Assembly: GCF_001428075.1 (NCBI RefSeq)
Contig: NZ_LMSI01000001.1
Coordinates: forward strand, 349,512-413,511
DNA: 64,000 nt
Direction of reading: 5' to 3'
Source: Arthrobacter sp. Soil764
GTDB lineage: Bacteria; Actinomycetota; Actinomycetes; Actinomycetales; Micrococcaceae
Positions 1-64,000 of the stretch are shown here, piece by piece. Below the pieces are notes generated by a model. It was not told the DNA's origin and ran no database searches. It saw only the letters and a program-made list of their open reading frames with translations. The first letter of the stretch is position 1. Every line of letters starts with the position of its first letter. Both the position numbers and the translations under genes were made by a program.

Positions 1-1574
1 ACGTCGTCGGGATCCTCCACGTGGAGGCCCTGCAAACCAAGGCTCTCGGCGAAACCCGCGTAGTCGACGTCGGGCAGCACCTGGGATTCGCGGAAGGCCG
101 GCACCCCGCCCATGGCCCGCATCTCCCACGTGACCTGGTTCAGGTCGTTGTTGTGCAGGACGGCCACCACCAGCCGGGGATCATCCCATTCCCGCCAGTA
201 GTGCTTCACGGTGATGAGCTCCGCCAGCCCGTTCATCTGCATGGCGCCGTCACCGGCGAACGCGATGGCCGGCCGGCCCGGGAACGCGAACTTGGCGCCG
301 ATGGCGTAGGGGACACCCGGACCCATGGTTGCCAGGTTGCCGGACAGCGAACCGCGGACCCCCTCCCGGAATTTCAGCTGCCGCGCGTACCAGTTCGCTG
401 ACGAGCCGGAATCCGCGCTGAGCATTGCATCCGCCGGCAGCCGGGGGGAGAGCTCCGCGAACAGCCGCATGGGGTTGACCGGATTGGCATCGACCATGGC
501 CTCGTCATGCATGGTCTCCCACCAGCGGCTGATGTTCGACTCCAGGTTTTCCCGCCAGGACCGGTCCTGCTTGCGTACCAGGTGCGGGATCAGGGCGCGC
601 AGGGCAGTGGCGGCGTCGGCCACGATGTTGAATTCGTTGGTGTAGCGCAGGCCGATCATCTTCGGGTCCACGTCGATCTGCACGCCGCGGGCCTGCCCGG
701 GTTCCGGCAGGAACTGGGTGTACGGGAAGCTGGAGCCCACCGTGAGCAGGGTGTCGCAGTCCCGCATCATTTCGTAGCTGGGCCGGGTGCCCAGCAGGCC
801 GATGGAGCCGGTGACGTAGGGCAGGTCATCGGGCAGCGAGTCTTTGCCCAGCAGCGCCTTGGCCACCCCGGCCCCCAACAGTTCGGCCACTTCCCTGACT
901 TCGGCGGCCGCGCCGCGGGCGCCCTGGCCGATCAGGATGGCCACCTTGGATCCCTCGTTCAGGAGCTGCGCGGCGCCGCGGATGGAGTCGCTGTCCGGCT
1001 GGAGGTCCGGCCAGCGCACGCCGACGCTGGAGGGCACCATCTTGAAATCGTGCGTGGGGGCGGCGTACTCCAGTTCCTGCACGTCCGCCGGGATGATCAC
1101 CGCGGTGGGCGCCTGTTGGGCCTCGGCGATCCGGATGGCCCTGTCGATGACGTTGGGCAGCTGCTGGGGAACGGTGACCATCTGGACGTAGTCCGAGGCG
1201 ACGTCCTTGAACAGGGTCAGCAGGTCAACCTCCTGCTGGTAGGACCCGCCCATGGCACTGCGTGCGGTCTGCCCCACGATGGCCACCACCGGAACGTGGT
1301 CCAGCTTGGCGTCATAGAGGCCGTTGAGCAGGTGGATGGCTCCGGGCCCGGAGGTGGCCATGCACACGGCAACCCGGCCGCCGTACTTGGCGTAGCCCAC
1401 GGCCTCGAACGCCGCCATCTCCTCGTGCCGGGCCTGGATGAATTTTGGCTGGTTGCCCGCCTTGCCAAAGGCGGCCAGGATGCCGTTGATGCCGTCTCCG
1501 GGGAAACCGAAGACCTTGTCCACGCCCCACTCACCCAGCCGGGAGAGCAGGTAGTCGGCCACTGTTGTTGCCAT
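1..1574 (-). CDS. Thiamine pyrophosphate-dependent enzyme, pyruvate oxidase/dehydrogenase-like (3' end outside window)
   Basis: The frame reads from ATG at 1574 to the window edge, giving 524 codons without a stop. The N-terminus has the TPP-enzyme fold, with a conserved glutamate in an RHEEMAAFEA stretch. The C-terminal half carries a GDGAMQMNG motif, followed about 25 residues later by a paired Asn (LHNNDLN), the Mg-TPP binding motif. Family members decarboxylate 2-oxo acids such as pyruvate using FAD and a quinone or oxygen; the substrate here is not readable. It starts 2 bp after the GMC oxidoreductase stop and is the last visible gene of a four-gene operon. Alternatives in the family are acetolactate synthase-like or glyoxylate carboligase-like enzymes. 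Confidence 0.85.
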   Translation of the reverse strand, partial: MATTVADYLLSRLGEWGVDKVFGFPGDGINGILAAFGKAGNQPKFIQARHEEMAAFEAVGYAKYGGRVAVCMATSGPGAIHLLNGLYDAKLDHVPVVAIVGQTARSAMGGSYQQEVDLLTLFKDVASDYVQMVTVPQQLPNVIDRAIRIAEAQQAPTAVIIPADVQELEYAAPTHDFKMVPSSVGVRWPDLQPDSDSIRGAAQLLNEGSKVAILIGQGARGAAAEVREVAELLGAGVAKALLGKDSLPDDLPYVTGSIGLLGTRPSYEMMRDCDTLLTVGSSFPYTQFLPEPGQARGVQIDVDPKMIGLRYTNEFNIVADAATALRALIPHLVRKQDRSWRENLESNISRWWETMHDEAMVDANPVNPMRLFAELSPRLPADAMLSADSGSSANWYARQLKFREGVRGSLSGNLATMGPGVPYAIGAKFAFPGRPAIAFAGDGAMQMNGLAELITVKHYWREWDDPRLVVAVLHNNDLNQVTWEMRAMGGVPAFRESQVLPDVDYAGFAESLGLQGLHVEDPDD

Positions 1575-1576
1575 GA

Positions 1577-3232
1577 TCAGTCTTCCTTTGCGCTCATCGG
1601 GGCGCCGCGGCGGGCGCCTTGGACCAGGACGCGGGCGGCCCGGGCCGCCAGCGCCATGATGGTCAGGGCAGGATTGGCGCTGCCCTGGGTGGGCAGCACG
1701 CTGCCGTCGGTGACCAGGAGGTTGGGGACCGCGAAACTGCGGCAGTTCCGGTCCACCACGCCGTCCTCCTGGGTGGCTGCCATCCGGGCCCCGCCCACCA
1801 GGTGGGCGTAGCGGTTGATGGTAATGACCTCCTCCGCCCCCGCCGCCGTGAGGATCTTTTCCATCACCTGCTGCGCGGCGGACATCAGCTGCCGGTCGTT
1901 GTCACACTGGCTGTAGCTGAAGCGGGCCACGGGGATCCCGTGCCGGTCCGTTTCGTCCGCCAGCGTTACCCGGTTCTCCTCCAGGGGGAGGAATTCGCAC
2001 AGGGCACCCAGGCATGCCCAGTGCGGGTAGTCACTCATGTAGCGGCGAAGGGTGGGCCCCCAGTGCCCCTGGGCTGCAACATGCTCGGCCCAGGTGATGG
2101 GCAGCGGGGACACGCACTGGATGGAGAACCCCCGCTTGTACGGCTTGGTGGGATCCGTTTCGTAGAAGTCCTCCGTGCTGACTTCAGGGGGAGGGGCCTT
2201 CCACATCCGCACCTCGGCCTGGAACCGCCCCGCGGTTTGCGGTGCGCCCTGGACCATCAGGTACCGGCCTACCTGGTCGAAGTCGTTGCACATCCCGTCG
2301 GGGAAGCGCGGCGAGGTGCAGTTCAGCAGCAGCCGCGGGGTTTCGATCGAGTAGCCGGCCACCGCCACCATCCGGGCCCGCTGGAACCGGGTGACACCGC
2401 CCTGGACATATTCCACGCCGGTGGCCAGTCCGCTGTGTTCATCGAAGCAGATCCGGGTGGCCATGGAGTCCGGGCGGATTTCGGCGCCGTGGGCCAGCGC
2501 GTCCGGAACATGCGTGATCAGGGGCGAGGCTTTGGCATTGACCTTGCAGCCCTGGAGGCAGAAGCCGCGGTAAATGCAGTGCGGCCGGTTGCCGAACCTG
2601 CCGTTGGCAATGGCCACCGGGCCCACCTTCGCGGTGACGCCGCAGGCATTGGCGCCGCGGAGGAACAGTTCCCCGTTGCCGGACACGGGATGCGGCCGGT
2701 GGGGGTAGCCGTGCGGGTCGCCCCACGGCCAGTGTTCGCCGGCGACGGGCAGTTCCGCTTCGACGTCCTCGTAGTATGGCCGCAGGTCCGCGTAGTCCAG
2801 GGGCCAGTCGGCGCCCACACCATCGGTGCTGAAGGTGCGGAAGTCGCTGGGGTGGAAGCGCGGGGTGTAGCCGGCGAAGTGCACCATGGATCCGCCCACT
2901 CCGCGGCCCGAATTGTTCGACCCCAAGGGCACAGGATCCGTCCCGGAGATGACGCGTGGTTCGGTCCAGTACAGGTGGTGGGACCCGGCTTCATCGCTGA
3001 CCCAGTCCCGCTCCGGCTCCCAGAACGGCCCGGCGTCCAGGGCGACGGCCCGCCAGCCGGCGCGGGCCAGGCGCTGCAGAAGGGTGGACCCGCCGGCTCC
3101 GCAGCCCACGATCACCATGTCCACCTCATCGGTTTCGCCGTACCGCCGCATGTCCTCCCGCAGCCGCAGGTTGCTGCCAGGGCCCTTAGGCAACAGCCAG
3201 GCAGATTCGTTGCGCTCGCGGACCCGGTTCAC
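1577..3232 (-). CDS. GMC family FAD-dependent oxidoreductase
   Basis: This is a 551-residue flavoenzyme of the glucose-methanol-choline family. A dinucleotide-binding GCGAGG sits at residues 43-48. The C-terminal GMC block has a catalytic-type His in AHLVGGARM and an NLLVTDGSVLPTQG stretch. The start is GTG at 3232, overlapping the upstream stop by 4 bp (GTGA); the frame stays open further upstream but runs into the neighbouring gene. No Tat or Sec signal peptide is visible. Paired with a gluconate-2-dehydrogenase-3-like subunit it probably oxidises a sugar, polyol or sugar acid, and the downstream TPP enzyme may use a product. The substrate is unknown. Confidence 0.9.
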   Translation of the reverse strand: MNRVRERNESAWLLPKGPGSNLRLREDMRRYGETDEVDMVIVGCGAGGSTLLQRLARAGWRAVALDAGPFWEPERDWVSDEAGSHHLYWTEPRVISGTDPVPLGSNNSGRGVGGSMVHFAGYTPRFHPSDFRTFSTDGVGADWPLDYADLRPYYEDVEAELPVAGEHWPWGDPHGYPHRPHPVSGNGELFLRGANACGVTAKVGPVAIANGRFGNRPHCIYRGFCLQGCKVNAKASPLITHVPDALAHGAEIRPDSMATRICFDEHSGLATGVEYVQGGVTRFQRARMVAVAGYSIETPRLLLNCTSPRFPDGMCNDFDQVGRYLMVQGAPQTAGRFQAEVRMWKAPPPEVSTEDFYETDPTKPYKRGFSIQCVSPLPITWAEHVAAQGHWGPTLRRYMSDYPHWACLGALCEFLPLEENRVTLADETDRHGIPVARFSYSQCDNDRQLMSAAQQVMEKILTAAGAEEVITINRYAHLVGGARMAATQEDGVVDRNCRSFAVPNLLVTDGSVLPTQGSANPALTIMALAARAARVLVQGARRGAPMSAKED

Positions 3233-3870
3233 CGGTCTGCCCCATGCGTCGGATCCGCACCGGGGCGGACGTCCCGCACCTCGAACGGCTCCAGCCGGTC
3301 CACCCCCAGGTTCTTGTAGCCTCGGGGGTAGGCCGGTCCGCCAAAGCCGATCTCGTCCCAGGCCAGCGGATGCGAGTAGAACGCGGTGCAGGCGTACCGG
3401 GTCCACAGGCTCCACACCCGGTCCGCCGGCAGGCCGTGCCACAGTTCCCGGTCAAGGTTGCAGATGTCCTGCAGGAGTCCAGCCTGCTGGTTCGGATCCA
3501 GGCGGGCGAAGGTGCAGCCGGCACGGGACCGTGCCTCACTGTCCAGCGCCGCCAGGGTTGCCCGCCAGGCTTCACCGTCCCGCGGCATGTTGTCGTAGTG
3601 CCAGCCATCGGTTTGCTCCTCGGCCAGCCTGGCGTCCACCATGTTCACCACCGGCACGCGGGGCTCGCCCTGCTGGCCCAGCAGCAGGTCCAAGAGGGCA
3701 CGCGCCGCAGCTTCCTCTTGGGGCGTGAAGAAACGGACGTCCGGCGGCATGCCCAGGCGGGATTCGACGACGGCGGCAGTGGCCCGGTCCCAGTGGCCCG
3801 CCTGGGCAAGGGTGCTGAAGCCGGGGTAGCGCCCGCCGCCGTCTGACGTTTCCAGCGGAAGGCTGCTCAT
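3229..3870 (-). CDS. Gluconate 2-dehydrogenase subunit 3-like protein
   Basis: This 213-residue protein resembles the small subunit that partners GMC-type dehydrogenases, with the family's pattern of a central acidic/Trp region and a GFGGPAYPRGY segment near the C-terminus. Classical family members carry a Tat signal; here the N-terminus (MSSLPLETSD) has none, so the complex appears cytoplasmic. ATG at 3870 overlaps the membrane-protein stop by 4 bp, and its own stop overlaps the GMC start, so the three genes are translationally coupled. Confidence 0.8.
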   Translation of the reverse strand: MSSLPLETSDGGGRYPGFSTLAQAGHWDRATAAVVESRLGMPPDVRFFTPQEEAAARALLDLLLGQQGEPRVPVVNMVDARLAEEQTDGWHYDNMPRDGEAWRATLAALDSEARSRAGCTFARLDPNQQAGLLQDICNLDRELWHGLPADRVWSLWTRYACTAFYSHPLAWDEIGFGGPAYPRGYKNLGVDRLEPFEVRDVRPGADPTHGADR

Positions 3871-4334
3871 GGTTCCCGCCTCAGGACGGAGGCCAGCACA
3901 CCCATCCCGCCCACCAGGGTGACCAGCAGCGGCGCGAACAGCGGCGGGCCCATCTCCAGGTTGTAGCGCAGGTTGGACAGCCCGCCGGGTTTCTGCCGGA
4001 TCCCCTGCAGGTGCAGCCAGGTTCCCTGCAGCCCGTTGGCGATGATGGCGGCGCTGGCCAGGGGGAGGGCGGTTTTTGCCATGCGGCGGCTGAACACCCC
4101 GGCCACCCCTGCGGCGGCCCCCACCGGACCCAGGGCCACGGGAACCCACATCCACGCGTTGCCGAAGCTGGCCTTGTCGTGTTCAAGGTAGATCTCCGCC
4201 GCCGTGACCAGTGCCCCGGCCGCTGTCAGGCCTGAGAGGGACCGTTCAAACCGCCCCGCCTGCACGTTCCTGATGAGCCGGTCGATACCGCTGACCGTGC
4301 TGCTGACCGGATCGGCCGGATGGTGCGTCTTCAT
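3867..4334 (-). CDS. Small four-helix membrane protein of the GMC operon
   Basis: This 155-residue protein has a charged N-terminus and about four hydrophobic helices, at roughly residues 30-50, 63-85, 90-112 and 130-150. No family is recognised. ATG at 4334 is chosen because AAGGAG lies just upstream; longer readings run into the divergent promoter. It is the first gene of the operon and could anchor the soluble dehydrogenase or link it to the respiratory chain, but that is only inferred from position. Confidence 0.75.
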   Translation of the reverse strand: MKTHHPADPVSSTVSGIDRLIRNVQAGRFERSLSGLTAAGALVTAAEIYLEHDKASFGNAWMWVPVALGPVGAAAGVAGVFSRRMAKTALPLASAAIIANGLQGTWLHLQGIRQKPGGLSNLRYNLEMGPPLFAPLLVTLVGGMGVLASVLRREP

Positions 4335-4413
4335 GATTCTCCTTAATGCCGGCCGCCCATGGGGAGGGGGAAACCAGCAAACTTTGCGGGGTAGCAACTA
4401 TTGGAGGAAACTG

Positions 4414-4920
4414 GTGTCCATGGATACATCTGCCGGATCTGGGCCGGTCCCCGAAACCCTAAGCCGGGAAGTCGAAGCCGTGATGGCCGCCGCCGATACC
4501 CTCATGCGTGTAGTGGCCCGCTCTGTTGCCGAGGTTGAGGACATTGTTAATACCCCGCAGTTGCGGGTGCTGGTGCTGATCCATACCCACGGACCCCAAA
4601 ACCTGGGCGGTGTGGCCGCAGAGCTTGGCGTGCATGCCTCGAATGCCACCCGCATCTGCGACCGGCTGGTGGCCGCTGACCTGCTGCAGCGCCGTGAAGA
4701 TCCCGCTGACCGCCGGTACATCCGACTGGAATTGACCCGTGAAGGCAGGGAACTGGTGGATACCGTGCTGCGGCACCGGCGGCAGGCCATTGCCGAGGTG
4801 ATTGCCAGGATGCCCGCCGGGCGGCGACCCGCACTGGCTGCAGCGCTGGAGGCCTTCGCGGCCGCCGCCGGCGGCCAAGGTACCTCCGACGGTCGCTTTA
4901 CGTTGGGCTCCGGTACCTGA
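4414..4920 (+). CDS. MarR family transcriptional regulator
   Basis: A 168-residue MarR-type winged-helix protein. The recognition-helix region has LGVHASNATRICDRLV, and the wing has a DPADRRYIRLELT segment typical of MarR proteins. GTG at 4414 lies 6 nt after GGAGG and is preferred to ATG at 4420. It is divergent from the GMC operon across 79 bp, so it probably controls that operon and itself. The ligand is unknown. Confidence 0.88.
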   Translation: MSMDTSAGSGPVPETLSREVEAVMAAADTLMRVVARSVAEVEDIVNTPQLRVLVLIHTHGPQNLGGVAAELGVHASNATRICDRLVAADLLQRREDPADRRYIRLELTREGRELVDTVLRHRRQAIAEVIARMPAGRRPALAAALEAFAAAAGGQGTSDGRFTLGSGT

Positions 4921-4970
4921 CGGAACCGGATCCTGGTGCGGCAAGCCATGCCTTCATTGAACCCCAATGC

Positions 4971-4984
4971 TTGCGCATGCGCAA
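4971..4984. promoter_or_regulatory. TTGCG-N4-CGCAA palindrome, copy 1
   Basis: The 14-bp site has inverted half sites TTGCG and CGCAA around CATG and is followed by TAGTTGGC. It lies between the 3' ends of the MarR gene and the aldose epimerase gene, so its target is unclear. It matches three other intergenic sites at 7150, 10558 and 13862. Confidence 0.5.
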
Positions 4985-5042
4985 TAGTTGGCCGAGGCTG
5001 CGGGTAGCTTTTCCGTAGGTCCGGAGGGGCTCAGGGGGCCGT

Positions 5043-6032
5043 TTAGAGCGCTCTGATGCCCCACTGTCCCGTGTGGGATTGCCCGGGCTCCAGGGTGATC
5101 AGGCCTTCACCTGAGTTGAAGGCGTCGGGGGCGCAAGTCATGGGCTCCACGCCCAGTCCCGTGCGGCGGCGGTCCGGTTGCGGAAGGGTGTCGCCCGTGA
5201 AGATTTCCAGGTAGGGGTAGGTGCCGTCCACCCATAGCTCAACCCCTCCGGAGTGGTCCGGACGCAGCAGCGTCACACTGGCGCGCCCGTCCCCGTCACG
5301 GATCAGGTCGGTGTAGGCCACATCGATGGGGCGGGCCCCAAGTTGCTGGAGTTCGCGCAGGTCGTACTCCGTGCCATCCACGCGCTGGTGTCCCGTGGGG
5401 ATGCCGTGTTCATCCACGGGCAGGTACGTCCGCCCCGGCACCTGGACCAAGCCCGCGTCGATGACCTGGCCCGGCTGCCCCAGGCTGAGGTACGGATGCG
5501 CGCCTATGCCGAACGGGCAGGGCTCCGGGCTGCGGTTGGTGACGGTGGTCCGCACGCTCAGCCCGCCGTCGTCCAGCCCGTAGTCCAGCCGGCAATCCAG
5601 CACCCACGGCCAGCCCTGACAGGCGTGAAGGGTGTGCGTGAACGAGATCCTGTCCTCCCGCTGATCCTCAACGTCCCAGTTCCGCCAGCGGGTCAAGCCA
5701 TGGATGGCCCCGCCCTTGTCCGGCTCGCTGAGATCAAGCTGCAGGGTGCTGCCGCCCCATGTGTAGGCACCGCCCTTGACCCGGTTGGGCCACGGGATGA
5801 GGGACTGTCCCCGCGCCCCGGTGCACATCTCCTCCGGGCCGTAGCCCTCCACCAGGGGGCGGCCGTCCAGCAGGTAGTCCCGCAGCGCCCCGCCCACCTC
5901 CGTGAGGTGCGCGGATTGCCGGCCGTGCCGGATGTCGTACTGGCGCCCTGACGGGAGCCGGTGGCCGCTGCTGGCCTCCGGTCCTGTCTGGTCGCCACTC
6001 TTCGCCGCCGGGCTCATGGCTCCGGCGCTCAT
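5043..6032 (-). CDS. Aldose 1-epimerase family protein
   Basis: A 329-residue mutarotase-fold protein. The family's catalytic residues appear as His111 (AIHGLT), His179 (GIGAHPYL) and Glu296 (GLGVEPMTC). It would interconvert anomers of an aldose. ATG at 6032 overlaps the stop of the upstream glucose dehydrogenase gene by 4 bp. That coupling is sensible, because the dehydrogenase uses the beta anomer of glucose and the epimerase would replenish it. Confidence 0.9.
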   Translation of the reverse strand: MSAGAMSPAAKSGDQTGPEASSGHRLPSGRQYDIRHGRQSAHLTEVGGALRDYLLDGRPLVEGYGPEEMCTGARGQSLIPWPNRVKGGAYTWGGSTLQLDLSEPDKGGAIHGLTRWRNWDVEDQREDRISFTHTLHACQGWPWVLDCRLDYGLDDGGLSVRTTVTNRSPEPCPFGIGAHPYLSLGQPGQVIDAGLVQVPGRTYLPVDEHGIPTGHQRVDGTEYDLRELQQLGARPIDVAYTDLIRDGDGRASVTLLRPDHSGGVELWVDGTYPYLEIFTGDTLPQPDRRRTGLGVEPMTCAPDAFNSGEGLITLEPGQSHTGQWGIRAL

Positions 6033-7102
6033 GGCTGCCCGGTCCCGCCGTCGTCCTTCGCCTGGAGGTCCAGCACCACTTTGACGTCATCGGGGTGGCG
6101 GTCAAAGGCCCCGGCGAATTTCCCAAGGGGTACCCGGCGGCTGATCAAGCGCCGCAGCCAGTCCGCGTCCGCAGAGGCCAGCGCCTTGGCGCCGGCGTCA
6201 TAGTGGCGCCGGTTGGCATTGACGCTGCCAAAGACCACGCCATTCATCAGCACTTCCTCGCGGTTCAGCGCGCCGACGTCCACCTCGGTTTGCTTCCCGG
6301 TACCCGAGACGCCGGTCAGGCAGGTGATGGCATCCTGGGCGCGGCAGCGGAGGGCGTCCAGCACCACGGGGGTCACGCCCGTGCACTCCACCAGGACGTT
6401 GGGCTTGAGGCCGGAGTCCGGCAGGGACTCACTGTGGTACGTGGCGCCCAAGGCGCGGACCAGCTCCGGCTTGGGCCCGTCCTTGACGATGTCGAACACG
6501 TGCACCTCCAGGCCCTGCTGGACGCCCAGGAGAGCGGCGAGCAGGCCCACGGGTCCGGCCCCGGTTACCACTGCGACGTGGGGGTCGAAGAAGGCCCGCT
6601 GCCCGATCCTGTTGATCTGCTCCCAGGCCTTGGCCACGATGGTGGTGGGCTCCAGCAGCACTCCCACGTCTTCCAGCCCGGGGTCCAGTTTCACCATGGC
6701 GTCCGGGTCCGCGCGCCATTGCTCGCGGGCAAATCCGTCCAGGCCTTTGATGCCGTGCTCGGTGTACTTGCCGTTCAGGCACATATCCCATTCCCCGGCG
6801 GCGCAGGCCTTGCACGGCTCGGGATCGGGCCTGCGGACAATGCCGACCACCAGGTCTCCCGCCGCCAGCCCGGAACCCTCCTGAGCCTCCACCACGCGGC
6901 CCAGGTTTTCGTGCCCCAGCACCAGGTGGTCCTGGCCGGGCGGAGCCTCGCCGTATTCGGCGTCGATGATCTCACTGTCCGTGCCGCACAGGCCCACGGC
7001 CAGTGCTTCCACCAGCACCTGGCCCCCGCCCGGCGGCGGTTCTGGAATATCGCGCAGGTGAAGGGAGTCCTTGACTCCAGGGGTTACTGCCAGCGCACGC
7101 AT
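6029..7102 (-). CDS. Glucose 1-dehydrogenase-like zinc alcohol dehydrogenase (MDR family)
   Basis: A 357-residue medium-chain dehydrogenase close in layout to NAD(P)-dependent glucose 1-dehydrogenases. Catalytic zinc ligands are likely Cys39 (GLCGTDSE) and His64-Glu65 (LGHEN). Three cysteines at 97, 100 and 108 correspond to a structural zinc lobe with one usual ligand not evident. The Rossmann motif TGAGPVG is at about 180-186. It heads a two-gene unit with the aldose epimerase and would oxidise glucose to gluconolactone in the cytoplasm. A TTGCG-N4-CGCAA palindrome lies 47 bp upstream of the start and is a likely control site. Confidence 0.85.
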   Translation of the reverse strand: MRALAVTPGVKDSLHLRDIPEPPPGGGQVLVEALAVGLCGTDSEIIDAEYGEAPPGQDHLVLGHENLGRVVEAQEGSGLAAGDLVVGIVRRPDPEPCKACAAGEWDMCLNGKYTEHGIKGLDGFAREQWRADPDAMVKLDPGLEDVGVLLEPTTIVAKAWEQINRIGQRAFFDPHVAVVTGAGPVGLLAALLGVQQGLEVHVFDIVKDGPKPELVRALGATYHSESLPDSGLKPNVLVECTGVTPVVLDALRCRAQDAITCLTGVSGTGKQTEVDVGALNREEVLMNGVVFGSVNANRRHYDAGAKALASADADWLRRLISRRVPLGKFAGAFDRHPDDVKVVLDLQAKDDGGTGQP

Positions 7103-7149
7103 GATGCCTCCCTTTAGCCGTTGTTGTCTTTGCCAGTGTCCCGCCTTAT

Positions 7150-7163
7150 TTGCGGGTGCGCAA
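7150..7163. promoter_or_regulatory. TTGCG-N4-CGCAA palindrome, copy 2
   Basis: Half sites TTGCG and CGCAA flank GGTG, followed by CGGTATT. It sits in the 90-bp gap upstream of the glucose dehydrogenase gene, where a regulator would overlap or flank the promoter. The right half, TGCGCAA plus YGGTAT, recurs at 8241. Confidence 0.6.
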
Positions 7164-7192
7164 CGGTATTTGGGGTTGGGGGTTTTTGGCCC

Positions 7193-8017
7193 TCACTGTT
7201 TTGCCGCCTGGCCGCCGCGGCTGATGTCCAGCATGATCACCACGGCAAGCAGGACCACCGAGATTGAGGCGGATGCGAGCGTGTCAGTTAACCAGTGGTA
7301 GCCAAGGTAGACCCGGCTTGCCGCTTCCAGCGCCAGGCCGCCGGCAGCAGCGGCGAAGGCCAATATGACGGACAGCGTGCGGGCGGACCGGGAGAAGAGC
7401 AGATACGCGCCGATCAGCAGGAAGTTCGAGGCACCGACGACGTGCCCGGAAGGAAACGACGACGTCGCATCGGCGCCCAGCATCATCAGCTCCGTTGGGG
7501 GCCGGGAACGTCCCACGGCGTGGGCGATGACTTCCGTGACGATGACCCCGGTAAGCATCGACCCGGCGAGCAGCAGTGGACGCCAAAGACGGCGGGTCAG
7601 CACGGCCCAGCCCGTGGTGGCGAGCAGTGTTATCACCGGAAGGGCCAACGGGCCGAACACGAAGGCGAGTACCGCCAGGACTGCTGTGGCTGCAGCGCTC
7701 CGGTGATCCACGAACCAGTCGGTCATGGGCCCGTCAGCCGCCGCCACACCTTGTCCGTGGAGCACTTCACCGAGTGTCAATAGAAAGGAGGTGGCGCCCG
7801 CCAGGGCCAGCATCAGGGACACCGCACACAGGATGAGGTACTCGCCGGGAGAGAGGATGTACCCGTCGCCTAATCGGAAGTGCCTTGGCCTTCCCTTCCC
7901 CGGGGTCCGGCTGCGGCCGGTGCCCGCTCCGGGGGAGGGCCTGTCCGGCCGGGGCGCCGGTGCGGGACGGCTTGGCTGTGCATGTCCGGCTTCCGGAGCA
8001 CGCGACGTGTTTGTCAC
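7193..8017 (-). CDS. PAP2 superfamily membrane phosphatase
   Basis: This 274-residue protein has a proline-rich cytoplasmic N-terminus of about 50 residues and then about six membrane helices. The three phosphatase motifs are visible: GRSRPP at 169-174, PSGH at 189-192, and SRVYLGYHWLTD at 234-245. Such enzymes dephosphorylate lipid phosphates such as undecaprenyl diphosphate or phosphatidic acid on the outer membrane face. GTG at 8017 overlaps the stop of a small upstream frame by 4 bp. Confidence 0.88.
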   Translation of the reverse strand: MTNTSRAPEAGHAQPSRPAPAPRPDRPSPGAGTGRSRTPGKGRPRHFRLGDGYILSPGEYLILCAVSLMLALAGATSFLLTLGEVLHGQGVAAADGPMTDWFVDHRSAAATAVLAVLAFVFGPLALPVITLLATTGWAVLTRRLWRPLLLAGSMLTGVIVTEVIAHAVGRSRPPTELMMLGADATSSFPSGHVVGASNFLLIGAYLLFSRSARTLSVILAFAAAAGGLALEAASRVYLGYHWLTDTLASASISVVLLAVVIMLDISRGGQAAKQ

Positions 8018-8166
8018 CGCTCATCCCTCACGTTCCATGCAGTAGGCGTGACCGTCCCTTTCCCTGGCCGGCCGCGGGCGGTGGCGGACCAGGAAGCAGG
8101 ACCATTCCTGCCGCCCTCTGACCTCTGGCCGGACGTCGTCGTCATCGTTTGCCACGGCGTGCTCAT
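8014..8166 (-). CDS. Possible 50-residue leader ORF before the PAP2 gene
   Basis: ATG at 8166 follows AGGAG at a rather short 2-nt gap. The frame ends in a TGA overlapping the GTG start of the PAP2 gene. The product is Ser/Thr/Arg-rich with no recognised domain. The overlap and Shine-Dalgarno sequence suggest a coupled leader peptide, but it may equally be chance in high-GC DNA. Confidence 0.3.
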   Translation of the reverse strand: MSTPWQTMTTTSGQRSEGGRNGPASWSATARGRPGKGTVTPTAWNVRDER

Positions 8167-8223
8167 CTCTCCTGTTGGAACGGCTGCCCTTCGGCGTCGG
8201 AGTCTAAGGTGATGTGCAAGGTT

Positions 8224-8253
8224 AGCGCAACAGTTATACATGCGCAATGGTAT
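8224..8253. promoter_or_regulatory. Tandem CGCAA half sites upstream of the PAP2 gene
   Basis: AGCGCAACAGTT starts at 8224 and TGCGCAATGGTAT starts at 8241. Both match the right half of the TTGCG-N4-CGCAA sites elsewhere, but the TTGCG left halves are missing. They lie upstream of the PAP2 gene and downstream of the PBP gene. Confidence 0.4.
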
Positions 8254-8286
8254 CCCCGTTTGCGGGGCCGGGCCCGTTTGCCCCGG

Positions 8287-10392
8287 CTACCGGAGCATTG
8301 ATGGGGGCGGTGCGGGGAACGGGCCGCCGGGGTATTTAGCGGCCGCGGCGTTCATGAGGTGGGCCCACTGGGTGCCTGCGATGTTGGCTCCGTCCAAGCC
8401 GGCGTAGTACTTCCCGTTGATGGTGATGTGCTCATTTGCCCATTCCGGCCCGAATCCCTTGTAGCTTCCGAACCATGAGGCGGTGGCGATGCCTGTGGTG
8501 GCGCCAACGGTCCAGGTCTGCGTGTGTCCGTCGGTGGTGCCGGTTTTGGCGAAGATGTCGTGATCCTTGTTCACAGGGATGTTATAGCCGGACCCTATGG
8601 TCAGGACCGGTTGGAGGGCGTAGGTGACACCGGCGGCAACCTCAGGATCGATGGTCTGCGTGCAGTCCGCGGGCGGCACCGGATAGTTGTGTCCCTTGGG
8701 CCCGGTGACGCTCTCCAGGGCAACCGGGGAGCAATGGACTCCGCCGGCGGCGAAGGTGGCGTACGCGGTGGCCATGTCCAGCGGCGCCACATCCTGCGTC
8801 CCGATCAGATTGGCGATGCTGGACAGGTCGTAGGGCTTGTTGGTGTGCCCGTTCTTGACTCCGGCTGCCGTGGCCATTTTCTGGATGTTGCAGAAGTCCA
8901 GTCGCGTTGCTGACTGGAACGTGATGGTGTTGATGGAGCGGTAGAGGCCTTCGAGCACGCTCATCGGGTAGTAGTGGTAGGGGTCGTCATTGGGCAGGGG
9001 CGTCTGGCCGAGCGCAGGATCGTAGGACCCGGTAGTGGTGCCGCAGCTGTTTTTCCAAGGGAATCCGGCTTTGTAGATGCGGACGGAGCCGTCCAGCCGG
9101 GTGGCCATGGATCGCCCGGAATTGAGCCACTCGGCGAAGACAAACGGTTTCATGGTGGAACCGATCTGGAAGCCGCCGGCACCATGGAGAGGCTTGCCCC
9201 GGCTGTCCGTTTCCGGAAGGGTGAGGTTGCCGGTGTAGTGTCCGGGCCCCGGCGCCGGGCTGTAGATGGTGTTCTGGGCCATGGTCAGGACCTTGCCGGT
9301 GCCGGGCTGCACGCTGACAAGGGCTGCCCCGCGCTGCAGCGGGTCCGTGGGGGGAAGTGAGGCGTTGACCTGTTCCTGTGCCACCCTTTGCAGCTCCGGG
9401 TCCAGGGTGGTGTGGATGGTCAGCCCGCCCTGGTACAGCAGTTTGCGCCGTGCAGCCTCGTCGGGACCAAAGGCGGGATCGTTCAGGATCAGGCGTTGGA
9501 CGTAGTCGCAGAAGTACGGTGACGTGGCCACGGCGCATCCTTGAGCCGACGGCTGGACGTCCAAGGCAAGGGGTGCGGCAATCGCCTTGCGGTGCTGGAC
9601 TGTGGAGATGTAACCCTGGTGGAGCATTTGGTCCAGGACTTCATTTCGCCGGGCCACCACATGGGCCGGTTCAGTGAGCGGATCGTAGTACCCGGGCCTG
9701 TTGACCACTCCTGCCAGGGCGGCTGCCTGGGGAAGGCTCAGGGCGCTTGCGGGAACGCCGAAATACTCTTTGGCTGCCATCTGGACGCCGTAGGCTCCGT
9801 TGCCGAAATAGACCAGGTTCAGGTAGCCCTGAAGGATCTGGTCCTTGGAGTATTTGTCCTCCAGTGCGACGGCGAGCTTCATCTCCCGAAGTTTGTCGCC
9901 GATGGTCCTGGCGGCGCTGGGCTTGACCTCGTCCGCCCTGCCGCTGGATATCAGCGACTGTATGAGCACGTTCTTGACGTACTGCTGGGTGAGGGTGGAC
10001 GCGCCCTGCCGGCCGCCCTGGACGTTCACATAGAGGGCCCGGAGGATGCCGGTGGGGTCGATGCCGCCGTGCTCATAGAAGCGGGAGTCCTCGATGGCCA
10101 CGATCCCTTGGCGCATGAAGGGTGATATCTGTTCCAGGCGCACCGGCTCCCGGTTCTGTGAATAGAACCGTGCGATGACCGATCCATCTTTGGCCAGCAC
10201 TTGGGACTTCCTGGCCGGCGGGTCCAGATCGAGATCAGAGGGGAGTTGATCGAAGAACCTGCCGGATGCCGCGGTCACGGTGGAGCCCAGTGCCGCGGCC
10301 GGGGCCAGGAGCCCGGCGACCAGAAAGCCGCCGATGACGCAGGCCGCAATGAAGCCGGCAGCCTTTTTCAACATGGTGTCCATAAGAAGCAT
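8287..10392 (-). CDS. Class A penicillin-binding protein (transglycosylase/transpeptidase)
   Basis: A 701-residue bifunctional peptidoglycan synthase. An N-terminal membrane anchor spans about 8-35. The glycosyltransferase 51 domain has catalytic Glu101 in EDSRFYEHGG and GASTLTQQYVKN at 130-141. The transpeptidase domain has SxxK at Ser412-Lys415 (GSTMK), SxN at 486-488 (SIN) and KTGT at 616-619. It polymerises and cross-links lipid II outside the membrane. ATG at 10392 follows AAGGA; two further in-frame ATGs (10383 and 10374) are possible starts. No PASTA domain is present. Confidence 0.93.
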   Translation of the reverse strand: MLLMDTMLKKAAGFIAACVIGGFLVAGLLAPAAALGSTVTAASGRFFDQLPSDLDLDPPARKSQVLAKDGSVIARFYSQNREPVRLEQISPFMRQGIVAIEDSRFYEHGGIDPTGILRALYVNVQGGRQGASTLTQQYVKNVLIQSLISSGRADEVKPSAARTIGDKLREMKLAVALEDKYSKDQILQGYLNLVYFGNGAYGVQMAAKEYFGVPASALSLPQAAALAGVVNRPGYYDPLTEPAHVVARRNEVLDQMLHQGYISTVQHRKAIAAPLALDVQPSAQGCAVATSPYFCDYVQRLILNDPAFGPDEAARRKLLYQGGLTIHTTLDPELQRVAQEQVNASLPPTDPLQRGAALVSVQPGTGKVLTMAQNTIYSPAPGPGHYTGNLTLPETDSRGKPLHGAGGFQIGSTMKPFVFAEWLNSGRSMATRLDGSVRIYKAGFPWKNSCGTTTGSYDPALGQTPLPNDDPYHYYPMSVLEGLYRSINTITFQSATRLDFCNIQKMATAAGVKNGHTNKPYDLSSIANLIGTQDVAPLDMATAYATFAAGGVHCSPVALESVTGPKGHNYPVPPADCTQTIDPEVAAGVTYALQPVLTIGSGYNIPVNKDHDIFAKTGTTDGHTQTWTVGATTGIATASWFGSYKGFGPEWANEHITINGKYYAGLDGANIAGTQWAHLMNAAAAKYPGGPFPAPPPSMLR

Positions 10393-10443
10393 GCAAAAAG
10401 ATTTCCTTGTCGTGTCGTCAGGGAGTGCGTGCGCGTCTCTTGG

Positions 10444-10455
10444 GCAATAGTTGGC
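10444..10455. promoter_or_regulatory. GCAATAGTTGGC element in the PBP/lipoprotein divergent promoter
   Basis: This 12-mer is identical to the segment starting at 4981, which is the right arm of palindrome copy 1. It lies about 50 bp upstream of the PBP start and may be a degenerate site of the same regulator. Confidence 0.35.
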
Positions 10456-10557
10456 AACGTGCAAACAACGCTATCTTCCTATCTGAAGCCGCAGGCCATT
10501 TTTCGGTTACGGGAGGGCAACGATTCGGAAAAAGCTGATGGGATGCTTCAGAAGCTG

Positions 10558-10571
10558 TTGCGTAGGCGCAA
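10558..10571. promoter_or_regulatory. TTGCG-N4-CGCAA palindrome, copy 3
   Basis: Half sites flank TAGG and are followed by CTGCTGCG. It sits in the 255-bp gap between the divergent PBP and lipoprotein genes, 76 bp before the lipoprotein start. Confidence 0.55.
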
Positions 10572-10647
10572 CTGCTGCGCCACACTGAGGAAGACGCTAA
10601 AGCGGGCGGGGCGCATTGGAAGGGATCAGGCCAAGGAAAGGAACATC

Positions 10648-11112
10648 ATGAAACCCACCCACGGCACCATCGAATTCTTCCGCTTCCTGCCGGTCCTGGT
10701 GGTTGCAGCTCTCCTGATGGCCGGCTGCTCCAACCCTGCTGAAGGGGACCGCGACCCTGTTGCGCTCGGCTCCGACCTGAACTTTGCGGGGCTGGAGCTG
10801 CGAAGCGTTCTGCTGGTGACATCAGGGCAGGATGAACCCGCCCGTGTCCTGGGGACGATCATCAACACCACGGCCACGGATATCGAGCTGATCCTGGCCG
10901 ACTCCGACGAGCAGGTGCCGGTCAAGATCCCGGCCAACGGGAACCGGGAGTTTGACCAGACGCCCGTCATACTCAACAGCGCCCCGGAAGCTCCGGGGGC
11001 ACGGGCTGACCTGAGCGTGAGTGTGAAGGGGCAGGAAACCATCATTAATGTCCCCATCCAGAATGGGACCTTTGACCAGTACCGGCCCTATATCCCTTCT
11101 GCCAGCCCGTGA
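10648..11112 (+). CDS. Secreted lipoprotein of unknown function
   Basis: A 154-residue protein with a clear lipoprotein signal: basic and hydrophobic N-terminus, then lipobox LMAGC with the lipidated Cys at 27. The mature part looks like a small beta-rich domain (LRSVLLVTSG, DQTPVILNS). ATG at 10648 follows AAGGAAAGG. The HtrA-like protease lipoprotein starts 21 bp after its stop, so the two form an operon, and this protein may be its envelope partner or substrate. Confidence 0.8.
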   Translation: MKPTHGTIEFFRFLPVLVVAALLMAGCSNPAEGDRDPVALGSDLNFAGLELRSVLLVTSGQDEPARVLGTIINTTATDIELILADSDEQVPVKIPANGNREFDQTPVILNSAPEAPGARADLSVSVKGQETIINVPIQNGTFDQYRPYIPSASP

Positions 11113-11133
11113 TGCCCATAGAGGAGGTATCCC

Positions 11134-12198
11134 ATGAGGTTTGGACTCTGCGCCGCGGCCGGAGTGACGGCGGCGGCACTGACATTGACGGGCTGCACCG
11201 GCACCCCGGCACCGTCGCCCGGTTCCTCGTCGTCCGCCGCTTCCCCGGGCGCTTCGCAAGCACAGTTGGCGGACGGTGGAGGGTTGCCTGCGGTTCCCGG
11301 TGTAGTCAGGGAAGTCGAGCCTTCCGTCGTCACCATCCGGACAGCCATCGGCCTGGGTAGCGGGGTTATCTATCACAGCGACGGATCGATCGTCACGGAC
11401 GCGCACGTGGTGGAGGACCAGCAAAAACAGCCATTCAAGAACGTCGGGGTCCAGTTCGCTGACGGCTCACAGTCCCAAGGCACCATCATCGGTGTTGACG
11501 ACGTCACGGACCTTGCTGTCCTGAAGGTTGACCGCACCGGCCTTCCGGCCGCAAAATTCGCTGCATCCGATCCCGAGGTGGGTTCGATGACCGTGGTCAT
11601 CGGAAGCCCGCTGGGGTTGGAGGAAACCGTCACTGCCGGCATCGTCTCCAGCCTGCACCGGAACATGCCGCCGTCGAAGGAATCGCCTCACGGTGCCATC
11701 GATCTGCTGCAGACCGATGCACCGATTTCCCCCGGTAATTCGGGCGGTGCGGTTGCGGATTCAAGCGGCCAGGTGATCGGCCTTTCCGAGGCGTACCTTC
11801 CACCCAGCACGGGAGCCGTGGCCATCGGGTTCGTTACGCCGTCTTCCACGGTTACCGACGTTGCGGACCAGTTGTTGGCAAGCGGGTCGGTCAAACATGC
11901 GGCCCTCGGCGTGGTCCCCACCGACATCACGCCACAGTTGGCACAACGGTTCTCCCTGCCTGCGACGGCCGGGGCATTGATCGTGGGTGTTTCCCAGGGA
12001 AGCCCGGCGGAGCAAGGCGGCATGAAGCCGGGTGACATCATCACCAAGTTCGCCCAAACGGAGATTGGAAACGTGACCGACCTGCTCGCGGCCCTCAGGA
12101 AGCAGGACCCCGGGCAGCAGGTGGACGTCGTAGTGCAGCGCGGCTCTAAGCCACAGACCCTGCACATCACGCTGGGAGACCTGGCAGGAGATCGCTGA
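11134..12198 (+). CDS. Lipid-anchored HtrA/DegP-like serine protease with PDZ domain
   Basis: A 354-residue envelope protease. The lipobox LTGC puts the lipidated Cys at 21, followed by a Ser/Pro-rich linker to about 50. The trypsin-like domain shows the triad His91 (TDAHVV), Asp126 (TDLAVLK) and Ser203 (GNSGGA). A C-terminal PDZ domain (about 255-350) includes GSPAEQGGMKPGD. Most actinobacterial HtrA proteins are anchored by a transmembrane helix, so the lipoprotein anchor is less usual. The start follows GAGGAGG. It likely does envelope protein quality control. Confidence 0.92.
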   Translation: MRFGLCAAAGVTAAALTLTGCTGTPAPSPGSSSSAASPGASQAQLADGGGLPAVPGVVREVEPSVVTIRTAIGLGSGVIYHSDGSIVTDAHVVEDQQKQPFKNVGVQFADGSQSQGTIIGVDDVTDLAVLKVDRTGLPAAKFAASDPEVGSMTVVIGSPLGLEETVTAGIVSSLHRNMPPSKESPHGAIDLLQTDAPISPGNSGGAVADSSGQVIGLSEAYLPPSTGAVAIGFVTPSSTVTDVADQLLASGSVKHAALGVVPTDITPQLAQRFSLPATAGALIVGVSQGSPAEQGGMKPGDIITKFAQTEIGNVTDLLAALRKQDPGQQVDVVVQRGSKPQTLHITLGDLAGDR

Positions 12199-12339
12199 GC
12201 CGGCAATATCGCCGCATTTTTGGGTACCTTTCCTGGCGAGAGTATTTGTGCCGGAGCTGCAGGCCTGCCGCGCCCTATTGTGGAAGGCGGGCAGGCCGTG
12301 CTTGGGACGGAGCCAGGATGACGAAGGAAAGAAGCTGCG

Positions 12340-13545
12340 ATGACTGCTGCCACCCGGAATGCGCCTCAACGCACCATCAGGTTCGGGTTTGCCTTCATTG
12401 GGGTTCTGCTCATTGCCGTAAACCTTCGGGTTTCCTTTGTCAGCGTGGGTCCCGTCCTGGCCAACATCAGCAGCGATCTGGAACTGTCCAATCCGGCAGC
12501 AGGATTTCTCACCGGCCTTCCGCTCATCTCGTTCGCGGTCTTCTCACCCGTCGCGCCCGCTTTCGCCGGCCGCTTGGGGCTGGACCGGGCGCTGTGGCTG
12601 TCCCTGCTGATCCTCGCCTCGGGCATTGTGCTCCGATCCCTGCCCGTGCCCGGCTTTATCTGGGCAGGCACAGCCACGCTTGGGCTGGCCATCGCCTTCC
12701 TGAACGTCCTGGTACCTTCCCTGGTGAAGCGGGACTTCCCGCTGAAAGTCAGCCAGGTCACCGGCAGTTACACCGCGGCCCAGGCAGCCTTCGCCGCCGT
12801 CGGGGCCGCAGTGGTTGTTCCCGTGGCCCAAACTTCCCCTGCCGGCTGGCGGCTTGCGCTCGGCGTGTGGGCGGGTCTGGCCATAGTCGCCATGGCTGTC
12901 CTCCTGCCGTTCCTGCGCAGGCCGGCCCCAACCGGCACGCACTCCACCACCCGAAAGGCCGCGTCCTCCTACCAATCGCCCTGGACTTCATCGCTGGGAT
13001 GGCAGGTGACACTCTTCATGGGACTGCAGTCGGTGGCCTTCTACGTGTTGATGGCGTGGCTCCCCACCATTGAGCAAAGCCAAGGCGTCCCAGCCACAAC
13101 TGCAGGCATCCATTTGTCCGTCTTCCTGCTGGTCAGCGTCTTTGCAAGCCTCGGAACAGGGGCAGTGCTTCACCGGGGGCGGGACCAACGGCTCACAGCC
13201 TCTGCAGGCGCCGTCCTCACCTTCATGACGTTCCTTGGGCTGGCCCTTGCCCCTGACCTCATACTCCTTTGGGTCCTGCTGGGAGCCATCGGCTGCGGGA
13301 GCCTCATCGTCATCGCCCTGTCGCTGTTCAGCCTCCGCACGCGGGACCACCCCCAGGCGGCAGCCATGTCAGGGATGGCCCAATCCGTTGGCTACGGCCT
13401 CAGCGCCATAGGCCCCGTCTTGTTCGGCGGTCTGCATGACCTCACCGGTTCCTGGACTGTCCCGCTCATCACCATCGCCGCGGCCATGGCCGTGCTGACC
13501 CTCATTGGCTCGCTTGCAGGACGTGACCGCGTCATCGGCGGTTAG
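12340..13545 (+). CDS. MFS transporter, CynX/NimT-like
   Basis: A 401-residue carrier with about 12 hydrophobic helices. The N-terminal LLIAVNLRVSFVSVGPVL segment is characteristic of the cyanate-transporter-like (CynX/NimT) branch. Annotated members carry cyanate, nitroimidazoles or other small molecules; the substrate here is not deducible. It appears monocistronic, with no regulator beside it. Confidence 0.85.
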   Translation: MTAATRNAPQRTIRFGFAFIGVLLIAVNLRVSFVSVGPVLANISSDLELSNPAAGFLTGLPLISFAVFSPVAPAFAGRLGLDRALWLSLLILASGIVLRSLPVPGFIWAGTATLGLAIAFLNVLVPSLVKRDFPLKVSQVTGSYTAAQAAFAAVGAAVVVPVAQTSPAGWRLALGVWAGLAIVAMAVLLPFLRRPAPTGTHSTTRKAASSYQSPWTSSLGWQVTLFMGLQSVAFYVLMAWLPTIEQSQGVPATTAGIHLSVFLLVSVFASLGTGAVLHRGRDQRLTASAGAVLTFMTFLGLALAPDLILLWVLLGAIGCGSLIVIALSLFSLRTRDHPQAAAMSGMAQSVGYGLSAIGPVLFGGLHDLTGSWTVPLITIAAAMAVLTLIGSLAGRDRVIGG

Positions 13546-13562
13546 CTGGCGCCAGGAGAGGA

Positions 13563-13757
13563 CTAAGCGCTGTAGCGGGAGTTTGGGCACCCCGGAGTGA
13601 GGCATTCAAGCGAGGCCAGTTTCCATCTCTCCACTGATTCCCGGTCCCGGTTATCGCCCACCCGCTCCCACACTGGATAGGCTGTTTCGCCGCACACCGG
13701 ACAGTCGGCTGCGAAAGCGCGCATCTCTTCCGCCGAGAATTCCCGCTGCTCTTCCAC
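13563..13757 (-). CDS. Small zinc-ribbon-like protein
   Basis: A protein of up to 64 residues with CPVC followed about 30 residues later by a CLTPGC pair, a spacing suited to binding one zinc. No function is recognised. GTG at 13757 has GGAGG almost abutting it; an internal ATG (MRAFAAD) preceded by GGAAGAG is an equally good start. It converges on the MFS gene with 17 bp between stops. Confidence 0.6.
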   Translation of the reverse strand: MEEQREFSAEEMRAFAADCPVCGETAYPVWERVGDNRDRESVERWKLASLECLTPGCPNSRYSA

Positions 13758-14077
13758 TCCTCCATGCTAAGTCCGGCAGGCCCGGGTCACAGCGGAATCA
13801 CCCAGAAAAGGCGGCCCCTCAACCATGTGACCTGCGCACCACAACTCCTCCGTTTAGGTTCTTGCGGGCACGCAACAGTTGCGTAAAAATAAGAGTGTGA
13901 TACCCGGGTAATGATCCCCGGCTGGGGGTGCAGAGACATGCCGGCATGGGGGATCTACCCGAACAAGTCCTGCTCGTTCCGCCCGGCGGCGGAAAGCGGC
14001 CCGACGGGCCCGCGGGAGAGCAATAGCTTTACTGGGGGACGCGGTCTGATCTGCCATATCGCGAAGGAGTATTTCCA
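13758..14077. other. 320-bp intergenic region upstream of the ACS-type MFS gene
   Basis: No convincing gene is seen. It contains the fourth TTGCG-N4-CGCAA site at 13862-13875, and an overlapping dyad at 13870-13884 with arms ACGCAAC and GTTGCGT around one base. Together these give three alternating half sites just upstream of an AT-richer tract (TAAAAATAAG). A regulated promoter for the downstream transporter is the likeliest content. Confidence 0.6.
13862..13884. promoter_or_regulatory. TTGCG-N4-CGCAA palindrome, copy 4, with an extra GTTGCGT arm
   Basis: Half sites TTGCG and CGCAA flank GGCA. The right half also pairs with the following GTTGCGT, so three half sites occur within 23 bp. The site is about 200 bp before the MFS start. 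Confidence 0.6.
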
Positions 14078-15427
14078 ATGGCACAGAGCGTTAAGTCAGC
14101 AACGGCAGTGGGCAATGCGCGGTGGAAGCGGCTGATTCCCGTCGCCATCGTGGTCTACATCATCTCGTTCATGGACAGGACCAATATCGGGTTCGCCCTG
14201 AACGGACTCCATAAGGACCTGGGCATCGACGCCGCCCAGCAGGGCCTGGCTGCAGGCATCTTTTTCATCGGCTATCTAGTCCTGCAAATTCCAGGCGGGC
14301 ACCTCGCCGAGCACTGGAGCGCCAAGAAGTTCGTTGGAATCATGGTGCTCATATGGGGCGTCCTGGCCGTTCTTTCCGGATTCATCCAGGATTTCACCCA
14401 ACTCCTCGTGGTGCGCTTTTTCCTGGGCGTTGCCGAAGCCGGTATCTGGCCGGCGATCCTTGTCCTGATCAGCCACTGGTTCCCTGCCGCGGAGCGGGCG
14501 CGGGCCTACGCGTTCTGGATGATGAACATTGCCATCGCGTCGATCATAACGGCGCCACTCTCCGGCTGGATTCTTTCCTTCTCGGACTGGCGCTGGCTGT
14601 TCATCATCGAGGGTATTTTCCCGTTCGTCATCGCCGCACCCCTGTGGTGGGCCCTGATCGCCGACCATCCCCGCGAGGCCTCATGGTGCTCTGTCCAGGA
14701 GCGTGAGTACATCGAGAGGGGACTTGCTGAAGATGCAAAGGCACATCCCCAGCAGGAGAAGCTGGGCCTGCGCCACGTGGTGTCCAACTCGGTGGTGTGG
14801 CGGCTGACCCTGGTGTACTTCCTCATCCAGATTGGCTTCTACGGCATCAATATCTGGCTCCCGCACGTGATCAAGACGATCACCTCCGGATCCTCCATGG
14901 AGGTGGGGCTGATCACCGCCATTCCGTACGTGTTGGCCATGGTGGGCCTCTGGTACAACGCCAAGGCAGCCGACCGCTCGGGCCGCTACTCCACCCACGT
15001 GCTGCTGTCGATGGCAGTGGGGGCTGTTGCCTTGGTTGTCTCGGTAGCAACCGGAGACAATATGCCCATCCTTGCGGTCGCCCTGATCAGCATTGCCGTC
15101 GCCGGGGCCCTGGCCTACGACGGTCCCTTCTGGGCGTCAGCGTCCCGGGCCATGCCGGTGGCCGTCGCCGGCACGGCCATGGGGCTGATCAATGCGGTGG
15201 GCAACCTCGGCGGATTCGTCGGACCGTACGTTGGCGGTTTTCTGCAGGACGTCACCCAAGGCAGCTTCCTGGCCACGTCCGTCTTCCTGGCATGTTGCCT
15301 GCTGGCCGCGGGCCTGGTGATGCTGACACTGCGGCGCAGCGGTGACAGGCCGCTGTCACGTGACCGGCTGCAGGAAGCCCATGCCGGAGAGGCAGCGGCA
15401 GAAGCAAGCAGGAAGAGGACATCCTGA
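14078..15427 (+). CDS. MFS transporter, anion:cation symporter (ACS) type
   Basis: A 449-residue 12-helix carrier. The N-terminal block FMDRTNIGFA and the helix 4 region FFLGVAEAGIWPAI are hallmarks of the ACS subfamily, which moves organic anions such as tartrate, hexuronates, phthalate or 4-hydroxyphenylacetate. ATG at 14078 follows GAAGGAG. The palindromic sites upstream suggest substrate-responsive control. Confidence 0.88.
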   Translation: MAQSVKSATAVGNARWKRLIPVAIVVYIISFMDRTNIGFALNGLHKDLGIDAAQQGLAAGIFFIGYLVLQIPGGHLAEHWSAKKFVGIMVLIWGVLAVLSGFIQDFTQLLVVRFFLGVAEAGIWPAILVLISHWFPAAERARAYAFWMMNIAIASIITAPLSGWILSFSDWRWLFIIEGIFPFVIAAPLWWALIADHPREASWCSVQEREYIERGLAEDAKAHPQQEKLGLRHVVSNSVVWRLTLVYFLIQIGFYGINIWLPHVIKTITSGSSMEVGLITAIPYVLAMVGLWYNAKAADRSGRYSTHVLLSMAVGAVALVVSVATGDNMPILAVALISIAVAGALAYDGPFWASASRAMPVAVAGTAMGLINAVGNLGGFVGPYVGGFLQDVTQGSFLATSVFLACCLLAAGLVMLTLRRSGDRPLSRDRLQEAHAGEAAAEASRKRTS

Positions 15428-15451
15428 CAGATGCACTGCCCCGGACGATGA

Positions 15452-15482
15452 CGGGCTATGCCGCAATGTGCGGCATGGCCCG
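15452..15482. terminator. Bidirectional hairpin between convergent genes
   Basis: A 13-bp stem with a single G-U type mismatch (CGGGCTATGCCGC against GCGGCATGGCCCG) and loop AATGT lies between the MFS stop and the HPt-like gene stop. The T-tract is weak. Confidence 0.55.
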
Positions 15483-15491
15483 CCGCCGTCT

Positions 15492-15899
15492 TTAGGCAGC
15501 CCCGGAGGCGATGAGTCCGCCTGCCAGTGACACAGTTGTCTCTTCGGCACACCCCGTAATGGGGCCGAGGTGCCGGCTGGCCAGCTCGGGCAGCGCAGTT
15601 GCGGCGGTTCCCTGCTCCGCCACGTCACCCAGCGAGCCCTGTAGCTGGATTGCCATTCCTGCAAGCCGTTCAGCGCCTACCATCTGGGACGAAATCTTGA
15701 GGCTGAGGACTGCGTCCATGGCCAGCCCATGGTCCGCGGTGAGCAGGCCCGTACGCAGCTTTTGGATTCGGAGCGGCAGTTGGGCCAGGAAGCTCTCAAG
15801 GAAGAGGAGCCACCCCTCATCGTCATCGAGCTCGGCCCGCAACCTGGCAAGCACGGCCGGATCGACGAGGAGCCGCCCGGGATCATCACGCTGATTCAC
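15492..15899 (-). CDS. HPt-like domain protein lacking the phosphoacceptor histidine
   Basis: A 135-residue protein with the helical layout of a histidine phosphotransfer domain: FLESFLAQLPLRIQKLRTGL, then the position of the AHxLKGSS motif read as V64-L65-S66-L67-K68-I69-SS, then VGAERLAGM. The phosphorylated His is replaced by Leu65. It could be a phosphorelay inhibitor or scaffold rather than a relay. GTG at 15899 follows GAGGAATAA. No sensor kinase gene is adjacent. Confidence 0.6.
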   Translation of the reverse strand: MNQRDDPGRLLVDPAVLARLRAELDDDEGWLLFLESFLAQLPLRIQKLRTGLLTADHGLAMDAVLSLKISSQMVGAERLAGMAIQLQGSLGDVAEQGTAATALPELASRHLGPITGCAEETTVSLAGGLIASGAA

Positions 15900-16049
15900 T
15901 TATTCCTCATTTTCCAGCAAGTCTTTCCACAGAATTCGATCAAGAGCTGATCAGCTTCGGCACAGGGCCTTTACGATCAGGATGTGCCGTCCGGTGCACC
16001 TGGCCGGCAGCGAACTTGGCTGCCACGACGATTCTGGGGATCGATAGCC

Positions 16050-17282
16050 TTGTTCAACTCCATAAAGACACGCTTCGCGGCGGTTGCTGCAGGCCTGGGC
16101 ATCGCCCTGGCCATGACAGTGGTTCAGCCCGCGGCCGCCCAGGCAGCTGCGGGACAAATCGCCTTGAGCCCCGCGACGGGGCCGGCCGGATCCTCCATCA
16201 CGGTCACCGGCAGCGGCTTCAAAGCCTCCACCACCGGAACCGTGATCATCGGTTCGGCCACCTTCCCCTTGAAAACGACGTCGACCGGTGCCTTCAGCGC
16301 CCCGGCCACTATCCCGGCAACGGCCACAGGCAGGGTCACCGTGACTGCCAAGACCTCCTCCGTCCAGGGCTCGGCCGTGTTCACGGTGACCGTGCCGGCC
16401 CCGGCCGTGCCGGGCGTCAGCACTGCCAAACTCCGCTTCGGGGCTGCGACGGCGGGAGGCCCCCTGGCCGGCGCCGAGCTGGATGAAGTGGCGGTCCTCG
16501 CCGGTGAAGCCCCGTCCAGCGTGTTGTTCTACGAGGACTTCGCGCAGCCTGCACCGATTACCGAGATGAACGCTGTCCGTGCTCGCGGCGCCGTACCCCT
16601 TGTCACCTGGGAGCCCTGGTTGTGGGGTGGGGGAGTAAACCAGCCGGCCTACAGCCTTGACCGGATCACTGCCGGCGATTTCGATCCGTACATCATTCAG
16701 TGGGGCCAGTCGCTGGCCTCCTGGGGTTACCCTGTCCAGCTGCGGCTTGCGCACGAAATGAACGGCGACTGGTATCCGTGGGCCGAAAGCGTCAACGGCA
16801 ACCAGCCCGGGGATTATGCCGCGGCCTGGCGGCACGTTCACGACCTGGTCGCGGCCCAAGGCGCCGGCAATGTGTCGTGGGTCTGGAGCCCCAACGTTCC
16901 GTACTACGGCTCCACCGACTTGGCCGGGCTGTATCCCGGAGCGGGGTACGTGGACATCGTGGCCCTGGACGGCTACAACTGGGGAACTTCCGCCTCCTGG
17001 AGCGGATGGATCTCCGCGCAGGACCTCTTTGCACCGGGCATCGCCCAGCTGAGGGCCCTCGCTCCGGGCCTGCCCATCCTCATTGCCGAAACGGCGTCGA
17101 GCGAAGCCGGCGGCGACAAGGCCGCGTGGAACTCGGGGCTGGTTTCCTACCTTGCGGCGCAACCCGATGTCATGGGTTTCGTCTGGTTCCATATGCAAAA
17201 GGAAACGGACTGGCGGATCAACAGCAGCAGCGCCTCCGCCGCGGCCTTCAAAACCGCCCTGCAGCTCCGGCGCACGTCCTAG
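16050..17282 (+). CDS. Secreted glycoside hydrolase family 26-like enzyme with N-terminal Ig-like domain
   Basis: A 410-residue exported enzyme. TTG at 16050, after GGGGA, gives a compact signal peptide (NSIKTRF, then a hydrophobic stretch ending near AQAAA at 34); the open frame extends further upstream without a sensible signal. An IPT/Ig-like beta domain spans about 35-117. The catalytic domain has acid/base Glu236 in AHEMNGDWYPW and nucleophile Glu347 in LIAETAS, matching GH26 (mannanase/lichenase clan A). It would cleave a beta-mannan or related glucan outside the cell. The adjacent glycosyltransferase suggests a role in polysaccharide turnover. Confidence 0.82.
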   Translation: MFNSIKTRFAAVAAGLGIALAMTVVQPAAAQAAAGQIALSPATGPAGSSITVTGSGFKASTTGTVIIGSATFPLKTTSTGAFSAPATIPATATGRVTVTAKTSSVQGSAVFTVTVPAPAVPGVSTAKLRFGAATAGGPLAGAELDEVAVLAGEAPSSVLFYEDFAQPAPITEMNAVRARGAVPLVTWEPWLWGGGVNQPAYSLDRITAGDFDPYIIQWGQSLASWGYPVQLRLAHEMNGDWYPWAESVNGNQPGDYAAAWRHVHDLVAAQGAGNVSWVWSPNVPYYGSTDLAGLYPGAGYVDIVALDGYNWGTSASWSGWISAQDLFAPGIAQLRALAPGLPILIAETASSEAGGDKAAWNSGLVSYLAAQPDVMGFVWFHMQKETDWRINSSSASAAAFKTALQLRRTS

Positions 17283-17303
17283 CCGGTGGTTCCGGCCATC
17301 CGC

Positions 17304-17338
17304 CGCTGGCCCGGACCTTGCTCCGGCCCGGGCCAGCG
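17304..17338. terminator. Hairpin between convergent GH26 and LAxTG genes
   Basis: An 11-bp perfect stem, CGCTGGCCCGG with CCGGGCCAGCG, and a 13-nt loop. There is no T-run, so terminator function is probable rather than certain. Confidence 0.45.
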
Positions 17339-17347
17339 CGGACGGCA

Positions 17348-17506
17348 TCAGGGCTTGACCTTGCTTCCCTTACGCAGCAGCGACAGCAGGGCCACGCCGA
17401 TGAGCGCGGTGCCCAGAGCGGTAAGAAGTGAAGAACCCACGTTCAGCCCTGTGTAGGCCAGGGCGGCAGCTCCGGTAGCGGGGATAGCGGTGGTCATTCC
17501 ATACAT
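17348..17506 (-). CDS. 52-residue membrane protein with LAxTG-type sorting motif
   Basis: The protein has LAYTG at residues 16-20, then one hydrophobic helix (about 24-44) and a basic tail (RKGSKVKP). This is the order of a cell-wall sorting signal of the LAxTG class recognised by class E sortases. There is no separate signal peptide and almost no mature domain. ATG at 17506 begins 2 bp after the glycosyltransferase stop, so it is coupled to that gene. It may instead be a small membrane partner of the polysaccharide synthase, as small subunits often accompany such enzymes. Confidence 0.6.
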   Translation of the reverse strand: MYGMTTAIPATGAAALAYTGLNVGSSLLTALGTALIGVALLSLLRKGSKVKP

Positions 17507-17508
17507 GT

Positions 17509-18633
17509 TCAGATGTCCTCTGCGGTGTATTGGGCTTCCCAACGGTCAATCCGCCGTCGGGTGATCTTGGTGGCCAGGACTGCGCACCAGGAGGCAAGGA
17601 ACCACCCGGACCGCAGCCACATGAACAATTCCTGGGGAAAGAAGGTGGCGGCCAGCAGGACGTCCTTCCAGTCCCGGTGTGGAATCCGCAACGCGCGTTT
17701 GATGTCCAGCGCGATGAAAAGGACGGGAACCAGCCACCAGAACAAGACGAACCTGAAGACGCCCAGGGCGAGCGAAAGGACCATGACGGCGATCCACAGG
17801 AACTTCAGGAAGACGCCCAGCAGGCCCATGGCCTGTTGCCCCCAGTCACGGAGGGTCAGCCGGTTGATGCCCAGGTCCAGGAGGTCCTCCACGGTTCCCA
17901 CCTGCCACTTCATCCGCTGGCCCCACAATGCCTTGATGGTCTTCATAGAGTCCGTGTAGGCGCGGACGTCGGGGGATACCTGGCAGACGTAGCCCAGTTC
18001 CCGGATCCGGTAGGTCAGTTCGAAGTCTTCCACCTGGGAGGTATAGACCCATGGGCCGTCCCGGTCGTCCCGGGCAGCGATCTGCCGCAGGACCGCGTTG
18101 TTGATGGCGCAGCCCGTTCCCGCCAGGACGCTGGTCTGCCGGCGGCGCAGGGCAGTGTCCGTCCAGGTGGCGAACTCGGCCTTTTGCAGCCGGCTGAGGA
18201 ATCCGGGGTCCTGCATGGTGAATTTCGACGACGATCCGCCCAGCCGTGCGGCCCGGCGCCCCAGGAATTCACGCTCCCACGCGGCCAGGGCGTTGGGTGG
18301 AAGGACGGTGTCCGCGTCCAGGCAGACCACCACGTCGGCGTCGTACGCGTGTTCGTTCCAGGCCCGGTTGAGTGCCTCGGACTTGCGGTGCTCCAGCCGC
18401 GGCAGCTCCATTACGGTGACGGGGTATTTCCGGGCTTCGCGGGCGGTGTCATCGGTGCAGCCATTGGGAATCACCACCACCAGGTCCGCCGGGCGCGACT
18501 GGAGCATCAGGCCATCAAGGGTGTCGCCGATCGAGCCCGCTTCGTTGTAGGCGGGAACCAGCACTACCAGCCGCAGGGAGTGTGCGGCAGCAGATTCGGT
18601 GCGGGCAGGGGCAGCGGACAAACGGGCAGGCAT
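17509..18633 (-). CDS. Membrane glycosyltransferase family 2 (processive polysaccharide synthase-like)
   Basis: A 374-residue enzyme. The GT-A domain has PAYNEAGSI at 27-35, a DAD at 106-108, the acceptor-side QVEDFELTYR, and a QRMKW variant of the QxxRW motif. Three to four membrane helices follow at the C-terminus. This is the layout of beta-glycan synthases such as PgaC/IcaA or hyaluronan synthases. With the secreted GH26 enzyme nearby it probably makes or modifies an extracellular polysaccharide. About 230 bp of leader upstream holds no recognised riboswitch. Confidence 0.85.
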   Translation of the reverse strand: MPARLSAAPARTESAAAHSLRLVVLVPAYNEAGSIGDTLDGLMLQSRPADLVVVIPNGCTDDTAREARKYPVTVMELPRLEHRKSEALNRAWNEHAYDADVVVCLDADTVLPPNALAAWEREFLGRRAARLGGSSSKFTMQDPGFLSRLQKAEFATWTDTALRRRQTSVLAGTGCAINNAVLRQIAARDDRDGPWVYTSQVEDFELTYRIRELGYVCQVSPDVRAYTDSMKTIKALWGQRMKWQVGTVEDLLDLGINRLTLRDWGQQAMGLLGVFLKFLWIAVMVLSLALGVFRFVLFWWLVPVLFIALDIKRALRIPHRDWKDVLLAATFFPQELFMWLRSGWFLASWCAVLATKITRRRIDRWEAQYTAEDI

Positions 18634-18922
18634 GGAGGGCTCCTAGTTTGGGTTGGTGGCCCCCCATTGGGCCGCACCCCATTCTTTAAGCGGCCACTCA
18701 ACTTTCGCCCCTGGGTTCCCTCAAGGTTCCATAAAGTATTTTTGCTGCCCCGCGGCTCGGTTGCAGGCTTTTGACCTGCGGAAACTTCCGTCGCGTCCGC
18801 CTCGGGCGCCCGCTGGCCGCGCCCTGATTGCCCTAACTGCATTTCTCGGGAGCTTGCCCCGGCATCGATAGTAAGTAAACTTACCAGTGGACGTAGTGTC
18901 CAGCAGTGTGGCGCTGCGTTCC

Positions 18923-19369
18923 TTACTTCTTGCCTGCCTTCAGGTCTTCTACCGCCTTGGCCACCCGGCGCGAACGGGTTTCCGGCGTCTTCGCTTCAGT
19001 GATCGGCTCCATGTAGCGGCGTTGGCTGCTGTAGTTCAGCGTGCCGTAGAAGGCCTTCGCGGCCGGTTCGGCTTCCATGGCACTGGCCAGGTCATCCGGC
19101 ACCTCAATGACCCGTGGTTCGGTGTCCACCTTCAGTTCCACCTCTACGGTGTCGCCGGCTGACACTCCCGTCAGTTCACGGTTCGCCGCGCTCACGCTGA
19201 CCATGTTCCTGCCGCCCATCACCGCGATGCTGCTGCGGTAGCTTTCGCCGTTTATGGTAACCACCACCGGCGGCCGCCGTCCGGCATCAAGTGCAGTAAC
19301 GATCTCCTCCGGGACCTCGATGCCTGTCTTGTTGCCGCTGCCCTGGATGGTGGTGGTGGTGAATTTCAT
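18923..19369 (-). CDS. DUF1905/YdeI (OmpD-associated)-type protein
   Basis: A 148-residue protein. The N-terminal part (about 1-85) resembles the DUF1905 beta domain (TGIEVPEEIV, VSVSAANRELTGVSAGDTVEV). The C-terminal part (about 90-148) resembles the YdeI/OmpD-associated domain, with VPDDLASAMEAEPAAKAFYGTLNYSSQRRY and a basic end. Molecular function is unknown; YdeI-type proteins have been linked to peptide resistance in enterobacteria. ATG at 19369 is used; GTG at 19375 is an alternative. Confidence 0.8.
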   Translation of the reverse strand: MKFTTTTIQGSGNKTGIEVPEEIVTALDAGRRPPVVVTINGESYRSSIAVMGGRNMVSVSAANRELTGVSAGDTVEVELKVDTEPRVIEVPDDLASAMEAEPAAKAFYGTLNYSSQRRYMEPITEAKTPETRSRRVAKAVEDLKAGKK

Positions 19370-19440
19370 CCTCACAGTATGTATTCCATCCCGTCATCGC
19401 GCATCGGGCCGGATCGTGCAGTTCTCAGTGCTCGACGCAG

Positions 19441-19479
19441 AAAAGCCCCTGGCCCAGCATGATGCTGGGCCAGGGGCTT
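19441..19479 (-). terminator. Strong rho-independent terminator
   Basis: An 18-bp perfect inverted repeat, from AAGCCCCTGG onward, with one central base. On the minus strand it is followed by TTTT. It terminates the 68-residue protein gene at 19504-19710. Confidence 0.85.
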
Positions 19480-19503
19480 CCATGCGTGCGTCAACACATG
19501 CCG

Positions 19504-19710
19504 CTACTCCGCGAGCTTGGCGACGGCGTGCGCCCAAAGGAAGAACTTGTTGGTGCCGAGATCCTTGACGGTCTTAATGTTCAAGGCCTCTTTGAGCTTC
19601 TGGGCGTCGCTTTCTGAAAGTCCCTTCAACGCCTCCACCGGCGCTTTGGCAAGATCGTCGATGCCCTTGTCGAGGTATTCCTTGTCGAACTTCGCGTTGA
19701 TTCCAGCCAT
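19504..19710 (-). CDS. Small conserved-type helical protein
   Basis: A 68-residue Lys/Ala-rich protein with a YLDKGIDDLAKAPVEALKGLSESDAQKLKEALNI-like helical pattern reminiscent of a helix-hairpin-helix or SAM-like fold. Codon use and a perfect GGAGGA site before ATG at 19710 support expression, as does the dedicated terminator. Function is not recognised. Confidence 0.75.
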   Translation of the reverse strand: MAGINAKFDKEYLDKGIDDLAKAPVEALKGLSESDAQKLKEALNIKTVKDLGTNKFFLWAHAVAKLAE

Positions 19711-19778
19711 ACTGTCCTCCTGGTGCTCGGTTGGGCGTCACTGTGCCGTGAGGCACATTCGCCATTGAACCACGCTGT

Positions 19779-19796
19779 CGCCGGGAGGTCCCGGCG
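19779..19796 (-). terminator. Short hairpin after the Ig-repeat protein gene
   Basis: An 8-bp stem, CGCCGGGA with TCCCGGCG, lies 25 bp downstream of the Ig-repeat gene stop. There is no clear T-tract. Confidence 0.35.
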
Positions 19797-19820
19797 AAAC
19801 GCGCGGTCTTGGAGTCGTCG

Positions 19821-21950
19821 CTAACCCAAACCCGACTTCGCCGTAATGGGCGCGGTGAACGAAGCAGCCGCGATCAGGTTTCCTGCCGCATCGGTAACCG
19901 TCTGCGGCGGGAAGTACGTCGGCTGTCCTGTGGCGACCCCTGAGTTCAGGGTGCCGGCACCCGAACTGCCGTTCGGTGCGTTGCCAAACGTGACAACAAG
20001 CGCATTGTTCGTGGAGTCCCAAATGACGCTGGAAGCTGTTCCCTGGGCTCCGAAGGTGGCATTGGCACCGGACAGATAGTTGCCACCCAGAGTGACCGTG
20101 CCGAGCGTGCAGCCGCTGAATGCAAGGTTCAATGTGTCATTGGTTCCGGTGTCAGAAATCGTCGCTGTGCCAGTCAGGGAGGTCCCGGTCCAGCTGGAGC
20201 AAAATTTGGTCAGATCCAGCTTTTCCGAGTAGGTGAGGGTAACGGTGTCCCCGGGATCGGCGGAGGCCTTGCTGGTGTTGGTTGAGCCGCCGTTAGTCAG
20301 CTTCACTCCGGTAACGGTCGGCGCCGCCGTGTCCTTTGTCGTCGTAGCCGCGGCAGTGGCCGTGCCCGTATTGCCTGCCGCGTCGGTGGCGGAGGCTGTG
20401 AAGGTCAGGGTGCCCTCTTTCAAACTGGAGAGGTCCATCGTCGTCGACCAGGAGGCACCGGAAGGCGTGATTGTTTTGGTCAGGGGGTTGAACGCAACGT
20501 CACGGACGGTGATGTTGACGGGGAGTCCCGCATCACCCGTTCCATTGATCAGGACCGAGGTGGCGGTGCTGCTGTTGACGAACATCGGGGCCGTGATGGT
20601 CAGAACCGGGGCCACCGTGTCTTTTGTGTCGGAGGCTGTGACGGTCGCGCTGGTGTTGCCGGCGGCGTCCTTGACGGTCACGTTGTAGGTGATCGTCCCA
20701 TCTTTGAGGGAGCCGAGGTCCAGGTTCAGCGACCAGGAGCCGCCGTTAGCAGCCGCAGTGCCCGTCACCGGAGCGGCGGACCCCGGGCTCGTGGCCGTAA
20801 CGGTCACGGACGCCCCGGCTTCGGCACTACCCGAAACAAGAACTGCAGCAACACTTCCGCTGGTCACGTACGACGGCACGTTCAAGCCCTGCGCCGGGGC
20901 CGGAGCGACGGTGTCTTTTGTGCCTGTGGCCGTCCCTCTGGCGCCCGTGTTGCCAGCCGGGTCAGTGGCGGTGGCCGTGTAGGTGACCGTGCCCTGGTCC
21001 AGGCTGCTCACGTCGGGGCTGGCGGACCAGGCTCCCGTGTCGGCGGCGGTGGCTGTTGTGGTGACGGAGTGGGCGGCGCCCGCGTCACTGGTAACGAGGG
21101 TGATCCTGGCACCGGCTTCCGCCGTTCCCGTGACCGGAACTGCGGCGACATTGGCGGAGTTCACGTAGGCCGGAATGGTGAGTGAGGGCACGGCCGGGGC
21201 CTGACTGTCGATCCACACCGCCTGCGTCTGTGCCGCGCTGGCGTTGCCGGCCTTGTCCGTGGCGAAGTAGGAGATGGTGTGCGTCCAGTCGCCCGTGACG
21301 GAAATGGTCGCAGCGGCGCCATTCACGGTCTGCTTCGCGCCGCCGTCGACCGAGTAGGTAATGGAGGCGACGCCCGAACCGGCCGGTCCGTCGTCGGCAG
21401 TGATGGTCACCGTGACCGGGCTGGTGGTGTTCCAGCCTGCAGCGTTCGGGGTGGGCGACAGGCTGGAGACCGAGGCTACCGGGGCGGTGGAGTCACTGCT
21501 GACGCCGGTGCTGCGCGGGCTCTCGGCGCCGGTCCAGAGCGCGATGGTGGGGGTGACGGTGTAGTACCAGATGCCCCCGGGGACGTTCTGTTCCGTGCAG
21601 GTCAGCGTGGTGACCGTCCCTGCGCACCCGCCTGTCGCCTGCGTTCCGGTGCCACCCGTGGCAGCCGCGTACCTGGTGACCGTGTAGCCCGTGGCCGCAC
21701 GGCCGTTCACGGTGGTGCCGGCTGCCCAGCTGACGCTGAGTGAGGCGCCGTTGGCCGTGACGGCGGGCTTTGCTCCCGGGGACAGGGCGTCCGCCGCGGC
21801 CGCGGCATTGTTGCTGCTGGTGGTGGAGGCCCAGAAGCCGTAGGCGGCGGTGGACGTGCCGAGCAGGAGCAGGACCGCCGTGACAATCCACGCCAGCCGT
21901 CCTGAAGGGAGGCGGAGGCCGAACGGCATCTTCCGGATGGCGATGCTCAT
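19821..21950 (-). CDS. Large Ig-like repeat surface protein with alternate-type signal peptide
   Basis: A 709-residue Thr/Ala/Gly-rich exported protein. After a hydrophobic segment (about 20-40) the signal region ends with STAAYGFWASTTS, matching the [A/Y]-x-W motif of SipW-dependent signal peptides. The body has a fibronectin III-like domain (about 60-150) and then several bacterial Ig-like units of about 95 residues with KDTVAP or DSQAPAVP linkers and YxxTxxDxAGNxS cores. The C-terminal domain has TLTYSEKLDLTKF and VTDAAGN, seen in secreted adhesin-like proteins. It overlaps the upstream gene by 4 bp. Likely a fibrous matrix or adhesion protein. Confidence 0.8.
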   Translation of the reverse strand: MSIAIRKMPFGLRLPSGRLAWIVTAVLLLLGTSTAAYGFWASTTSSNNAAAAADALSPGAKPAVTANGASLSVSWAAGTTVNGRAATGYTVTRYAAATGGTGTQATGGCAGTVTTLTCTEQNVPGGIWYYTVTPTIALWTGAESPRSTGVSSDSTAPVASVSSLSPTPNAAGWNTTSPVTVTITADDGPAGSGVASITYSVDGGAKQTVNGAAATISVTGDWTHTISYFATDKAGNASAAQTQAVWIDSQAPAVPSLTIPAYVNSANVAAVPVTGTAEAGARITLVTSDAGAAHSVTTTATAADTGAWSASPDVSSLDQGTVTYTATATDPAGNTGARGTATGTKDTVAPAPAQGLNVPSYVTSGSVAAVLVSGSAEAGASVTVTATSPGSAAPVTGTAAANGGSWSLNLDLGSLKDGTITYNVTVKDAAGNTSATVTASDTKDTVAPVLTITAPMFVNSSTATSVLINGTGDAGLPVNITVRDVAFNPLTKTITPSGASWSTTMDLSSLKEGTLTFTASATDAAGNTGTATAAATTTKDTAAPTVTGVKLTNGGSTNTSKASADPGDTVTLTYSEKLDLTKFCSSWTGTSLTGTATISDTGTNDTLNLAFSGCTLGTVTLGGNYLSGANATFGAQGTASSVIWDSTNNALVVTFGNAPNGSSGAGTLNSGVATGQPTYFPPQTVTDAAGNLIAAASFTAPITAKSGLG

Positions 21951-22450
21951 TTGCGCACCTCCGCTGTGACGGGAAGGTGGAAGGTGGCGCCCTGGCAGGC
22001 TGGGAGTGAGGTGGTATCCATGGCGGCCGATCCTGGAAGGGTGAGCAAGGTGGACGAGTTTGCCGGAATGAACGTAGCCGGGGACAGTGGCGCGGCGGTT
22101 CCGGTGAAGCTGACCCCAGTGGTGGTGCAGCCGGAATGTGCGGTGTCCGCCGTGGCGGGCGCGTTGGCGGTGACGCTGTAGACCTGCACGGAGTAGGGAT
22201 TGGGGTTGGTGAGGCGGAGTACGACGTCGGCAGTGCCGCCGGGAACGAGCGCCGTCTTCGGGCCGTCCCCGGCTACGAGCGCGTCCACGGTGACGGCCTG
22301 CATGCTGCCGGCGGCTGCAGATCCTGTGCCCGTTCCGCCTGCGGTCCAGAAGGCGTAGGCGCTTCCGGCGCCTGCGGCCATCAGTGTTCCCGCGAGGGCC
22401 GCTGCCTTGAGGGCACGTCCGGCCCTGGCAGTCCTGGTGCTGGTGGTCAT
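21947..22450 (-). CDS. Alternate-type (SipW-dependent) signal peptide protein
   Basis: A 167-residue exported protein whose signal ends AGSAYAFWTAGG, with the Y-A-F-W pattern typical of TasA/camelysin-like precursors. The mature part is a beta domain (VLRLTNPNPYSVQVYSV) with Cys pairs (SGCTTT, LPACQG). ATG at 22450 follows AGGGGAA and starts 1 bp after the upstream stop. It sits between two larger secreted proteins in one operon and may be a fibre subunit or cap. Confidence 0.75.
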   Translation of the reverse strand: MTTSTRTARAGRALKAAALAGTLMAAGAGSAYAFWTAGGTGTGSAAAGSMQAVTVDALVAGDGPKTALVPGGTADVVLRLTNPNPYSVQVYSVTANAPATADTAHSGCTTTGVSFTGTAAPLSPATFIPANSSTLLTLPGSAAMDTTSLPACQGATFHLPVTAEVRK

Positions 22451-22451
22451 C

Positions 22452-23588
22452 TCAGTTCCCCTGTCCTGATCCCGAGTACGCCAGCTGGAGGGTGGCACCC
22501 TTGCAGCCGTCCTGGTTGGCGGACGTGTCCAGCATTCCCACCTTGGGCCACGCAGTCTGTGTGACGCGGAGGCCGGAAAGGGAACTGCTGCCGGCCGGCA
22601 CTGCCAGTGGGTAGGGGCCGCTGTACTGGGTGATGTTGAAGTCCGCCGTGGTGCAGGGGAGGTTCCTGGCCGCGGCGCCCGCACTGCGGGTGACTCCAGC
22701 CACCGCCACCGAGATGTTGGTCAGTGCCAACGCCTTGTTGTTGGGGTTGTTGATCTGCAGGTCCAAGCCGGCCGACGTGCCGGGGGAGAGGGTTTCGGGG
22801 ACGTTGCCGGAGAGGACGAACTGCTTGATGGTGGCATCCAGGACCAGCTGCACGTTCGCGTAGGCGTACTGTGACTTCCCGCCGGAGTCCTTGCCAGTGC
22901 CCACGAGGTACAGGCTGTAGCTTCCGGTGGGGGACGCGGCCGTGGTTGCCACCTGCAGTGTGGTGGAGGTGCCGGTCACCGGATTGGGCGAGAACGATGC
23001 CGTGGCACCGGATGGAAGTCCGCCCAGTATGCTGAAGGTGACCGGACCGGAGAGGTTGTTCCGGGTGAGCTGCAGGGTATATACGGCCGTTGCGCCGGGC
23101 GGAACCGTGAGGGAGTCCGGGGAGGCGGCGACTGAGATCGCCGAGGAGATCTTGTAATTGACGGTGAGGCCGGCGGTGACGCTGCCGGAGACCTTGCCGC
23201 TGGTGCCGGTGATGGTCAGGGAGTTGGTGCCCGCAGGGGTGGTGGTGGCGCTGGAGACGTTCAGGGTTGAGGTTGCGGTGCTTCCGGAGTTAAGGGTGAC
23301 GGACGACGGCGTGAAGGCACCTGCCGCTCCGGCCGGAAGTCCCGCGGTGGCCAGGTTGACGTTGCCGCTGAAGCCTCCGGTGGACGTCACCGTCACCGTA
23401 TAGGCGGCGGACTGGCCCTGCTGGACGGACTGGCTGGCGGGGGAGACCTGCATGGTGATGCCCGGCTTGGGATTGCTGGCCGCCGCGATCAGTGCTCCGG
23501 CGCTGGCCAGCACCAGCAGCAGCGCCACCAACGCGGCCTTGATACCGGTCCGCTTACCGCGCCGCGGATGTCCGTCCTGTTTGTGCAC
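22452..23588 (-). CDS. Secreted Ig-like domain protein
   Basis: A 378-residue exported protein with a basic N-terminus (KQDGHPRRGKRTGIK), one hydrophobic helix at about 17-37, and three beta domains. The first two contain GFSGNVNLATAGLPAGA and NNLSGPVTFSILGGLPSGATASFSPNPV, a repeat common in bacterial Ig-like/invasin-type surface proteins. The C-terminal third carries two Cys pairs and the ending DGCKGATLQLAY, similar to the end of the 24119 gene product (DACKGATITVTV). It lacks the Trp motif of its neighbours and starts a three-gene operon. Confidence 0.72.
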   Translation of the reverse strand: MHKQDGHPRRGKRTGIKAALVALLLVLASAGALIAAASNPKPGITMQVSPASQSVQQGQSAAYTVTVTSTGGFSGNVNLATAGLPAGAAGAFTPSSVTLNSGSTATSTLNVSSATTTPAGTNSLTITGTSGKVSGSVTAGLTVNYKISSAISVAASPDSLTVPPGATAVYTLQLTRNNLSGPVTFSILGGLPSGATASFSPNPVTGTSTTLQVATTAASPTGSYSLYLVGTGKDSGGKSQYAYANVQLVLDATIKQFVLSGNVPETLSPGTSAGLDLQINNPNNKALALTNISVAVAGVTRSAGAAARNLPCTTADFNITQYSGPYPLAVPAGSSSLSGLRVTQTAWPKVGMLDTSANQDGCKGATLQLAYSGSGQGN

Positions 23589-23620
23589 CCCGTGCCCCTT
23601 CCACTTTGGTGCGATTGACG

Positions 23621-23659
23621 GCGGGCCGGGGACGGGGTTTTCACCCGTCCCCGGCCCGC
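23621..23659 (-). terminator. Strong hairpin separating two surface-protein units
   Basis: A perfect 16-bp GC stem (GCGGGCCGGGGACGGG and complement) with a 7-nt loop sits between the gene ending at 23667 and the operon starting at 23588. It probably ends most transcription of the upstream gene. Confidence 0.7.
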
Positions 23660-23666
23660 TCGTTTG

Positions 23667-24119
23667 TTAGTTGCTGCCGACGGTTACCGTGATGGTGGCG
23701 CCCTTGCAGGCGTCCTGGTTGATGGCAGGGTCGTCATTAAGGGTCAGGGTTCCGACGCCCAGATTCGTGGTAGCCCCAGCAAGCACAGAGGTAGGGCCAA
23801 CGGGAACGGTAGCCTCGAACCATCCGGGCTTGCAGCCGGCGTCGCTGGTCGTGACTACGGGGTTGATCAGAGTAACCTGCGTGTCGCTGGCGTTCGGGTT
23901 GGTAGCCGAGTACGTGATCTTCTGCGGCGTCCCCGGGGCAACACCTGGATCCACCGTCACGCTGATGGAGACCGGGTCCGTCCCGGCCGCAGCCTTGGCC
24001 GAGCCGTTGCCCGAGCCCGTGGTGCTCCAGTAGGCGTAGGCGGCGCCGCCGCCGACGGCCACCAGAGCAGCGGAAGCGGCAACAGCGGCGATCTTGTTCT
24101 TCTTGGTCATTGGGCGCAT
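23667..24119 (-). CDS. Alternate-type (SipW-dependent) signal peptide protein
   Basis: A 150-residue exported protein. The signal MRPMTKKNKIAAVAASA runs to GGAAYAYWSTTGSG, giving the Y-A-Y-W motif. The mature part is a single beta sandwich with two Cys (DAGCKPGW and DACKGAT). ATG at 24119 follows AGGAG by 7 nt. It resembles the 21947-22450 product in size and layout and could be the main subunit, being the first gene of the locus with its own terminator. Confidence 0.75.
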   Translation of the reverse strand: MRPMTKKNKIAAVAASAALVAVGGGAAYAYWSTTGSGNGSAKAAAGTDPVSISVTVDPGVAPGTPQKITYSATNPNASDTQVTLINPVVTTSDAGCKPGWFEATVPVGPTSVLAGATTNLGVGTLTLNDDPAINQDACKGATITVTVGSN

Positions 24120-24705
24120 GGAAAGACTCCTAGTAAGTGTGATTGAGAACCCGTTCCCCCATGAGCGGCCCCATCCAGGTGCCTTTCGGTGGATCGATGA
24201 CCCAATACTCGCCGGACCGAAATAGGCACAACAACACGTACTGCTACCCGTCTTTCCAGGCACTTGCGATATCCACTACTTGGATGACCCTGCCATTACT
24301 CGCAACTGTGCCGTGGCCTTGACCTGCAGAAATTGCCGTGGAGCCCGAGAACTCAGGGCAGGGGACGCATAACGAGTAGCGCCTGGAAATAGGCCAGAAA
24401 ACGCCGCTGACCTCGCTCGCGAGCGTTCACATGTGGAGGATTAGCGAGAGTCTACTTCTTCAAAAACCAGGAACTGTCGTCGTCGCTCGCGTGACCGGAA
24501 TTCGACTCCGATCTTCTGCCACGGACCTGCCTTGCCGCGGTTGCACCAGCCAGTGCCGGGCTTATGGCTTAGTCCTGACGCGCAGAGCTTATATCCCCCA
24601 ATATCCTGCCGCGCACCCCCATTTGCTGTCCTTTTATCTAGCTCCCGAAACCGCGTCGGGTGCATAGTGGTTCTAGCCGGGGGCACTAGGAGTTAGGAGT
24701 GCTTG
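24120..24705. other. 586-bp intergenic region with Lrp-gene remnant
   Basis: No full gene is supported. The left part should hold the promoter of the gene starting at 24119. From 24441 the DNA matches the last 37 bp of the Lrp gene at 25777, then changes to lower-GC sequence that continues into the two ORFs downstream. AGGAG at 24695 serves the ORF at 24706. Confidence 0.6.
24441..24478 (-). repeat. Orphan 3' tail of an Lrp-type gene
   Basis: On the minus strand this segment encodes FLVFEEVDSR plus stop, against FLVFEDVDTR plus stop at the end of the intact Lrp gene (25777-25813). By hand count 32 of about 38 bases match, and similarity stops right after. It is either a decayed second copy or an attachment-site-like duplication of the gene end. 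Confidence 0.65.
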
Positions 24706-25389
24706 GTGGGGGACGAAGAGCAGCGCCGCAAAGCAGTCTCGGCAGTGCTGGATAACGGAATGACGCAGGTATCCGTTTCCAAGCAACACGGCATCACGCT
24801 TCACCGTTTGCGCGTATGGCTCGCGGAGGAGCGAGCCCGCCGGGCGCATCTTGCAGATGTGGAACGCTATCGTGCCAGGGAATCTACCGAGGCGCGGCTC
24901 CAGCGCCTGACGGCCGAGTGGGCGCAACACGAGGTCCAGCCCGGGCAAATCTCGGAAGGGCTAAAGAAGGCGGCCAAGGTGCACGTCTTCTTCGACTACA
25001 TCATTGGCGGCCCAATTTTGGTGATTGCCGCCATCCTTGGCCTATTGCTTTCGCTTTTTTCTGTGCTGATTATTCTCGACTTCTTCAAGCTAGCCATGAA
25101 CGGCTGGTATGCCGCAGCCATGTCCCTCTTCGCCGGTTTAGCTGACCTGCTGCTCGTCGTAAGCATTTGGTCTCTTGCCCAGTATTTCAAGGGCTTAATC
25201 TTCAGGTCTTTCGCGCCCTTCTCATATGCAGTGTTCAATCTCCAGCAAGCTTGGCTGCTGTTGGAGAAGCGCCAAGAGGCGCTCTTTGCCGCGCCCAGCA
25301 GTGAGCAGGACAAAATTGACCGGCATACGATTACCAAGGGGATAGGCAGGGCCGTCCATGTTCTGGACGCAACGCGCGTCGGGGCGTGA
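24706..25389 (+). CDS. Membrane protein with N-terminal HTH-like segment, unknown function
   Basis: A 227-residue protein. Residues about 5-45 (RRKAVSAVLDNGMTQVSVSK...HGITLHRLRVWL) look like a homeodomain-type HTH of transposase or terminase small-subunit type. A charged helix follows, then two hydrophobic helices at roughly 105-130 and 140-165, and a charged C-terminus. GTG at 24706 lies 6 nt after AGGAG. Composition is clearly AT-richer than neighbours, suggesting recent acquisition. No family is recognised. Confidence 0.6.
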   Translation: MGDEEQRRKAVSAVLDNGMTQVSVSKQHGITLHRLRVWLAEERARRAHLADVERYRARESTEARLQRLTAEWAQHEVQPGQISEGLKKAAKVHVFFDYIIGGPILVIAAILGLLLSLFSVLIILDFFKLAMNGWYAAAMSLFAGLADLLLVVSIWSLAQYFKGLIFRSFAPFSYAVFNLQQAWLLLEKRQEALFAAPSSEQDKIDRHTITKGIGRAVHVLDATRVGA

Positions 25390-25756
25390 CCACGGCTCGC
25401 GGATCAGCAGACGCAACGAGCGAAACGCCCGCCGAAAGGTTGCTGCCTATGTTGCCAAAGCGGAGGAACTGCTGTGGGACAAAGGGCGTCCTGGTCGACT
25501 GCAGGCGATCGACGTACTGCAGATTGCTGCCTATGAAACCGTGCTGCGGAAGTGGACCCTGCACGATTTTAATGAGGTTGCCGATCCTGAGCCCATCTCA
25601 GTTTGGCGGCGACGGATCTCGCCATTGCTGAAAGGAGCAGCCGCATTTGGTGGAGCGCTCGGACCTATTGCATGGCAGGTTTTCGGTGCAGAGGATCAAA
25701 GCCCAGGTCACTTCATTCGCGTGTACCTTCAGAGCCGCGGCTTACTGGATCAGTAG
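25358..25756 (+). CDS. Hypothetical protein overlapping the preceding gene in another frame
   Basis: A 132-residue frame starting 32 bp inside the previous gene, with no ribosome site. The product is basic at first (NERNARRKVAAYVAKAEELLW) and ends with a GAAAFGGALGPIAWQVF stretch. Coding-like composition continues smoothly across the junction, so the two frames may be halves of one gene broken by a frameshift. Function unknown. Confidence 0.45.
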   Translation: MFWTQRASGRDHGSRISRRNERNARRKVAAYVAKAEELLWDKGRPGRLQAIDVLQIAAYETVLRKWTLHDFNEVADPEPISVWRRRISPLLKGAAAFGGALGPIAWQVFGAEDQSPGHFIRVYLQSRGLLDQ

Positions 25757-25776
25757 TGTGAAGCAGTTCTGACTTA

Positions 25777-26241
25777 TTAGCGAGTATCCACGTCTTCAAA
25801 AACAAGGAATGTCTGGGTATCCAGCACGCCGGGCATGGTCTGCAGTTGGTCGAAGATGACCCGGCGGAGGTCGATGTTGTCCACGGCGCGGACCAGCAGG
25901 ATCACGTCGAAGTCGCCGCCCACCAGGGCGATGTGGTGCACCTCCGGGATGGCGCCGAGCTGGTCCCGCAGTTCGCGCCAGGAGTCCTGTTTCAGCTTCA
26001 GCGTCACGTACGCCGAGGACTTCAGCCCGGCCTTGATGGGATCCACCAGTGCCGTGAACCGGGTCAGCACCCCGTCGCCGGTCAGCCGGGCAATCCGGCT
26101 GTAGGCGTGCGCACGGGAGATGTGCACGTTCTCCGCCACCTGCGTCACGGACATCCGGCCGTCCCGGGTGAGTTCACTGATGATTCGCCGGTCTATCTCG
26201 TCCAGCGCCACCTGATCGCTGCCGGCATCCTTGCCCGCCAT
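25777..26241 (-). CDS. Lrp/AsnC family transcriptional regulator
   Basis: A 154-residue regulator with an N-terminal HTH (about 12-60, LDEIDRRIISELTRDGRMSVTQVA) and a C-terminal ligand-binding RAM domain (VHHIALVGGDFDVILLV). It is the likely regulator of the bkd operon, as Lrp-like BkdR proteins sense branched-chain amino or keto acids elsewhere. ATG at 26241 follows GGGAG by 8 nt. Its upstream DNA shares spaced blocks with the bkd control region. Its last 37 bp are echoed at 24441. Confidence 0.9.
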   Translation of the reverse strand: MAGKDAGSDQVALDEIDRRIISELTRDGRMSVTQVAENVHISRAHAYSRIARLTGDGVLTRFTALVDPIKAGLKSSAYVTLKLKQDSWRELRDQLGAIPEVHHIALVGGDFDVILLVRAVDNIDLRRVIFDQLQTMPGVLDTQTFLVFEDVDTR

Positions 26242-26271
26242 TGTGCCCACTCCCGTCGTAACCCGGATCGC

Positions 26272-26390
26272 TGCAAATCGTCTCCCATACTAGGCAGATT
26301 TGAGCAGCGTCTCCGATGCAGAGCCAGGCAGCGGATACGAAACAGGCCCCCAGCGGAGCATGGGGACGAATAATGCCTACTTTAGGACGG
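26272..26390. promoter_or_regulatory. Lrp-type control region, copy A
   Basis: This aligns without gaps to 27797-27915, with 74 of 119 bases identical by hand count. Conserved blocks start at offsets 1 (TGCAAATCGTCT), about 31 (GCAGC-TCTCC), 62 (GGATACGAAAC) and 91 (GGG-ACGAATA), near 30 bp apart, as expected for Lrp octamers binding one DNA face. It lies upstream of the minus-strand Lrp gene; its plus-strand end (AGGACGG) mimics the bkdA ribosome site but no bkd-like gene follows. Confidence 0.65.
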
Positions 26391-26405
26391 CGGTGGCTGC
26401 ACCTG

Positions 26406-26648
26406 TCAGGAGCGTGCGGAAGGGGACGCTCCCGGGTGGGACTCGAACTGTTCAGCTGCGCCCCGAATAAAATCGCAGTCGCTGGGGGAGAGGATCGTTT
26501 CACCGTGCCGGTCCTGTTCCAGCTGGGCTCCGGTGCTCTTCATGATGCCTGCCGCGACAGTGCGCGGAAGGATGGTGCACCCGGGATTCTCCACCAGCCA
26601 CTGCCGTGTTTCCGCGTCGAGCTGGTCCCACAACTTTTGTATTTCCAT
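26406..26648 (-). CDS. Small acidic protein, possibly DosR-type controlled
   Basis: An 80-residue protein (MEIQKLWDQLDAETRQWLVEN...) with an amphipathic N-terminus and two Cys. No domain is recognised. ATG at 26648 has only a weak GGTGGGG upstream; GTG at 26669 has none. A DosR-like palindrome lies 315 bp upstream on the same transcriptional side, and no other gene points away from it, so this gene is the best candidate target. Confidence 0.6.
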   Translation of the reverse strand: MEIQKLWDQLDAETRQWLVENPGCTILPRTVAAGIMKSTGAQLEQDRHGETILSPSDCDFIRGAAEQFESHPGASPSARS

Positions 26649-27027
26649 AACGAATGCCCCACCTGTCACTGTTGTTGAGGAAATGCAGCCCCGCTAGGGT
26701 GTCCCGGGACGGTTCTTATTGGACGTTGGCTGAAGAGTTGCCCGCCAATGAGAGGCGGAGGGGACCACGCTGTCCCCTCCGCAACCATCCCCGCAGCAAC
26801 AACCCCCAACGGGCTGAAACCCGGCACCTGTTGCGGAGCCTTTCCCCTGTAGGAGCGGAAAGCGGAAGTTGACGCAAAGACATTTTCGTCAATTCCCTGA
26901 CATCCGAGTGTGCCCCTTGGGTGATCAGAGGTCAACGAAATCTTCAAGATGACGGACAAGTAGGGACTAAAGTCCCGGTTGCGAAAAAACGCCATTAAAG
27001 GCCGAAAGTGGCCGCAACCCTGCGGCG
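26649..27027. other. 379-bp intergenic region with hairpin and DosR-like box
   Basis: No gene is supported. A perfect 11-bp stem (GCGGAGGGGAC with complement, loop CACGCT) occupies 26755-26782 without a T-run. TTGACG and CGTCAA form a loose dyad near 26875-26900. The DosR-like box is at 26963-26976. The length and structure leave room for a 5' leader or small RNA on the minus strand. Confidence 0.5.
26963..26976. promoter_or_regulatory. DosR/DevR-like box
   Basis: GGGACTAAAGTCCC is a perfect 14-bp palindrome equal to the core of the mycobacterial DosR consensus (GGGACT-WW-AGTCCC); the flanks fit only partly. It lies 51 bp past the stop of the ArsR-type gene and upstream of the minus-strand gene at 26406-26648. 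Confidence 0.6.
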
Positions 27028-27642
27028 TCAGGCGTTGCTGCTGGCCTCTACGCTGCGGAGCTCGTCCAGGGCGGCCTCCAGCAGGGTCATGTGGCAGGTC
27101 CGCGCCGTCATGATGAGGCGTCCGGCTGCCGCCTCTGAGCTGCAGCCGGTGCGGTCGGCTATGGCCCGGCATGCGTCCGCGATCACCGAACGCGACACCA
27201 ACGCTGTTTCCGGCGCCGAGATCCGATCGCCCCACGTCGCGGAGAATGGCTCCTCCTCCGGCAGCGGACCAAGGGAGCTGAGGGCGGCCGCTGTCCGGGC
27301 GTGCAGGACGGACCGGGCGGCGGCGAGCAGTTCGGCCGCCTCCGGGAAGGCCAGCCGGTACACCAGGCGGCCGCCGGAGCGGGCGCAATCAATCAGTTGC
27401 TGCGCGCGCATCTGCGCCAGGTGCCGGGACAGGTGGGAGGGTTTCACACCGGTGCGCTCGCAGACCTCGGGGATGGACAACTCGCCCTGGGAGAGCAGCT
27501 CCAGGATGGTGGCCCGGACCGGATGCGCCACGGCCTTGAACACCTCCGCTGCAGCGGACATTGAGGGCCCGGCGAAACCGCCATCAACAGACTGGTCCGC
27601 CGAGGTGTGATAGCGCTCAACACCAATGTCGTAGCTGTTCAT
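27028..27642 (-). CDS. ArsR-type winged-helix regulator with C-terminal ANTAR-like domain
   Basis: A 204-residue protein. Residues about 30-100 form an ArsR-like wHTH (AVAHPVRATILELLSQGE, then VKPSHLSRHLAQMRAQQLI). Residues about 148-197 (SRSVIADACRAIADRTGCSS... LLEAALDEL) align position by position with the ANTAR domain of the GAF-ANTAR protein at 35779, including the SR/TR-VI-AC and CS-EAA cores. ANTAR domains bind paired RNA hairpins for antitermination, so this may be a dual DNA/RNA regulator. No metal-binding Cys cluster is evident. ATG at 27642 follows AAGGAG by 7 nt. Confidence 0.72.
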   Translation of the reverse strand: MNSYDIGVERYHTSADQSVDGGFAGPSMSAAAEVFKAVAHPVRATILELLSQGELSIPEVCERTGVKPSHLSRHLAQMRAQQLIDCARSGGRLVYRLAFPEAAELLAAARSVLHARTAAALSSLGPLPEEEPFSATWGDRISAPETALVSRSVIADACRAIADRTGCSSEAAAGRLIMTARTCHMTLLEAALDELRSVEASSNA

Positions 27643-27796
27643 GCCCTGGCTCCTTTCGGTTTCGGATCCCATTATCTGACGTGATCCGGGTTCATGTCCC
27701 ATGGCTGCCGGAAAAATAATTGCGGACCGGCAGGCGCGCCCGGATGCCGCCACCGCCGATTTGTCCACAACCCCCGCCCGTAACCCGCGTCACAGT

Positions 27797-27915
27797 TGCA
27801 AATCGTCTTCCGGAACAGCCCTCTGTGCGCAGCTTCTCCACGATTTGCTGAGGTGCTGGATACGAAACCTGCTTCAGGACAATACTGGGAACGAATAGTG
27901 GCTACCGAAGGACGG
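27797..27915 (+). promoter_or_regulatory. Lrp-type control region, copy B, upstream of bkdA
   Basis: The homologue of copy A at 26272-26390. It also holds an inverted pair GCAAATCGT (27798) and ACGATTTGC (27840). AGGACGG at its right end is the ribosome site of bkdA. It is the probable operator/promoter through which the Lrp protein controls branched-chain keto acid oxidation. Confidence 0.7.
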
Positions 27916-27919
27916 ACCA

Positions 27920-29149
27920 ATGACGATCTCCGCAGACCACACCGCGCCGCACAGCACCAGCACGGAAGCAGCAGAGAATGCGCTGACGGAAGCTGTGAAG
28001 AAGTTCGGCATCACGGTGGAGGATTACATGCTCCCCGCCCGCCACCAGATCCAGATGGTGGACCCGGACGGCCGGCTTATCCCGGAAAGTGAGCAGGGCA
28101 CCCAGCCCGGCCACGAATACCCCGTGCCCGGCGATGACGAACTGCTGGCAGCATACGAACGCCTCGTCGTCGGCCGCCGCGTCAACGACCAGAACTCCGC
28201 CCTGGTCCGGCAGGGCCGCATGGCCGTCTACCCCTCCAGCCACGGCCAGGAAGCCTGCCAGGTGGCCGCCGCCCTGTGCCTCTCCGACGCTGACTGGATG
28301 TTCCCCACCTACCGGGATGCCGTGGCCGTGATGACCCGCGGCGTGGACCCCGTGCAGGTGATGACCATCTTCCGCGGCGACTGGCACGGCGGTTACGACC
28401 CCCTTCAATGCAAGGTGGGCATCCAGTGCACCCCGCTGACCACGCAGCTGCTGCACGCCGTCGGTGTGGCCCACGCCGCCAAGCTCCGCGGCGAGGACAC
28501 CGTGGTACTGGCCATGTGCGGCGACGGCGCCACCAGCGAAGGCGACTTCCACGAAGCCCTGAACTTCGCCGCCGTCTTCCACCTGCCGGTGATCTTCTTT
28601 GTCCAGAACAACAAGTACGCCATCTCGGTGCCGCTGGCACACCAGTCCGTGGCGCCGTCGCTCGCCCACAAGGCAGTGGGCTACGGCATGGCCGGCGAAC
28701 GCGTGGACGGCAACGACGTCGTCGCCCTCCTCGCGGTCCTGGACCGCGCCGTGAAGCTGGCCCGCGAAGGCTCGGGCCCGCTGCTGGTGGAAGCCAACAC
28801 CTACCGCATGCAGGCCCACACCAACGCCGACGACGACACCCGCTACCGCGAAAGCGCTGAAGTTGCGGAGTGGCGGGCCAAGGACCCGGTCACCCGGATG
28901 CGCACGTACCTGACGGACCGCGGCTTGTTGGACGACGACGGCGAGGTGCGGATCCGCGAAAAGGCGGAAGCAGTTGCCACCCAGCTGCGGGACGGCCTCA
29001 GCGAGGACGTGGCCGTGGACCCGCAGGAACTCTTCCGCCACGTCTTCTCCGCGCCCACCCCGCAGTTGAAGGAACAGTCCGCCATGCTCGCCGACGAGCT
29101 CGCCCGCGACGCAGCAGCATCGTCTTCAGATCAGGAGGCCGCAAAGTGA
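27920..29149 (+). CDS. bkdA: 2-oxo acid dehydrogenase E1 component, alpha subunit (branched-chain/pyruvate type)
   Basis: A 409-residue TPP enzyme subunit. GDGATSEGDFHEALNFAAVF followed by NNKYAIS is the TPP-binding motif, and RYRESAEV includes the regulatory-loop region. The two-subunit E1 architecture next to E2 marks a Bkd or Gram-positive Pdh complex. The Lrp-like regulator and shared control region favour branched-chain 2-oxo acids from Val, Leu and Ile, giving precursors for branched fatty acids. Pyruvate remains possible. The gene overlaps the beta subunit gene by 4 bp. Confidence 0.88.
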   Translation: MTISADHTAPHSTSTEAAENALTEAVKKFGITVEDYMLPARHQIQMVDPDGRLIPESEQGTQPGHEYPVPGDDELLAAYERLVVGRRVNDQNSALVRQGRMAVYPSSHGQEACQVAAALCLSDADWMFPTYRDAVAVMTRGVDPVQVMTIFRGDWHGGYDPLQCKVGIQCTPLTTQLLHAVGVAHAAKLRGEDTVVLAMCGDGATSEGDFHEALNFAAVFHLPVIFFVQNNKYAISVPLAHQSVAPSLAHKAVGYGMAGERVDGNDVVALLAVLDRAVKLAREGSGPLLVEANTYRMQAHTNADDDTRYRESAEVAEWRAKDPVTRMRTYLTDRGLLDDDGEVRIREKAEAVATQLRDGLSEDVAVDPQELFRHVFSAPTPQLKEQSAMLADELARDAAASSSDQEAAK

Positions 29150-30258
29150 GCCCCACCATCACCACCTCCTCCGAGGCCAACGGCAACGTGTCTGCCGCCA
29201 CGGCCCGGGCTGCAGCCTCCGCCGCCGCGTCCGCCGAAGCGGCCGGCCCCCAGCCCGTCACCATGGCCAAGGCACTGAACACCGCTCTGGCCGACGCCAT
29301 GCACGCGGACTCCTCCGTCCTGGTCTTCGGCGAGGACGTGGGCATGCTGGGCGGCGTCTTCCGCATCACCGACGGCCTCACCGCCACGTTCGGCGAGCAG
29401 CGCTGCTTCGACACCCCGCTGGCCGAATCCGGCATCGTGGGCATGGCCGTGGGCATGGCCATCAACGGGATGCGCCCGGTGATCGAAATGCAGTTCGACG
29501 CATTCGCCTACCCGGCGTTTGAACAGATCGTCAGCCACGTGGCCAAGATGCACAACCGCACCAAGGGCGCCGTGAAGCTCCCCATGGTCATCCGCATCCC
29601 GTACGGCGGCGGCATCGGGGGAGTGGAGCACCACTGCGACTCCTCCGAGTCCTACTATGCCCACACCGCCGGCCTGAAGGTCTACACCCCGGCCACCGTG
29701 GCGGACGGCTACCGGATGCTCCGCGAAGCGATCGACTCGGACGATCCGGTGGTGTTCATGGAGCCCAAGAAGATGTACTGGACCAAGGACTCGGTGGACC
29801 TGGGCGAGCTGCGGCGCCTTCACACGGAAGGTACGACGGCGGGACGCACCTCCGAAGGCCGGGCCGCCGTCGCGCGTCCCGGCACGGACGCGACGCTGAT
29901 TGCCTACGGCCCGTCCGTCCCCACCGCTTTGGCTGCGGCCGAGGCTGCTGCTTTGGAGGGGCGGTCACTGGAAGTCATCGACGTGCGCACCATTGTCCCG
30001 TTCGATGACGACACCGTATGCGCGTCCGTCCGCAAGACCGGCCGGGCCGTGGTGATCGCCGAGGCGCACGGCTTCGCATCCGTCTCCTCCGAGATCGTGG
30101 CCCGGGTCCAGGAGCGCTGCTTCCACTACCTGGCCGCCCCCATCCGCCGCGTCACAGGATTCGACGTCCCCTACCCGGCACCCAAACTCGAGAAGTACTA
30201 CCTGCCCGGCGTGGACCGCATCCTCGACGCCGTTGACGATCTTCAGTGGGAGAACTGA
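29146..30258 (+). CDS. bkdB: 2-oxo acid dehydrogenase E1 component, beta subunit
   Basis: A 370-residue subunit. GTG at 29146 overlaps the E1-alpha stop (GTGA) and follows AGGAGG. An Ala/Ser-rich extension of about 35 residues precedes the domain start at PVTMAKALNTALADAM. Motifs include FGEDVGMLGGVFR, DTPLAESGIVGMAVGMA, GVEHHCDSSESYYAHTAGLKV and a C-terminal transketolase fold. With E1-alpha it forms the decarboxylase heterotetramer. Confidence 0.9.
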   Translation: MSPTITTSSEANGNVSAATARAAASAAASAEAAGPQPVTMAKALNTALADAMHADSSVLVFGEDVGMLGGVFRITDGLTATFGEQRCFDTPLAESGIVGMAVGMAINGMRPVIEMQFDAFAYPAFEQIVSHVAKMHNRTKGAVKLPMVIRIPYGGGIGGVEHHCDSSESYYAHTAGLKVYTPATVADGYRMLREAIDSDDPVVFMEPKKMYWTKDSVDLGELRRLHTEGTTAGRTSEGRAAVARPGTDATLIAYGPSVPTALAAAEAAALEGRSLEVIDVRTIVPFDDDTVCASVRKTGRAVVIAEAHGFASVSSEIVARVQERCFHYLAAPIRRVTGFDVPYPAPKLEKYYLPGVDRILDAVDDLQWEN

Positions 30259-30260
30259 CC

Positions 30261-31793
30261 ATGAGCGAACCACGCGTGTTTTTGTTGCCTGACCTGGGCG
30301 AGGGCCTCACGGAAGCCGAACTGGTGGCCTGGCATGTTTCCGTTGGCGACGAGATTGCCGTTGACCAGCCCATCGCCGAGGTGGAGACCGCCAAGTCCGC
30401 CGTGGAGGTGCCGTCCCCGTACGCCGGGATCGTGGCCGAGCTGCATGGGAAGCCGGGGGAGACCCTGGACGTGGGGAAGCCGCTGATCTCGGTCACGCCT
30501 CTTTCTACGGGTGTCGCCGCGGATGATGCCGCCCCCGCCCCTTCGCCGGACGGCCATGCTGCAAGCAGCATGGCGTCCGGCTCAGGAAGGCCCGATGCCA
30601 CTCCCGGGGCGGCATCATCCGCGTCGACTGAGGCGGAAACGTATCGCGAGGAGGAAAAGGCCGGATCCGGCAATGTCTTGATCGGGTATGGCACTCCCGG
30701 TGGCCACGGCGTTGCCCGGCGCACCCGTGCCCCCAAAACCTCCGTTTCTGTGCTCGAGCCGCAGGAAACCAAACCTGCCCAGCCCACGGAAGACGACCTC
30801 ACCCTCCTGCGCACGCGCGTGCCCGGGAAACTTGGCGCCGTCATCTCGCCGCTGGTCCGGCGCATGGCCCGGGAGCACGGCGTCGATCTCGGTGACATCT
30901 CCGGCTCCGGCGACAGCGGCCTCATCATGCGCCGCGACGTTGAGGCTGCGCTCCGGACGACGGCGCCCGCGGCAACCCCCGACGCCAAACCCGAACAAGC
31001 CAAGCCAGCGGAAACCAGGCCTCTCGAGAAACCAGCAAGTGCGCCGCTGGAAGCGCAGGCAGCCAAGGGCGTGGATGCCCGCACCGGGCTTCCCATTGCC
31101 GCCCGCACCCCGGTCCGCGGAGTCCGCAAGGCCGTGGCCGCCAATATGGCCCGCAGCCGCTCGGAGATTCCGGAAGCAACCGTGTGGGTGGACGTGGATG
31201 CCACCGCCCTGATGGAACTCCGCGGGGAACTCAAGGCCAACGGCGCCGAGGTTCCCGGCCTGCTGGCGTTCATCGCGCGGTTCGTCACTGCGGGGCTGAA
31301 AAAGTACCCGGAGCTGAACACGCGGATCGAAACCGCTGGGGACGGGTCCCAGGAAATCGTCGCGTTTGACGGCGTCAACCTCGGCATCGCCGCGCAGACC
31401 GACCGGGGCCTTGTGGTGCCCTCGGTCCGGGCCGCGGAGAAGCTGACCGCCCGGGAACTGGACGCGGAGATCCGGCGCCTCACCGACGTCGCACGCCAGG
31501 GCAAGGCGACCCCTACGGAACTGGGCAGCGGCACCTTCACGCTGAACAACTACGGCGTGTTCGGGGTGGACGGGTCCGCGGCGATCATCAACCACCCGGA
31601 AGTGGCCATCGTCGGCGTCGGCCGGATCATCGACAAGCCGTGGGTGGTCAAGGGCGAGCTGGCGGTGCGCAAGGTCACCGAGCTGACCCTGACGTTCGAC
31701 CACCGCGTGTGCGACGGCGGCACAGCAGCAGGCTTCCTCCGCTTCGTGGCGGACGCCATCGAAAACCCGACGTCGCTGCTGGCTGATATCTGA
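30261..31793 (+). CDS. bkdC: Dihydrolipoyl acyltransferase (E2) of the 2-oxo acid dehydrogenase complex
   Basis: A 510-residue protein with one lipoyl domain (1-80, lipoyl Lys in VETAKSAVEV), an Ala/Pro-rich linker, a peripheral subunit-binding domain (about 190-235, ISPLVRRMAREHGVDL) and the catalytic acyltransferase domain with the terminal TFDHRVCDGGTAAGFL active-site motif. It starts 2 bp after E1-beta. No E3 (lipoamide dehydrogenase) gene follows, so E3 must be supplied from elsewhere. Confidence 0.93.
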   Translation: MSEPRVFLLPDLGEGLTEAELVAWHVSVGDEIAVDQPIAEVETAKSAVEVPSPYAGIVAELHGKPGETLDVGKPLISVTPLSTGVAADDAAPAPSPDGHAASSMASGSGRPDATPGAASSASTEAETYREEEKAGSGNVLIGYGTPGGHGVARRTRAPKTSVSVLEPQETKPAQPTEDDLTLLRTRVPGKLGAVISPLVRRMAREHGVDLGDISGSGDSGLIMRRDVEAALRTTAPAATPDAKPEQAKPAETRPLEKPASAPLEAQAAKGVDARTGLPIAARTPVRGVRKAVAANMARSRSEIPEATVWVDVDATALMELRGELKANGAEVPGLLAFIARFVTAGLKKYPELNTRIETAGDGSQEIVAFDGVNLGIAAQTDRGLVVPSVRAAEKLTARELDAEIRRLTDVARQGKATPTELGSGTFTLNNYGVFGVDGSAAIINHPEVAIVGVGRIIDKPWVVKGELAVRKVTELTLTFDHRVCDGGTAAGFLRFVADAIENPTSLLADI

Positions 31794-31903
31794 TCCAGGG
31801 CCAAAATGTCAGGAAATGATCATCCTGCAGACACCCGGGAGTCAGCTTGCGCAGGAAACATATGAGTCAGGGGGATCTTTAAGCCATTAGGAAAGGACCA
31901 GTC

Positions 31904-32209
31904 GTGACTCGTTATGACCGCCGCATCGTCGGATCCTGCCGGGAACTCGCCTCGGGCGATGGAATCGAGGCCTTTTACCAGGGCACTTTGATGCATCGTG
32001 GCCCGGTGACGAATACCAATCCGGATTACGGGCTGTTTTGGATTCTGGATACTTTAACGGGAAGCGCTTGCCTGATCGACATGTTCGAACTCGACATTGT
32101 GCGGATTCCGCCGCCCGCCGTCGGATCCGGGCCCTTTTTGCGGAGCCACAGATCAGGGAACGTAGAGCCCGCAACGTCCTATTGGCGCGAGGTATCCACC
32201 CCTGGCTGA
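31904..32209 (+). CDS. Hypothetical 101-residue protein
   Basis: GTG at 31904 follows GGAAAGGA. The sequence (GIEAFYQGTLMHRGPVTNTNPDYGLFWILD) suggests a compact mixed domain, and the ORF is isolated between the bkd operon and the GH16-like gene. GC is lower than its neighbours. Not recognised. Confidence 0.55.
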   Translation: MTRYDRRIVGSCRELASGDGIEAFYQGTLMHRGPVTNTNPDYGLFWILDTLTGSACLIDMFELDIVRIPPPAVGSGPFLRSHRSGNVEPATSYWREVSTPG

Positions 32210-32285
32210 CAGCTCTCCACCCCCGCACCTACCTAACGCGTAGCCCCCTATAGTCCAGGGACGGAAATATGAGTACCCACTACTC

Positions 32286-32330
32286 GTGACCCCCTAATGG
32301 CCTCGTCCGTAGGCTGTGTCGAATAGGGGG
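32286..32330. promoter_or_regulatory. CCCCCTA elements upstream of the GH16-like gene
   Basis: GTGACCCCCTAAT at 32286-32298 and TAGGGGG at 32324-32330 form an inverted CCCCCTA pair; a further CCCCCTA is at 32244. The same 13-mer occurs at 48439 upstream of the PAS-ANTAR gene. Possible shared operator or promoter element. Confidence 0.3.
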
Positions 32331-32371
32331 ACAAGGCTCCCGTGCAATGCCTTGGGGAAGGAGCGGAACTT

Positions 32372-33403
32372 TTGAAGAGGAATCAGCGTCGCGCATGGAC
32401 CTGCGCCGTCCTCGTCATGGTGATGACGCTTTTATCGGCCGTGGCATGCGGGGACCTCAGAGGCGCTCCGGGCGCATCGCCGCCCCAGGCTACGGACCCG
32501 GAGAGTACAGCGTCCAGTCCTACACAGCCGGCAACAGACCAGGCTTCCCCAGCGTCCGAATCCGCAGAGCCCTCCCCGGCGTCCGAACCCGCACAGCCCT
32601 CGACGGACAAGCCGGCCTTGACCCCCGAGCCTTCCGCGGCCGCAGACCCTGCAGCCGCCTCCGAAGCCATGCCGGTGGGCGACCTTCCCGGCTGGACGCA
32701 GGTCTTTGCGGAGGACTTCACCGAGGGAGACGTGGGCCTTGGCGGATTCCCAGGCCCCGTCTACGGCGCCCGCTGGAGCGAGAACTACTTTGACGGCACG
32801 CCTGACACGGCTGCACAACAGCAACCCAAAGGCCAGCGCACGTCCGGTTATTACCCGACGAAGGTCCTGAGTGTCCATGACGGCTTTATGGACATGTTCC
32901 TGCACTCGGAAAACGGCGTGGCAATGGGCGCGGCTCCGTCGCCCAAACTTTTTGGAGCCAACCAGCGGCCCTACAACAGCTTGGTGTTCGGGCGCTATTC
33001 GGTGCGCTTCAAGGCGGACGTCCTGCCGGGCTTCAAACTGGCATGGCTGCTGTGGCCGGACAGCAAGAATTGGCCCGCGGATGGGGAGATCGATTTTCCC
33101 GAGGGTGACCTGTCAAAGGTCATGTACGCCGCCGTGCATGGCCTGGAAAACGGCATCCACGACAATGAGGTCCTCCGGCCCAACATGCCATACGGGGACT
33201 GGCACATAGCAACCACCGAGTGGCGTGCCGACGGCATCGAGTTCTTCCTCGATGGAAAGTCGCTGGGCGTTTCCAGGAGGTTCACGCCCACCAATCCCAT
33301 GCACTACATCCTGCAGACCGAATCCTGCGGGCCAGTGTGCCCATCGCCGGAAACCAGCGGACACGTCCTGGTTGACTGGGTGGCCATCTGGGCAAAGTCC
33401 TAG
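32372..33403 (+). CDS. Secreted lipoprotein with GH16-like (beta-glucanase/laminarinase) domain
   Basis: A 343-residue protein. TTG at 32372, 8 nt after AAGGAG, gives a signal with a lipobox-like LSAVAC (Cys at about 26). A Pro/Ser/Glu repeat linker of about 80 residues (PASE.AEPS) follows. The catalytic domain has GEIDFPEG, the GH16 E-x-D-x-x-E signature, plus WHIATTEWRADGIEFFLDG. It would cleave or remodel beta-1,3/1,4-glucans at the cell surface. Confidence 0.82.
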   Translation: MKRNQRRAWTCAVLVMVMTLLSAVACGDLRGAPGASPPQATDPESTASSPTQPATDQASPASESAEPSPASEPAQPSTDKPALTPEPSAAADPAAASEAMPVGDLPGWTQVFAEDFTEGDVGLGGFPGPVYGARWSENYFDGTPDTAAQQQPKGQRTSGYYPTKVLSVHDGFMDMFLHSENGVAMGAAPSPKLFGANQRPYNSLVFGRYSVRFKADVLPGFKLAWLLWPDSKNWPADGEIDFPEGDLSKVMYAAVHGLENGIHDNEVLRPNMPYGDWHIATTEWRADGIEFFLDGKSLGVSRRFTPTNPMHYILQTESCGPVCPSPETSGHVLVDWVAIWAKS

Positions 33404-33792
33404 CCACCGCGGCCCGGGGACAGGCTGACTTCACTGATGGCACGACGGCAGCCCGCGCCGCCGTCGGACCTCCTAAATTTTTGGCCCGAGGGTCTTTACG
33501 CACCGGCCGGGCGTTATTAAAGTGGGTTGGGTCATAGTCCGGATGGGCGCTAGGGGCGTCCGGGAAGGGGGAGTGCATCACCGCTGACCGTTACCTACAG
33601 ACAAATGACCACTACGTTGAAGGCCCCTCCTAGGAGGGGCTTTCCCTTTGCCCCGGCCCCGCGCCGCCGTCGTACACGTTGCGCAGGAAATCCCCTTCCA
33701 TTTCCAAAGTACCCCGCCGTGGGGGCCTTGCCGCAAGGCCCCGGGAGTGGCGCATACTGGCGGTCGGCTCATTGGTGATGGAGGGGAACGGC
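33404..33792. other. 389-bp intergenic region with terminator
   Basis: It holds a terminator at 33619-33648 and the ribosome site of the next gene (GAGGGG at 33781). Two sequences near 33495 and 33530 (GGGTCTTTACGC and GGGTCATAGTCC) are only weak DosR-box look-alikes. No gene is supported. Confidence 0.6.
33619..33648 (+). terminator. Rho-independent terminator
   Basis: The stem GCCCCTCC with GGAGGGGC (33623-33640) is followed by TTTCCCTTT. A preceding GAAG gives some A-side pairing. It lies 216 bp after the GH16-like stop, so it may end that transcript or an intervening short RNA. Confidence 0.6.
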
Positions 33793-35229
33793 ATGCATGA
33801 CGTGGTGATTGTGGGGAGCGGGCCCACTGGGTTGATGCTGGCGGGCGAGCTGCGGCTGGCCGGGGTGGACGCGGTTGTCCTGGAGCGGCGGGAGTCGCAG
33901 GAGCTGGCGGGCTCGCGCGGCGGCGGCATCCATGCGCGGACCCTTGAACTGCTGGACCAGCGCGGCATCGTGGACAGGTTCCTTGCCGAGGGCAAAACGA
34001 TCGACACCGCCACGTTCGGCAACACCCCGCTGGACCTGGGCACGCTGCCCACGCGGCATCCGTACACGCTGGCGCTGTTCCAGAACCACATCGAGCGGCT
34101 GCTGCTCCAGTGGGTGGAAGAGCTGGGCGTGCAGGTCCGGCGCGGCGTGGAGGTCACCGGCGTGCAGGAGGACGACGGCGGCGTGGACGTCCAGCTCGCC
34201 GGCAGCGGACCCCTGCGGGCCCGGTACGTTGTGGGCACCGATGGCGGGCGCAGCACGGTGCGGCGTTCGGCCGGCATCGCGATGGTGGGCCCGGACGCCA
34301 CCCGGAGCAGCCTGATCGCCGAGGCGAAAGTGGCCGGCGAGCCTGTCCAGCAGGGAAAGGTAGACGCCCGCGGCATCCACGGGCTGTACCCGATGGGGGA
34401 CGGCACGGTCCGCGTGGTGGTGACCGAGGCCGTGCTGGGTCCGGCCACCGAGCCCACGCTCGCGGACCTGCGGCAGGCGCTGACCGACGTGTTCGGCACC
34501 GACTTCGGCATGCACAGCCCCACCTGGCTCTCGCGCTTCACGGACGCCACCCGCCAGGCGGAGTCCTACCGGAAGGGCCGGGTGCTGCTGGCCGGCGACG
34601 CGGCGCACGTGCACTCACCGACGGGCGGACTCGGCATCGGCCTGGGCGTGCAGGACGCCGTCAACCTTGGCTGGAAGCTGGGGCAGGTGGTGCGGGGCAG
34701 CGCCGGCGGGGAACTGCTGGACACCTACCACGCCGAACGCCACCCGGCGGGGGAGCGGGCGCTGAAGTACACCATGGCGCAGTCCCTCTTCCAGAAGGCC
34801 GACCCCAGGCAGGAGGCCCTGCGCGACCTGCTCGGCGAGGTGCTCCGCATGGAGGGAGCGGGCGAGCCCATCGCCGCACTGGTCACCGGTCTCGACGTCG
34901 CCTATGACCTGGGGCCCGGCCACCCGCTCCTGGGGCGCCGGATGCCGGACCTGGACATCACCACCGCTGCCGGGCCGGCCCGGGTGTATGGGTTGCTGCA
35001 CGGGGCCGGGCCCTTGCTGCTGGACTTCGGCGGGCAGGAGCTGGGTGCGGGCGTTTCCACCGGGAGGGTCAGGCACGTCCGGGCAACGTACGACGGCGCG
35101 TGGCAGCTTCCAGTGCTGGGCCCGGTACCAGCACCCACGGCAGTCCTGGTCCGGCCCGACGGGTACGTGGCCTGGGTGGGCGACGGCTCAGCGGATGGGC
35201 TTGCCGGGGCCCTCGACACGTGGTGCTGA
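33793..35229 (+). CDS. FAD-dependent aromatic monooxygenase-like protein
   Basis: A 478-residue class A flavoprotein monooxygenase. The N-terminal GSGPTGLMLAGELRLAG binds FAD and GDAAHVHSPTGGLGIGLGVQDAVNLGWKL binds the FAD ribityl chain, with a DGGRSTVRR between them. A thioredoxin-like C-terminal domain, as in phenol or polyketide hydroxylases, follows from about 380. ATG at 33793 is 6 nt after GAGGGG. It hydroxylates an aromatic substrate that cannot be named; no pathway genes flank it. Confidence 0.88.
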   Translation: MHDVVIVGSGPTGLMLAGELRLAGVDAVVLERRESQELAGSRGGGIHARTLELLDQRGIVDRFLAEGKTIDTATFGNTPLDLGTLPTRHPYTLALFQNHIERLLLQWVEELGVQVRRGVEVTGVQEDDGGVDVQLAGSGPLRARYVVGTDGGRSTVRRSAGIAMVGPDATRSSLIAEAKVAGEPVQQGKVDARGIHGLYPMGDGTVRVVVTEAVLGPATEPTLADLRQALTDVFGTDFGMHSPTWLSRFTDATRQAESYRKGRVLLAGDAAHVHSPTGGLGIGLGVQDAVNLGWKLGQVVRGSAGGELLDTYHAERHPAGERALKYTMAQSLFQKADPRQEALRDLLGEVLRMEGAGEPIAALVTGLDVAYDLGPGHPLLGRRMPDLDITTAAGPARVYGLLHGAGPLLLDFGGQELGAGVSTGRVRHVRATYDGAWQLPVLGPVPAPTAVLVRPDGYVAWVGDGSADGLAGALDTWC

Positions 35230-35260
35230 GGGGCTGCCCAGACTCGAGAACGGCCTTGAG

Positions 35261-35677
35261 CTACTGCTTGGGGCCGGCGATGTTCACCAGCCACTGGACG
35301 CCGAATTTGTCCGTGCACATGCCAAAGGAGTCACCCCAGATGGCCGTTTGCAGCGGCATGGTCACGGTGCCGCCGTCGGACAGCTTCACCCAGTAGCTCC
35401 TCAGTTCGGCGTCGTCATCGCCGCTGAGGGAGACACTGAACGTGTTTCCGGGTGTGTAGTCCATGCGCTGCGGGGTGTCCGACGCCATCAGGGTGAAGCC
35501 CGACGGTGTGTCCAGCTGCGCGTGCATGACCAGTTGGTCTTCGGAAGGATCCTGGCTGGCCTGGAATTCTGCGAACGTGCCGATGTTCAGTTCGCCGCCA
35601 AAGACGTCCTTGTAGAACTCCATGGCTTCACGTGCATTGTTGCGAAAGCTCAGGTAGGGATTGAGTTGTGTTGGCAT
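35261..35677 (-). CDS. VOC/PhnB-like protein
   Basis: A 138-residue glyoxalase-fold protein of the PhnB/DUF1338-like group: LSFRNNAREAMEFYKDVFGGEL at the start and WGDSFGMCTDKFGVQWLVNI at the end. Metal-binding residues are not certain. TAAGGAG precedes ATG at 35677. Role unknown. Confidence 0.85.
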   Translation of the reverse strand: MPTQLNPYLSFRNNAREAMEFYKDVFGGELNIGTFAEFQASQDPSEDQLVMHAQLDTPSGFTLMASDTPQRMDYTPGNTFSVSLSGDDDAELRSYWVKLSDGGTVTMPLQTAIWGDSFGMCTDKFGVQWLVNIAGPKQ

Positions 35678-35778
35678 GCGGGAAACTCCTTACGTGGGCG
35701 GACACCGTTGTCGGCACGCGTCATGCTAACAGGGCACTCAATGGGCGGGAAGGGGCGGTGGGGGCGGAGCGGGAGCCC

Positions 35779-36516
35779 TCAGTCGTCGAAGTAGGCTTCC
35801 GCCGCTCCTTGGCCTGCGAACCGGTCCACCAGCGTTTGGGCCAGATCGTTGAGCTTTTGATTCCTGGTGTTGGAAGCGTTGCGGAGAAGCTCGAAGGCAG
35901 CCTCCTTGCTGCACTTGCTCTGGGCCATGATGATCCCGCAGGCGAGGTCAATGACCGTCCTGGTGTCCATGGCCGCTTTCAGGTGCTCGGCACGCTGGTC
36001 CGCTGACACGATCCGGACGGCGAGCCGCAGCGCTTTTCCCGCCATCCCGGCGAACCTGACCCCATCGGCCACCGCCTGCTCACTGAAGCGCCCGCTGACC
36101 GGAGCGAAGAAGTCCAGGACGGCCCCGGCGTCGTCATCCAGTTTCATGGGGATGCCCAGGGCGCTGGCAATCCCCGCCGCGGACAGGGCGCTGCGGTACT
36201 CCGGCCAGCGCCGGTCGGACGAAACATCCCCCAGGAGGACGGGAACGCCGCTTTCCAAAGCGTCCACGCAGGGGCCATCCCCCAGGGTTTGTTCAATCCG
36301 GTCAAGCACAACAGCCGTGCCGCTGCTGCCGCCAATGGTGGCTGAGCGCTTGCGCCGGTGCAGCGTGACAGCACATTCGATGGGTACTCCCGTGGTGCCG
36401 GTCATGGTGGCCGCCGCCACCTCCGTCAGGCCGTCGAGGACCGATTTGATGTCCTCCATGCCGGCGACCAGATCCACAAGCTGCTCAAGGTCGTCTGCCA
36501 TGTCCTGATCCGCCAT
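35779..36516 (-). CDS. GAF-ANTAR transcription antitermination regulator
   Basis: A 245-residue protein. A GAF domain spans about 20-165 (LGDGPCVDALESG, RFSEQAVADGVRFAG). The ANTAR domain at about 180-235 reads DTRTVIDLACGIIMAQSKCSKEAAFELL. ANTAR proteins bind dual-hairpin RNA to prevent termination. No target hairpin pair was found adjacent. Confidence 0.88.
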   Translation of the reverse strand: MADQDMADDLEQLVDLVAGMEDIKSVLDGLTEVAAATMTGTTGVPIECAVTLHRRKRSATIGGSSGTAVVLDRIEQTLGDGPCVDALESGVPVLLGDVSSDRRWPEYRSALSAAGIASALGIPMKLDDDAGAVLDFFAPVSGRFSEQAVADGVRFAGMAGKALRLAVRIVSADQRAEHLKAAMDTRTVIDLACGIIMAQSKCSKEAAFELLRNASNTRNQKLNDLAQTLVDRFAGQGAAEAYFDD

Positions 36517-36621
36517 CTGCTCAATCTAGGAGCAGCAGCCACCCGCCACAAGGGACAGATATTTGGACCGCCTGCCAGCGTTCCTCCAGCCTGCGTCCAG
36601 CGCAGTTATGGAAACGTTATA

Positions 36622-36633
36622 TATGATTGCTTA
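36622..36633 (+). promoter_or_regulatory. -10 element for a leaderless start
   Basis: TATGAT at 36622-36627 lies 6 nt before the GTG at 36634, so the predicted transcript begins at the start codon. No Shine-Dalgarno sequence precedes this start. Confidence 0.5.
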
Positions 36634-37938
36634 GTGGTTTTGAGGTCAAGCAGCGGAATTTTGCCAGCACAGGAACGCGCGGCGGCGCCGGGAACAGGGC
36701 TGATCGCCGGGCGCAAGCACGCCTTGGACGGGCTCCGGACGGTCGCCGTAGCGAGTGTGTTCTTCTTCCACACGGCCACGGACTCGATGCCGGGCGGTTC
36801 CATCGGCGTGGACTTGTTCTTCACGCTGAGCGGCTTTGTGATCACGCTGCTGATCATGAAGGAACGGATCGCCACCGGCCGGCTGCACCTGGGCATCTTC
36901 TACGCCAAGCGCCTCGCCCGGCTCTGGCCGGCGCTGCTGGCGCTCTGCGCGGTGATTGTCGCCGTCGGATTCGTGTTCCCGGCCTCCGGCTGGGGCGGGC
37001 AGGCGGGCTTCGTCCTTCCGGCCGCCGCCTACGTGATGAACCTGGCCCACTTTGGCATGTTCGGTGACTCCATTGCCGGTGAAACCCTCGGCCCCACCTG
37101 GACCCTCGCCGTCGAAGAGCAGTTCTATCTCGTGTGGCCGCTGCTCCTGCTGGCGATGCTCCGCTTCTGGAAAGTCCGCACCACAGCCCTGGCCACCGCG
37201 GCCCTGGCCGCCATCTTCGTGCTGAACAGGTTCCTGCTGGTGAACGCCGGCGAGCCGCTGGACCGCATCTACAACGGGCCGGACACCCGCGCGGACGAAC
37301 TGCTGATCGGCTGCGCGCTGGCCCTCGTGTTCACCGCCGTGCGGCACGGTTCACGGCTGCACCTCACCCTGGCATCTGCCGCCCGCTGGGGTGCCCCGCT
37401 GGCCGGTATCACCCTGGTGGCCGCACTGTTCCTGCTCAAGGAACCGGACACCCCCGGCGACTGGTTCAACCTGTTCTGGACATTCGGGCCCGCGGCGCTC
37501 GCCTTATTGTCCGCGGTGCTGATCGGCTCCCTGGTGCTCCAGCCGGCCGGCTTTCTCCCACGCATCCTCAGCCATCCCTGGCTTGCCCGCCCCGGCCGCG
37601 ACCTGTCCTACGGCATGTACCTCTGGCACCTGCCGGTCTACCTGCTGCTGATGCCCCTGATCCCGGCGCTGCCGCTCCGCATCGCGCTGACCGCAGTCCT
37701 TACCGTGCTGCTGGCTTACGCGTCCTTCCGCTTTGTTGAGCGGCCCCTTAGGCGCTGGGCGAACGAAAGGCTGGAGCCCGCCGTCGTGCGTTCAACTTCC
37801 GGGCCTTCACCTGCTGGGCCTTCACCTGCTGGCCCTTTGACGGCGGGAGCTTCAGCGCCGCGGCCTGCCGCACCGGCAGGTGCTGCTGCCAAGCAGCGGG
37901 CCACGGAACCCCAGCCTGCGGGACAGCTGATCAACTGA
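36634..37938 (+). CDS. Acyltransferase 3 family membrane protein
   Basis: A protein of about 434 residues with about ten helices of the OafA/YrhL-type acyltransferase 3 fold. ALDGLRTVAVASVFFFH contains the conserved His, and PGGSIGVDLFFTLSGFVIT follows. The C-terminal tail is a Pro/Ala/Ser-rich repeat (SGPSPAGPSPAGP). It O-acylates a surface polysaccharide or lipid. The start is uncertain; GTG 36634 fits a leaderless promoter. Confidence 0.85.
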   Translation: MVLRSSSGILPAQERAAAPGTGLIAGRKHALDGLRTVAVASVFFFHTATDSMPGGSIGVDLFFTLSGFVITLLIMKERIATGRLHLGIFYAKRLARLWPALLALCAVIVAVGFVFPASGWGGQAGFVLPAAAYVMNLAHFGMFGDSIAGETLGPTWTLAVEEQFYLVWPLLLLAMLRFWKVRTTALATAALAAIFVLNRFLLVNAGEPLDRIYNGPDTRADELLIGCALALVFTAVRHGSRLHLTLASAARWGAPLAGITLVAALFLLKEPDTPGDWFNLFWTFGPAALALLSAVLIGSLVLQPAGFLPRILSHPWLARPGRDLSYGMYLWHLPVYLLLMPLIPALPLRIALTAVLTVLLAYASFRFVERPLRRWANERLEPAVVRSTSGPSPAGPSPAGPLTAGASAPRPAAPAGAAAKQRATEPQPAGQLIN

Positions 37939-37957
37939 GGCAGTCCCAGCTGCAGCG

Positions 37958-38686
37958 TTAGTCCTTGCGGAGGGCTGGCATCCCCAGGGATTGCGGCTCG
38001 GCGGGGCTGGAGCAGTCGGAGCAGCAGGCGCTGTTCTCGGCTTCGTCCGCTTGCGCATGCGGAACAGCGCAGCAGGCGTCACCGCGCCAGGCGTTGATGC
38101 CTTCACGCACGGCGATGCCGGCGATTACCAGCGCTGCGCCGGCATCGGCCCACCACCAGCCCAGGACGCTGTTCAGGACCAGGCCCGCCAGCAGGACGGC
38201 GGAAAGGTAGGTGCAGAGCAGCGTCTGCTTGGAATCGGCCACCGCCGTCCGCGAACCAAGTTCCCGGCCGGCCCGCCGCTGGGCCCAGGACAGGACCGGC
38301 ATGACGGCCAGGCTCAGCGCCGCAATGACGATGCCGGGCAGGGAGTGCTGCGCTTCCCCGCCGCCCGCCAGGGAACGGATGGAATCGATGGCCACGAAGG
38401 CGGCCAGCGCGAAGAACGAGACGGCAATGATCCGCAGGGTCAGATGCTCACGCCGCTCCGGGTCCTTGGCGGAGAACTGCCAGGACAGCGCCAGTGCGGA
38501 GGCTACCTCGATCACCGAATCCAGGCCGAAGCCGATCAGGGCGGAGGAATCGGCCACGCCGCCCGCCCAGAGCGCCACGATGGCCTCGATAACGTTGTAG
38601 GTGATGGTGGCGGCCGCGAAAAGCCTGATCCGGCGGCTCAGCACCTGCCGGCGTTCCACTGTTGGGGAGTGGAGTGTGCCGGTCAT
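37958..38686 (-). CDS. Cation diffusion facilitator-type transporter with Cys-rich tail
   Basis: A 242-residue protein with about five to six helices. ADSSALIGFGLDSVIEVASA is the helix II metal site (H/D-x3-D type), and WWADAGAALVIAGIAVREG corresponds to helix V. The C-terminus holds CC, H and CCSDC clusters suited to metal binding and is short compared with full CDF cytoplasmic domains. ATG at 38686 overlaps the ArsR stop by 4 bp, giving a regulator-exporter operon. Confidence 0.87.
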   Translation of the reverse strand: MTGTLHSPTVERRQVLSRRIRLFAAATITYNVIEAIVALWAGGVADSSALIGFGLDSVIEVASALALSWQFSAKDPERREHLTLRIIAVSFFALAAFVAIDSIRSLAGGGEAQHSLPGIVIAALSLAVMPVLSWAQRRAGRELGSRTAVADSKQTLLCTYLSAVLLAGLVLNSVLGWWWADAGAALVIAGIAVREGINAWRGDACCAVPHAQADEAENSACCSDCSSPAEPQSLGMPALRKD

Positions 38687-39009
38687 GCGAAGCACTCCCC
38701 GTCCGGGGCGCAGCAGGCAGGGTCCACCGCGAGGACAACGTTGATCAGGTCCTTGATGGCATGGCCGATCCGGCCGTCCGCCAGCTCATAGCGGCTCCGC
38801 CGTCCGTCCGGAACCGCCACCACCAGTCCGCAGCCACGCAAGCAGGTCAGGTGGTTGGACATGCTCTGCCGGGACACCCCCAGGCTGTCCGCGAGGTCAG
38901 AGGGATAGGACGGGGCTTCCGCGAGTGCCAGGAGCACGCGGGCGCGGGTGGGGTCCGATACGGCATAACCAAAGCGCGCCAGGACCGGAGCGTGGGTGAG
39001 GGTCTGCAT
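38683..39009 (-). CDS. ArsR/SmtB family metal-responsive repressor
   Basis: A 108-residue wHTH protein: SDPTRARVLLALAEAPSYPSDLA, then LGVSRQSMSNHLTCLRGCGL. The C-terminal cysteines (ACCAPDGEC) and Cys in the recognition region (HLTCLRGC) resemble CmtR/CadC-type metal sites. ATG at 39009 follows GGAAGG. It should repress itself and the downstream CDF exporter and release on metal binding. Confidence 0.9.
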   Translation of the reverse strand: MQTLTHAPVLARFGYAVSDPTRARVLLALAEAPSYPSDLADSLGVSRQSMSNHLTCLRGCGLVVAVPDGRRSRYELADGRIGHAIKDLINVVLAVDPACCAPDGECFA

Positions 39010-39026
39010 GCCTTCCAAAGTACAGC

Positions 39027-39043
39027 GCCTGATGTATTCAGGC
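39027..39043. promoter_or_regulatory. Likely ArsR/SmtB operator
   Basis: The inverted repeat GCCTGA-N5-TCAGGC lies 18 bp upstream of the repressor start, where an autoregulatory operator would be expected. Confidence 0.6.
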
Positions 39044-39128
39044 AAAGCTGAACCCTCCCGCGAGATGGCACTTGGCAGCAGTCGCGGCATGTGTGATTGC
39101 CGTCAACTGCCATCCCGCGTGACGCGTA

Positions 39129-40664
39129 CTATCCCACCGGGTTGGCGGACTGGCAGGTCTGGTCGCTGCCGGTCTGGGCCACCACACCGCCGGGGGATTC
39201 ACTGGACGACGGCGGCGCGGCGGGTTTGGTGCCCGTGGCAAAGTCAGTGCCGGCGTACAGCTGCACGCCCTGGATGTTCGCCACCTGCTGGATGCTGCCA
39301 GCCGGGAGGCCGAACAGTGCGGCCACGTCCGCGGCGACGTCCTCGAAGCCTGCCGAGTAGTACACCATGGTCTTGTCCTGCGCCTGGGCCTGCAGCTTGG
39401 CCAGGTTGGTGAAGCCGGCGTCCGAGAGCAGTCCGGCGATGGCGTTGCTCCGCCCTGTTACGCCCGTGCCGTTGGCTACTGAGACGGGCTGCAGTGACTT
39501 GTCATAGGCGGGTGCCGCGGGAGTGGCAGGCGTCTCCGAGGGCGCGGCCTGGGCAGGCTGGCTCAGATCCGGGCTGTTGCGCAGCGCCGCGAAGAAGTTG
39601 GCGGCCGCCGGTTCATCCAGGGCCAGCCGGTTGAGGTCCTCCGGCGCCGGCATGGTGGGCGCGGTGATGAAGTTGACGTTGGCTGGATCGATGTTCTTCA
39701 GCCGGTTGGCGATGGTCAGCAGCGACGGGACGGAGGACAGGTCCGGATCGACCGTCAGGTTCCTGGTGATGGTATCGGCGATCGTGAGGGTCTTCTGCGG
39801 GTTGCCCAGGGTTCCCTCCGACTTGAGCTTGCGGCTGAGCGAGGCCAGGAAGCCCTGCTGGGCCTGGATGCGGCCGAGGTCGCCGCCGTTGGCGAAGGCG
39901 TGCCGGGTGCGCAGGAACGCCAGGGCCTGTTCGCCCTGCACCTGGGAGGTGCCGGCAGGCAGGTTCAATCCGCTGTCAGGATCGTGCACGGCATCGCTGA
40001 CGCAGACCTCCACGCCGCCCACGGCATTGGACAGTTCCTTCACCGCGTTGAAATCGGCCATCATGAAGTGGTCCACTTCCAGGCCGGTCAGCTTGTTCAC
40101 GGTGTCCACCGCGCAGCCGATGCCCGCCTGTGCCATGGCGCCGTTGATCATCACGTCCTGTTGCGCGGGATATGACTGGCTGGTTTTGGGGTCCGTGCAT
40201 CTGGGCACGTCCACCAGCAGGTCGCGCGGGAAGCTGACCACATTCACATGCTTGTTGTCAGCCGAAATGTCCAGCAGCATCATCACATCGGACTGCCCAT
40301 ACCCGGAGGAGTCTTCCGCCGCGCCGTACTGGCTGTTGCTTCCGTCCCTGGTGTCCGAGCCCAGGACCAGGATCTGCAGCCTGTCCGTGCTGTCGTTCAC
40401 GGCTCCTTCGGTCCGCTGCCCGCCCGCCGTCAGCTCCGAGATGCTGATGTTGGACTGCAGGCGCCATGCCCAGTAACCGCCGAAGGCCACCGCGCCCAGG
40501 AGCAGCACGGACACCATGGCGCTAAGGGCTTTCAGCCAGCGCGGGGTGCGTCGCGCCGGACGACGGCGGACCGAGCTTTCGGCGTACAGGTCGCCTTGGC
40601 CGGGGTAGGCGGGGCGGCTGGTGCCAACCTGGTCCGGGCCGGGGGATTTTCTGGAACCGAACAC
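39129..40664 (-). CDS. LytR-CpsA-Psr (LCP) family cell-wall ligase with LytR C-terminal domain
   Basis: A 511-residue membrane-anchored protein. A basic cytoplasmic N-terminus is followed by a helix at about 45-68, then the LCP domain (about 95-265: ILVLGSDTRDG, SDVMMLLDI, VSFPRDLLVDVP, FLRTRHAFANGGDLGRIQAQQGFL). The LytR_C domain (about 380-475) begins SVANGTGVTGRSNAIAGLL. It likely attaches teichoic acid or other glycopolymer to peptidoglycan. It is divergent from the FtsW-like gene. Confidence 0.92.
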   Translation of the reverse strand: MFGSRKSPGPDQVGTSRPAYPGQGDLYAESSVRRRPARRTPRWLKALSAMVSVLLLGAVAFGGYWAWRLQSNISISELTAGGQRTEGAVNDSTDRLQILVLGSDTRDGSNSQYGAAEDSSGYGQSDVMMLLDISADNKHVNVVSFPRDLLVDVPRCTDPKTSQSYPAQQDVMINGAMAQAGIGCAVDTVNKLTGLEVDHFMMADFNAVKELSNAVGGVEVCVSDAVHDPDSGLNLPAGTSQVQGEQALAFLRTRHAFANGGDLGRIQAQQGFLASLSRKLKSEGTLGNPQKTLTIADTITRNLTVDPDLSSVPSLLTIANRLKNIDPANVNFITAPTMPAPEDLNRLALDEPAAANFFAALRNSPDLSQPAQAAPSETPATPAAPAYDKSLQPVSVANGTGVTGRSNAIAGLLSDAGFTNLAKLQAQAQDKTMVYYSAGFEDVAADVAALFGLPAGSIQQVANIQGVQLYAGTDFATGTKPAAPPSSSESPGGVVAQTGSDQTCQSANPVG

Positions 40665-40866
40665 GGCAAAATAACCTTCAAGAGGGAACGGATTTCCGCT
40701 ACCCTACAGGCCCAAGCTGGCAATTCCCTAAGAACGGCGGCCCTCAGCCGCGCCGCCACCGTCCGTACAACGGCAAAGGGCGTACTCTTTTTTCTCGGCG
40801 GTACCCGCCCCGGAGATGGGCCCGGCCATGGGGGAAGCCCTGCTGTGCAGGTTGAGGAACGGACAG

Positions 40867-42108
40867 ATGAATACAGGACAAAAGCAGCGCGTGACGGGCC
40901 GTCCTGCCCGGCGCGGGCTGGGCAAACTGGCGGTGTGGCTGGAGGATGACTCCCCGGGACGCCTCCGGCCCCTGATCCTGGCGGTAGTACTCACGCTCTC
41001 GGCGATCGGACTCGTGGAGGTGGCATCGGCGTCGTCCGTGGAATCCGTGGCGGCAGGCAACAATCCGTACGATCTTCCGCTCAAGCAGGCCATGTGGACC
41101 GTGGCAGGCGTGGTGATCATGCTGGTGCTGGCGCGGACGCCCGTCCGGCGAATCCGGTGGCTGGGCTGGCCGCTGCTGATCGGTTCCCTGGTTGCCCTGG
41201 TGCTGGTGTTCACGCCGCTGGGCATGTCCGTGAACGGAAACCGGAACTGGCTGAGCGTGGGTGGTTTCACCGCGCAGCCGTCCGAATTCGCCAAGCTCTC
41301 GCTGATTGTGTGGGGCGCGGGCATCCTGGACCGGAAGCAGGCCCTGCTGGCCAATTGGAAACATGCCATTGTTCCGCTGGGTCCTGCCGGGGGACTGATC
41401 ATGCTGATCGTGGGGCTGGGACACGACCTGGGCACCACCATGATCATCATGATGATCCTTGCCGCCACCATGTTCTACGGCGGGGTCCGGATGAAAGTGT
41501 TCACGGTGGCCGGGCTGATCTGCGTTGTGGCAGCGCTGCTGCTCGCGGCCACCAGCGGCAACCGCATGGGCCGGATCTCCTCCTGGCTGGGCATGGGATC
41601 GGAGGAGGACGCGCAGGGAGTGGGCTACCAGGCGCAGCACGGCGCTTACGCCCTGGCCTCCGGCGGCTGGTTCGGCGTGGGCCTGGGGCAGAGCCGGCAG
41701 AAGTGGAACTGGATCCCGGAAGCCCACAACGACTTCATCTTCTCGATCCTGGGCGAGGAACTGGGGCTGGCCGGCACGCTGCTGGTGCTGGGCCTGTTCG
41801 CCATTTTGGCCATCGCGGTGTTCAAGACCATCGCCCGGACCACGGACACCTTCTCCAGGATCGTGGCCTGCAGCGTGATCACCTGGATCCTGGGGCAGGC
41901 CGTCATCAACATCGCCATGGTCAGCGGACTGCTGCCGGTGATCGGCGTGCCGCTGCCGTTCATCTCCTACGGCGGGTCGGCCATGGTTTCGTCGCTGGCC
42001 GGCATCGGGGTGATCCTGGCGGTGACCCGTCCGGGCCGCGCTGCATCCAGCCGGGCTGCGTCAGGCCGCGCCCCAGCACAGGTCCGGGAGCATGCGCACC
42101 AGCGGTAG
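40867..42108 (+). CDS. ftsW: FtsW/RodA/SpoVE-type lipid II polymerase
   Basis: A 413-residue SEDS protein with about ten helices. Signature segments are GNRNWLSVGGFTAQPSEFAKL, PEAHNDFIFSILGEELGL and the terminal IGVPLPFISYGGSAMVSSLAGIGVIL. The predicted catalytic region lies in the large extracellular loop. ATG at 40867 is chosen near GAGGAAC. It is not in a division-cell-wall cluster, so it may be an additional FtsW-like paralogue working with a class B PBP outside this window. Confidence 0.88.
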   Translation: MNTGQKQRVTGRPARRGLGKLAVWLEDDSPGRLRPLILAVVLTLSAIGLVEVASASSVESVAAGNNPYDLPLKQAMWTVAGVVIMLVLARTPVRRIRWLGWPLLIGSLVALVLVFTPLGMSVNGNRNWLSVGGFTAQPSEFAKLSLIVWGAGILDRKQALLANWKHAIVPLGPAGGLIMLIVGLGHDLGTTMIIMMILAATMFYGGVRMKVFTVAGLICVVAALLLAATSGNRMGRISSWLGMGSEEDAQGVGYQAQHGAYALASGGWFGVGLGQSRQKWNWIPEAHNDFIFSILGEELGLAGTLLVLGLFAILAIAVFKTIARTTDTFSRIVACSVITWILGQAVINIAMVSGLLPVIGVPLPFISYGGSAMVSSLAGIGVILAVTRPGRAASSRAASGRAPAQVREHAHQR

Positions 42109-43423
42109 CACCGGCGGGACTGTTCCTGCGGCGCCCATGACTGCCGTCCGCTTCATCCTGGTTTTCGGGTTGGTCAGCTCGCTGACGGACATGGTCTACG
42201 AAGGGGCCCGGAGTGTCACCGGACCATATTTGGGTGCACTGGGCGCGTCAGCACTCCTGGTCAGCGTGGTCACGGGCGCGGGCGAGGCCGTGGCGCTGGT
42301 CCTCCGCCTGGTGTTCGGCCGGCTGGCAGACCGGCCGGGCCTGCGCTGGACGCTCGCCATCAGCGGGTATGCCCTGACCGCGGTGTCTGTGCCGTTGCTG
42401 GGAATCACCGATGCGCTGTGGATAGCCTGCCTGCTGGTCCTCGCCGAGCGGCTGGGCAAGGCGGTGCGGAGCCCCGCCAAGGACACCATGCTGGCAGAGG
42501 CCGGATCCTCGCTGGGGCAGGGCAAGGCGTTCGCGCTGCACGAGGCGCTGGACCAGGTGGGGGCGGTGGTGGGGCCGCTGCTGGTGGGGGCGGCCCTGGC
42601 GCTTTCCGGCAGCTACGGGCCGGGGTTTCTGTTGCTCGCTGTTCCGGGGCTCGGCGCCATGCTGATCCTGTTGTGGCTGAGGCGCCGGGTTCCTGATCCT
42701 GCTGTCTACGAGGCAGCCGGCGGGCAGTCTATATCCGCCCAGCCAGCCGCCGGCCCGCAGCCCACTTCCGGGCAGCCAACCTCCGGCCAGCCGATCGCCC
42801 GGCAGCCCGACAGCGCGAAGCCAACCAAGCCCCGGCCACCAATGCCCCGCGAGTTCTGGCTGTACGCCGCCTTCAGCAGCCTGACCATGTTCGGCTACGC
42901 GACGTTCGGGTTGCTGTCCTTCCACCTGGTGGCCACCGGACTCCTGGCGCCGGCACTGGTCCCGGTGCTCTATGCCGCAGCCATGGGAGTGGACGCCGTG
43001 GCTGCACTGGTTTCCGGCTGGCTCTTTGACCGGGTGGGGTTGAAGGTTCTCCTGGTCCTGCCGGTCCTGGCCGCCGCGGTCCCGTGGCTGGGCTTCAGCA
43101 ACAACACCGCGCTGGCAGTGGCAGGGGTGTTGGTGTGGGGAGCGGCGATGGGTGTCCAGGAGAGCACCATGCGCGCCGGGGTCGCGGGGCTGGCGCCGCC
43201 GGCCCGGCGGGGGAGTGCCTATGGGATGTTTACCGCGTGCTACGGCCTTGCCTGGCTGGCCGGGAGTTTCCTTATCGGCCTGCTCTACGAATTCTCAGTT
43301 CCTGCCCTGGCGGTGACCGTCACGGTGGTCCAGGCTGCCGCATTGGTGATTTTCGCCGGCGTGCGTCGCCATGCCTCCGTCGGGGACGCTGGATCGCCGT
43401 CTTCGGGGAACGAAACTACCTAG
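42092..43423 (+). CDS. MFS transporter with Gln/Pro-rich central linker
   Basis: A 443-residue carrier of the YfkF/TetA-like drug-resistance type (SLTDMVYEGARSVTGPYLG). It overlaps the FtsW-like stop by 17 bp. The inter-domain loop (about 215-245) is an expanded QPTSGQP-type repeat. The substrate is unknown. Confidence 0.82.
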   Translation: MRTSGSTGGTVPAAPMTAVRFILVFGLVSSLTDMVYEGARSVTGPYLGALGASALLVSVVTGAGEAVALVLRLVFGRLADRPGLRWTLAISGYALTAVSVPLLGITDALWIACLLVLAERLGKAVRSPAKDTMLAEAGSSLGQGKAFALHEALDQVGAVVGPLLVGAALALSGSYGPGFLLLAVPGLGAMLILLWLRRRVPDPAVYEAAGGQSISAQPAAGPQPTSGQPTSGQPIARQPDSAKPTKPRPPMPREFWLYAAFSSLTMFGYATFGLLSFHLVATGLLAPALVPVLYAAAMGVDAVAALVSGWLFDRVGLKVLLVLPVLAAAVPWLGFSNNTALAVAGVLVWGAAMGVQESTMRAGVAGLAPPARRGSAYGMFTACYGLAWLAGSFLIGLLYEFSVPALAVTVTVVQAAALVIFAGVRRHASVGDAGSPSSGNETT

Positions 43424-43566
43424 GCGACAGCCCCGGCGATCTCGGGGCACTCAGCGCAGCGGACGTCAGCAACCAGGGCGCCGGCGTCGTCCTTGTGGAA
43501 GTGGGTGACGTGATTGGTGGTTCTGCCGCAGGTGGGGCAGAAGCTTTGGCTTTGTTTTGTCCACAT
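43420..43566 (-). CDS. Small zinc-ribbon protein
   Basis: A 48-residue protein with CPTCGRTTNHVTHFH and RCAEC, a four-Cys/His zinc ribbon. ATG at 43566 is preceded by TATTAT-N6, matching a leaderless promoter, and there is no ribosome site. Its 3' end overlaps the MFS 3' end by 4 bp. Function unknown. Confidence 0.6.
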   Translation of the reverse strand: MWTKQSQSFCPTCGRTTNHVTHFHKDDAGALVADVRCAECPEIAGAVA

Positions 43567-43739
43567 GCATGAATAATACGGAACGCCCCGACAAAGAGAA
43601 GATCGGAGGCCAAAGTATGTGGATCGCCGCACTTTTCCTTTACCGGATCTTGACCAAACCTGCTGGCGATCCTTCGGGGAATGCTGAGTTTCGCGGCATA
43701 GCTTGGGCTCATCAGGCAGTACGGAAGGAGCGCAGGACA

Positions 43740-43844
43740 ATGACCATTACCGATTACTTCGTGGCTCTCGGCGGCATGCTGGCTTCACTCGGGTGTGCCG
43801 GGCTGGTGGCGGCGGGCCTTATCCGGTTCCGGGCGCGGCACTAG
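43740..43844 (+). CDS. 34-residue single-span membrane peptide
   Basis: ATG at 43740 follows AAGGAG (at 10 nt). The peptide MTITDYFVALGG...RFRARH is one hydrophobic helix with a basic tail. No homologue is recognised. Confidence 0.45.
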   Translation: MTITDYFVALGGMLASLGCAGLVAAGLIRFRARH

Positions 43845-43907
43845 TCAAGGGCGCAGCACCAGTTGGGGCAGGGGCGCGGCACCAGGATCCTTCGCCGCAG
43901 TCCGTTC

Positions 43908-44708
43908 TTACGCGATGGCCGGTGGCTCGAACCGCGTTACCGGCGCGCCGCTGGGCAGCGACCTCAGGATGCCCTCCGCAACGCTGCGGACCTTCAGGTT
44001 GCGGTGCCGCGAGGTGCCGGCGAGCTTGCCGAACGCCTCCGCGTAGGAACAGCGGTTCTGTGCCATGAGCACGCCGCAGGCAACGTCAATGCTTGTCCTG
44101 CTCTCCAGAACCTGTTTCAGGTTGTCGCCCGCGCGGATGACGCCATGCACGTCAAGGGCTAGTTTCAGGCTGTGTGACGCCACCCCGGCGAACCAGGCTG
44201 CCTCGTCAACCACCTTGGCGCTGAAAACGTAGTCTGCCGGTCCCAGGAACACCAGTGCCCCGGCGGAGCCCGGCTGCAGTTCCAGGGGAACTGCCAGGGC
44301 CGCGCCAAAACCCCTGTCCATCAACCGCCTCCGGTACGTTTGCCACCGGGTCCCGCCCTGGCTGACCACTGCCGGCGCAGGCAGCGCCAACCCCATTGCC
44401 GCGGGGCCATCCCCGTTTTCGTCCTCCGCTGCCAGGCTCGCCGCGGCCGGCGTGCTCCCGGCGCTGGCAGGACAGGACCGTTGCCGGTGCAGCACGGTGG
44501 CACACTCAATGGCACTCCCGGCCGTGGCACTGATCCAGCGGGAGGCGGCAACGGCGAGCTGCTGCAGGGACGCTGCATCGTCGTCGGCCCCTGTCACCAA
44601 ATCCAGCAGGAACCCCTGCCGCTCGGGCTCAGCGTTGTTTGCCGGGCCACCTGCCACCCTGCACCCCCGTCTTGTCGCGCCCCTTGGCTGTGGTGCCGCG
44701 GGTTTCAT
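43908..44708 (-). CDS. GAF-ANTAR regulator (second copy)
   Basis: A 266-residue protein of the same domain order as 35779-36516. The GAF-like region is at about 45-190 and the ANTAR domain at about 205-260 (LESRTSIDVACGVLMAQNRCSYAEAF). The GAF region is more diverged. Alternative starts exist downstream of 44708. Confidence 0.82.
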   Translation of the reverse strand: MKPAAPQPRGATRRGCRVAGGPANNAEPERQGFLLDLVTGADDDAASLQQLAVAASRWISATAGSAIECATVLHRQRSCPASAGSTPAAASLAAEDENGDGPAAMGLALPAPAVVSQGGTRWQTYRRRLMDRGFGAALAVPLELQPGSAGALVFLGPADYVFSAKVVDEAAWFAGVASHSLKLALDVHGVIRAGDNLKQVLESRTSIDVACGVLMAQNRCSYAEAFGKLAGTSRHRNLKVRSVAEGILRSLPSGAPVTRFEPPAIA

Positions 44709-44883
44709 AGAAACTTATTGGGCCGGCCGGAGGAGGGCACGAGTAGCCGGTACTCTACTTTTCCTCCGGCTACCTGCGCAGGTACTTGCCTTGCTTTTCA
44801 ACGTTGTGGAGGTGGGGGCGGAACAAGTGGGCTAGCATGGGTTTGTTAGACAGCCAAGCAAGTAGGATATCGAAGGAATTCGC

Positions 44884-45402
44884 ATGAACCCCCATGGTGC
44901 AAGCGAACGATCCTGGTACGCGCCTGCTGCGGACGCACAGCCCGGAGCTGTTGACGTCATCAGCGCCCTCCGGGAATTCCGTAGTTCGGAAAGCGCCATG
45001 CGACGGCGCACCCGCTCCTCGGCCGCGATGGGGGAGACGGACCTCCTGGCGCTCCGCTACCTCATTGATGCAGATGCCGCCGGCGTTGGAATCCGCCCCA
45101 CGGAACTTGCCGCCCGCCTGGGGATTACCTCGGCTTCGATGACCAGCCTCGTGGACCGGCTCGTGGCAAGCGGTTACGTTACCCGGGAGCCGCACCCGTC
45201 AGACCGGCGCGCCGTCATCCTTCGGCCGACGCCAGGAGCCGATGAGGAAGTCCGGCACAACCTCAACCAGATGCACAAGCGCATGCTGGAAGCTGCTGAG
45301 TCGCTGTCGTCCGAGGAGATCAAAGCCGTCCTGCACTTCCTGGTGCGGATGCGGGAAGCGCTGGACTCCATTGATTCACGGGTCGGCGCTACTCCCCAGT
45401 AG
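44884..45402 (+). CDS. MarR family transcriptional regulator
   Basis: A 172-residue regulator: IRPTELAARLGITSASMTSLVDRLVASGYVTREPHPSDRRAVILRPT is a typical MarR wHTH with wing. ATG at 44884 follows GAAGGA. The upstream GTTAGAC element at 44845 is echoed near the next gene, suggesting regulation of both. Confidence 0.88.
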   Translation: MNPHGASERSWYAPAADAQPGAVDVISALREFRSSESAMRRRTRSSAAMGETDLLALRYLIDADAAGVGIRPTELAARLGITSASMTSLVDRLVASGYVTREPHPSDRRAVILRPTPGADEEVRHNLNQMHKRMLEAAESLSSEEIKAVLHFLVRMREALDSIDSRVGATPQ

Positions 45403-45417
45403 ACAACCAGCAAATCC

Positions 45418-45448
45418 TAGTTAGACTAGCTACATTGTTAGTTAACTA
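45418..45448. promoter_or_regulatory. Putative MarR operator pair
   Basis: TAGTTAGACTAGCTA (45418-45432) is a near-perfect inverted repeat and TAGTTAACTA (45439-45448) a perfect one. GTTAGAC is shared with 44845-44851 upstream of the MarR gene. Both sites lie directly before the next gene. Confidence 0.55.
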
Positions 45449-45467
45449 TCGGACGGTGGCGGATCGC

Positions 45468-45911
45468 ATGACTGCAGTACTTGAACCTCAGGCGCCGGAA
45501 CAGTTGATGCGTGCCGAGAGTAACGTTGAGCTTCCGTTTCAGTCGGCAGGGGAGATGGTGCCCGATGTCCCGGCGGCACCCTTCCACTGCGGTGCGCCCA
45601 TGACGGCAGGTCCGGTTCCCATAGCATCCCTGGGGTGGGCGCCGCTGGAGCTGGGCTCGGACCAATGGAGCTGTGCGTGTGGCCACACGGTGGATGACGG
45701 ACCCGCCGGCGATCCGCTGGAAGCCGTCCGGTTGGCCTCGGCGCGGGTGGAGAGCCTGCAGTGGGAGCTTGACGCGGCCCAGGAGCGGTTCGGGAGCGTA
45801 CTCCGGAGTGCTGCGGAGCTTGGGGCTGGGCGCGACGCGCTGAGCAGGGCCGCCGGCCTCACCGTTGAGGAACTTGAGGACGTCCTGCGCACGGGTGTTC
45901 AGCTGCTGTAG
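45468..45911 (+). CDS. Hypothetical protein with Cys cluster and coiled coil
   Basis: A 147-residue protein. FHCGAPM and WSCACGHTV give a possible zinc site at about 40-75, followed by a helical region (LEAVRLASARVESLQWELDAAQERF) and a C-terminal HTH-like AAGLTVEELEDVL. The start is uncertain: ATG 45468 is used, with GTG 45456 and TTG 45435 upstream. Probably a target of the MarR regulator next door. Confidence 0.6.
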   Translation: MTAVLEPQAPEQLMRAESNVELPFQSAGEMVPDVPAAPFHCGAPMTAGPVPIASLGWAPLELGSDQWSCACGHTVDDGPAGDPLEAVRLASARVESLQWELDAAQERFGSVLRSAAELGAGRDALSRAAGLTVEELEDVLRTGVQLL

Positions 45912-46055
45912 TGCTGAAAAAAGCTCCGCCGCCCCGAAGTGCAGCCATCCGTTTGTTCAGATGCAGCTGCACTCCGGGCCGTTGGAGCGAGAAAGCGAAG
46001 CGATGGGTCGACCGGCTCTGGCCCGAAAACTGGGCTCGGCGAGCGGCCGGGAAAT

Positions 46056-46379
46056 TTATGCGGCCAGGCGGCCTGCCGTTTGGCGCCGATGTCGGCGGTC
46101 GGCCAGCACGCTGATGGTGCAGGATGCCTGGTCCGGATCGATTTTGGCGGGCAGGTGCCTTGTTTCAGAGCAGGCGCGGAGCATGTCCAGCGCTTCCTGG
46201 TCCACCCAGGCGCTGGAAATGTCCAGCTCCAGGTCCAGGCCTCCCCTGAGGGAGTTGGCACGCTTTGCCACGACATAGAGGGCGTTGATGCTGTGAATGG
46301 TGATATGCCCCGTTGCAATCACCTTGGCCTTGCTACGGTCCAGATCCACCCGGACCACGATGTTCAGCTTAGAGTTCAA
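46056..46379 (-). CDS. STAS-like/anti-anti-sigma-like small protein
   Basis: A 107-residue protein starting at TTG 46379 after GAAGG. The pattern VRVDLDRSKAKVIATGHIT... LDLELDISSAWVDQEALDML resembles a STAS fold, though the usual phosphorylatable Ser context is not clear. The Arg-rich end may be extended by reading past a natural stop region. Confidence 0.5.
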   Translation of the reverse strand: MNSKLNIVVRVDLDRSKAKVIATGHITIHSINALYVVAKRANSLRGGLDLELDISSAWVDQEALDMLRACSETRHLPAKIDPDQASCTISVLADRRHRRQTAGRLAA

Positions 46380-46536
46380 GATGTAAAGCCTTCCCCGGCA
46401 TTGGCTGCGACGCTGCAGCTTCTTGCATGGCCTGTTTGCTTAAGCCTCAACTAGATTAGGCAATCAATGTGATCCACGCAACACGGGTGACGTTTATTAC
46501 ACCGAACGCAGTTTCCCATCAGTTTGAGGAGTACCC

Positions 46537-46971
46537 ATGAGCACCGACCCCGCAGGAAAGCCGTCTGTCCTCTTTGTCTGCGTCCACAACGCCGGCCGGT
46601 CGCAGATGGCTGCCGCCTTCCTCACCTCCCTGTCCAGGGGTGCCATCGAGGTCCGCTCCGCCGGGTCCCAGCCGGCGGACAAGGTGAACCCGGCCGCCGT
46701 CGAGGCCATGGCCGAGGTGGGTATCGACATGTCCGCCGAGGTCCCGAAGGTGCTCACCACCGAGGCAGTGAAAGAATCGGACGTGGTGATCACCATGGGC
46801 TGCGGTGACGAGTGCCCCTATTTCCCGGGCAAGCGTTACGAGGACTGGGTGCTGGAGGATCCGGCCGGCAAGGGCGTTGACTCCGTCCGTCCCATCCGTG
46901 ACGAGATCAAGGCACGCGTTGAACAGCTGATCACCGAGCTCCTGCCCGCGCAGCACGCGGACGCCCAGTAG
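46537..46971 (+). CDS. arsC: Arsenate reductase / low-molecular-weight phosphatase family
   Basis: A 144-residue protein. The catalytic P-loop is CVHNAGRSQ with the CX5R spacing. The downstream [24 protein letters not shown] is the arsenate-reductase-type segment with the extra Cys residues. In actinobacteria such enzymes couple to mycothiol or thioredoxin; the thioredoxin reductase 22 bp downstream fits. No arsenite exporter or ArsR is adjacent. Confidence 0.9.
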
Positions 46972-46993
46972 TACCGCCATCGAAGGACAATTC

Positions 46994-47971
46994 ATGAGTA
47001 AAGAGCAGTTGATCATCATCGGGTCCGGCCCGTCCGGCTACACCGCGGCCATCTATGCCGCGCGCGCCGGCCTGAACCCCCTGGTCCTGGCCGGGTCCGT
47101 GACCGCCGGCGGTGCGCTGATGAACACCACCGAGGTGGAAAATTTCCCGGGCTTCCCCGGTGGCATCCAGGGTCCGGAGCTGATGGACGGGCTGCAGCAG
47201 CAGGCGGAAAGGTTCGGCGCGCGCATCGAGTACGACGACGCCACGTCCGTTGAGCTGAAGGGTTCCCTCAAGCGCGTGGTCACCGGCGGCGGGGAGACCT
47301 ACGAGGCGCCGGCCGTCATCCTGGCCACCGGTTCCGCGTACAAGGAACTGGGCCTGCCGGAGGAGAAGAAGTTCAGCGGCCACGGTGTTTCCTGGTGCGC
47401 CACCTGCGACGGGTTCTTCTTCCGCGACCAGGACATCATCGTGGTGGGCGGCGGCGACTCCGCCATGGAGGAAGCCACCTTCCTGACCCGGTTCGGCAAG
47501 ACCGTGACCGTGGTGGTCCGCAAGGGCGAACTGCGCGCCTCCCGCATCATGGCGCAGCGCGCCAAGGACAACCCCAAGATCCGCTTCGCCTGGAACTCCG
47601 CGGTGACCGCCATCCACGGCGACGGCAAGGTCACCGGCGTCACCCTCACGGACACCCGCACCGGCGAGACCCGGCACCAGGACGCCACCGGCATCTTCGT
47701 GGCCATCGGACACCTGCCCCGCACCGAGCTGGTGGCAGGCCAGGTGGACCTGGACGAGGAAGGCTACATCAAGGTGGACGCCCCCACCACGTGCACCAAC
47801 CTGACCGGCGTCTTTGCCTGCGGCGACGCTGTGGACCACCGCTACCGCCAGGCCATCACCGCGGCAGGCACCGGCTGCGCCGCAGCACTGGACGCCGAAC
47901 GCTTCCTGGCCGCACTGGATGACGCCGCCAGCATCGCCACGGCGCTCGTGGAGGAACCAACGCACAGCTGA
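46994..47971 (+). CDS. trxB: Thioredoxin reductase
   Basis: A 325-residue FAD/NADPH enzyme with FAD motif [17 protein letters not shown], redox-active CATC, NADPH motif [10 protein letters not shown] and the terminal [29 protein letters not shown]. It forms an operon with arsC and would supply reducing power for arsenate reduction. It may be an additional copy beside a housekeeping trxA-linked one. Confidence 0.93.
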
Positions 47972-47976
47972 GCACC

Positions 47977-48008
47977 GCTGCCCGGGCACCCACAGTTGCC
48001 CGGGCAGC
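47977..48008. terminator. Hairpin terminator between convergent genes
   Basis: A perfect 12-bp stem (GCTGCCCGGGCA and complement) with an 8-nt loop lies between the trxB stop and the hypothetical gene at 48023. It has no long T-run. Confidence 0.6.
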
Positions 48009-48022
48009 ACGCTGCGCGGATG

Positions 48023-48364
48023 TCAGACGACTTCGGGAAGCCGCCCGGTTAATACTGAAACTGGAGCTGCGGACCAGCGCTCACGCTCCGGCTCGTAGGA
48101 GATCACCATCGACGCGTCGCTCTCGCGTGCCTCGTCAATGGCCAGCAGCAGGGCGTCCTCCATGTGCCTGGCGTATTCCAGCCGCTCCGGCATGGACCCC
48201 TGCAGCCCGCCGTCGTCAATCAACACGTGGCCCTTGCCGTCCACGATGACCTTCAGTGAATACCCCTGGTCCTCATACAGGGACCCGCGGGTGGATGAAA
48301 TCTCGGTGACCCGATCTGCCCGGACCAGCCCGTTGCCCAGCGTCCGGATCCATGCCTCACCCAT
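48023..48364 (-). CDS. Hypothetical 113-residue protein
   Basis: ATG at 48364 follows GGAAGG. The sequence (MGEAWIRTLGNGLVRADRVTEI... GYSLKVIVDGKGHVLIDD) looks like a small cytoplasmic alpha/beta protein. Not recognised. It is divergent from the PAS-ANTAR gene across about 190 bp. Confidence 0.65.
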   Translation of the reverse strand: MGEAWIRTLGNGLVRADRVTEISSTRGSLYEDQGYSLKVIVDGKGHVLIDDGGLQGSMPERLEYARHMEDALLLAIDEARESDASMVISYEPERERWSAAPVSVLTGRLPEVV

Positions 48365-48438
48365 GAATTGACCTTCCCTTGGATTGGGACGCGCTTCAGC
48401 GCCCCATAAGGCGAACGCTACTCCTCCACGCCGGTTTT

Positions 48439-48451
48439 GTGACCCCCTAAT
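48439..48451. promoter_or_regulatory. GTGACCCCCTAAT element
   Basis: Identical to 32286-32298 upstream of the GH16-like gene. It lies between divergent genes, 100 bp before the PAS-ANTAR start. Confidence 0.25.
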
Positions 48452-48551
48452 CCGTGTCCTGCCGCCAGCGAACAGGGCACCTGACGGCCGCCGCATTCAG
48501 CTACTCTTATGCCAGAAACCCGCAGGGGCAGGCGACTATTAGGAGGCATGT

Positions 48552-49166
48552 ATGTGGTCGAAGCTGGATGCCTACCTCTTCCCGCTGCCCGTTACCGCGG
48601 TCTGTCCCTCAGGGACCTTTGAGCTGGACGTCGCCTCCGGAAACATGCAGTGGTCCGAGGGCATGTTCGCCATTCACGGGCTGCGGCCAGGCGATGTGGT
48701 ACCCACCTTTGACGTGCTGATGGCCCACAAGCACCCGGTGGACCGGGAACCGGTGCAGGCACTGTGGGCGGACCTCCTCGAGGGCGGCGGCCAGGGCGCA
48801 CTCCTGCACCGGATCATCGACGTCCGGGGCAGGGAGCGGCGCGTCTTTTCGGCGATCCAGGCCGTCACCGCACCTTCCGGACAGGTGGAGCAGGCACGCG
48901 GCTTCATGGTGGACGTGACCCAGAGCCTGCGCATCGAGTCCCAGCATGCCGCGTCCGAGGCCATCGAGGGCGCCTTCGGGCACAAGGCGGTCATCGAGCA
49001 GGCGAAAGGCATGGTCATGGCCCTGCGCAGCCTGGACGCCGAGTCGGCGTTCCAGGTCCTGGCCGCCAGGAGCCAGCACGCCAACGTCAAGCTGCACCTC
49101 GTGGCAGAAGAATTAATTGACGCCGCGGTAAACGGCAAGGCCAGGGAAGTCCTGGAAGGGTACTGA
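48552..49166 (+). CDS. PAS-ANTAR regulator
   Basis: A 204-residue protein with a PAS domain at about 20-130 (GTFELDVASGNMQWSEGMFAIHGL) and an ANTAR domain at about 140-195 (FGHKAVIEQAKGMVMALRSLDAESAFQVLAARSQHANVKL). ATG at 48552 is 5 nt after AGGAGG. It likely senses a small molecule and acts on RNA antitermination. Confidence 0.88.
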   Translation: MWSKLDAYLFPLPVTAVCPSGTFELDVASGNMQWSEGMFAIHGLRPGDVVPTFDVLMAHKHPVDREPVQALWADLLEGGGQGALLHRIIDVRGRERRVFSAIQAVTAPSGQVEQARGFMVDVTQSLRIESQHAASEAIEGAFGHKAVIEQAKGMVMALRSLDAESAFQVLAARSQHANVKLHLVAEELIDAAVNGKAREVLEGY

Positions 49167-49172
49167 TTCCCG

Positions 49173-49568
49173 CTAGCCCATGACCTGCTGGTCCACCCAC
49201 CGCTCCAGTGGCGGCACCAGCAGCAGCGCCGCGACGCCGGCCACCATCAGGACGTGAACGAACACATTCCACGCCGTGGTCCCGACTGTTTCGCCCCCGC
49301 CAATGGCCGCGAACCAGAACGGCACCAAGGCCACAAGCCCAAGGGCCGCCGAAGCCAGGGCCGCGTATTCCCACCAGCTCCACCGGGCAAACAACCCCCA
49401 CGTGGCAACCAGGAATCCCAGAACCGTCAGCAGCGCAAGCACCATGGTGATGTTCCACCAGATGCTGGACGTGTTCACGCCGCGGGTGGCGAACGTGGGC
49501 GTGATCCACAACCAGCTGCTTCCAGCCATTAAGAGGGCGATGCCGCCCATGGTGCGAAGAGTAAACAT
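49173..49568 (-). CDS. Four-helix membrane protein
   Basis: A 131-residue protein with helices at about 8-25, 40-62, 70-92 and 105-125. ATG at 49568 is 5 nt after GGAGG. No family recognised. It converges on the PAS-ANTAR gene with 6 bp between stops. Confidence 0.7.
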   Translation of the reverse strand: MFTLRTMGGIALLMAGSSWLWITPTFATRGVNTSSIWWNITMVLALLTVLGFLVATWGLFARWSWWEYAALASAALGLVALVPFWFAAIGGGETVGTTAWNVFVHVLMVAGVAALLLVPPLERWVDQQVMG

Positions 49569-49732
49569 TGCCACCACCTCCACTATCCAGCGTCGTTGGC
49601 ACTCGGGGCCGTGAGACAGGGCCGAACGGCCCGTTCAGTGTTCAGGTTTGAGCGTCCCGGACGCCTGGTTAAAGGGAGGCCGGGGGACCTTCGGCACTTC
49701 TGGGCATCGCTGTTGTGCCGGACCCTGTTGGC

Positions 49733-50164
49733 ATGGCGGACAGGACAACCACCCGGCCCAGCGGCAACCTTGGCTCGGCCATCGTCAACGCCCTGCTGCT
49801 GTACGGGATCAACATTTGGCCGGGGTGGCAGGTGCTGCCGTTCCTGACAGCGGACATGGACCGGGCCCTTGACCTCATCAACGCGTCCCTGATCGCGGGC
49901 ATCATCGTGAACCTGGTCTGTGTGGTGATCCGCGCCCGGGCCCTCCTGGCACTGGGCAATATTGTTGTCATGGGCTTCGGAGTAGCTGCCATGCTGCGTC
50001 TGTGGGAGGTCTTTCCGTTCGACTTCGGCGACGGCTGGTCCGGCTGGCCGGTGGTGGTGCGGGTGCTCCTGGTGCTCGGGACCGTGGGCTCGGTCATCGG
50101 CGCCGTGGTGGAAGTGGTCAATCTGTTCCGCGCCCTGGCCGGATTCGAGCCCAAGCCCCGCTGA
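49733..50164 (+). CDS. Four-helix membrane protein
   Basis: A 143-residue protein with about four helices (NALLLYGINIWPGW, LINASLIAGIIVNLVCVVI, ALLALGNIVVMGFGVAAML, VVVRVLLVLGTVGSVIGAVVEVV). ATG 49733 has no clear ribosome site; TTG 49715 is possible. Not recognised. Confidence 0.65.
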   Translation: MADRTTTRPSGNLGSAIVNALLLYGINIWPGWQVLPFLTADMDRALDLINASLIAGIIVNLVCVVIRARALLALGNIVVMGFGVAAMLRLWEVFPFDFGDGWSGWPVVVRVLLVLGTVGSVIGAVVEVVNLFRALAGFEPKPR

Positions 50165-50222
50165 GCTGTTCCCGGTTGAGTCAGGTCCTGTGGTGTGAAG
50201 GGGCAGCCATAGGATAAATCTG

Positions 50223-51440
50223 ATGACTTCCCTGGATGACTCCCCGCCCTTCAGCCTGCGCAGCATTGCCGTGGCCGCTTTCGGACCCACGCTGCTCTAC
50301 GGGATCGGAACCGGCGCCATTCTTCCGGTGGTGGCATTGTCTGCCCGCGAGCTGGGCGCCTCGGTGGCCGTGGCAGCGTTGATCGTCACCCTGATCGGGC
50401 TGGGTTCCTGGTTCTTCAACCTGCCGGCGTCCCTGGTGACCCTTCGCTTCGGCGAACGCTGGTCCATCGTGGGCGCCGCCGTCGCTGCCGGCCTGGCGCT
50501 GGCAGCCGCCGCCACCTCCGCCGTGGCCCCGAACGGACTGTTGCTGCTCGCGGTGGCCATGGCCGTCGTCGGGATGTCCGGGGCGGTGTTTGGCCTGGCC
50601 CGGCAAAAGTACCTCACGGAGGCGGTCCCGGTGGCGTTCCGCGCCCGGGCGCTGTCCACGCTGGGCGGCGTGAACCGCATCGGCGTGTTCATCGGCCCCT
50701 TCGCGGGAGCCGCGGCGATGCAGTTCTTTGGCATCGCGGGGGCCTACTGGGTGGGGATGGTGGCCATGGCCGCCGCCGCGCTGCTGTCCCTCACCATCCC
50801 GGACCTTGCGACGCCGGATCTCCCCTTGGGCGGGGCCGCGGGCCCCCAGCCCACGCTTCGGAGCGTGGCGGTGTCGCATGCCGGCGTATTCCTTTCGCTG
50901 GGCGTGGGAATCCTGCTGCTCAGTGCGCTGCGGTCCTCGCGGCAGGTGGTGATCCCGCTTTGGGCGGACCACCTGGGCATGGACGCCACCTCCGCCTCCC
51001 TGATCTACGGGCTCTCCGGTGCCATCGACATGCTGGTGTTTTATCCCGCCGGGAAACTGATGGACCGTAAGGGGCGGCAGTGGGTGGCGGTCCCGTCAAC
51101 GCTGCTCATGGGAACGGCGCTGCTCCTGATCCCGCTCACCGGTTCCTTCGTGGGGCTGCTGCTGGCGGTGCTGCTGATCGGCTTTGGCAACGGCATCAGC
51201 TCCGGGCTGGTGATGACCCTGGGCGCCGACTTCTCGCCGGACCGCGGGCGCGGGCAGTTCCTGGGACTCTGGCGGTTCATGGCGGACGCGGGCTCCACCG
51301 GCGGCCCCGTCCTCCTCTCCGGCGTGACCGCGCTGGCCTCCCTGGGCCCGGGGATCTCAGCCACGGGCCTGCTGGGGTTTGCGGCGGCGGCCGTGTTCGC
51401 CGTCGTCATTCCCCGGCTGAAGCACCGCCGCAACTACTGA
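50223..51440 (+). CDS. MFS transporter (drug-efflux-like)
   Basis: A 405-residue, 12-helix carrier. LLYGIGTGAILPVVALSARELGAS and GRQWVAVPSTLLMG are typical of multidrug/sugar-efflux MFS proteins. The gene is single, with the SDR gene converging from the other side. The substrate is unknown. Confidence 0.85.
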   Translation: MTSLDDSPPFSLRSIAVAAFGPTLLYGIGTGAILPVVALSARELGASVAVAALIVTLIGLGSWFFNLPASLVTLRFGERWSIVGAAVAAGLALAAAATSAVAPNGLLLLAVAMAVVGMSGAVFGLARQKYLTEAVPVAFRARALSTLGGVNRIGVFIGPFAGAAAMQFFGIAGAYWVGMVAMAAAALLSLTIPDLATPDLPLGGAAGPQPTLRSVAVSHAGVFLSLGVGILLLSALRSSRQVVIPLWADHLGMDATSASLIYGLSGAIDMLVFYPAGKLMDRKGRQWVAVPSTLLMGTALLLIPLTGSFVGLLLAVLLIGFGNGISSGLVMTLGADFSPDRGRGQFLGLWRFMADAGSTGGPVLLSGVTALASLGPGISATGLLGFAAAAVFAVVIPRLKHRRNY

Positions 51441-51449
51441 CCCGTGGCG

Positions 51450-52295
51450 TCAGGGCAGGTGGGCCAGGCCGGTGCAGGCATCCCACAGGCGCCTGCGCGC
51501 CTCCGGGTCCGATCCCATGCCGGGAGTGGCAAGTTCCTTCCGCTTTGCCCAGAGCTTCCCGGACACGCCCGCCGTCTCCTTTGACGTGGCCAGCCAAAGG
51601 GCAGTGTCTGCCGCTTTTTCTGCCGGTGCGCCGAAAGTATTGGTGAGCAGGCGGAACGGGCCGCCGACGTCCTTCAGCAGCGACGTATTCCTGACAAGGC
51701 CCGGATGGACGGCGTTGGCCACCACCCCCGAACCGCGCAGCCGTTTGGCGAACTCCTGGGTGAGGAGAACCCGGGCCAGCATGGTGGGTGGCGTGGAGCG
51801 AAGGAAGCTGTACCGGCCCTTGGCGGTCTGGAGGTCGTCAAAGTTGAGTTTGGTGTTGCCGTACCTGGACGCGATGTTCACGATCCGGGCCGTCCCGGCC
51901 GCTGCTGCCGCGTTCCTGAGCGCGTCACGCATCAGGTTGGTGAGCAGGAAGTACGCCATGACGTTGGTGGCGAACGTCAGTTCCAGCCCGTCGGGAGTGA
52001 CCTGGCGCTCCTTGCGGAATACGCCCGCGGAGTTCACCAGGACGTCGAGCTTGCTGTGGCGCGACTGGAAGTCCGCCGCGGCGGCAGTGATCGAGGACTG
52101 GACCGAAAGGTCGCAGGCCAGCGGCTCCAGCAGCGCCGACGGGACGAGGCGGCGGATGGCATTAGCCGCCTCTTCCGCACGCGCGGGGGAGCGCCCCACC
52201 ACCACAACCAGGGCGCCTTCGCGTGCAAGGCCCGTGGCCACGGCCTGTCCCAGGCCGCTCCCCGCGCCGGTCACCAGCGCCACGGTTCCGTGCAT
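51450..52295 (-). CDS. Short-chain dehydrogenase/reductase (retinol dehydrogenase-like)
   Basis: A 281-residue SDR with TGAGSGLGQ nucleotide motif, NSAG, and active-site IASRYGNTKLN (YxxxK). The helix after it (DDLQTAKGRYSFLR) is typical of retinol-dehydrogenase-like SDRs. ATG 52295 with AAGG upstream is used; ATG 52304 is possible. It lies 31 bp downstream of the NADP-binding oxidoreductase gene, so likely in the same unit. Confidence 0.85.
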   Translation of the reverse strand: MHGTVALVTGAGSGLGQAVATGLAREGALVVVVGRSPARAEEAANAIRRLVPSALLEPLACDLSVQSSITAAAADFQSRHSKLDVLVNSAGVFRKERQVTPDGLELTFATNVMAYFLLTNLMRDALRNAAAAAGTARIVNIASRYGNTKLNFDDLQTAKGRYSFLRSTPPTMLARVLLTQEFAKRLRGSGVVANAVHPGLVRNTSLLKDVGGPFRLLTNTFGAPAEKAADTALWLATSKETAGVSGKLWAKRKELATPGMGSDPEARRRLWDACTGLAHLP

Positions 52296-52326
52296 GGAAG
52301 CCATCCTTTTTCGCCTTGCGGGCCGG

Positions 52327-53004
52327 TCAGCGAACGATCTTGAAGTTGAACGCGGGAGTGCCCAAAGCGACCCAGAGACGAAGCCAGACAGGGAGGAGCA
52401 TTTCCGTGCCGCGGGCAGTGGAGATGTCCCCGAGGTCAATGATGTCCTGGTGGCCGAAATCCTTCAACAGTCCCGTGACAACGTACTTGGCATCCGCATC
52501 GTTTCCGGAGACGAAGACGCTGCTGGCTTCGGGAAGGGCGGCCGGGTGCACCATGAGGTCGGCGTTCATGGTGTTGAGCGACTTCACCACGCGGGCGGCG
52601 GGGAATGCGCGCTGGATCTGCTCGCCGAGCGAATCGGTGTCCTTCACGAACAGTGTTGGGGGCATGCCGTGGCTGAAGTCCAGCGGGTTGGCGATGTCCA
52701 CGATGACCTTGCCGTCAAGGTTTTCCGCTCCGGCCTGTGCCAGGACCTCCAGCGATGCGTTGCCGTTGGTGGCGTTGACGATGAGCTCCGCCCCGGCGGC
52801 GGCGCCGGCAAAGGTGGTCAGCGTAATGCCCGGGTTAGCGGCAGCCCAGGTGGCGAAGGGTTCGGTGCCCATGGCGTCGGCTTCAGTGCGGGCGAGCGTG
52901 GCGTCCGGGTTGCGGGTGCCAACAGCCACGGTGTGGCCGAGCTCAGCCAGCCTGGCGGCGATGGTGCGGCCGACAATGCCGGTTCCGAGGACTGCAGTCT
53001 TCAT
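52327..53004 (-). CDS. NAD(P)-binding oxidoreductase, F420-dependent reductase-like
   Basis: A 225-residue single-Rossmann protein. VLGTGIVGRTIAARLAELGHTVAVGTRNPD binds NADP, and the pattern through IVDIANPLDFSHGMPP and VVKSLNTMNADLMVHP matches F420H2:NADP-oxidoreductase-like proteins. True cofactor unknown. It is divergent from the TetR gene, which probably represses it. Confidence 0.85.
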   Translation of the reverse strand: MKTAVLGTGIVGRTIAARLAELGHTVAVGTRNPDATLARTEADAMGTEPFATWAAANPGITLTTFAGAAAGAELIVNATNGNASLEVLAQAGAENLDGKVIVDIANPLDFSHGMPPTLFVKDTDSLGEQIQRAFPAARVVKSLNTMNADLMVHPAALPEASSVFVSGNDADAKYVVTGLLKDFGHQDIIDLGDISTARGTEMLLPVWLRLWVALGTPAFNFKIVR

Positions 53005-53046
53005 GCGTGGTTCCTTTTATTTGTTCTTGGGCTTGGCCTGATCCAA

Positions 53047-53089
53047 TGTGACGGATCGTTCTCATCAGTTTGTGACGGATGGTTCCGTC
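53047..53089. promoter_or_regulatory. TetR operator region
   Basis: TGTGACGGAT-S-GTTC occurs twice, at 53047 and 53071, 24 bp apart. The second copy forms a perfect inverted repeat, GACGGA-TGGT-TCCGTC (53074-53089). The site lies between divergent redox and TetR genes. Confidence 0.7.
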
Positions 53090-53145
53090 TGTCAAACTTG
53101 GAGGCAGGAAATCTTTAGCTGAGGTTTGGAAGGGTGGGGTTTGCC

Positions 53146-53724
53146 GTGGCACGCAAGAGCGGCGAGGAGAACCGGCGCAATGTGCTTGAGGTGGCCACGC
53201 GCCTGTTCTACCAGCGGGGAATCCGTGCGGTGGGAATGGATACCGTGGTCAAGGAATGCGGGGTGGGAAACGCCACCATCTACCGGCAGTTCCCCACCAA
53301 GGACGCTCTGGCCACGGCGTACGTGCAGGGGCGCGCGGATGCCTGGTTCGAGCGGATGCGGCAGGCTGCGGAGGAACGGGCCGAGGCCCGGGAGAAGCTC
53401 ATTGCCGTGTTCGAGGTATTGGCTGAAGACACCGCCGGCGCCACCTACCGCGGGTGCCCCATGCTGAACACGAACACGGAGTTCCCGGAGGGCAACCATC
53501 CGGCGCATTTGGTGGCCGTAGCGCACAAGCAGCAGGTGCGGGACTGGTTCCATACCCTGGCAGCCGACGCCGGCGCGCAGGATCCCGGCGAGCTGGCCGA
53601 GGAGCTGCTCATCGTCCTCAATGGGGCCTACGCAACGGGTGCGGTCCTCGACGGCGCCCTGTATGGCAAGCGTGCCCTGAACCTGGCCCGGCGCCTCATC
53701 GACGGCGCCTGTGCCCCGCGCTAG
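53146..53724 (+). CDS. TetR family regulator
   Basis: A 192-residue regulator with HTH at about 8-55 (VLEVATRLFYQRGIRAVGMDTVVKECGVGNATIYRQFPTKD). GTG 53146 is preferred; GTG 53134 abuts GGAAGG. The C-terminal TetR_C domain includes YRGCPMLNTNTEFPEG, typical of the AcrR-like group that control oxidoreductases. Confidence 0.88.
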   Translation: MARKSGEENRRNVLEVATRLFYQRGIRAVGMDTVVKECGVGNATIYRQFPTKDALATAYVQGRADAWFERMRQAAEERAEAREKLIAVFEVLAEDTAGATYRGCPMLNTNTEFPEGNHPAHLVAVAHKQQVRDWFHTLAADAGAQDPGELAEELLIVLNGAYATGAVLDGALYGKRALNLARRLIDGACAPR

Positions 53725-53815
53725 GTGCGGGAAGAGACGCCAGGTCCGCTGACGCACTCCTTGCCGCGGGGCCGTCATTGCAGGAAGTGTCTCAGGGGCG
53801 CGTTATTCTCGACAC

Positions 53816-54517
53816 ATGAGTGATCCCGGCGCCCAGGCCCGCATCAGTCCGCTGCAAAAAGCCGTGTGGTGGGCCCAGGACTATGCCTACGCCGCGGGCT
53901 GGCAGGTCCGCGGATTCCTGTCGCGTGTCAAGCCGGAGTCCTTCCGCACCGGCAACCGGGCGCCCGTGCTGATCATCCCCGGCGTCTACGAGAACTGGCA
54001 GTTCATGATGCCGCTCATCCACGCCGTCCACGACGCCGGACATCCCGTCCACGTGGTCACGGTGCTCCAGCGCAACAAGATGAAGGTCCCGGACGCCGCA
54101 AAGCTGGTGGCCCAGCACCTGGAGGAGGCGGGGCTGCGCGATGCCATCCTGGTGGCGCACAGCAAGGGCGGCCTGATCGGAAAATACGCCATGCTGTCCC
54201 TGGACCCTGAGCACCGGATCGACCGGATGATCGCCGTGTGTGCACCCTTCTCCGGCTCCCGCTACGCCCGGTACATGCTGCTGCCCAGCCTGCGGATCTT
54301 CTCGCCAAAGAACGCCCTGACGCTCCAGATGTCCCGCGAGCTGGCCATCAACAGCCGCATCACCTCCATTTACGGACCGTTCGATCCGCACATTCCGGAA
54401 GGCAGCGTCCTGCCAGGGGCCACCAACATTGAGCTGCCGGTGGCGGGGCACTTCAAAATCCTCGGCGACCCCGCCACCGCCCGGATCATTGTGGAGCAGC
54501 TGAACCTTCCGGCCTGA
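53816..54517 (+). CDS. Alpha/beta hydrolase, triacylglycerol lipase-like
   Basis: A 233-residue hydrolase. The nucleophile elbow reads AHSKGG (Ser), the oxyanion part PVLIIPGVYENWQFM, and a late His is in LPVAGHFKI. ATG 53816 is 6 nt after TATTCT and has no ribosome site, so it may be leaderless. The 3' end overlaps the convergent flavoprotein gene by 32 bp. Confidence 0.82.
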   Translation: MSDPGAQARISPLQKAVWWAQDYAYAAGWQVRGFLSRVKPESFRTGNRAPVLIIPGVYENWQFMMPLIHAVHDAGHPVHVVTVLQRNKMKVPDAAKLVAQHLEEAGLRDAILVAHSKGGLIGKYAMLSLDPEHRIDRMIAVCAPFSGSRYARYMLLPSLRIFSPKNALTLQMSRELAINSRITSIYGPFDPHIPEGSVLPGATNIELPVAGHFKILGDPATARIIVEQLNLPA

Positions 54518-55592
54518 TTTTGATGGGGCTCTGCGTTGCTGCGATGTGCCGTGCAATGAAGGCCGCGTCCCTGCCCACGCCGTGGACCATGGAGGACGCC
54601 AGCGACTGCTGGAAGACGGCGCCCAGGAAATAGAGCCCCGCCTGGGCCCTCACCACGCCGCGGTCCTGTTCCGGGCCGCCGTCCGGGCCGAACACCGGCA
54701 GATGGATCCACTCGAGGTCCGGGTGGAAACCGGTGCACCAGATGACGTTGGCCACCTCCAAGGTGCGTCCGTCCGCGAGCAGCGGCAGGCCGTCTTTGCT
54801 GCCTTCCGTCCTGGGAACGCGTTCGACGCCGGCACGCACCAGGTCGCGGTTCTTCACCCTGACCAGTGGTCCGCTGTGCGCGAGGATTTGGGGACGTGCC
54901 TTGCGGCCCATCGGCGTGTTGAGCGTCAGGATATGGGAGAAGGCGAAGAAGACGGCGAGGGTGAGCGGCCTGGCGGCCACGGCGTCGATGGGCCAGGGGA
55001 TCTCCCCGGGATGCCTGCCGGAGAGATAGGTTTTACGGGTGGCAGCCAGTTCCAGGGCGATGTCCGCGCCGGAGTTCCCTGCCCCGACCACCAGGACAGG
55101 GCCCGCGCCGAGCTCTTTTGGGCTCTTGTAGCTTGCCGCCGTGAACTGCCGGACGGCCGGGTTGAGGTCCTGGGCGAACGCCGGCACTTTGGGCTTCCGG
55201 TCCCAGCCGGCGGCCACCACCACGTTGTCCGCTTCGAGGTGCTGGCCGCCAGCTTCGATGGCGAAACGGTGTCCGTTGTGGCTCAAGCCGGTGACCCGCA
55301 CGTTGTTCCTCACCGGCAGCTCGTACGTTTCCGCATAGCTGCTGAGGTAGTCGGCGAACTCCTCCCGGGAGGGGTAGGACCAGGGCGGTGCGGGGAAGCG
55401 GCTGCCCGGAAGTGCGTCATAGCGCGCCGGCGTGAACAGCCGGAGGGAATCCCAGCGGGTACGCCAGCTGTCACCGGGCCTGGCATTCCCATCCAGGATG
55501 ACGAAGGGACGCTTCAGGCGGGACAAGTGGTAGCCCATGGCCAGACCTGCCTGGCCGCCGCCGATCACCACGGTGTCGAAGTGCTCTGACAT
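54486..55592 (-). CDS. Flavin-containing monooxygenase-like NAD(P)/FAD oxidoreductase
   Basis: A 368-residue protein with FAD motif GGGQAGLAMGYHLSRL and NADPH motif VGAGNSGADIALELA. WDSLRLFTPARYDALPG and VIWCTGFHPDLEWI match CzcO/YpmP-type FMO-like enzymes. Divergent TetR gene and a perfect operator indicate induction by a small molecule. Confidence 0.87.
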   Translation of the reverse strand: MSEHFDTVVIGGGQAGLAMGYHLSRLKRPFVILDGNARPGDSWRTRWDSLRLFTPARYDALPGSRFPAPPWSYPSREEFADYLSSYAETYELPVRNNVRVTGLSHNGHRFAIEAGGQHLEADNVVVAAGWDRKPKVPAFAQDLNPAVRQFTAASYKSPKELGAGPVLVVGAGNSGADIALELAATRKTYLSGRHPGEIPWPIDAVAARPLTLAVFFAFSHILTLNTPMGRKARPQILAHSGPLVRVKNRDLVRAGVERVPRTEGSKDGLPLLADGRTLEVANVIWCTGFHPDLEWIHLPVFGPDGGPEQDRGVVRAQAGLYFLGAVFQQSLASSMVHGVGRDAAFIARHIAATQSPIKIRPEGSAAPQ

Positions 55593-55673
55593 GGTGCCCT
55601 GCCCTTCCGCCCTGGACCTCCGGCTTTTTGGATGCTGCGCATTGCCACCGCCGGTCCAGGCTTCCTGCTAGGA

Positions 55674-55698
55674 TTCATCCGAATACACTTCGGATGAA
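55674..55698. promoter_or_regulatory. Perfect TetR operator palindrome
   Basis: Ten-base arms TTCATCCGAA and TTCGGATGAA are separated by 5 bp. The site lies between the divergent flavoprotein and TetR genes, 18 bp before the TetR start, so both promoters should be covered. Confidence 0.8.
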
Positions 55699-55716
55699 AT
55701 TAGGGTAGGCCTGCCG

Positions 55717-56370
55717 ATGAATGCAGTCAATGCCCCGGCACGCCGCTATCACTCGCCGCGGCGGAAGGAACAGGCGGCGGCCACGCGCGACGCCGTCCTG
55801 GGTGCTGCCCGTGAGCTCTTCGTGGGGGAGGGCTACCGTTCCACCACCGTGGCCGGCATCGCACGGAGGGCCGGCGTCGCCGTCGACACCATTTACGCCA
55901 CCATCGGCCGCAAGCCGGATCTGCTGCGGGAAGTGGTGGAAACAGCCATCTCGGGGACCGGCCAGGCGGTGCCCGCTGAGCGCCGCGATTACGTGATCCG
56001 GATGCGGGAAGCGAAGACTGCAGCGGAGAAGATCCGGATTTATGCGGTGGCTTTGGCGGGGATCCAGCCGCGGCTGGCTCCGGTGTACGTGGCGCTGCGC
56101 GATGCCGCCGGCACCGATCCCGACTGCGCAGCGCTCTGGAAGGAGATTTCGGAACGGCGTGCGGCGAACATGCTGAAGTTCGTCGAGGAACTTGCTGCCA
56201 CGGGAGAGTTGCGCAGCGACCGCCCGGCCGCCGAGCTCGCGGACGCCGTATGGAGCATGAACGGGCCCGAATACTGGGTGCTGTTGGTGGACCAGCGCGG
56301 GTGGAGTCCCGACCAGTTCGCGGCCTGGCTCGACGACGCCTGGTGCCGGCTGATGCTCGAGCCAAAATGA
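55717..56370 (+). CDS. TetR family regulator
   Basis: A 217-residue regulator with HTH at about 22-65 (AARELFVGEGYRSTTVAGIARRAGVAVDTIYATIGRKPDLL). It likely represses the divergent monooxygenase and itself through the palindrome at 55674. Confidence 0.9.
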   Translation: MNAVNAPARRYHSPRRKEQAAATRDAVLGAARELFVGEGYRSTTVAGIARRAGVAVDTIYATIGRKPDLLREVVETAISGTGQAVPAERRDYVIRMREAKTAAEKIRIYAVALAGIQPRLAPVYVALRDAAGTDPDCAALWKEISERRAANMLKFVEELAATGELRSDRPAAELADAVWSMNGPEYWVLLVDQRGWSPDQFAAWLDDAWCRLMLEPK

Positions 56371-56524
56371 GTCTGATTTGGATAGAAGCGCAGGTCAGAG
56401 GCTTATTGAACTTTCAAATAACTTGAGCTTTCGTTGACCCTTTACCCCCTCACTTCCTGAGATTGGCCGTGCAATGTTGTCCCCAGTTAGGCCAACACAC
56501 CACAAAAGTCTGAGGGGACACACC

Positions 56525-57070
56525 ATGAAGAACAGCACTCTGATCAAGGGAACCGCAGCCATCGCCGTCGGTGCAGCACTGTTGCTGGGCGGCGGCGGAA
56601 CCCTCGCCGCATGGAACGACCAAGCAACTGCTGCTCCTGGCAGCATCGTTTCGGGCGATCTCAAGATTGGTCTGAACAGCGCTCCCGGAGTCTGGACTGA
56701 CCGTGCCGGCACCGACATCACGGCCAAGATCAAAGACGGAACATATCTGGTGGTTCCCGGCGACCTGCTCACCTTCAAGCAGGATCTCGACGTGACACTT
56801 ACGGGAGCCAAGATGGCAGCGAACATCACCGCCAGCGGTGCAAATGCTGCCAACGGGTTCGTGGGCGACAGTGTTGTCGTCTCGGCGCCGGTGCTGACCC
56901 TGGGAGCTACTGATGTTGTTGCTAACCCGCTCACCACCTCTAAGAAGGTCACAGCAACCATCACGTTCCAGTTCAAATCCGGGACAACGGGCCGCGTGGA
57001 TGTCAACAAGACCTACAACTTCAACAACGTCGAGTTCACGCTTTCCCAGGTGCTCCAGGCGGGCGCCTAG
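56525..57070 (+). CDS. TasA/camelysin-like alternate-signal-peptide protein
   Basis: A 181-residue exported protein. The signal MKNSTLIKGTAAIAVGAALL ends GGGGTLAAWNDQA, giving the A-A-W motif of SipW substrates. The mature part is a beta-rich domain with IVSGDLKIGL and LTFKQDLDVTLTG, the layout of TasA-like fibre subunits. GAGGGG precedes ATG 56525. A GC hairpin follows its stop, as expected for a highly expressed first gene. Confidence 0.78.
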   Translation: MKNSTLIKGTAAIAVGAALLLGGGGTLAAWNDQATAAPGSIVSGDLKIGLNSAPGVWTDRAGTDITAKIKDGTYLVVPGDLLTFKQDLDVTLTGAKMAANITASGANAANGFVGDSVVVSAPVLTLGATDVVANPLTTSKKVTATITFQFKSGTTGRVDVNKTYNFNNVEFTLSQVLQAGA

Positions 57071-57078
57071 CAGCCCCG

Positions 57079-57104
57079 GGCGGGTGGCTGAAACGCCACC
57101 CGCC
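57079..57104 (+). terminator. Intra-operon hairpin
   Basis: A 10-bp stem, GGCGGGTGGC with GCCACCCGCC and loop TGAAAC, lies between the first and second genes and has no T-run. It may stabilise the upstream mRNA or give partial termination, favouring the first gene. Confidence 0.5.
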
Positions 57105-57142
57105 TGAATTACGGAAGCAGGAACCAGGACCAGGAGGAGATC

Positions 57143-57739
57143 ATGCGCATCAAGCGCAGGCTGCAGGCGGCAGTATTGGTCGCCGGTGCAGTGGTCCTGG
57201 GCCTGTTGACAGTTCAGGGAACCTACGCGTTGTGGAGTGCGGCGGCGTCCGCCTCTCCTGGAACCATTACGTCGGCGTCGTTCGATACGGCGCTGACGGC
57301 GGTCAACACGGGCCAAACAACCACCATGACCCTGGCCAACGGGACGCCAGCCACCCTGACCTTGTCACCCGCAGGGACCCTGGGGCCAGGCACTCCGGTC
57401 TACGGCGGTGTGGTGGTCACCAACAGCACCAACGCCGGCGGCCAGTTCAACACGGCCATGACGGCAAGCCAGCCCGCCATCGCCAATGTCGGCGGCGGAA
57501 CCCTTGCCGGCTACATCAGTGTCAGCGCCAAAACGGCCGCTTCCTCGGCCGAATGCAGCACCACCGCAGGCTTCGCGTCGATCAGTACCGCCGGGTTGGT
57601 CTCGCCTACGGTTGCAAAGGGCGGTTCCACGGTCTTCTGCTTCCAGATCAGCCTGAACGCGAACGCCGCAAACGCCTCACCATCAGTAGAAGGAAAATCT
57701 GTGACCATCTCCATCCAGCTCACCGCACGGCAGCTCTGA
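57143..57739 (+). CDS. Alternate-signal-peptide surface protein
   Basis: A 198-residue exported protein. The signal ends VQGTYALWSAAAS, with the Y-A-L-W motif. The mature Thr/Ala/Gly-rich beta domain has two Cys (SAECSTT, VFCFQISL). GGAGGAG precedes ATG. It probably assembles with the TasA-like subunit. Confidence 0.75.
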   Translation: MRIKRRLQAAVLVAGAVVLGLLTVQGTYALWSAAASASPGTITSASFDTALTAVNTGQTTTMTLANGTPATLTLSPAGTLGPGTPVYGGVVVTNSTNAGGQFNTAMTASQPAIANVGGGTLAGYISVSAKTAASSAECSTTAGFASISTAGLVSPTVAKGGSTVFCFQISLNANAANASPSVEGKSVTISIQLTARQL

Positions 57740-57751
57740 GGGGTGTGTCCG

Positions 57752-58396
57752 GTGAGTACTGACCTGACCGAACGCCTGCTCGGCGGCGACGCCGGCTCCA
57801 CCGAACGCCGGAACGGGACCAAGGCGGACACGCAGCAGCGGGGACGCAGGCGCAATGCCGCCTGGACCGCCGTCGGACGTTTGCTGAGCTTGGCCGCCAT
57901 GCTGGCGGCACTTTTCGCCGCGATGGTCCTGATCGTGGTGCCGGTGGCCACGGGCTCGCAGACCTATACGGTGCTGACCAACTCCATGGCCCAGAAATAC
58001 CCGCCGGGCACGTTCATGGTGATGAAGCCTGCGCCGTTTGACGAGCTCAAGTATGGCGATGTCATCGCCTTCCAGCTCTACTCGGGCCGGCCGGAGGTGG
58101 AAACACACCGGATCGTCGGTTTCGGGTCCACCCAGCAGGGCGAAAAGACGCTGATCACCAGGGGCGACAACAACGGCGCCAACGATGAGAACCCGGTCCG
58201 CGCCATCCAGGTCAAAGGCAAGTTGTTCTACGCAGTTCCCTACGTGGGTTTCGTGGCCAACTTCCTGGGCAACTCGGACCGGGGCATGTGGACGGTCATC
58301 GCGGCCGTGGCCCTCATCGGCTACGGCGCCATCACCATCTACAAGTCGGTCCGCAAAACCCGTTCGCCTGACCAACAGGCTGCCGAGGCGGAGTAG
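57752..58396 (+). CDS. sipW: ER-type (SipW-like) signal peptidase I
   Basis: A 214-residue membrane protease. A basic N-terminus leads to a helix at about 45-66. The catalytic Ser78 is in LTNSM; in place of the usual bacterial Lys there is His119 (VETHRIVG), and Asp139 and Asp145 are in ITRGDNNGANDE. This Ser-His-Asp arrangement marks the ER/archaeal/SipW class. A second helix is at about 185-205. GTG 57752 is 8 nt after GAGGGG. It should cleave the Trp-motif signal peptides encoded beside it. Confidence 0.88.
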   Translation: MSTDLTERLLGGDAGSTERRNGTKADTQQRGRRRNAAWTAVGRLLSLAAMLAALFAAMVLIVVPVATGSQTYTVLTNSMAQKYPPGTFMVMKPAPFDELKYGDVIAFQLYSGRPEVETHRIVGFGSTQQGEKTLITRGDNNGANDENPVRAIQVKGKLFYAVPYVGFVANFLGNSDRGMWTVIAAVALIGYGAITIYKSVRKTRSPDQQAAEAE

Positions 58397-58885
58397 ATGG
58401 CACGGTTCCGGAACCTTCCCGGTGGGGGACTCGCCGTCGGGGCGTTCGTCCTCACGGTGCTGTTGGGCGCAGGCGGCGCCGCGGCGTCGGCCCTCTGGCA
58501 GCAAAGCGCGACGGCCACGATGACCGTCACCGCCTCCGGCACATGGCCCGGTCCCGTGTTTCCCACGCCTGTTTGCAGCAACGTGGACAGCGCGAACAAG
58601 TACGTATCACTCGGGTACTCCGGTTTATCCGAGGCCCCTGTGAAGCTCACCTTTTCCGCCGCCGGAACCAACGGAATATACGGGACGACGACAGATGCCG
58701 CCGGACCATTCGGGACTTCCGGGAGCGTCACGCTGTGGGGAGACTCCGCGATTTTCACCCAAGTTAACACCAGCCCGGCCACAGTCAAGATCGTTGCTAC
58801 CTTTTCCGGCGGTTCGCAGACGACGGTGTACGTCAAGGTGAGCCTCGAGATCGGGACCGGAAACAAGAAGATCTCCTGCGCCTGA
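58397..58885 (+). CDS. Alternate-signal-peptide surface protein
   Basis: A 162-residue exported protein starting directly after the peptidase stop. The signal ends GGAAASALWQQSATA (A-L-W motif). The mature domain is a short beta sandwich with two Cys, the last near the C-terminus (KKISCA). Likely a minor or cap subunit. Confidence 0.75.
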   Translation: MARFRNLPGGGLAVGAFVLTVLLGAGGAAASALWQQSATATMTVTASGTWPGPVFPTPVCSNVDSANKYVSLGYSGLSEAPVKLTFSAAGTNGIYGTTTDAAGPFGTSGSVTLWGDSAIFTQVNTSPATVKIVATFSGGSQTTVYVKVSLEIGTGNKKISCA

Positions 58886-58891
58886 CAGGAC

Positions 58892-58967
58892 GCCAGCCCG
58901 GCGGAAGAAGGTGCCGCTGCAATACCCCCAACGCAGCGGCGCCGCCTCCCGCCGGGCTGGCCTTTTT
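58892..58967 (+). terminator. Strong terminator of the SipW operon
   Basis: A 13-bp outer stem (GCCAGCCCGGCGG and complement) encloses an inner GCCGCTGC/GCAGCGGC hairpin and is followed by CTTTTT. Confidence 0.85.
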
Positions 58968-59036
58968 CGCAGAAGGCGCGTGCCGCCGTCGTACTTTCCC
59001 GCCCGTGTCTGCCGGCTGTCTGGTGACGGCCGTCCG

Positions 59037-59048
59037 TACACTGGCACC
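59037..59048 (+). promoter_or_regulatory. -10 element for a leaderless start
   Basis: TACACT at 59037-59042 lies 6 nt before the ATG at 59049; no ribosome site is present. Confidence 0.45.
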
Positions 59049-60622
<1,574 letters not shown>

Positions 60623-60682
60623 TCTGAACCTGTAGCTGTGAGGGTGGGCAGGACCCGGGTGGGTTGCAGCCGAAGCAACCCT

Positions 60683-61588
60683 TTACCGCCTGGGTGCGAT
60701 CCGCCGTCGTGCCGCGAACGCGAACAGCGACGTAGTGGCCACCGTGGCCAGGTATCCGGCGATCACGATCAGCGCGATGCCCGCCCAGAAGTAGTTGGTG
60801 GTGCTGGCCTCCTGCCACGGGCTGGGCGCAATCCGGATCAGCGAAAACACCGCCACCACCGCCGAGGCCAGCCCGATCAGCACCGGCAGCGTGAGCCAGA
60901 TCCGGGCCGAGCCCACATGCTCACCGAACCCGTCCCACTCGTTCCAGGAACCGCGGCGCAGGATCAGCCACCCCGCCGGAATCATGAACGCGCCCACCAG
61001 CAGGAACGCTGCCACCACGTCGGCAGGCCGGTGCCACTGGTTGATCAGCGTGGACACCCCGGATGCGATGGCGAAGCTGCCGCCGATGAAGCCGGCCATG
61101 GGCCGCCAGCGCGGGGACGCCATCAGGAACACGGCGGCCGCCGCGGACGCCGCCAGGGTGGTGTGCCCGGACGGCAGCGAATTCAGCTCCAGCGTCAGCA
61201 CCCCTTTGTCCGGGCGCGGCGGCAGCAGGTCCTTCAGCACCTGGGTGGCCACGTTCGCGCCGATGCAGGCGGCCACGGCAATCCCGGCCTCCGCCCAGTG
61301 CCGCCGGATCACGGTGACGAACAGGACCACGACAGCGGCCATCACCAGCGAGATGGTGGGCAGCAGGTCCAGGAACCGGGTTGCTGCCTTCCCGGCGGGC
61401 CCGTGGATTTCCACCGCTTCGACCAGCGCGGACTCGTCAATGAACTGTCCGGTGGTGGTCTGGACGAAGAAGTAGTAGGTGGCAAACAGCCCGGCAATGC
61501 ACGCCAGGGTGGACAGCACGAACAGGAACGCCGAGCCCGGGGCAGGCCGGGCAAGTGTCCTGGTGGGTAGTTGCCGTGAAGAAGTCAT
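60683..61588 (-). CDS. PAP2 superfamily phosphatase
   Basis: A 301-residue membrane protein with about six helices. Motifs KDLLPPRP, PSGHTTLAA and a late STLINQWHRPADV are present. Lipid-phosphate phosphatase, possibly for undecaprenyl or inositol phosphates. The start is uncertain; ATG 61588 is used and GTG 61606 is possible. Confidence 0.85.
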   Translation of the reverse strand: MTSSRQLPTRTLARPAPGSAFLFVLSTLACIAGLFATYYFFVQTTTGQFIDESALVEAVEIHGPAGKAATRFLDLLPTISLVMAAVVVLFVTVIRRHWAEAGIAVAACIGANVATQVLKDLLPPRPDKGVLTLELNSLPSGHTTLAASAAAAVFLMASPRWRPMAGFIGGSFAIASGVSTLINQWHRPADVVAAFLLVGAFMIPAGWLILRRGSWNEWDGFGEHVGSARIWLTLPVLIGLASAVVAVFSLIRIAPSPWQEASTTNYFWAGIALIVIAGYLATVATTSLFAFAARRRIAPRR

Positions 61589-61624
61589 CGCGGTTAAGGG
61601 TGACACAGAAAGCTGGAAGGCCGC

Positions 61625-62815
61625 TTAGGGGGCGGGGGTGGGTTGGACCGGGTCCAGGCGGGGAATGCTTGCCGCGGCCACCAGCAGCGCCAGGGCGCCC
61701 AGCCCGAACGGAAGCGCAGTGAGCGTGGCGATGCCGCCCACCAGCAGGGGCCCGCCGGCGTCGCCGAGTTCGCGCCCCAGTTCCGCCGAACCCATGGTCC
61801 GGCCCATCCTCTCCGGCGGGGTGGTGTCTGCCAGGTGGGCGAAACCGAGCGGGGTCACCGCGCCGATCCCCACCCCGATGCACGCCGCGGCAACGAAAAT
61901 GGTGACCACGCCGGGGAAGGCCGCCACCAGGCCGACGCCCGCGGCAACCAGCAGCAGGCCCGCCGTCGTGCCTTTGTTGTCGGTGACGGCGTGCCGGTCC
62001 CGCCGCCGCCCGATCCACGGCTGGGTCAGCACCGAGCCCAGCGCCACGACGCTTACCGCGGCAGTGCCGGCCAGGGCGTCCAGGCCGTGCCGGGTGGCCA
62101 GCGCGGGAAGGAAGCCGACGGCGGCGCCCAGCGCTCCCGTGGAGGCGGCCAGCACCAGCGTGGGGACCAGGAACCGGCGCTCGCCCACCTGCCGCGCCAG
62201 GTCCATCACCGTGTACCGCTTCCGCGGCAGCGGCGCCAGGTGCGGCACGGACACCAGCACCCACACCGCGGTAACCGCAGCAAGCGCCGACAGGGTACCG
62301 AACAGCAGCGGGAAGCCGCCGGCCAGGATCAGGCCGGCACCCAGCGGCGGGCCAATGATGTAACCCAGGCTTTTCCAGGACCCGTACCGGCCAAAGTAAG
62401 TGCCCGCCTTCCCGCCCCGGGCCATCCTTGCCACCATGGCGGACGACGCCGGCGAGAAGGCCGACGCCGCCGCGCCCTGTCCCAGCCGGGCCAGGGCCAG
62501 GATCAACGGGTCGGCAGCGCCCAGGCCGATCAGCGACAGGGCGGCAAAAGCGAGGAGCCCGCCGACGACGACCGGTTTGGCGCCGATGCGGTCGCTGAGG
62601 GCACCGAAGACCGGCTTCAGGAAGACCTCGGCAACGTCGTAGAGGGCCAGCAGGATGCCCAGGTTCAGCAGGGTCAGGCCGATGTTTTGGCTCTGCGATC
62701 CCAGCCCGGCCGCGATGCTGTGGGCACCGAACGCGGTGACGAACCCGGCGGCGTACAGGGGCGCCGAGGAGGAGCGGGCGGGTTGGTTAGTTGTCAGGGG
62801 ATCGCCGGTGCTCAT
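61625..62815 (-). CDS. MFS transporter
   Basis: A 396-residue, 12-helix carrier: LLALYDVAEVFLKPVFGALSDRIGAKPVVV is the loop 2-3 motif. It lies 36 bp upstream of the PAP2 gene, so likely co-transcribed. Substrate unknown. Confidence 0.83.
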   Translation of the reverse strand: MSTGDPLTTNQPARSSSAPLYAAGFVTAFGAHSIAAGLGSQSQNIGLTLLNLGILLALYDVAEVFLKPVFGALSDRIGAKPVVVGGLLAFAALSLIGLGAADPLILALARLGQGAAASAFSPASSAMVARMARGGKAGTYFGRYGSWKSLGYIIGPPLGAGLILAGGFPLLFGTLSALAAVTAVWVLVSVPHLAPLPRKRYTVMDLARQVGERRFLVPTLVLAASTGALGAAVGFLPALATRHGLDALAGTAAVSVVALGSVLTQPWIGRRRDRHAVTDNKGTTAGLLLVAAGVGLVAAFPGVVTIFVAAACIGVGIGAVTPLGFAHLADTTPPERMGRTMGSAELGRELGDAGGPLLVGGIATLTALPFGLGALALLVAAASIPRLDPVQPTPAP

Positions 62816-62868
62816 AGTGGGGACTTTAGTACCTTCAGAAAATTGTGAAAACTGCGAAGACTTGAAGC

Positions 62869-63855
62869 ATGAACACCGTGGTCCACACTGCGAATTTGCA
62901 TAAGCACTTCGGGCACGTCAAGGCGCTGGACGGGCTCGACCTGGACGTCCAGCGCGGTGAGATCCACGGTTTCCTGGGCCCCAACGGCGCCGGGAAGTCC
63001 ACCACCCTGCGCATCCTCCTGGGATTGGCGAGGCCCACCTCCGGCTCCGCGGCTGTCCTGGGCTTCGAACCCTGGAGCCAGGCTGTGGAGCTGCACCGAC
63101 GCCTGGCCTATGTGCCCGGGGACGTAAGGCTCTGGCCCAACCTGTCTGGCGGCGAGACCATCGACCTGCTGTCCCGGCTGCGCGGCGGAACCGCCGACGG
63201 TGCAGCGTACCGGCGCCGAAAGGAAAGCCTGTGCCAGGAGTTCGACTTCGATCCGGCCAAGAAAGGGCGCGCCTACTCCAAGGGCAACCGGCAAAAGGTG
63301 GCGCTGATCGCGGCCCTGGCCACTGAAGCCGAGGTCTACCTGCTGGACGAGCCCACCAGCGGCCTTGACCCGCTCATGGAGGAGGTCTTCCGGCGCGAGC
63401 TGCTGGCCGCCGTCGGCCGCGGGGCCACCGTGCTGCTCTCCAGCCACATCCTCTCCGAGGTGGAGGTGCTCTGCCACCGCGTAAGCATCATCCGGGCCGG
63501 CAGGATTGTGGACGGCGGCACCCTGGACTCGCTGCGGCACCTCACCAGGTCCGAAGTTTCCTTCGCGGCGGACGGCCTGGACGCGCAGGCCCTGGCGCGC
63601 CTGGGCGCGGTGCACGACCTCACGCTCGACGCCGGGCGGGTCAGGTTCAGCGCAGACTCGGACCGGATCGCCGAGGTCTTTCCCGCGCTGGGCGCCCTGG
63701 GAGTCCAGGGCCTGACGATTGTTCCGCCGTCGCTGGAGGAGCTGTTCCTGCGGCACTACGGGGATGCCTCGGCTGCTCCGGAGCCGGAGGCTGATGCACC
63801 CTCCGGTGGACATGGTTCCCGGCGGCACCTGCTCAGTGCCCGGGGACGGAGCTGA
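62869..63855 (+). CDS. ABC transporter ATP-binding protein
   Basis: A 328-residue ATPase: Walker A GPNGAGKST, signature YSKGNRQKV in place of LSGGQ, Walker B VYLLDEPTSGLD, and switch His in LLSSHILSEVEVL. The C-terminal 80 residues are a regulatory extension seen in ABC-2 exporters. The permease gene begins 1 bp after its stop. Confidence 0.9.
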   Translation: MNTVVHTANLHKHFGHVKALDGLDLDVQRGEIHGFLGPNGAGKSTTLRILLGLARPTSGSAAVLGFEPWSQAVELHRRLAYVPGDVRLWPNLSGGETIDLLSRLRGGTADGAAYRRRKESLCQEFDFDPAKKGRAYSKGNRQKVALIAALATEAEVYLLDEPTSGLDPLMEEVFRRELLAAVGRGATVLLSSHILSEVEVLCHRVSIIRAGRIVDGGTLDSLRHLTRSEVSFAADGLDAQALARLGAVHDLTLDAGRVRFSADSDRIAEVFPALGALGVQGLTIVPPSLEELFLRHYGDASAAPEPEADAPSGGHGSRRHLLSARGRS

Positions 63856-63856
63856 C

Positions 63857-64000
63857 ATGGGCGTCCTCCTTGTCCTGTGGGGGCAGCGCTTGCGGCGGGA
63901 CCGCTGGCAGCTGGTGAGCTGGGTGGTGGCCATCGGGGCGTTCGCCCTGTTTGCGGCGGCAGCCGTTACCCAAACCTACGGCAACGCAGCGGCACGGACC
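63857..64000 (+). CDS. ABC-2 type permease (5' end only)
   Basis: The first 48 codons (MGVLLVLWGQRLRRDRWQLVSWVVAIGAF...) show a short cytoplasmic start and the first membrane helix. The gene leaves the window. With the ATPase it forms an exporter of unknown substrate. Confidence 0.75.
   Translation, partial: MGVLLVLWGQRLRRDRWQLVSWVVAIGAFALFAAAAVTQTYGNAAART

What the first reader, a model, noticed from the sequence alone, without database searches (positions are those of the whole stretch)
24441..27915. Lrp gene bracketed by both ends of a second copy of itself
The intact minus-strand Lrp gene (25777-26241) has upstream region 26272-26390. A matching 3' tail (FLVFEEVDSR stop) sits at 24441-24478, and a matching upstream region lies at 27797-27915 just before bkdA. 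The order and orientation are exactly those expected if about 3.3 kb of DNA with its own Lrp gene replaced the body of a resident Lrp gene, leaving the resident tail and promoter at the edges. The ancestral state would be the compact lrp-bkd divergent pair.
Basis: partly seen in the sequence, partly recalled or inferred. Interest (0 to 1): 0.72.

Follow-up and report, generated by a model that had tools for sequence, protein, structure and literature searches.

The report
Scars of repeated regulator-locus duplication
A conserved regulator gene and its partner operon in soil Arthrobacter bacteria appear to have been doubled again and again, with unrelated genes in between, and then trimmed back, leaving stray gene ends and a shared promoter split in two.

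Summary
A 39-bp copy of the lrp 3' end lies at 24440-24478 (85%), and the whole lrp-bkdA intergenic region (IG) is present twice, 26235-26390 and 27753-27915 (0 of 1000 resampled pairs score as high). The compact divergent lrp-bkdA pair is the common state: 99 of 133 genomes counted. One single replacement of a resident lrp is not supported: the IG duplication occurs in relatives without the tail, G029 lacks the tail, and G006 has another insert there. Other genomes suggest the origin. In two, an lrp fragment directly abuts a bkdA fragment; in two, bkd scars follow lrp at IG distance; one carries two lrp-bkd units 28 kb apart. Secondary lrp fragments (10 of 78 loci) all share the orientation of the intact gene. 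Best explanation: repeated duplicative integration of lrp-bkd units with cargo, then loss of redundant parts; the window keeps traces of three copies. The IG copies have divided the promoter: a -10-like lrp hexamer is kept in 27 of 27 lrp-side and 3 of 27 bkdA-side copies, from 26 genomes. The recombination route, and foreign origin in most cases, are inferred.

The parts
24440..24478 (-). displaced 3' tail of an lrp gene (remnant of copy A)
   Evidence: alignment; contiguous with DNA that lies downstream of lrp in G029
24479..24702 (.). spacer; its last ~45 bp match the ORF1 upstream region of G115 (80%, E 0.002), no bkd scar detected
24703..25389 (+). ORF1: IS3-OrfA-like HTH followed by hydrophobic segments (cargo)
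   Evidence: HTH_Tnp_1 above cut-off, IS3 model far below its cut-off; over most of its length only in G000 and G115 of 150 genomes
25358..25756 (+). ORF2: partner of ORF1, no Pfam or NCBIfam family (cargo)
25777..26241 (-). intact lrp (copy B)
   Evidence: 93.5% DNA identity to G029, 94.4% to G006
26235..26390 (.). IG2: lrp-side copy of the lrp-bkdA intergenic region; lrp -10-like site kept, bkdA half decayed
26409..26669 (-). small ORF ('sm', about 80 aa), no Pfam family
27031..27642 (-). ArsR-type regulator with a C-terminal stretch weakly like ANTAR (below cut-off)
27753..27915 (.). IG1: bkdA-side copy (copy C); bkdA side kept, lrp start codon lost
27920..29149 (+). bkdA (E1-alpha)
29146..30258 (+). 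bkdB (E1-beta)
30246..31793 (+). bkdC (E2)

Best explanation
The lrp-bkdABC unit is a recurrent site of duplicative integration. DNA carrying a related lrp-bkd unit (or part of one) plus unrelated genes is added next to the resident unit through homology in lrp or bkd, giving two units in the same orientation with the other genes between them. Redundant parts are then deleted, but one intact lrp, one intact bkdABC and one working promoter for each must remain. What stays behind is cargo bordered by stray lrp tails, stray bkd pieces or an extra intergenic region. In the window this happened at least twice. An older event left lrp (copy B) with its own IG2 on one side of the small ORF and ArsR genes, and IG1-bkdABC (copy C) on the other. 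A younger event left ORF1-ORF2 and the tail of a third lrp (copy A). The two IG copies then specialised, IG2 for lrp and IG1 for bkd. Shown: the remnants, their orientation, fused and two-unit stages in other genomes, recurrence, and the unequal conservation of the two IG copies. Inferred: that this genome passed through such stages, that the added DNA was foreign (clear only in some genomes), the relative ages, and the recombination route (single crossover of a circle, tandem duplication during transformation, or other).
For: Secondary lrp fragments at E 1e-5 or better in 10 of 78 loci, all 10 in the orientation of the intact gene, 7 of them reaching the lrp 3' end within 4 nt. In G095 the lrp fragment (6578-6880) is followed at once by a bkdA fragment (6881-7204); in G217 the lrp fragment ends at 1877, where bkdA nt 388-466 begins: second units that lost their middle. 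In G138 a 35-bp bkdA and a 95-bp bkdB scar follow the lrp-side IG, and in G206 a bkdB scar lies at about the same distance from lrp. G181 keeps IG plus 207 nt of an extra lrp beside bkdA. G120 has two units 28 kb apart on one contig, one decayed; their bkdB pieces are 85.8% alike while the intact one is 92.3% like G180. Fragments in G009, G110 and G122 are clearly closer to other species' lrp than to their own (own rank 33, 67 and 24). Displaced bkdC 3' pieces occur at the other end of the unit in G008, G122, G189 and G192. Of 150 genomes, G115 alone besides G000 has ORF1 and ORF2 over most of their length, right after bkdC in the same direction, the place and direction the two-unit model predicts. 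Orphan 3' tails: lrp 6 of 73, bkdA 0 of 68, bkdB 0 of 62, bkdC 1 of 65, other genes of the same loci 6 of 725 (lrp against other, Fisher p 2.8e-4). lrp -10-like hexamer: 45 of 46 compact, 27 of 27 IG2, 3 of 27 IG1.
Against: No bkd scar was found in the window between tail and ORF1 or between the IG copies, so the two-unit stage is inferred here from other genomes. Of the eight loci with an lrp 3' fragment only two, G095 and G217, have a bkd piece abutting it; one-sided insertion would explain the other six as well. In one search four of nine fragments (G192, G095, G116, G149) are closest to their own genome's lrp and two more (G074, G217) nearly so, which fits local duplication as well as transfer. 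Not everything is in direct orientation: the decayed unit of G120 has inverted bkdC pieces, G005 a 38-bp inverted bkdB match and G093 repetitive matches both ways. G192 has a bkdA piece on the far side of its lrp piece, which needs a third unit. No plasmid record covers 80% of lrp-bkdA, so no circular vehicle is seen. Of the six 'other' tails in the control one is the displaced lrp piece of G116 itself and two are 22 and 33 bp. The third IG remnant of G069 is only 50 bp.
Confidence: 0.57

Rival explanations
1. Homology-facilitated illegitimate recombination, one side at a time: donor DNA pairs with lrp (or bkd) at one end and is joined at the other end by a short or no match inside the resident gene. 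The stray tail is simply the part of the resident gene beyond the join; no second unit ever existed.
For: Tail start points vary widely (lrp nt 31 to 429), as random joins would; six of eight lrp 3' fragments have no bkd piece beside them. Authors of PMC5361080 propose a process akin to it for displaced ends in Vibrio T6SS clusters (passages). In the window the last 37 nt of lrp differ from G029 and G006 more than the rest (7 of 37 against 23 of 428; 5 of 37 against 21 of 428), as if brought in.
Against: Does not predict lrp and bkdA pieces abutting (G095, G217), bkd scars behind the lrp-side IG (G138, G206), two units on one contig (G120), or a complete second intergenic region.
Confidence: 0.25
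2. Purely local duplication of the host's own DNA followed by decay, with unrelated insertions and no transfer of lrp-bkd DNA between species.
For: In G180 and G138 the two IG copies are 88-94% alike (L211-L213); four of nine lrp fragments are closest to their own genome's lrp.
Against: The G009, G110 and G122 fragments match other species' lrp better than their own and the two G120 units are no closer to each other than to other species.
Confidence: 0.12
3. Site-specific integration into the lrp 3' end by a recombinase acting in trans, the tail and lrp end being attachment sites.
For: Three related genomes (G000, G006, G075) have different inserts bordered by the lrp end and a short tail.
Against: Repeat length and start differ from case to case; no tyrosine or serine recombinase among the 20 cargo proteins (one IS481-type transposase, in G217); does not explain IG copies or bkd pieces.
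Confidence: 0.06
4. One reading: one 3.3-kb segment with its own lrp replaced the body of one resident lrp.
For: Order and orientation of the two fragments in the window; in the sister pair G181 and G192 a 5' piece to nt 207 and a 3' piece from nt 170 exist, but in different genomes.
Against: The two marks have different distributions; the window lrp agrees with the species tree.
Confidence: 0.05

Closest known systems
Integrase-poor hotspots of gene transfer at core genes (PMC5635113, Oliveira and colleagues 2017; passages read)
   Same: variable genes between conserved core genes, often without recognisable mobility genes, attributed to homologous recombination in the flanking core genes
   Different: here the core genes themselves are left as extra fragments and a shared promoter is divided; the double recombination proposed there would by itself leave no such scars (my inference)
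Displaced effector ends and orphan immunity arrays in Vibrio cholerae T6SS clusters (PMC5361080, 2017; passages read)
   Same: successive insertions at one conserved anchor push old 3' ends downstream
   Different: anchor is a regulator and metabolic operon, no effector-immunity logic; remnants include pieces of a second operon
Merodiploids with tandem duplications made by transformation in Streptococcus pneumoniae (PMC3784515, 2013; passages read)
   Same: partial diploidy in direct repeat caused by recombination
   Different: laboratory duplications, often large, made with self DNA and repeats; here natural, small, with other genes in between and partly foreign copies
Single-crossover integration of circularised incoming DNA (PMC3240628; abstract and outline read)
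   Same: would directly give unit-cargo-unit in direct orientation
   Different: no circular donor seen here

Membership tests
Gene-transfer hotspot at core genes | conserved flanking genes, variable content between them in many genomes | tested here: met
   34 of 133 genomes have 740 bp to 20 kb between lrp and bkdA, with differing genes where looked at
Gene-transfer hotspot at core genes | no recombinase of its own | tested here: inconclusive
   of 20 cargo proteins none matched a tyrosine or serine recombinase, one was an IS481-type transposase; not all cargo was scanned
Merodiploidy by duplicative integration | second copies in direct orientation and in unit order | tested here: met
   lrp fragments 10 of 10 and bkdA fragments 5 of 5 in the same orientation; G095 and G217 in unit order. 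Exceptions: inverted bkdC pieces inside the decayed G120 unit, a 38-bp inverted bkdB match in G005, repetitive matches in G093; G192 needs three units
Merodiploidy by duplicative integration | extant stage with two largely complete units | tested here: met
   G120 contig 44; the second unit has intact lrp and a broken bkdABC
Merodiploidy by duplicative integration | bkd scars within the window's own inserts | tested here: not met
Homology-facilitated illegitimate recombination | one homologous and one non-homologous junction per event | tested here: inconclusive
   variable tail starts fit, but donor junctions are unknown
Integrative element with attachment repeats | fixed core repeat at both borders | tested here: not met
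   repeat length ranges from about 25 nt (G006, by eye) to 434 nt (G149)

The most novel reading that the evidence does not exclude
The lrp-bkd unit works as an integrase-free carrier: surface-polysaccharide, secreted-protein and toxin-antitoxin genes travel between Arthrobacter species attached to it, enter by recombination with the resident unit, and the divergent promoter is passed on by being doubled and divided each time, so the operon behaves like the backbone of a mobile element without any mobility gene.
Probability: 0.2. Interest if true: 0.7.

Novelty: new variant of a known kind. Interest (0 to 1): 0.5.

Why it matters
Hotspots of gene transfer without integrases are known, but their mechanism is usually inferred from recombination rates. 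Here one locus keeps a graded series of scars (two units, fused lrp-bkdA pieces, lone tails, doubled promoters) that makes the route readable and testable. It also gives 26 genomes, many of them probably sharing one old event, in which a divergent promoter was doubled and its halves specialised, with two sequence blocks kept in both copies that are candidates for Lrp binding sites.

Tried and rejected
Site-specific integration: variable repeats, no tyrosine or serine recombinase in the cargo scanned. Plasmid vehicle: of 89 plasmid records with a match none covers 80% of lrp-bkdA, and ORF1 has no plasmid match. Cargo as defence genes: ORF1, ORF2 and the small ORF have no PADLOC match; the ArsR-type protein matches CRISPR-associated regulators over residues 27-116, its HTH part. 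Literature, in the held open-access library only: searches (5 listed of 5; 4 of 4) listed nothing on the lrp-bkd locus of Arthrobacter; others (6 listed of 18; 2 of 2) nothing on a doubled divergent promoter or orphan anchor ends of this kind; (8 listed of 18) no study of natural transformation in the genus. Tail on the tree: 9 changes for 10 genomes, no better than shuffled labels (mean 9.4), as expected for many separate events; compact or expanded needs 11 (shuffled mean 17.4, minimum 11).

Cut-offs and drops: the tails of the window, G006 and G075 do not reach the E 1e-5 cut-off and are not among its 10 of 78; those of G006 and G075 were found by eye and written out. One search left out the second loci of G120 and G138. 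One search used rows shown, whose listings are cut: 148 lrp and 136 bkdA entries pasted, of 198 and 197 genomes with a match in 206; G125 and G062 have the two genes on different contigs. The tree has 52 of 206 genomes, mostly the near clade; class labels were set by hand. In one search predicted genes of weak codon signal and five loci (second copies, short contigs, a placeholder) were dropped. In some searches the 46 compact IGs come from 45 genomes and the 27 IG1 and IG2 pairs from 26; the IG1 of G135 is the one beside its broken bkdA.

Full report
Observation. The tail copy is 24440-24478, 85% identical to the last 37 nt of lrp with its stop. The upstream copy is larger than stated: 26235-26390 against 27753-27915, from the bkdA ribosome-binding-site region to the first codons of lrp, so nearly the whole divergent intergenic region (IG) is present twice. 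I call the copy beside lrp IG2 and the copy beside bkdA IG1. Between them lie a small ORF of about 80 codons and an ArsR-type regulator; between lrp and the tail lie ORF1 and ORF2.

The usual state. Searches covered 206 genomes of the genus. Where their cut listings showed both lrp and bkdA on one contig (133 genomes), 99 are compact and divergent with 153-270 bp between the genes and 34 are expanded, from 740 bp to 20 kb. The two genes are also close neighbours in records of Tsukamurella, Embleya, Nonomuraea and Rhodococcus sp. USK10.

Two events, not one. In G029 (identical Lrp protein) the IG duplication, small ORF and ArsR gene are present, but lrp runs straight into its normal downstream DNA; both tail copies of the window align to that one tail. 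G006, sister of G029 on an rpoB-rpoC tree of 52 genomes (6160 columns), has a different insert of about 0.6 kb at the lrp end with a short displaced tail. G075 has a glycosyltransferase there, again with a displaced tail, and right after lrp a stretch like the 3' end of ORF2. G001, next to this clade on the tree, and G133 have the IG duplication and the small ORF without ArsR and without a detected tail. The IG duplication is thus more widespread than the tail and looks older; G029 may have lost a tail, and spread of the IG duplication between species is not excluded. The window lrp is 93.5% identical to that of G029 and 94.4% to G006, the two highest of seven relatives compared, in keeping with the tree, so the body of lrp was probably not imported. 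Its last 37 nt are more divergent (7 of 37 against G029, 5 of 37 against G006) and may have been.

What the remnants are. In one search lrp has secondary fragments at E 1e-5 or better in 10 of 78 loci, bkdA in 4 of 69, bkdB in 1 of 69 (38 bp, inverted), bkdC in 8 of 66, of which the matches in G093 and G126 are short or repetitive. All 10 lrp and 5 bkdA fragments have the orientation of the intact gene. Seven of the ten lrp fragments reach the end of the gene within 4 nt; G181 and G122 keep 5' parts. In G095 and G217 the lrp fragment is fused directly to a bkdA fragment, in the order and direction of a second lrp-bkd unit that has lost its middle. In G138 small bkdA and bkdB scars come right after the lrp-side IG and before the cargo, and in G206 a bkdB scar lies at about the same distance from lrp. 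G181 keeps 207 nt of an extra lrp attached to the bkdA-side IG; G069 has a 50-bp third IG remnant between its two. G135 keeps the 5' part of an extra bkdA beside the small ORF, about 8 kb before the intact bkdA, with a Mur-ligase-type gene between. G120 carries two units 28 kb apart on one contig, the second with intact lrp and broken bkd genes including inverted bkdC pieces, and the copies are no closer to each other than to other species. Displaced bkdC 3' pieces occur in G008, G122, G189 and G192. I read these as stages of one process: doubling of the unit with other DNA in between, then trimming. Of the eight loci with an lrp 3' fragment only two show an abutting bkd piece, so for the other six a simpler one-sided insertion is possible.

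Application to the window. Under this model the window holds parts of three units: the tail (A), lrp with IG2 (B), IG1 with bkdABC (C). A check that was not used to build the model is ORF1-ORF2. Of the 150 genomes only G000 and G115 have both over most of their length (three others match only the ORF1 HTH). G115 corresponds to A. oryzae CC159, locus L039. There the pair lies directly after bkdC in the same direction, which is where the model places it in a unit A whose bkdABC has since been lost: tail A, (lost bkd), ORF1, ORF2, lrp B. No bkd scar remains in the window between tail and ORF1, so this last step is inference.

How often. Within these loci lrp stands out: orphan 3' tails for 6 of 73 lrp genes, 0 of 68 bkdA, 0 of 62 bkdB, 1 of 65 bkdC, and 6 of 725 other predicted genes (lrp against other p 2.8e-4); of the six others one is the lrp piece of G116 itself and two are 22 and 33 bp. 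This is a local control; a whole-genome one could not be run. On the tree the compact or expanded state needs at least 11 changes, and the tail 9 for 10 genomes, so the process is recurrent. Origin of the copies is mixed: of nine fragments three (G009, G110, G122) are clearly closer to other species' lrp than to their own, four (G192, G095, G116, G149) are closest to their own, two (G074, G217) nearly so. In G180 and G138 the IG copies are 88-94% alike and could be local.

What is carried. Cargo scanned by Pfam includes acyltransferases (G149, G192, two in G110), family 2 glycosyltransferases (G217, G075), a subtilase (G116), an LGFP-PKD protein and a phosphoesterase (G009), a polysaccharide deacetylase and a response regulator (G007), EAL proteins and a near-cut-off Hpt protein (G074), a RES-domain protein with a weakly Xre-like partner (G180), an MFS transporter (G176, as L087), a LytR-CpsA-Psr protein (G219, as L086), nucleotidyl transferase, epimerase and glycosyltransferase genes (G149), and an IS481-type transposase (G217). 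Surface and signalling functions are frequent; no tyrosine or serine recombinase was among those scanned, which are not all.

The divided promoter. Aligning 46 compact IGs (45 genomes) with 27 IG1 and 27 IG2 copies (26 genomes, many probably sharing one old event) shows a clear partition. The bkdA ribosome-binding-site block is kept at 0.98 in compact, 0.94 in IG1, 0.38 in IG2. A -10-like hexamer for lrp (TA, three bases, T) is present in 45 of 46 compact, 27 of 27 IG2 and 3 of 27 IG1. Two blocks, GTTTCGTATCC and GGAAGACGAATTGT, are kept in all three classes (0.98, 1.00, 0.87 and 0.85, 0.88, 0.89). I infer that these are sites needed by both promoters, most simply Lrp operators; that is untested, as is promoter activity. 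The need to keep both promoters would also explain why inserts between lrp and bkdA come with a second IG: those without one would cut a gene off from its control region.

Mechanism. Single crossover with a circularised fragment (a route named in the abstract of PMC3240628) or tandem duplication during transformation (passages of PMC3784515) would give direct repeats. Homology-facilitated illegitimate recombination, proposed for displaced ends in Vibrio (passages of PMC5361080), explains lone tails but not fused lrp-bkdA pieces. Recombination in core genes at hotspots without integrases is a known general pattern (passages of PMC5635113). I give duplicative integration and loss 0.57.

Novelty. 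Known ingredients in a new combination: the anchor is a core regulator-operon unit, and intermediate stages and the promoter partition are visible. The literature searches named under Tried and rejected listed no description of this locus; they covered one open-access library.

Noticed in passing
window 27031-27642 (-): ArsR-type HTH protein with a C-terminal half weakly like ANTAR (24.2 bits, below the cut-off of 27.3), conserved among six homologues aligned; an ArsR-ANTAR fusion would be unusual (recalled, not searched).
   Followed up: partly
window 24703-25756 (+): Two-gene module: IS3-OrfA-like HTH followed by hydrophobic segments, plus an unknown partner; over most of their length only in G000 and G115 of 150 genomes, beside opposite ends of the same lrp-bkd unit.
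   Followed up: partly
window 26409-26669 (-): 80-codon family without Pfam match; 184 of 206 genomes of the genus have at least one match at E 0.001, up to 8 in one genome.
   Followed up: partly
L225 (G135) about 4940-6274: Mur-ligase-type gene (recalled as CapB/PgsB-like) between a broken bkdA 5' end and the intact bkdA: possible capsule genes added at the same locus.
   Followed up: no
L223 (G149) about 3362-10379: Cluster with nucleotidyl transferase, DUF3492 glycosyltransferase and epimerase (recalled as Pel-like) inside a 20-kb expansion between lrp and bkdA.
   Followed up: no
window 19821-24146 (-): Neighbouring secreted-looking proteins (camelysin-like by recall, no family hit for the one scanned or the one) and a Big_13 repeat protein just downstream of lrp, shared with near relatives.
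   Followed up: no
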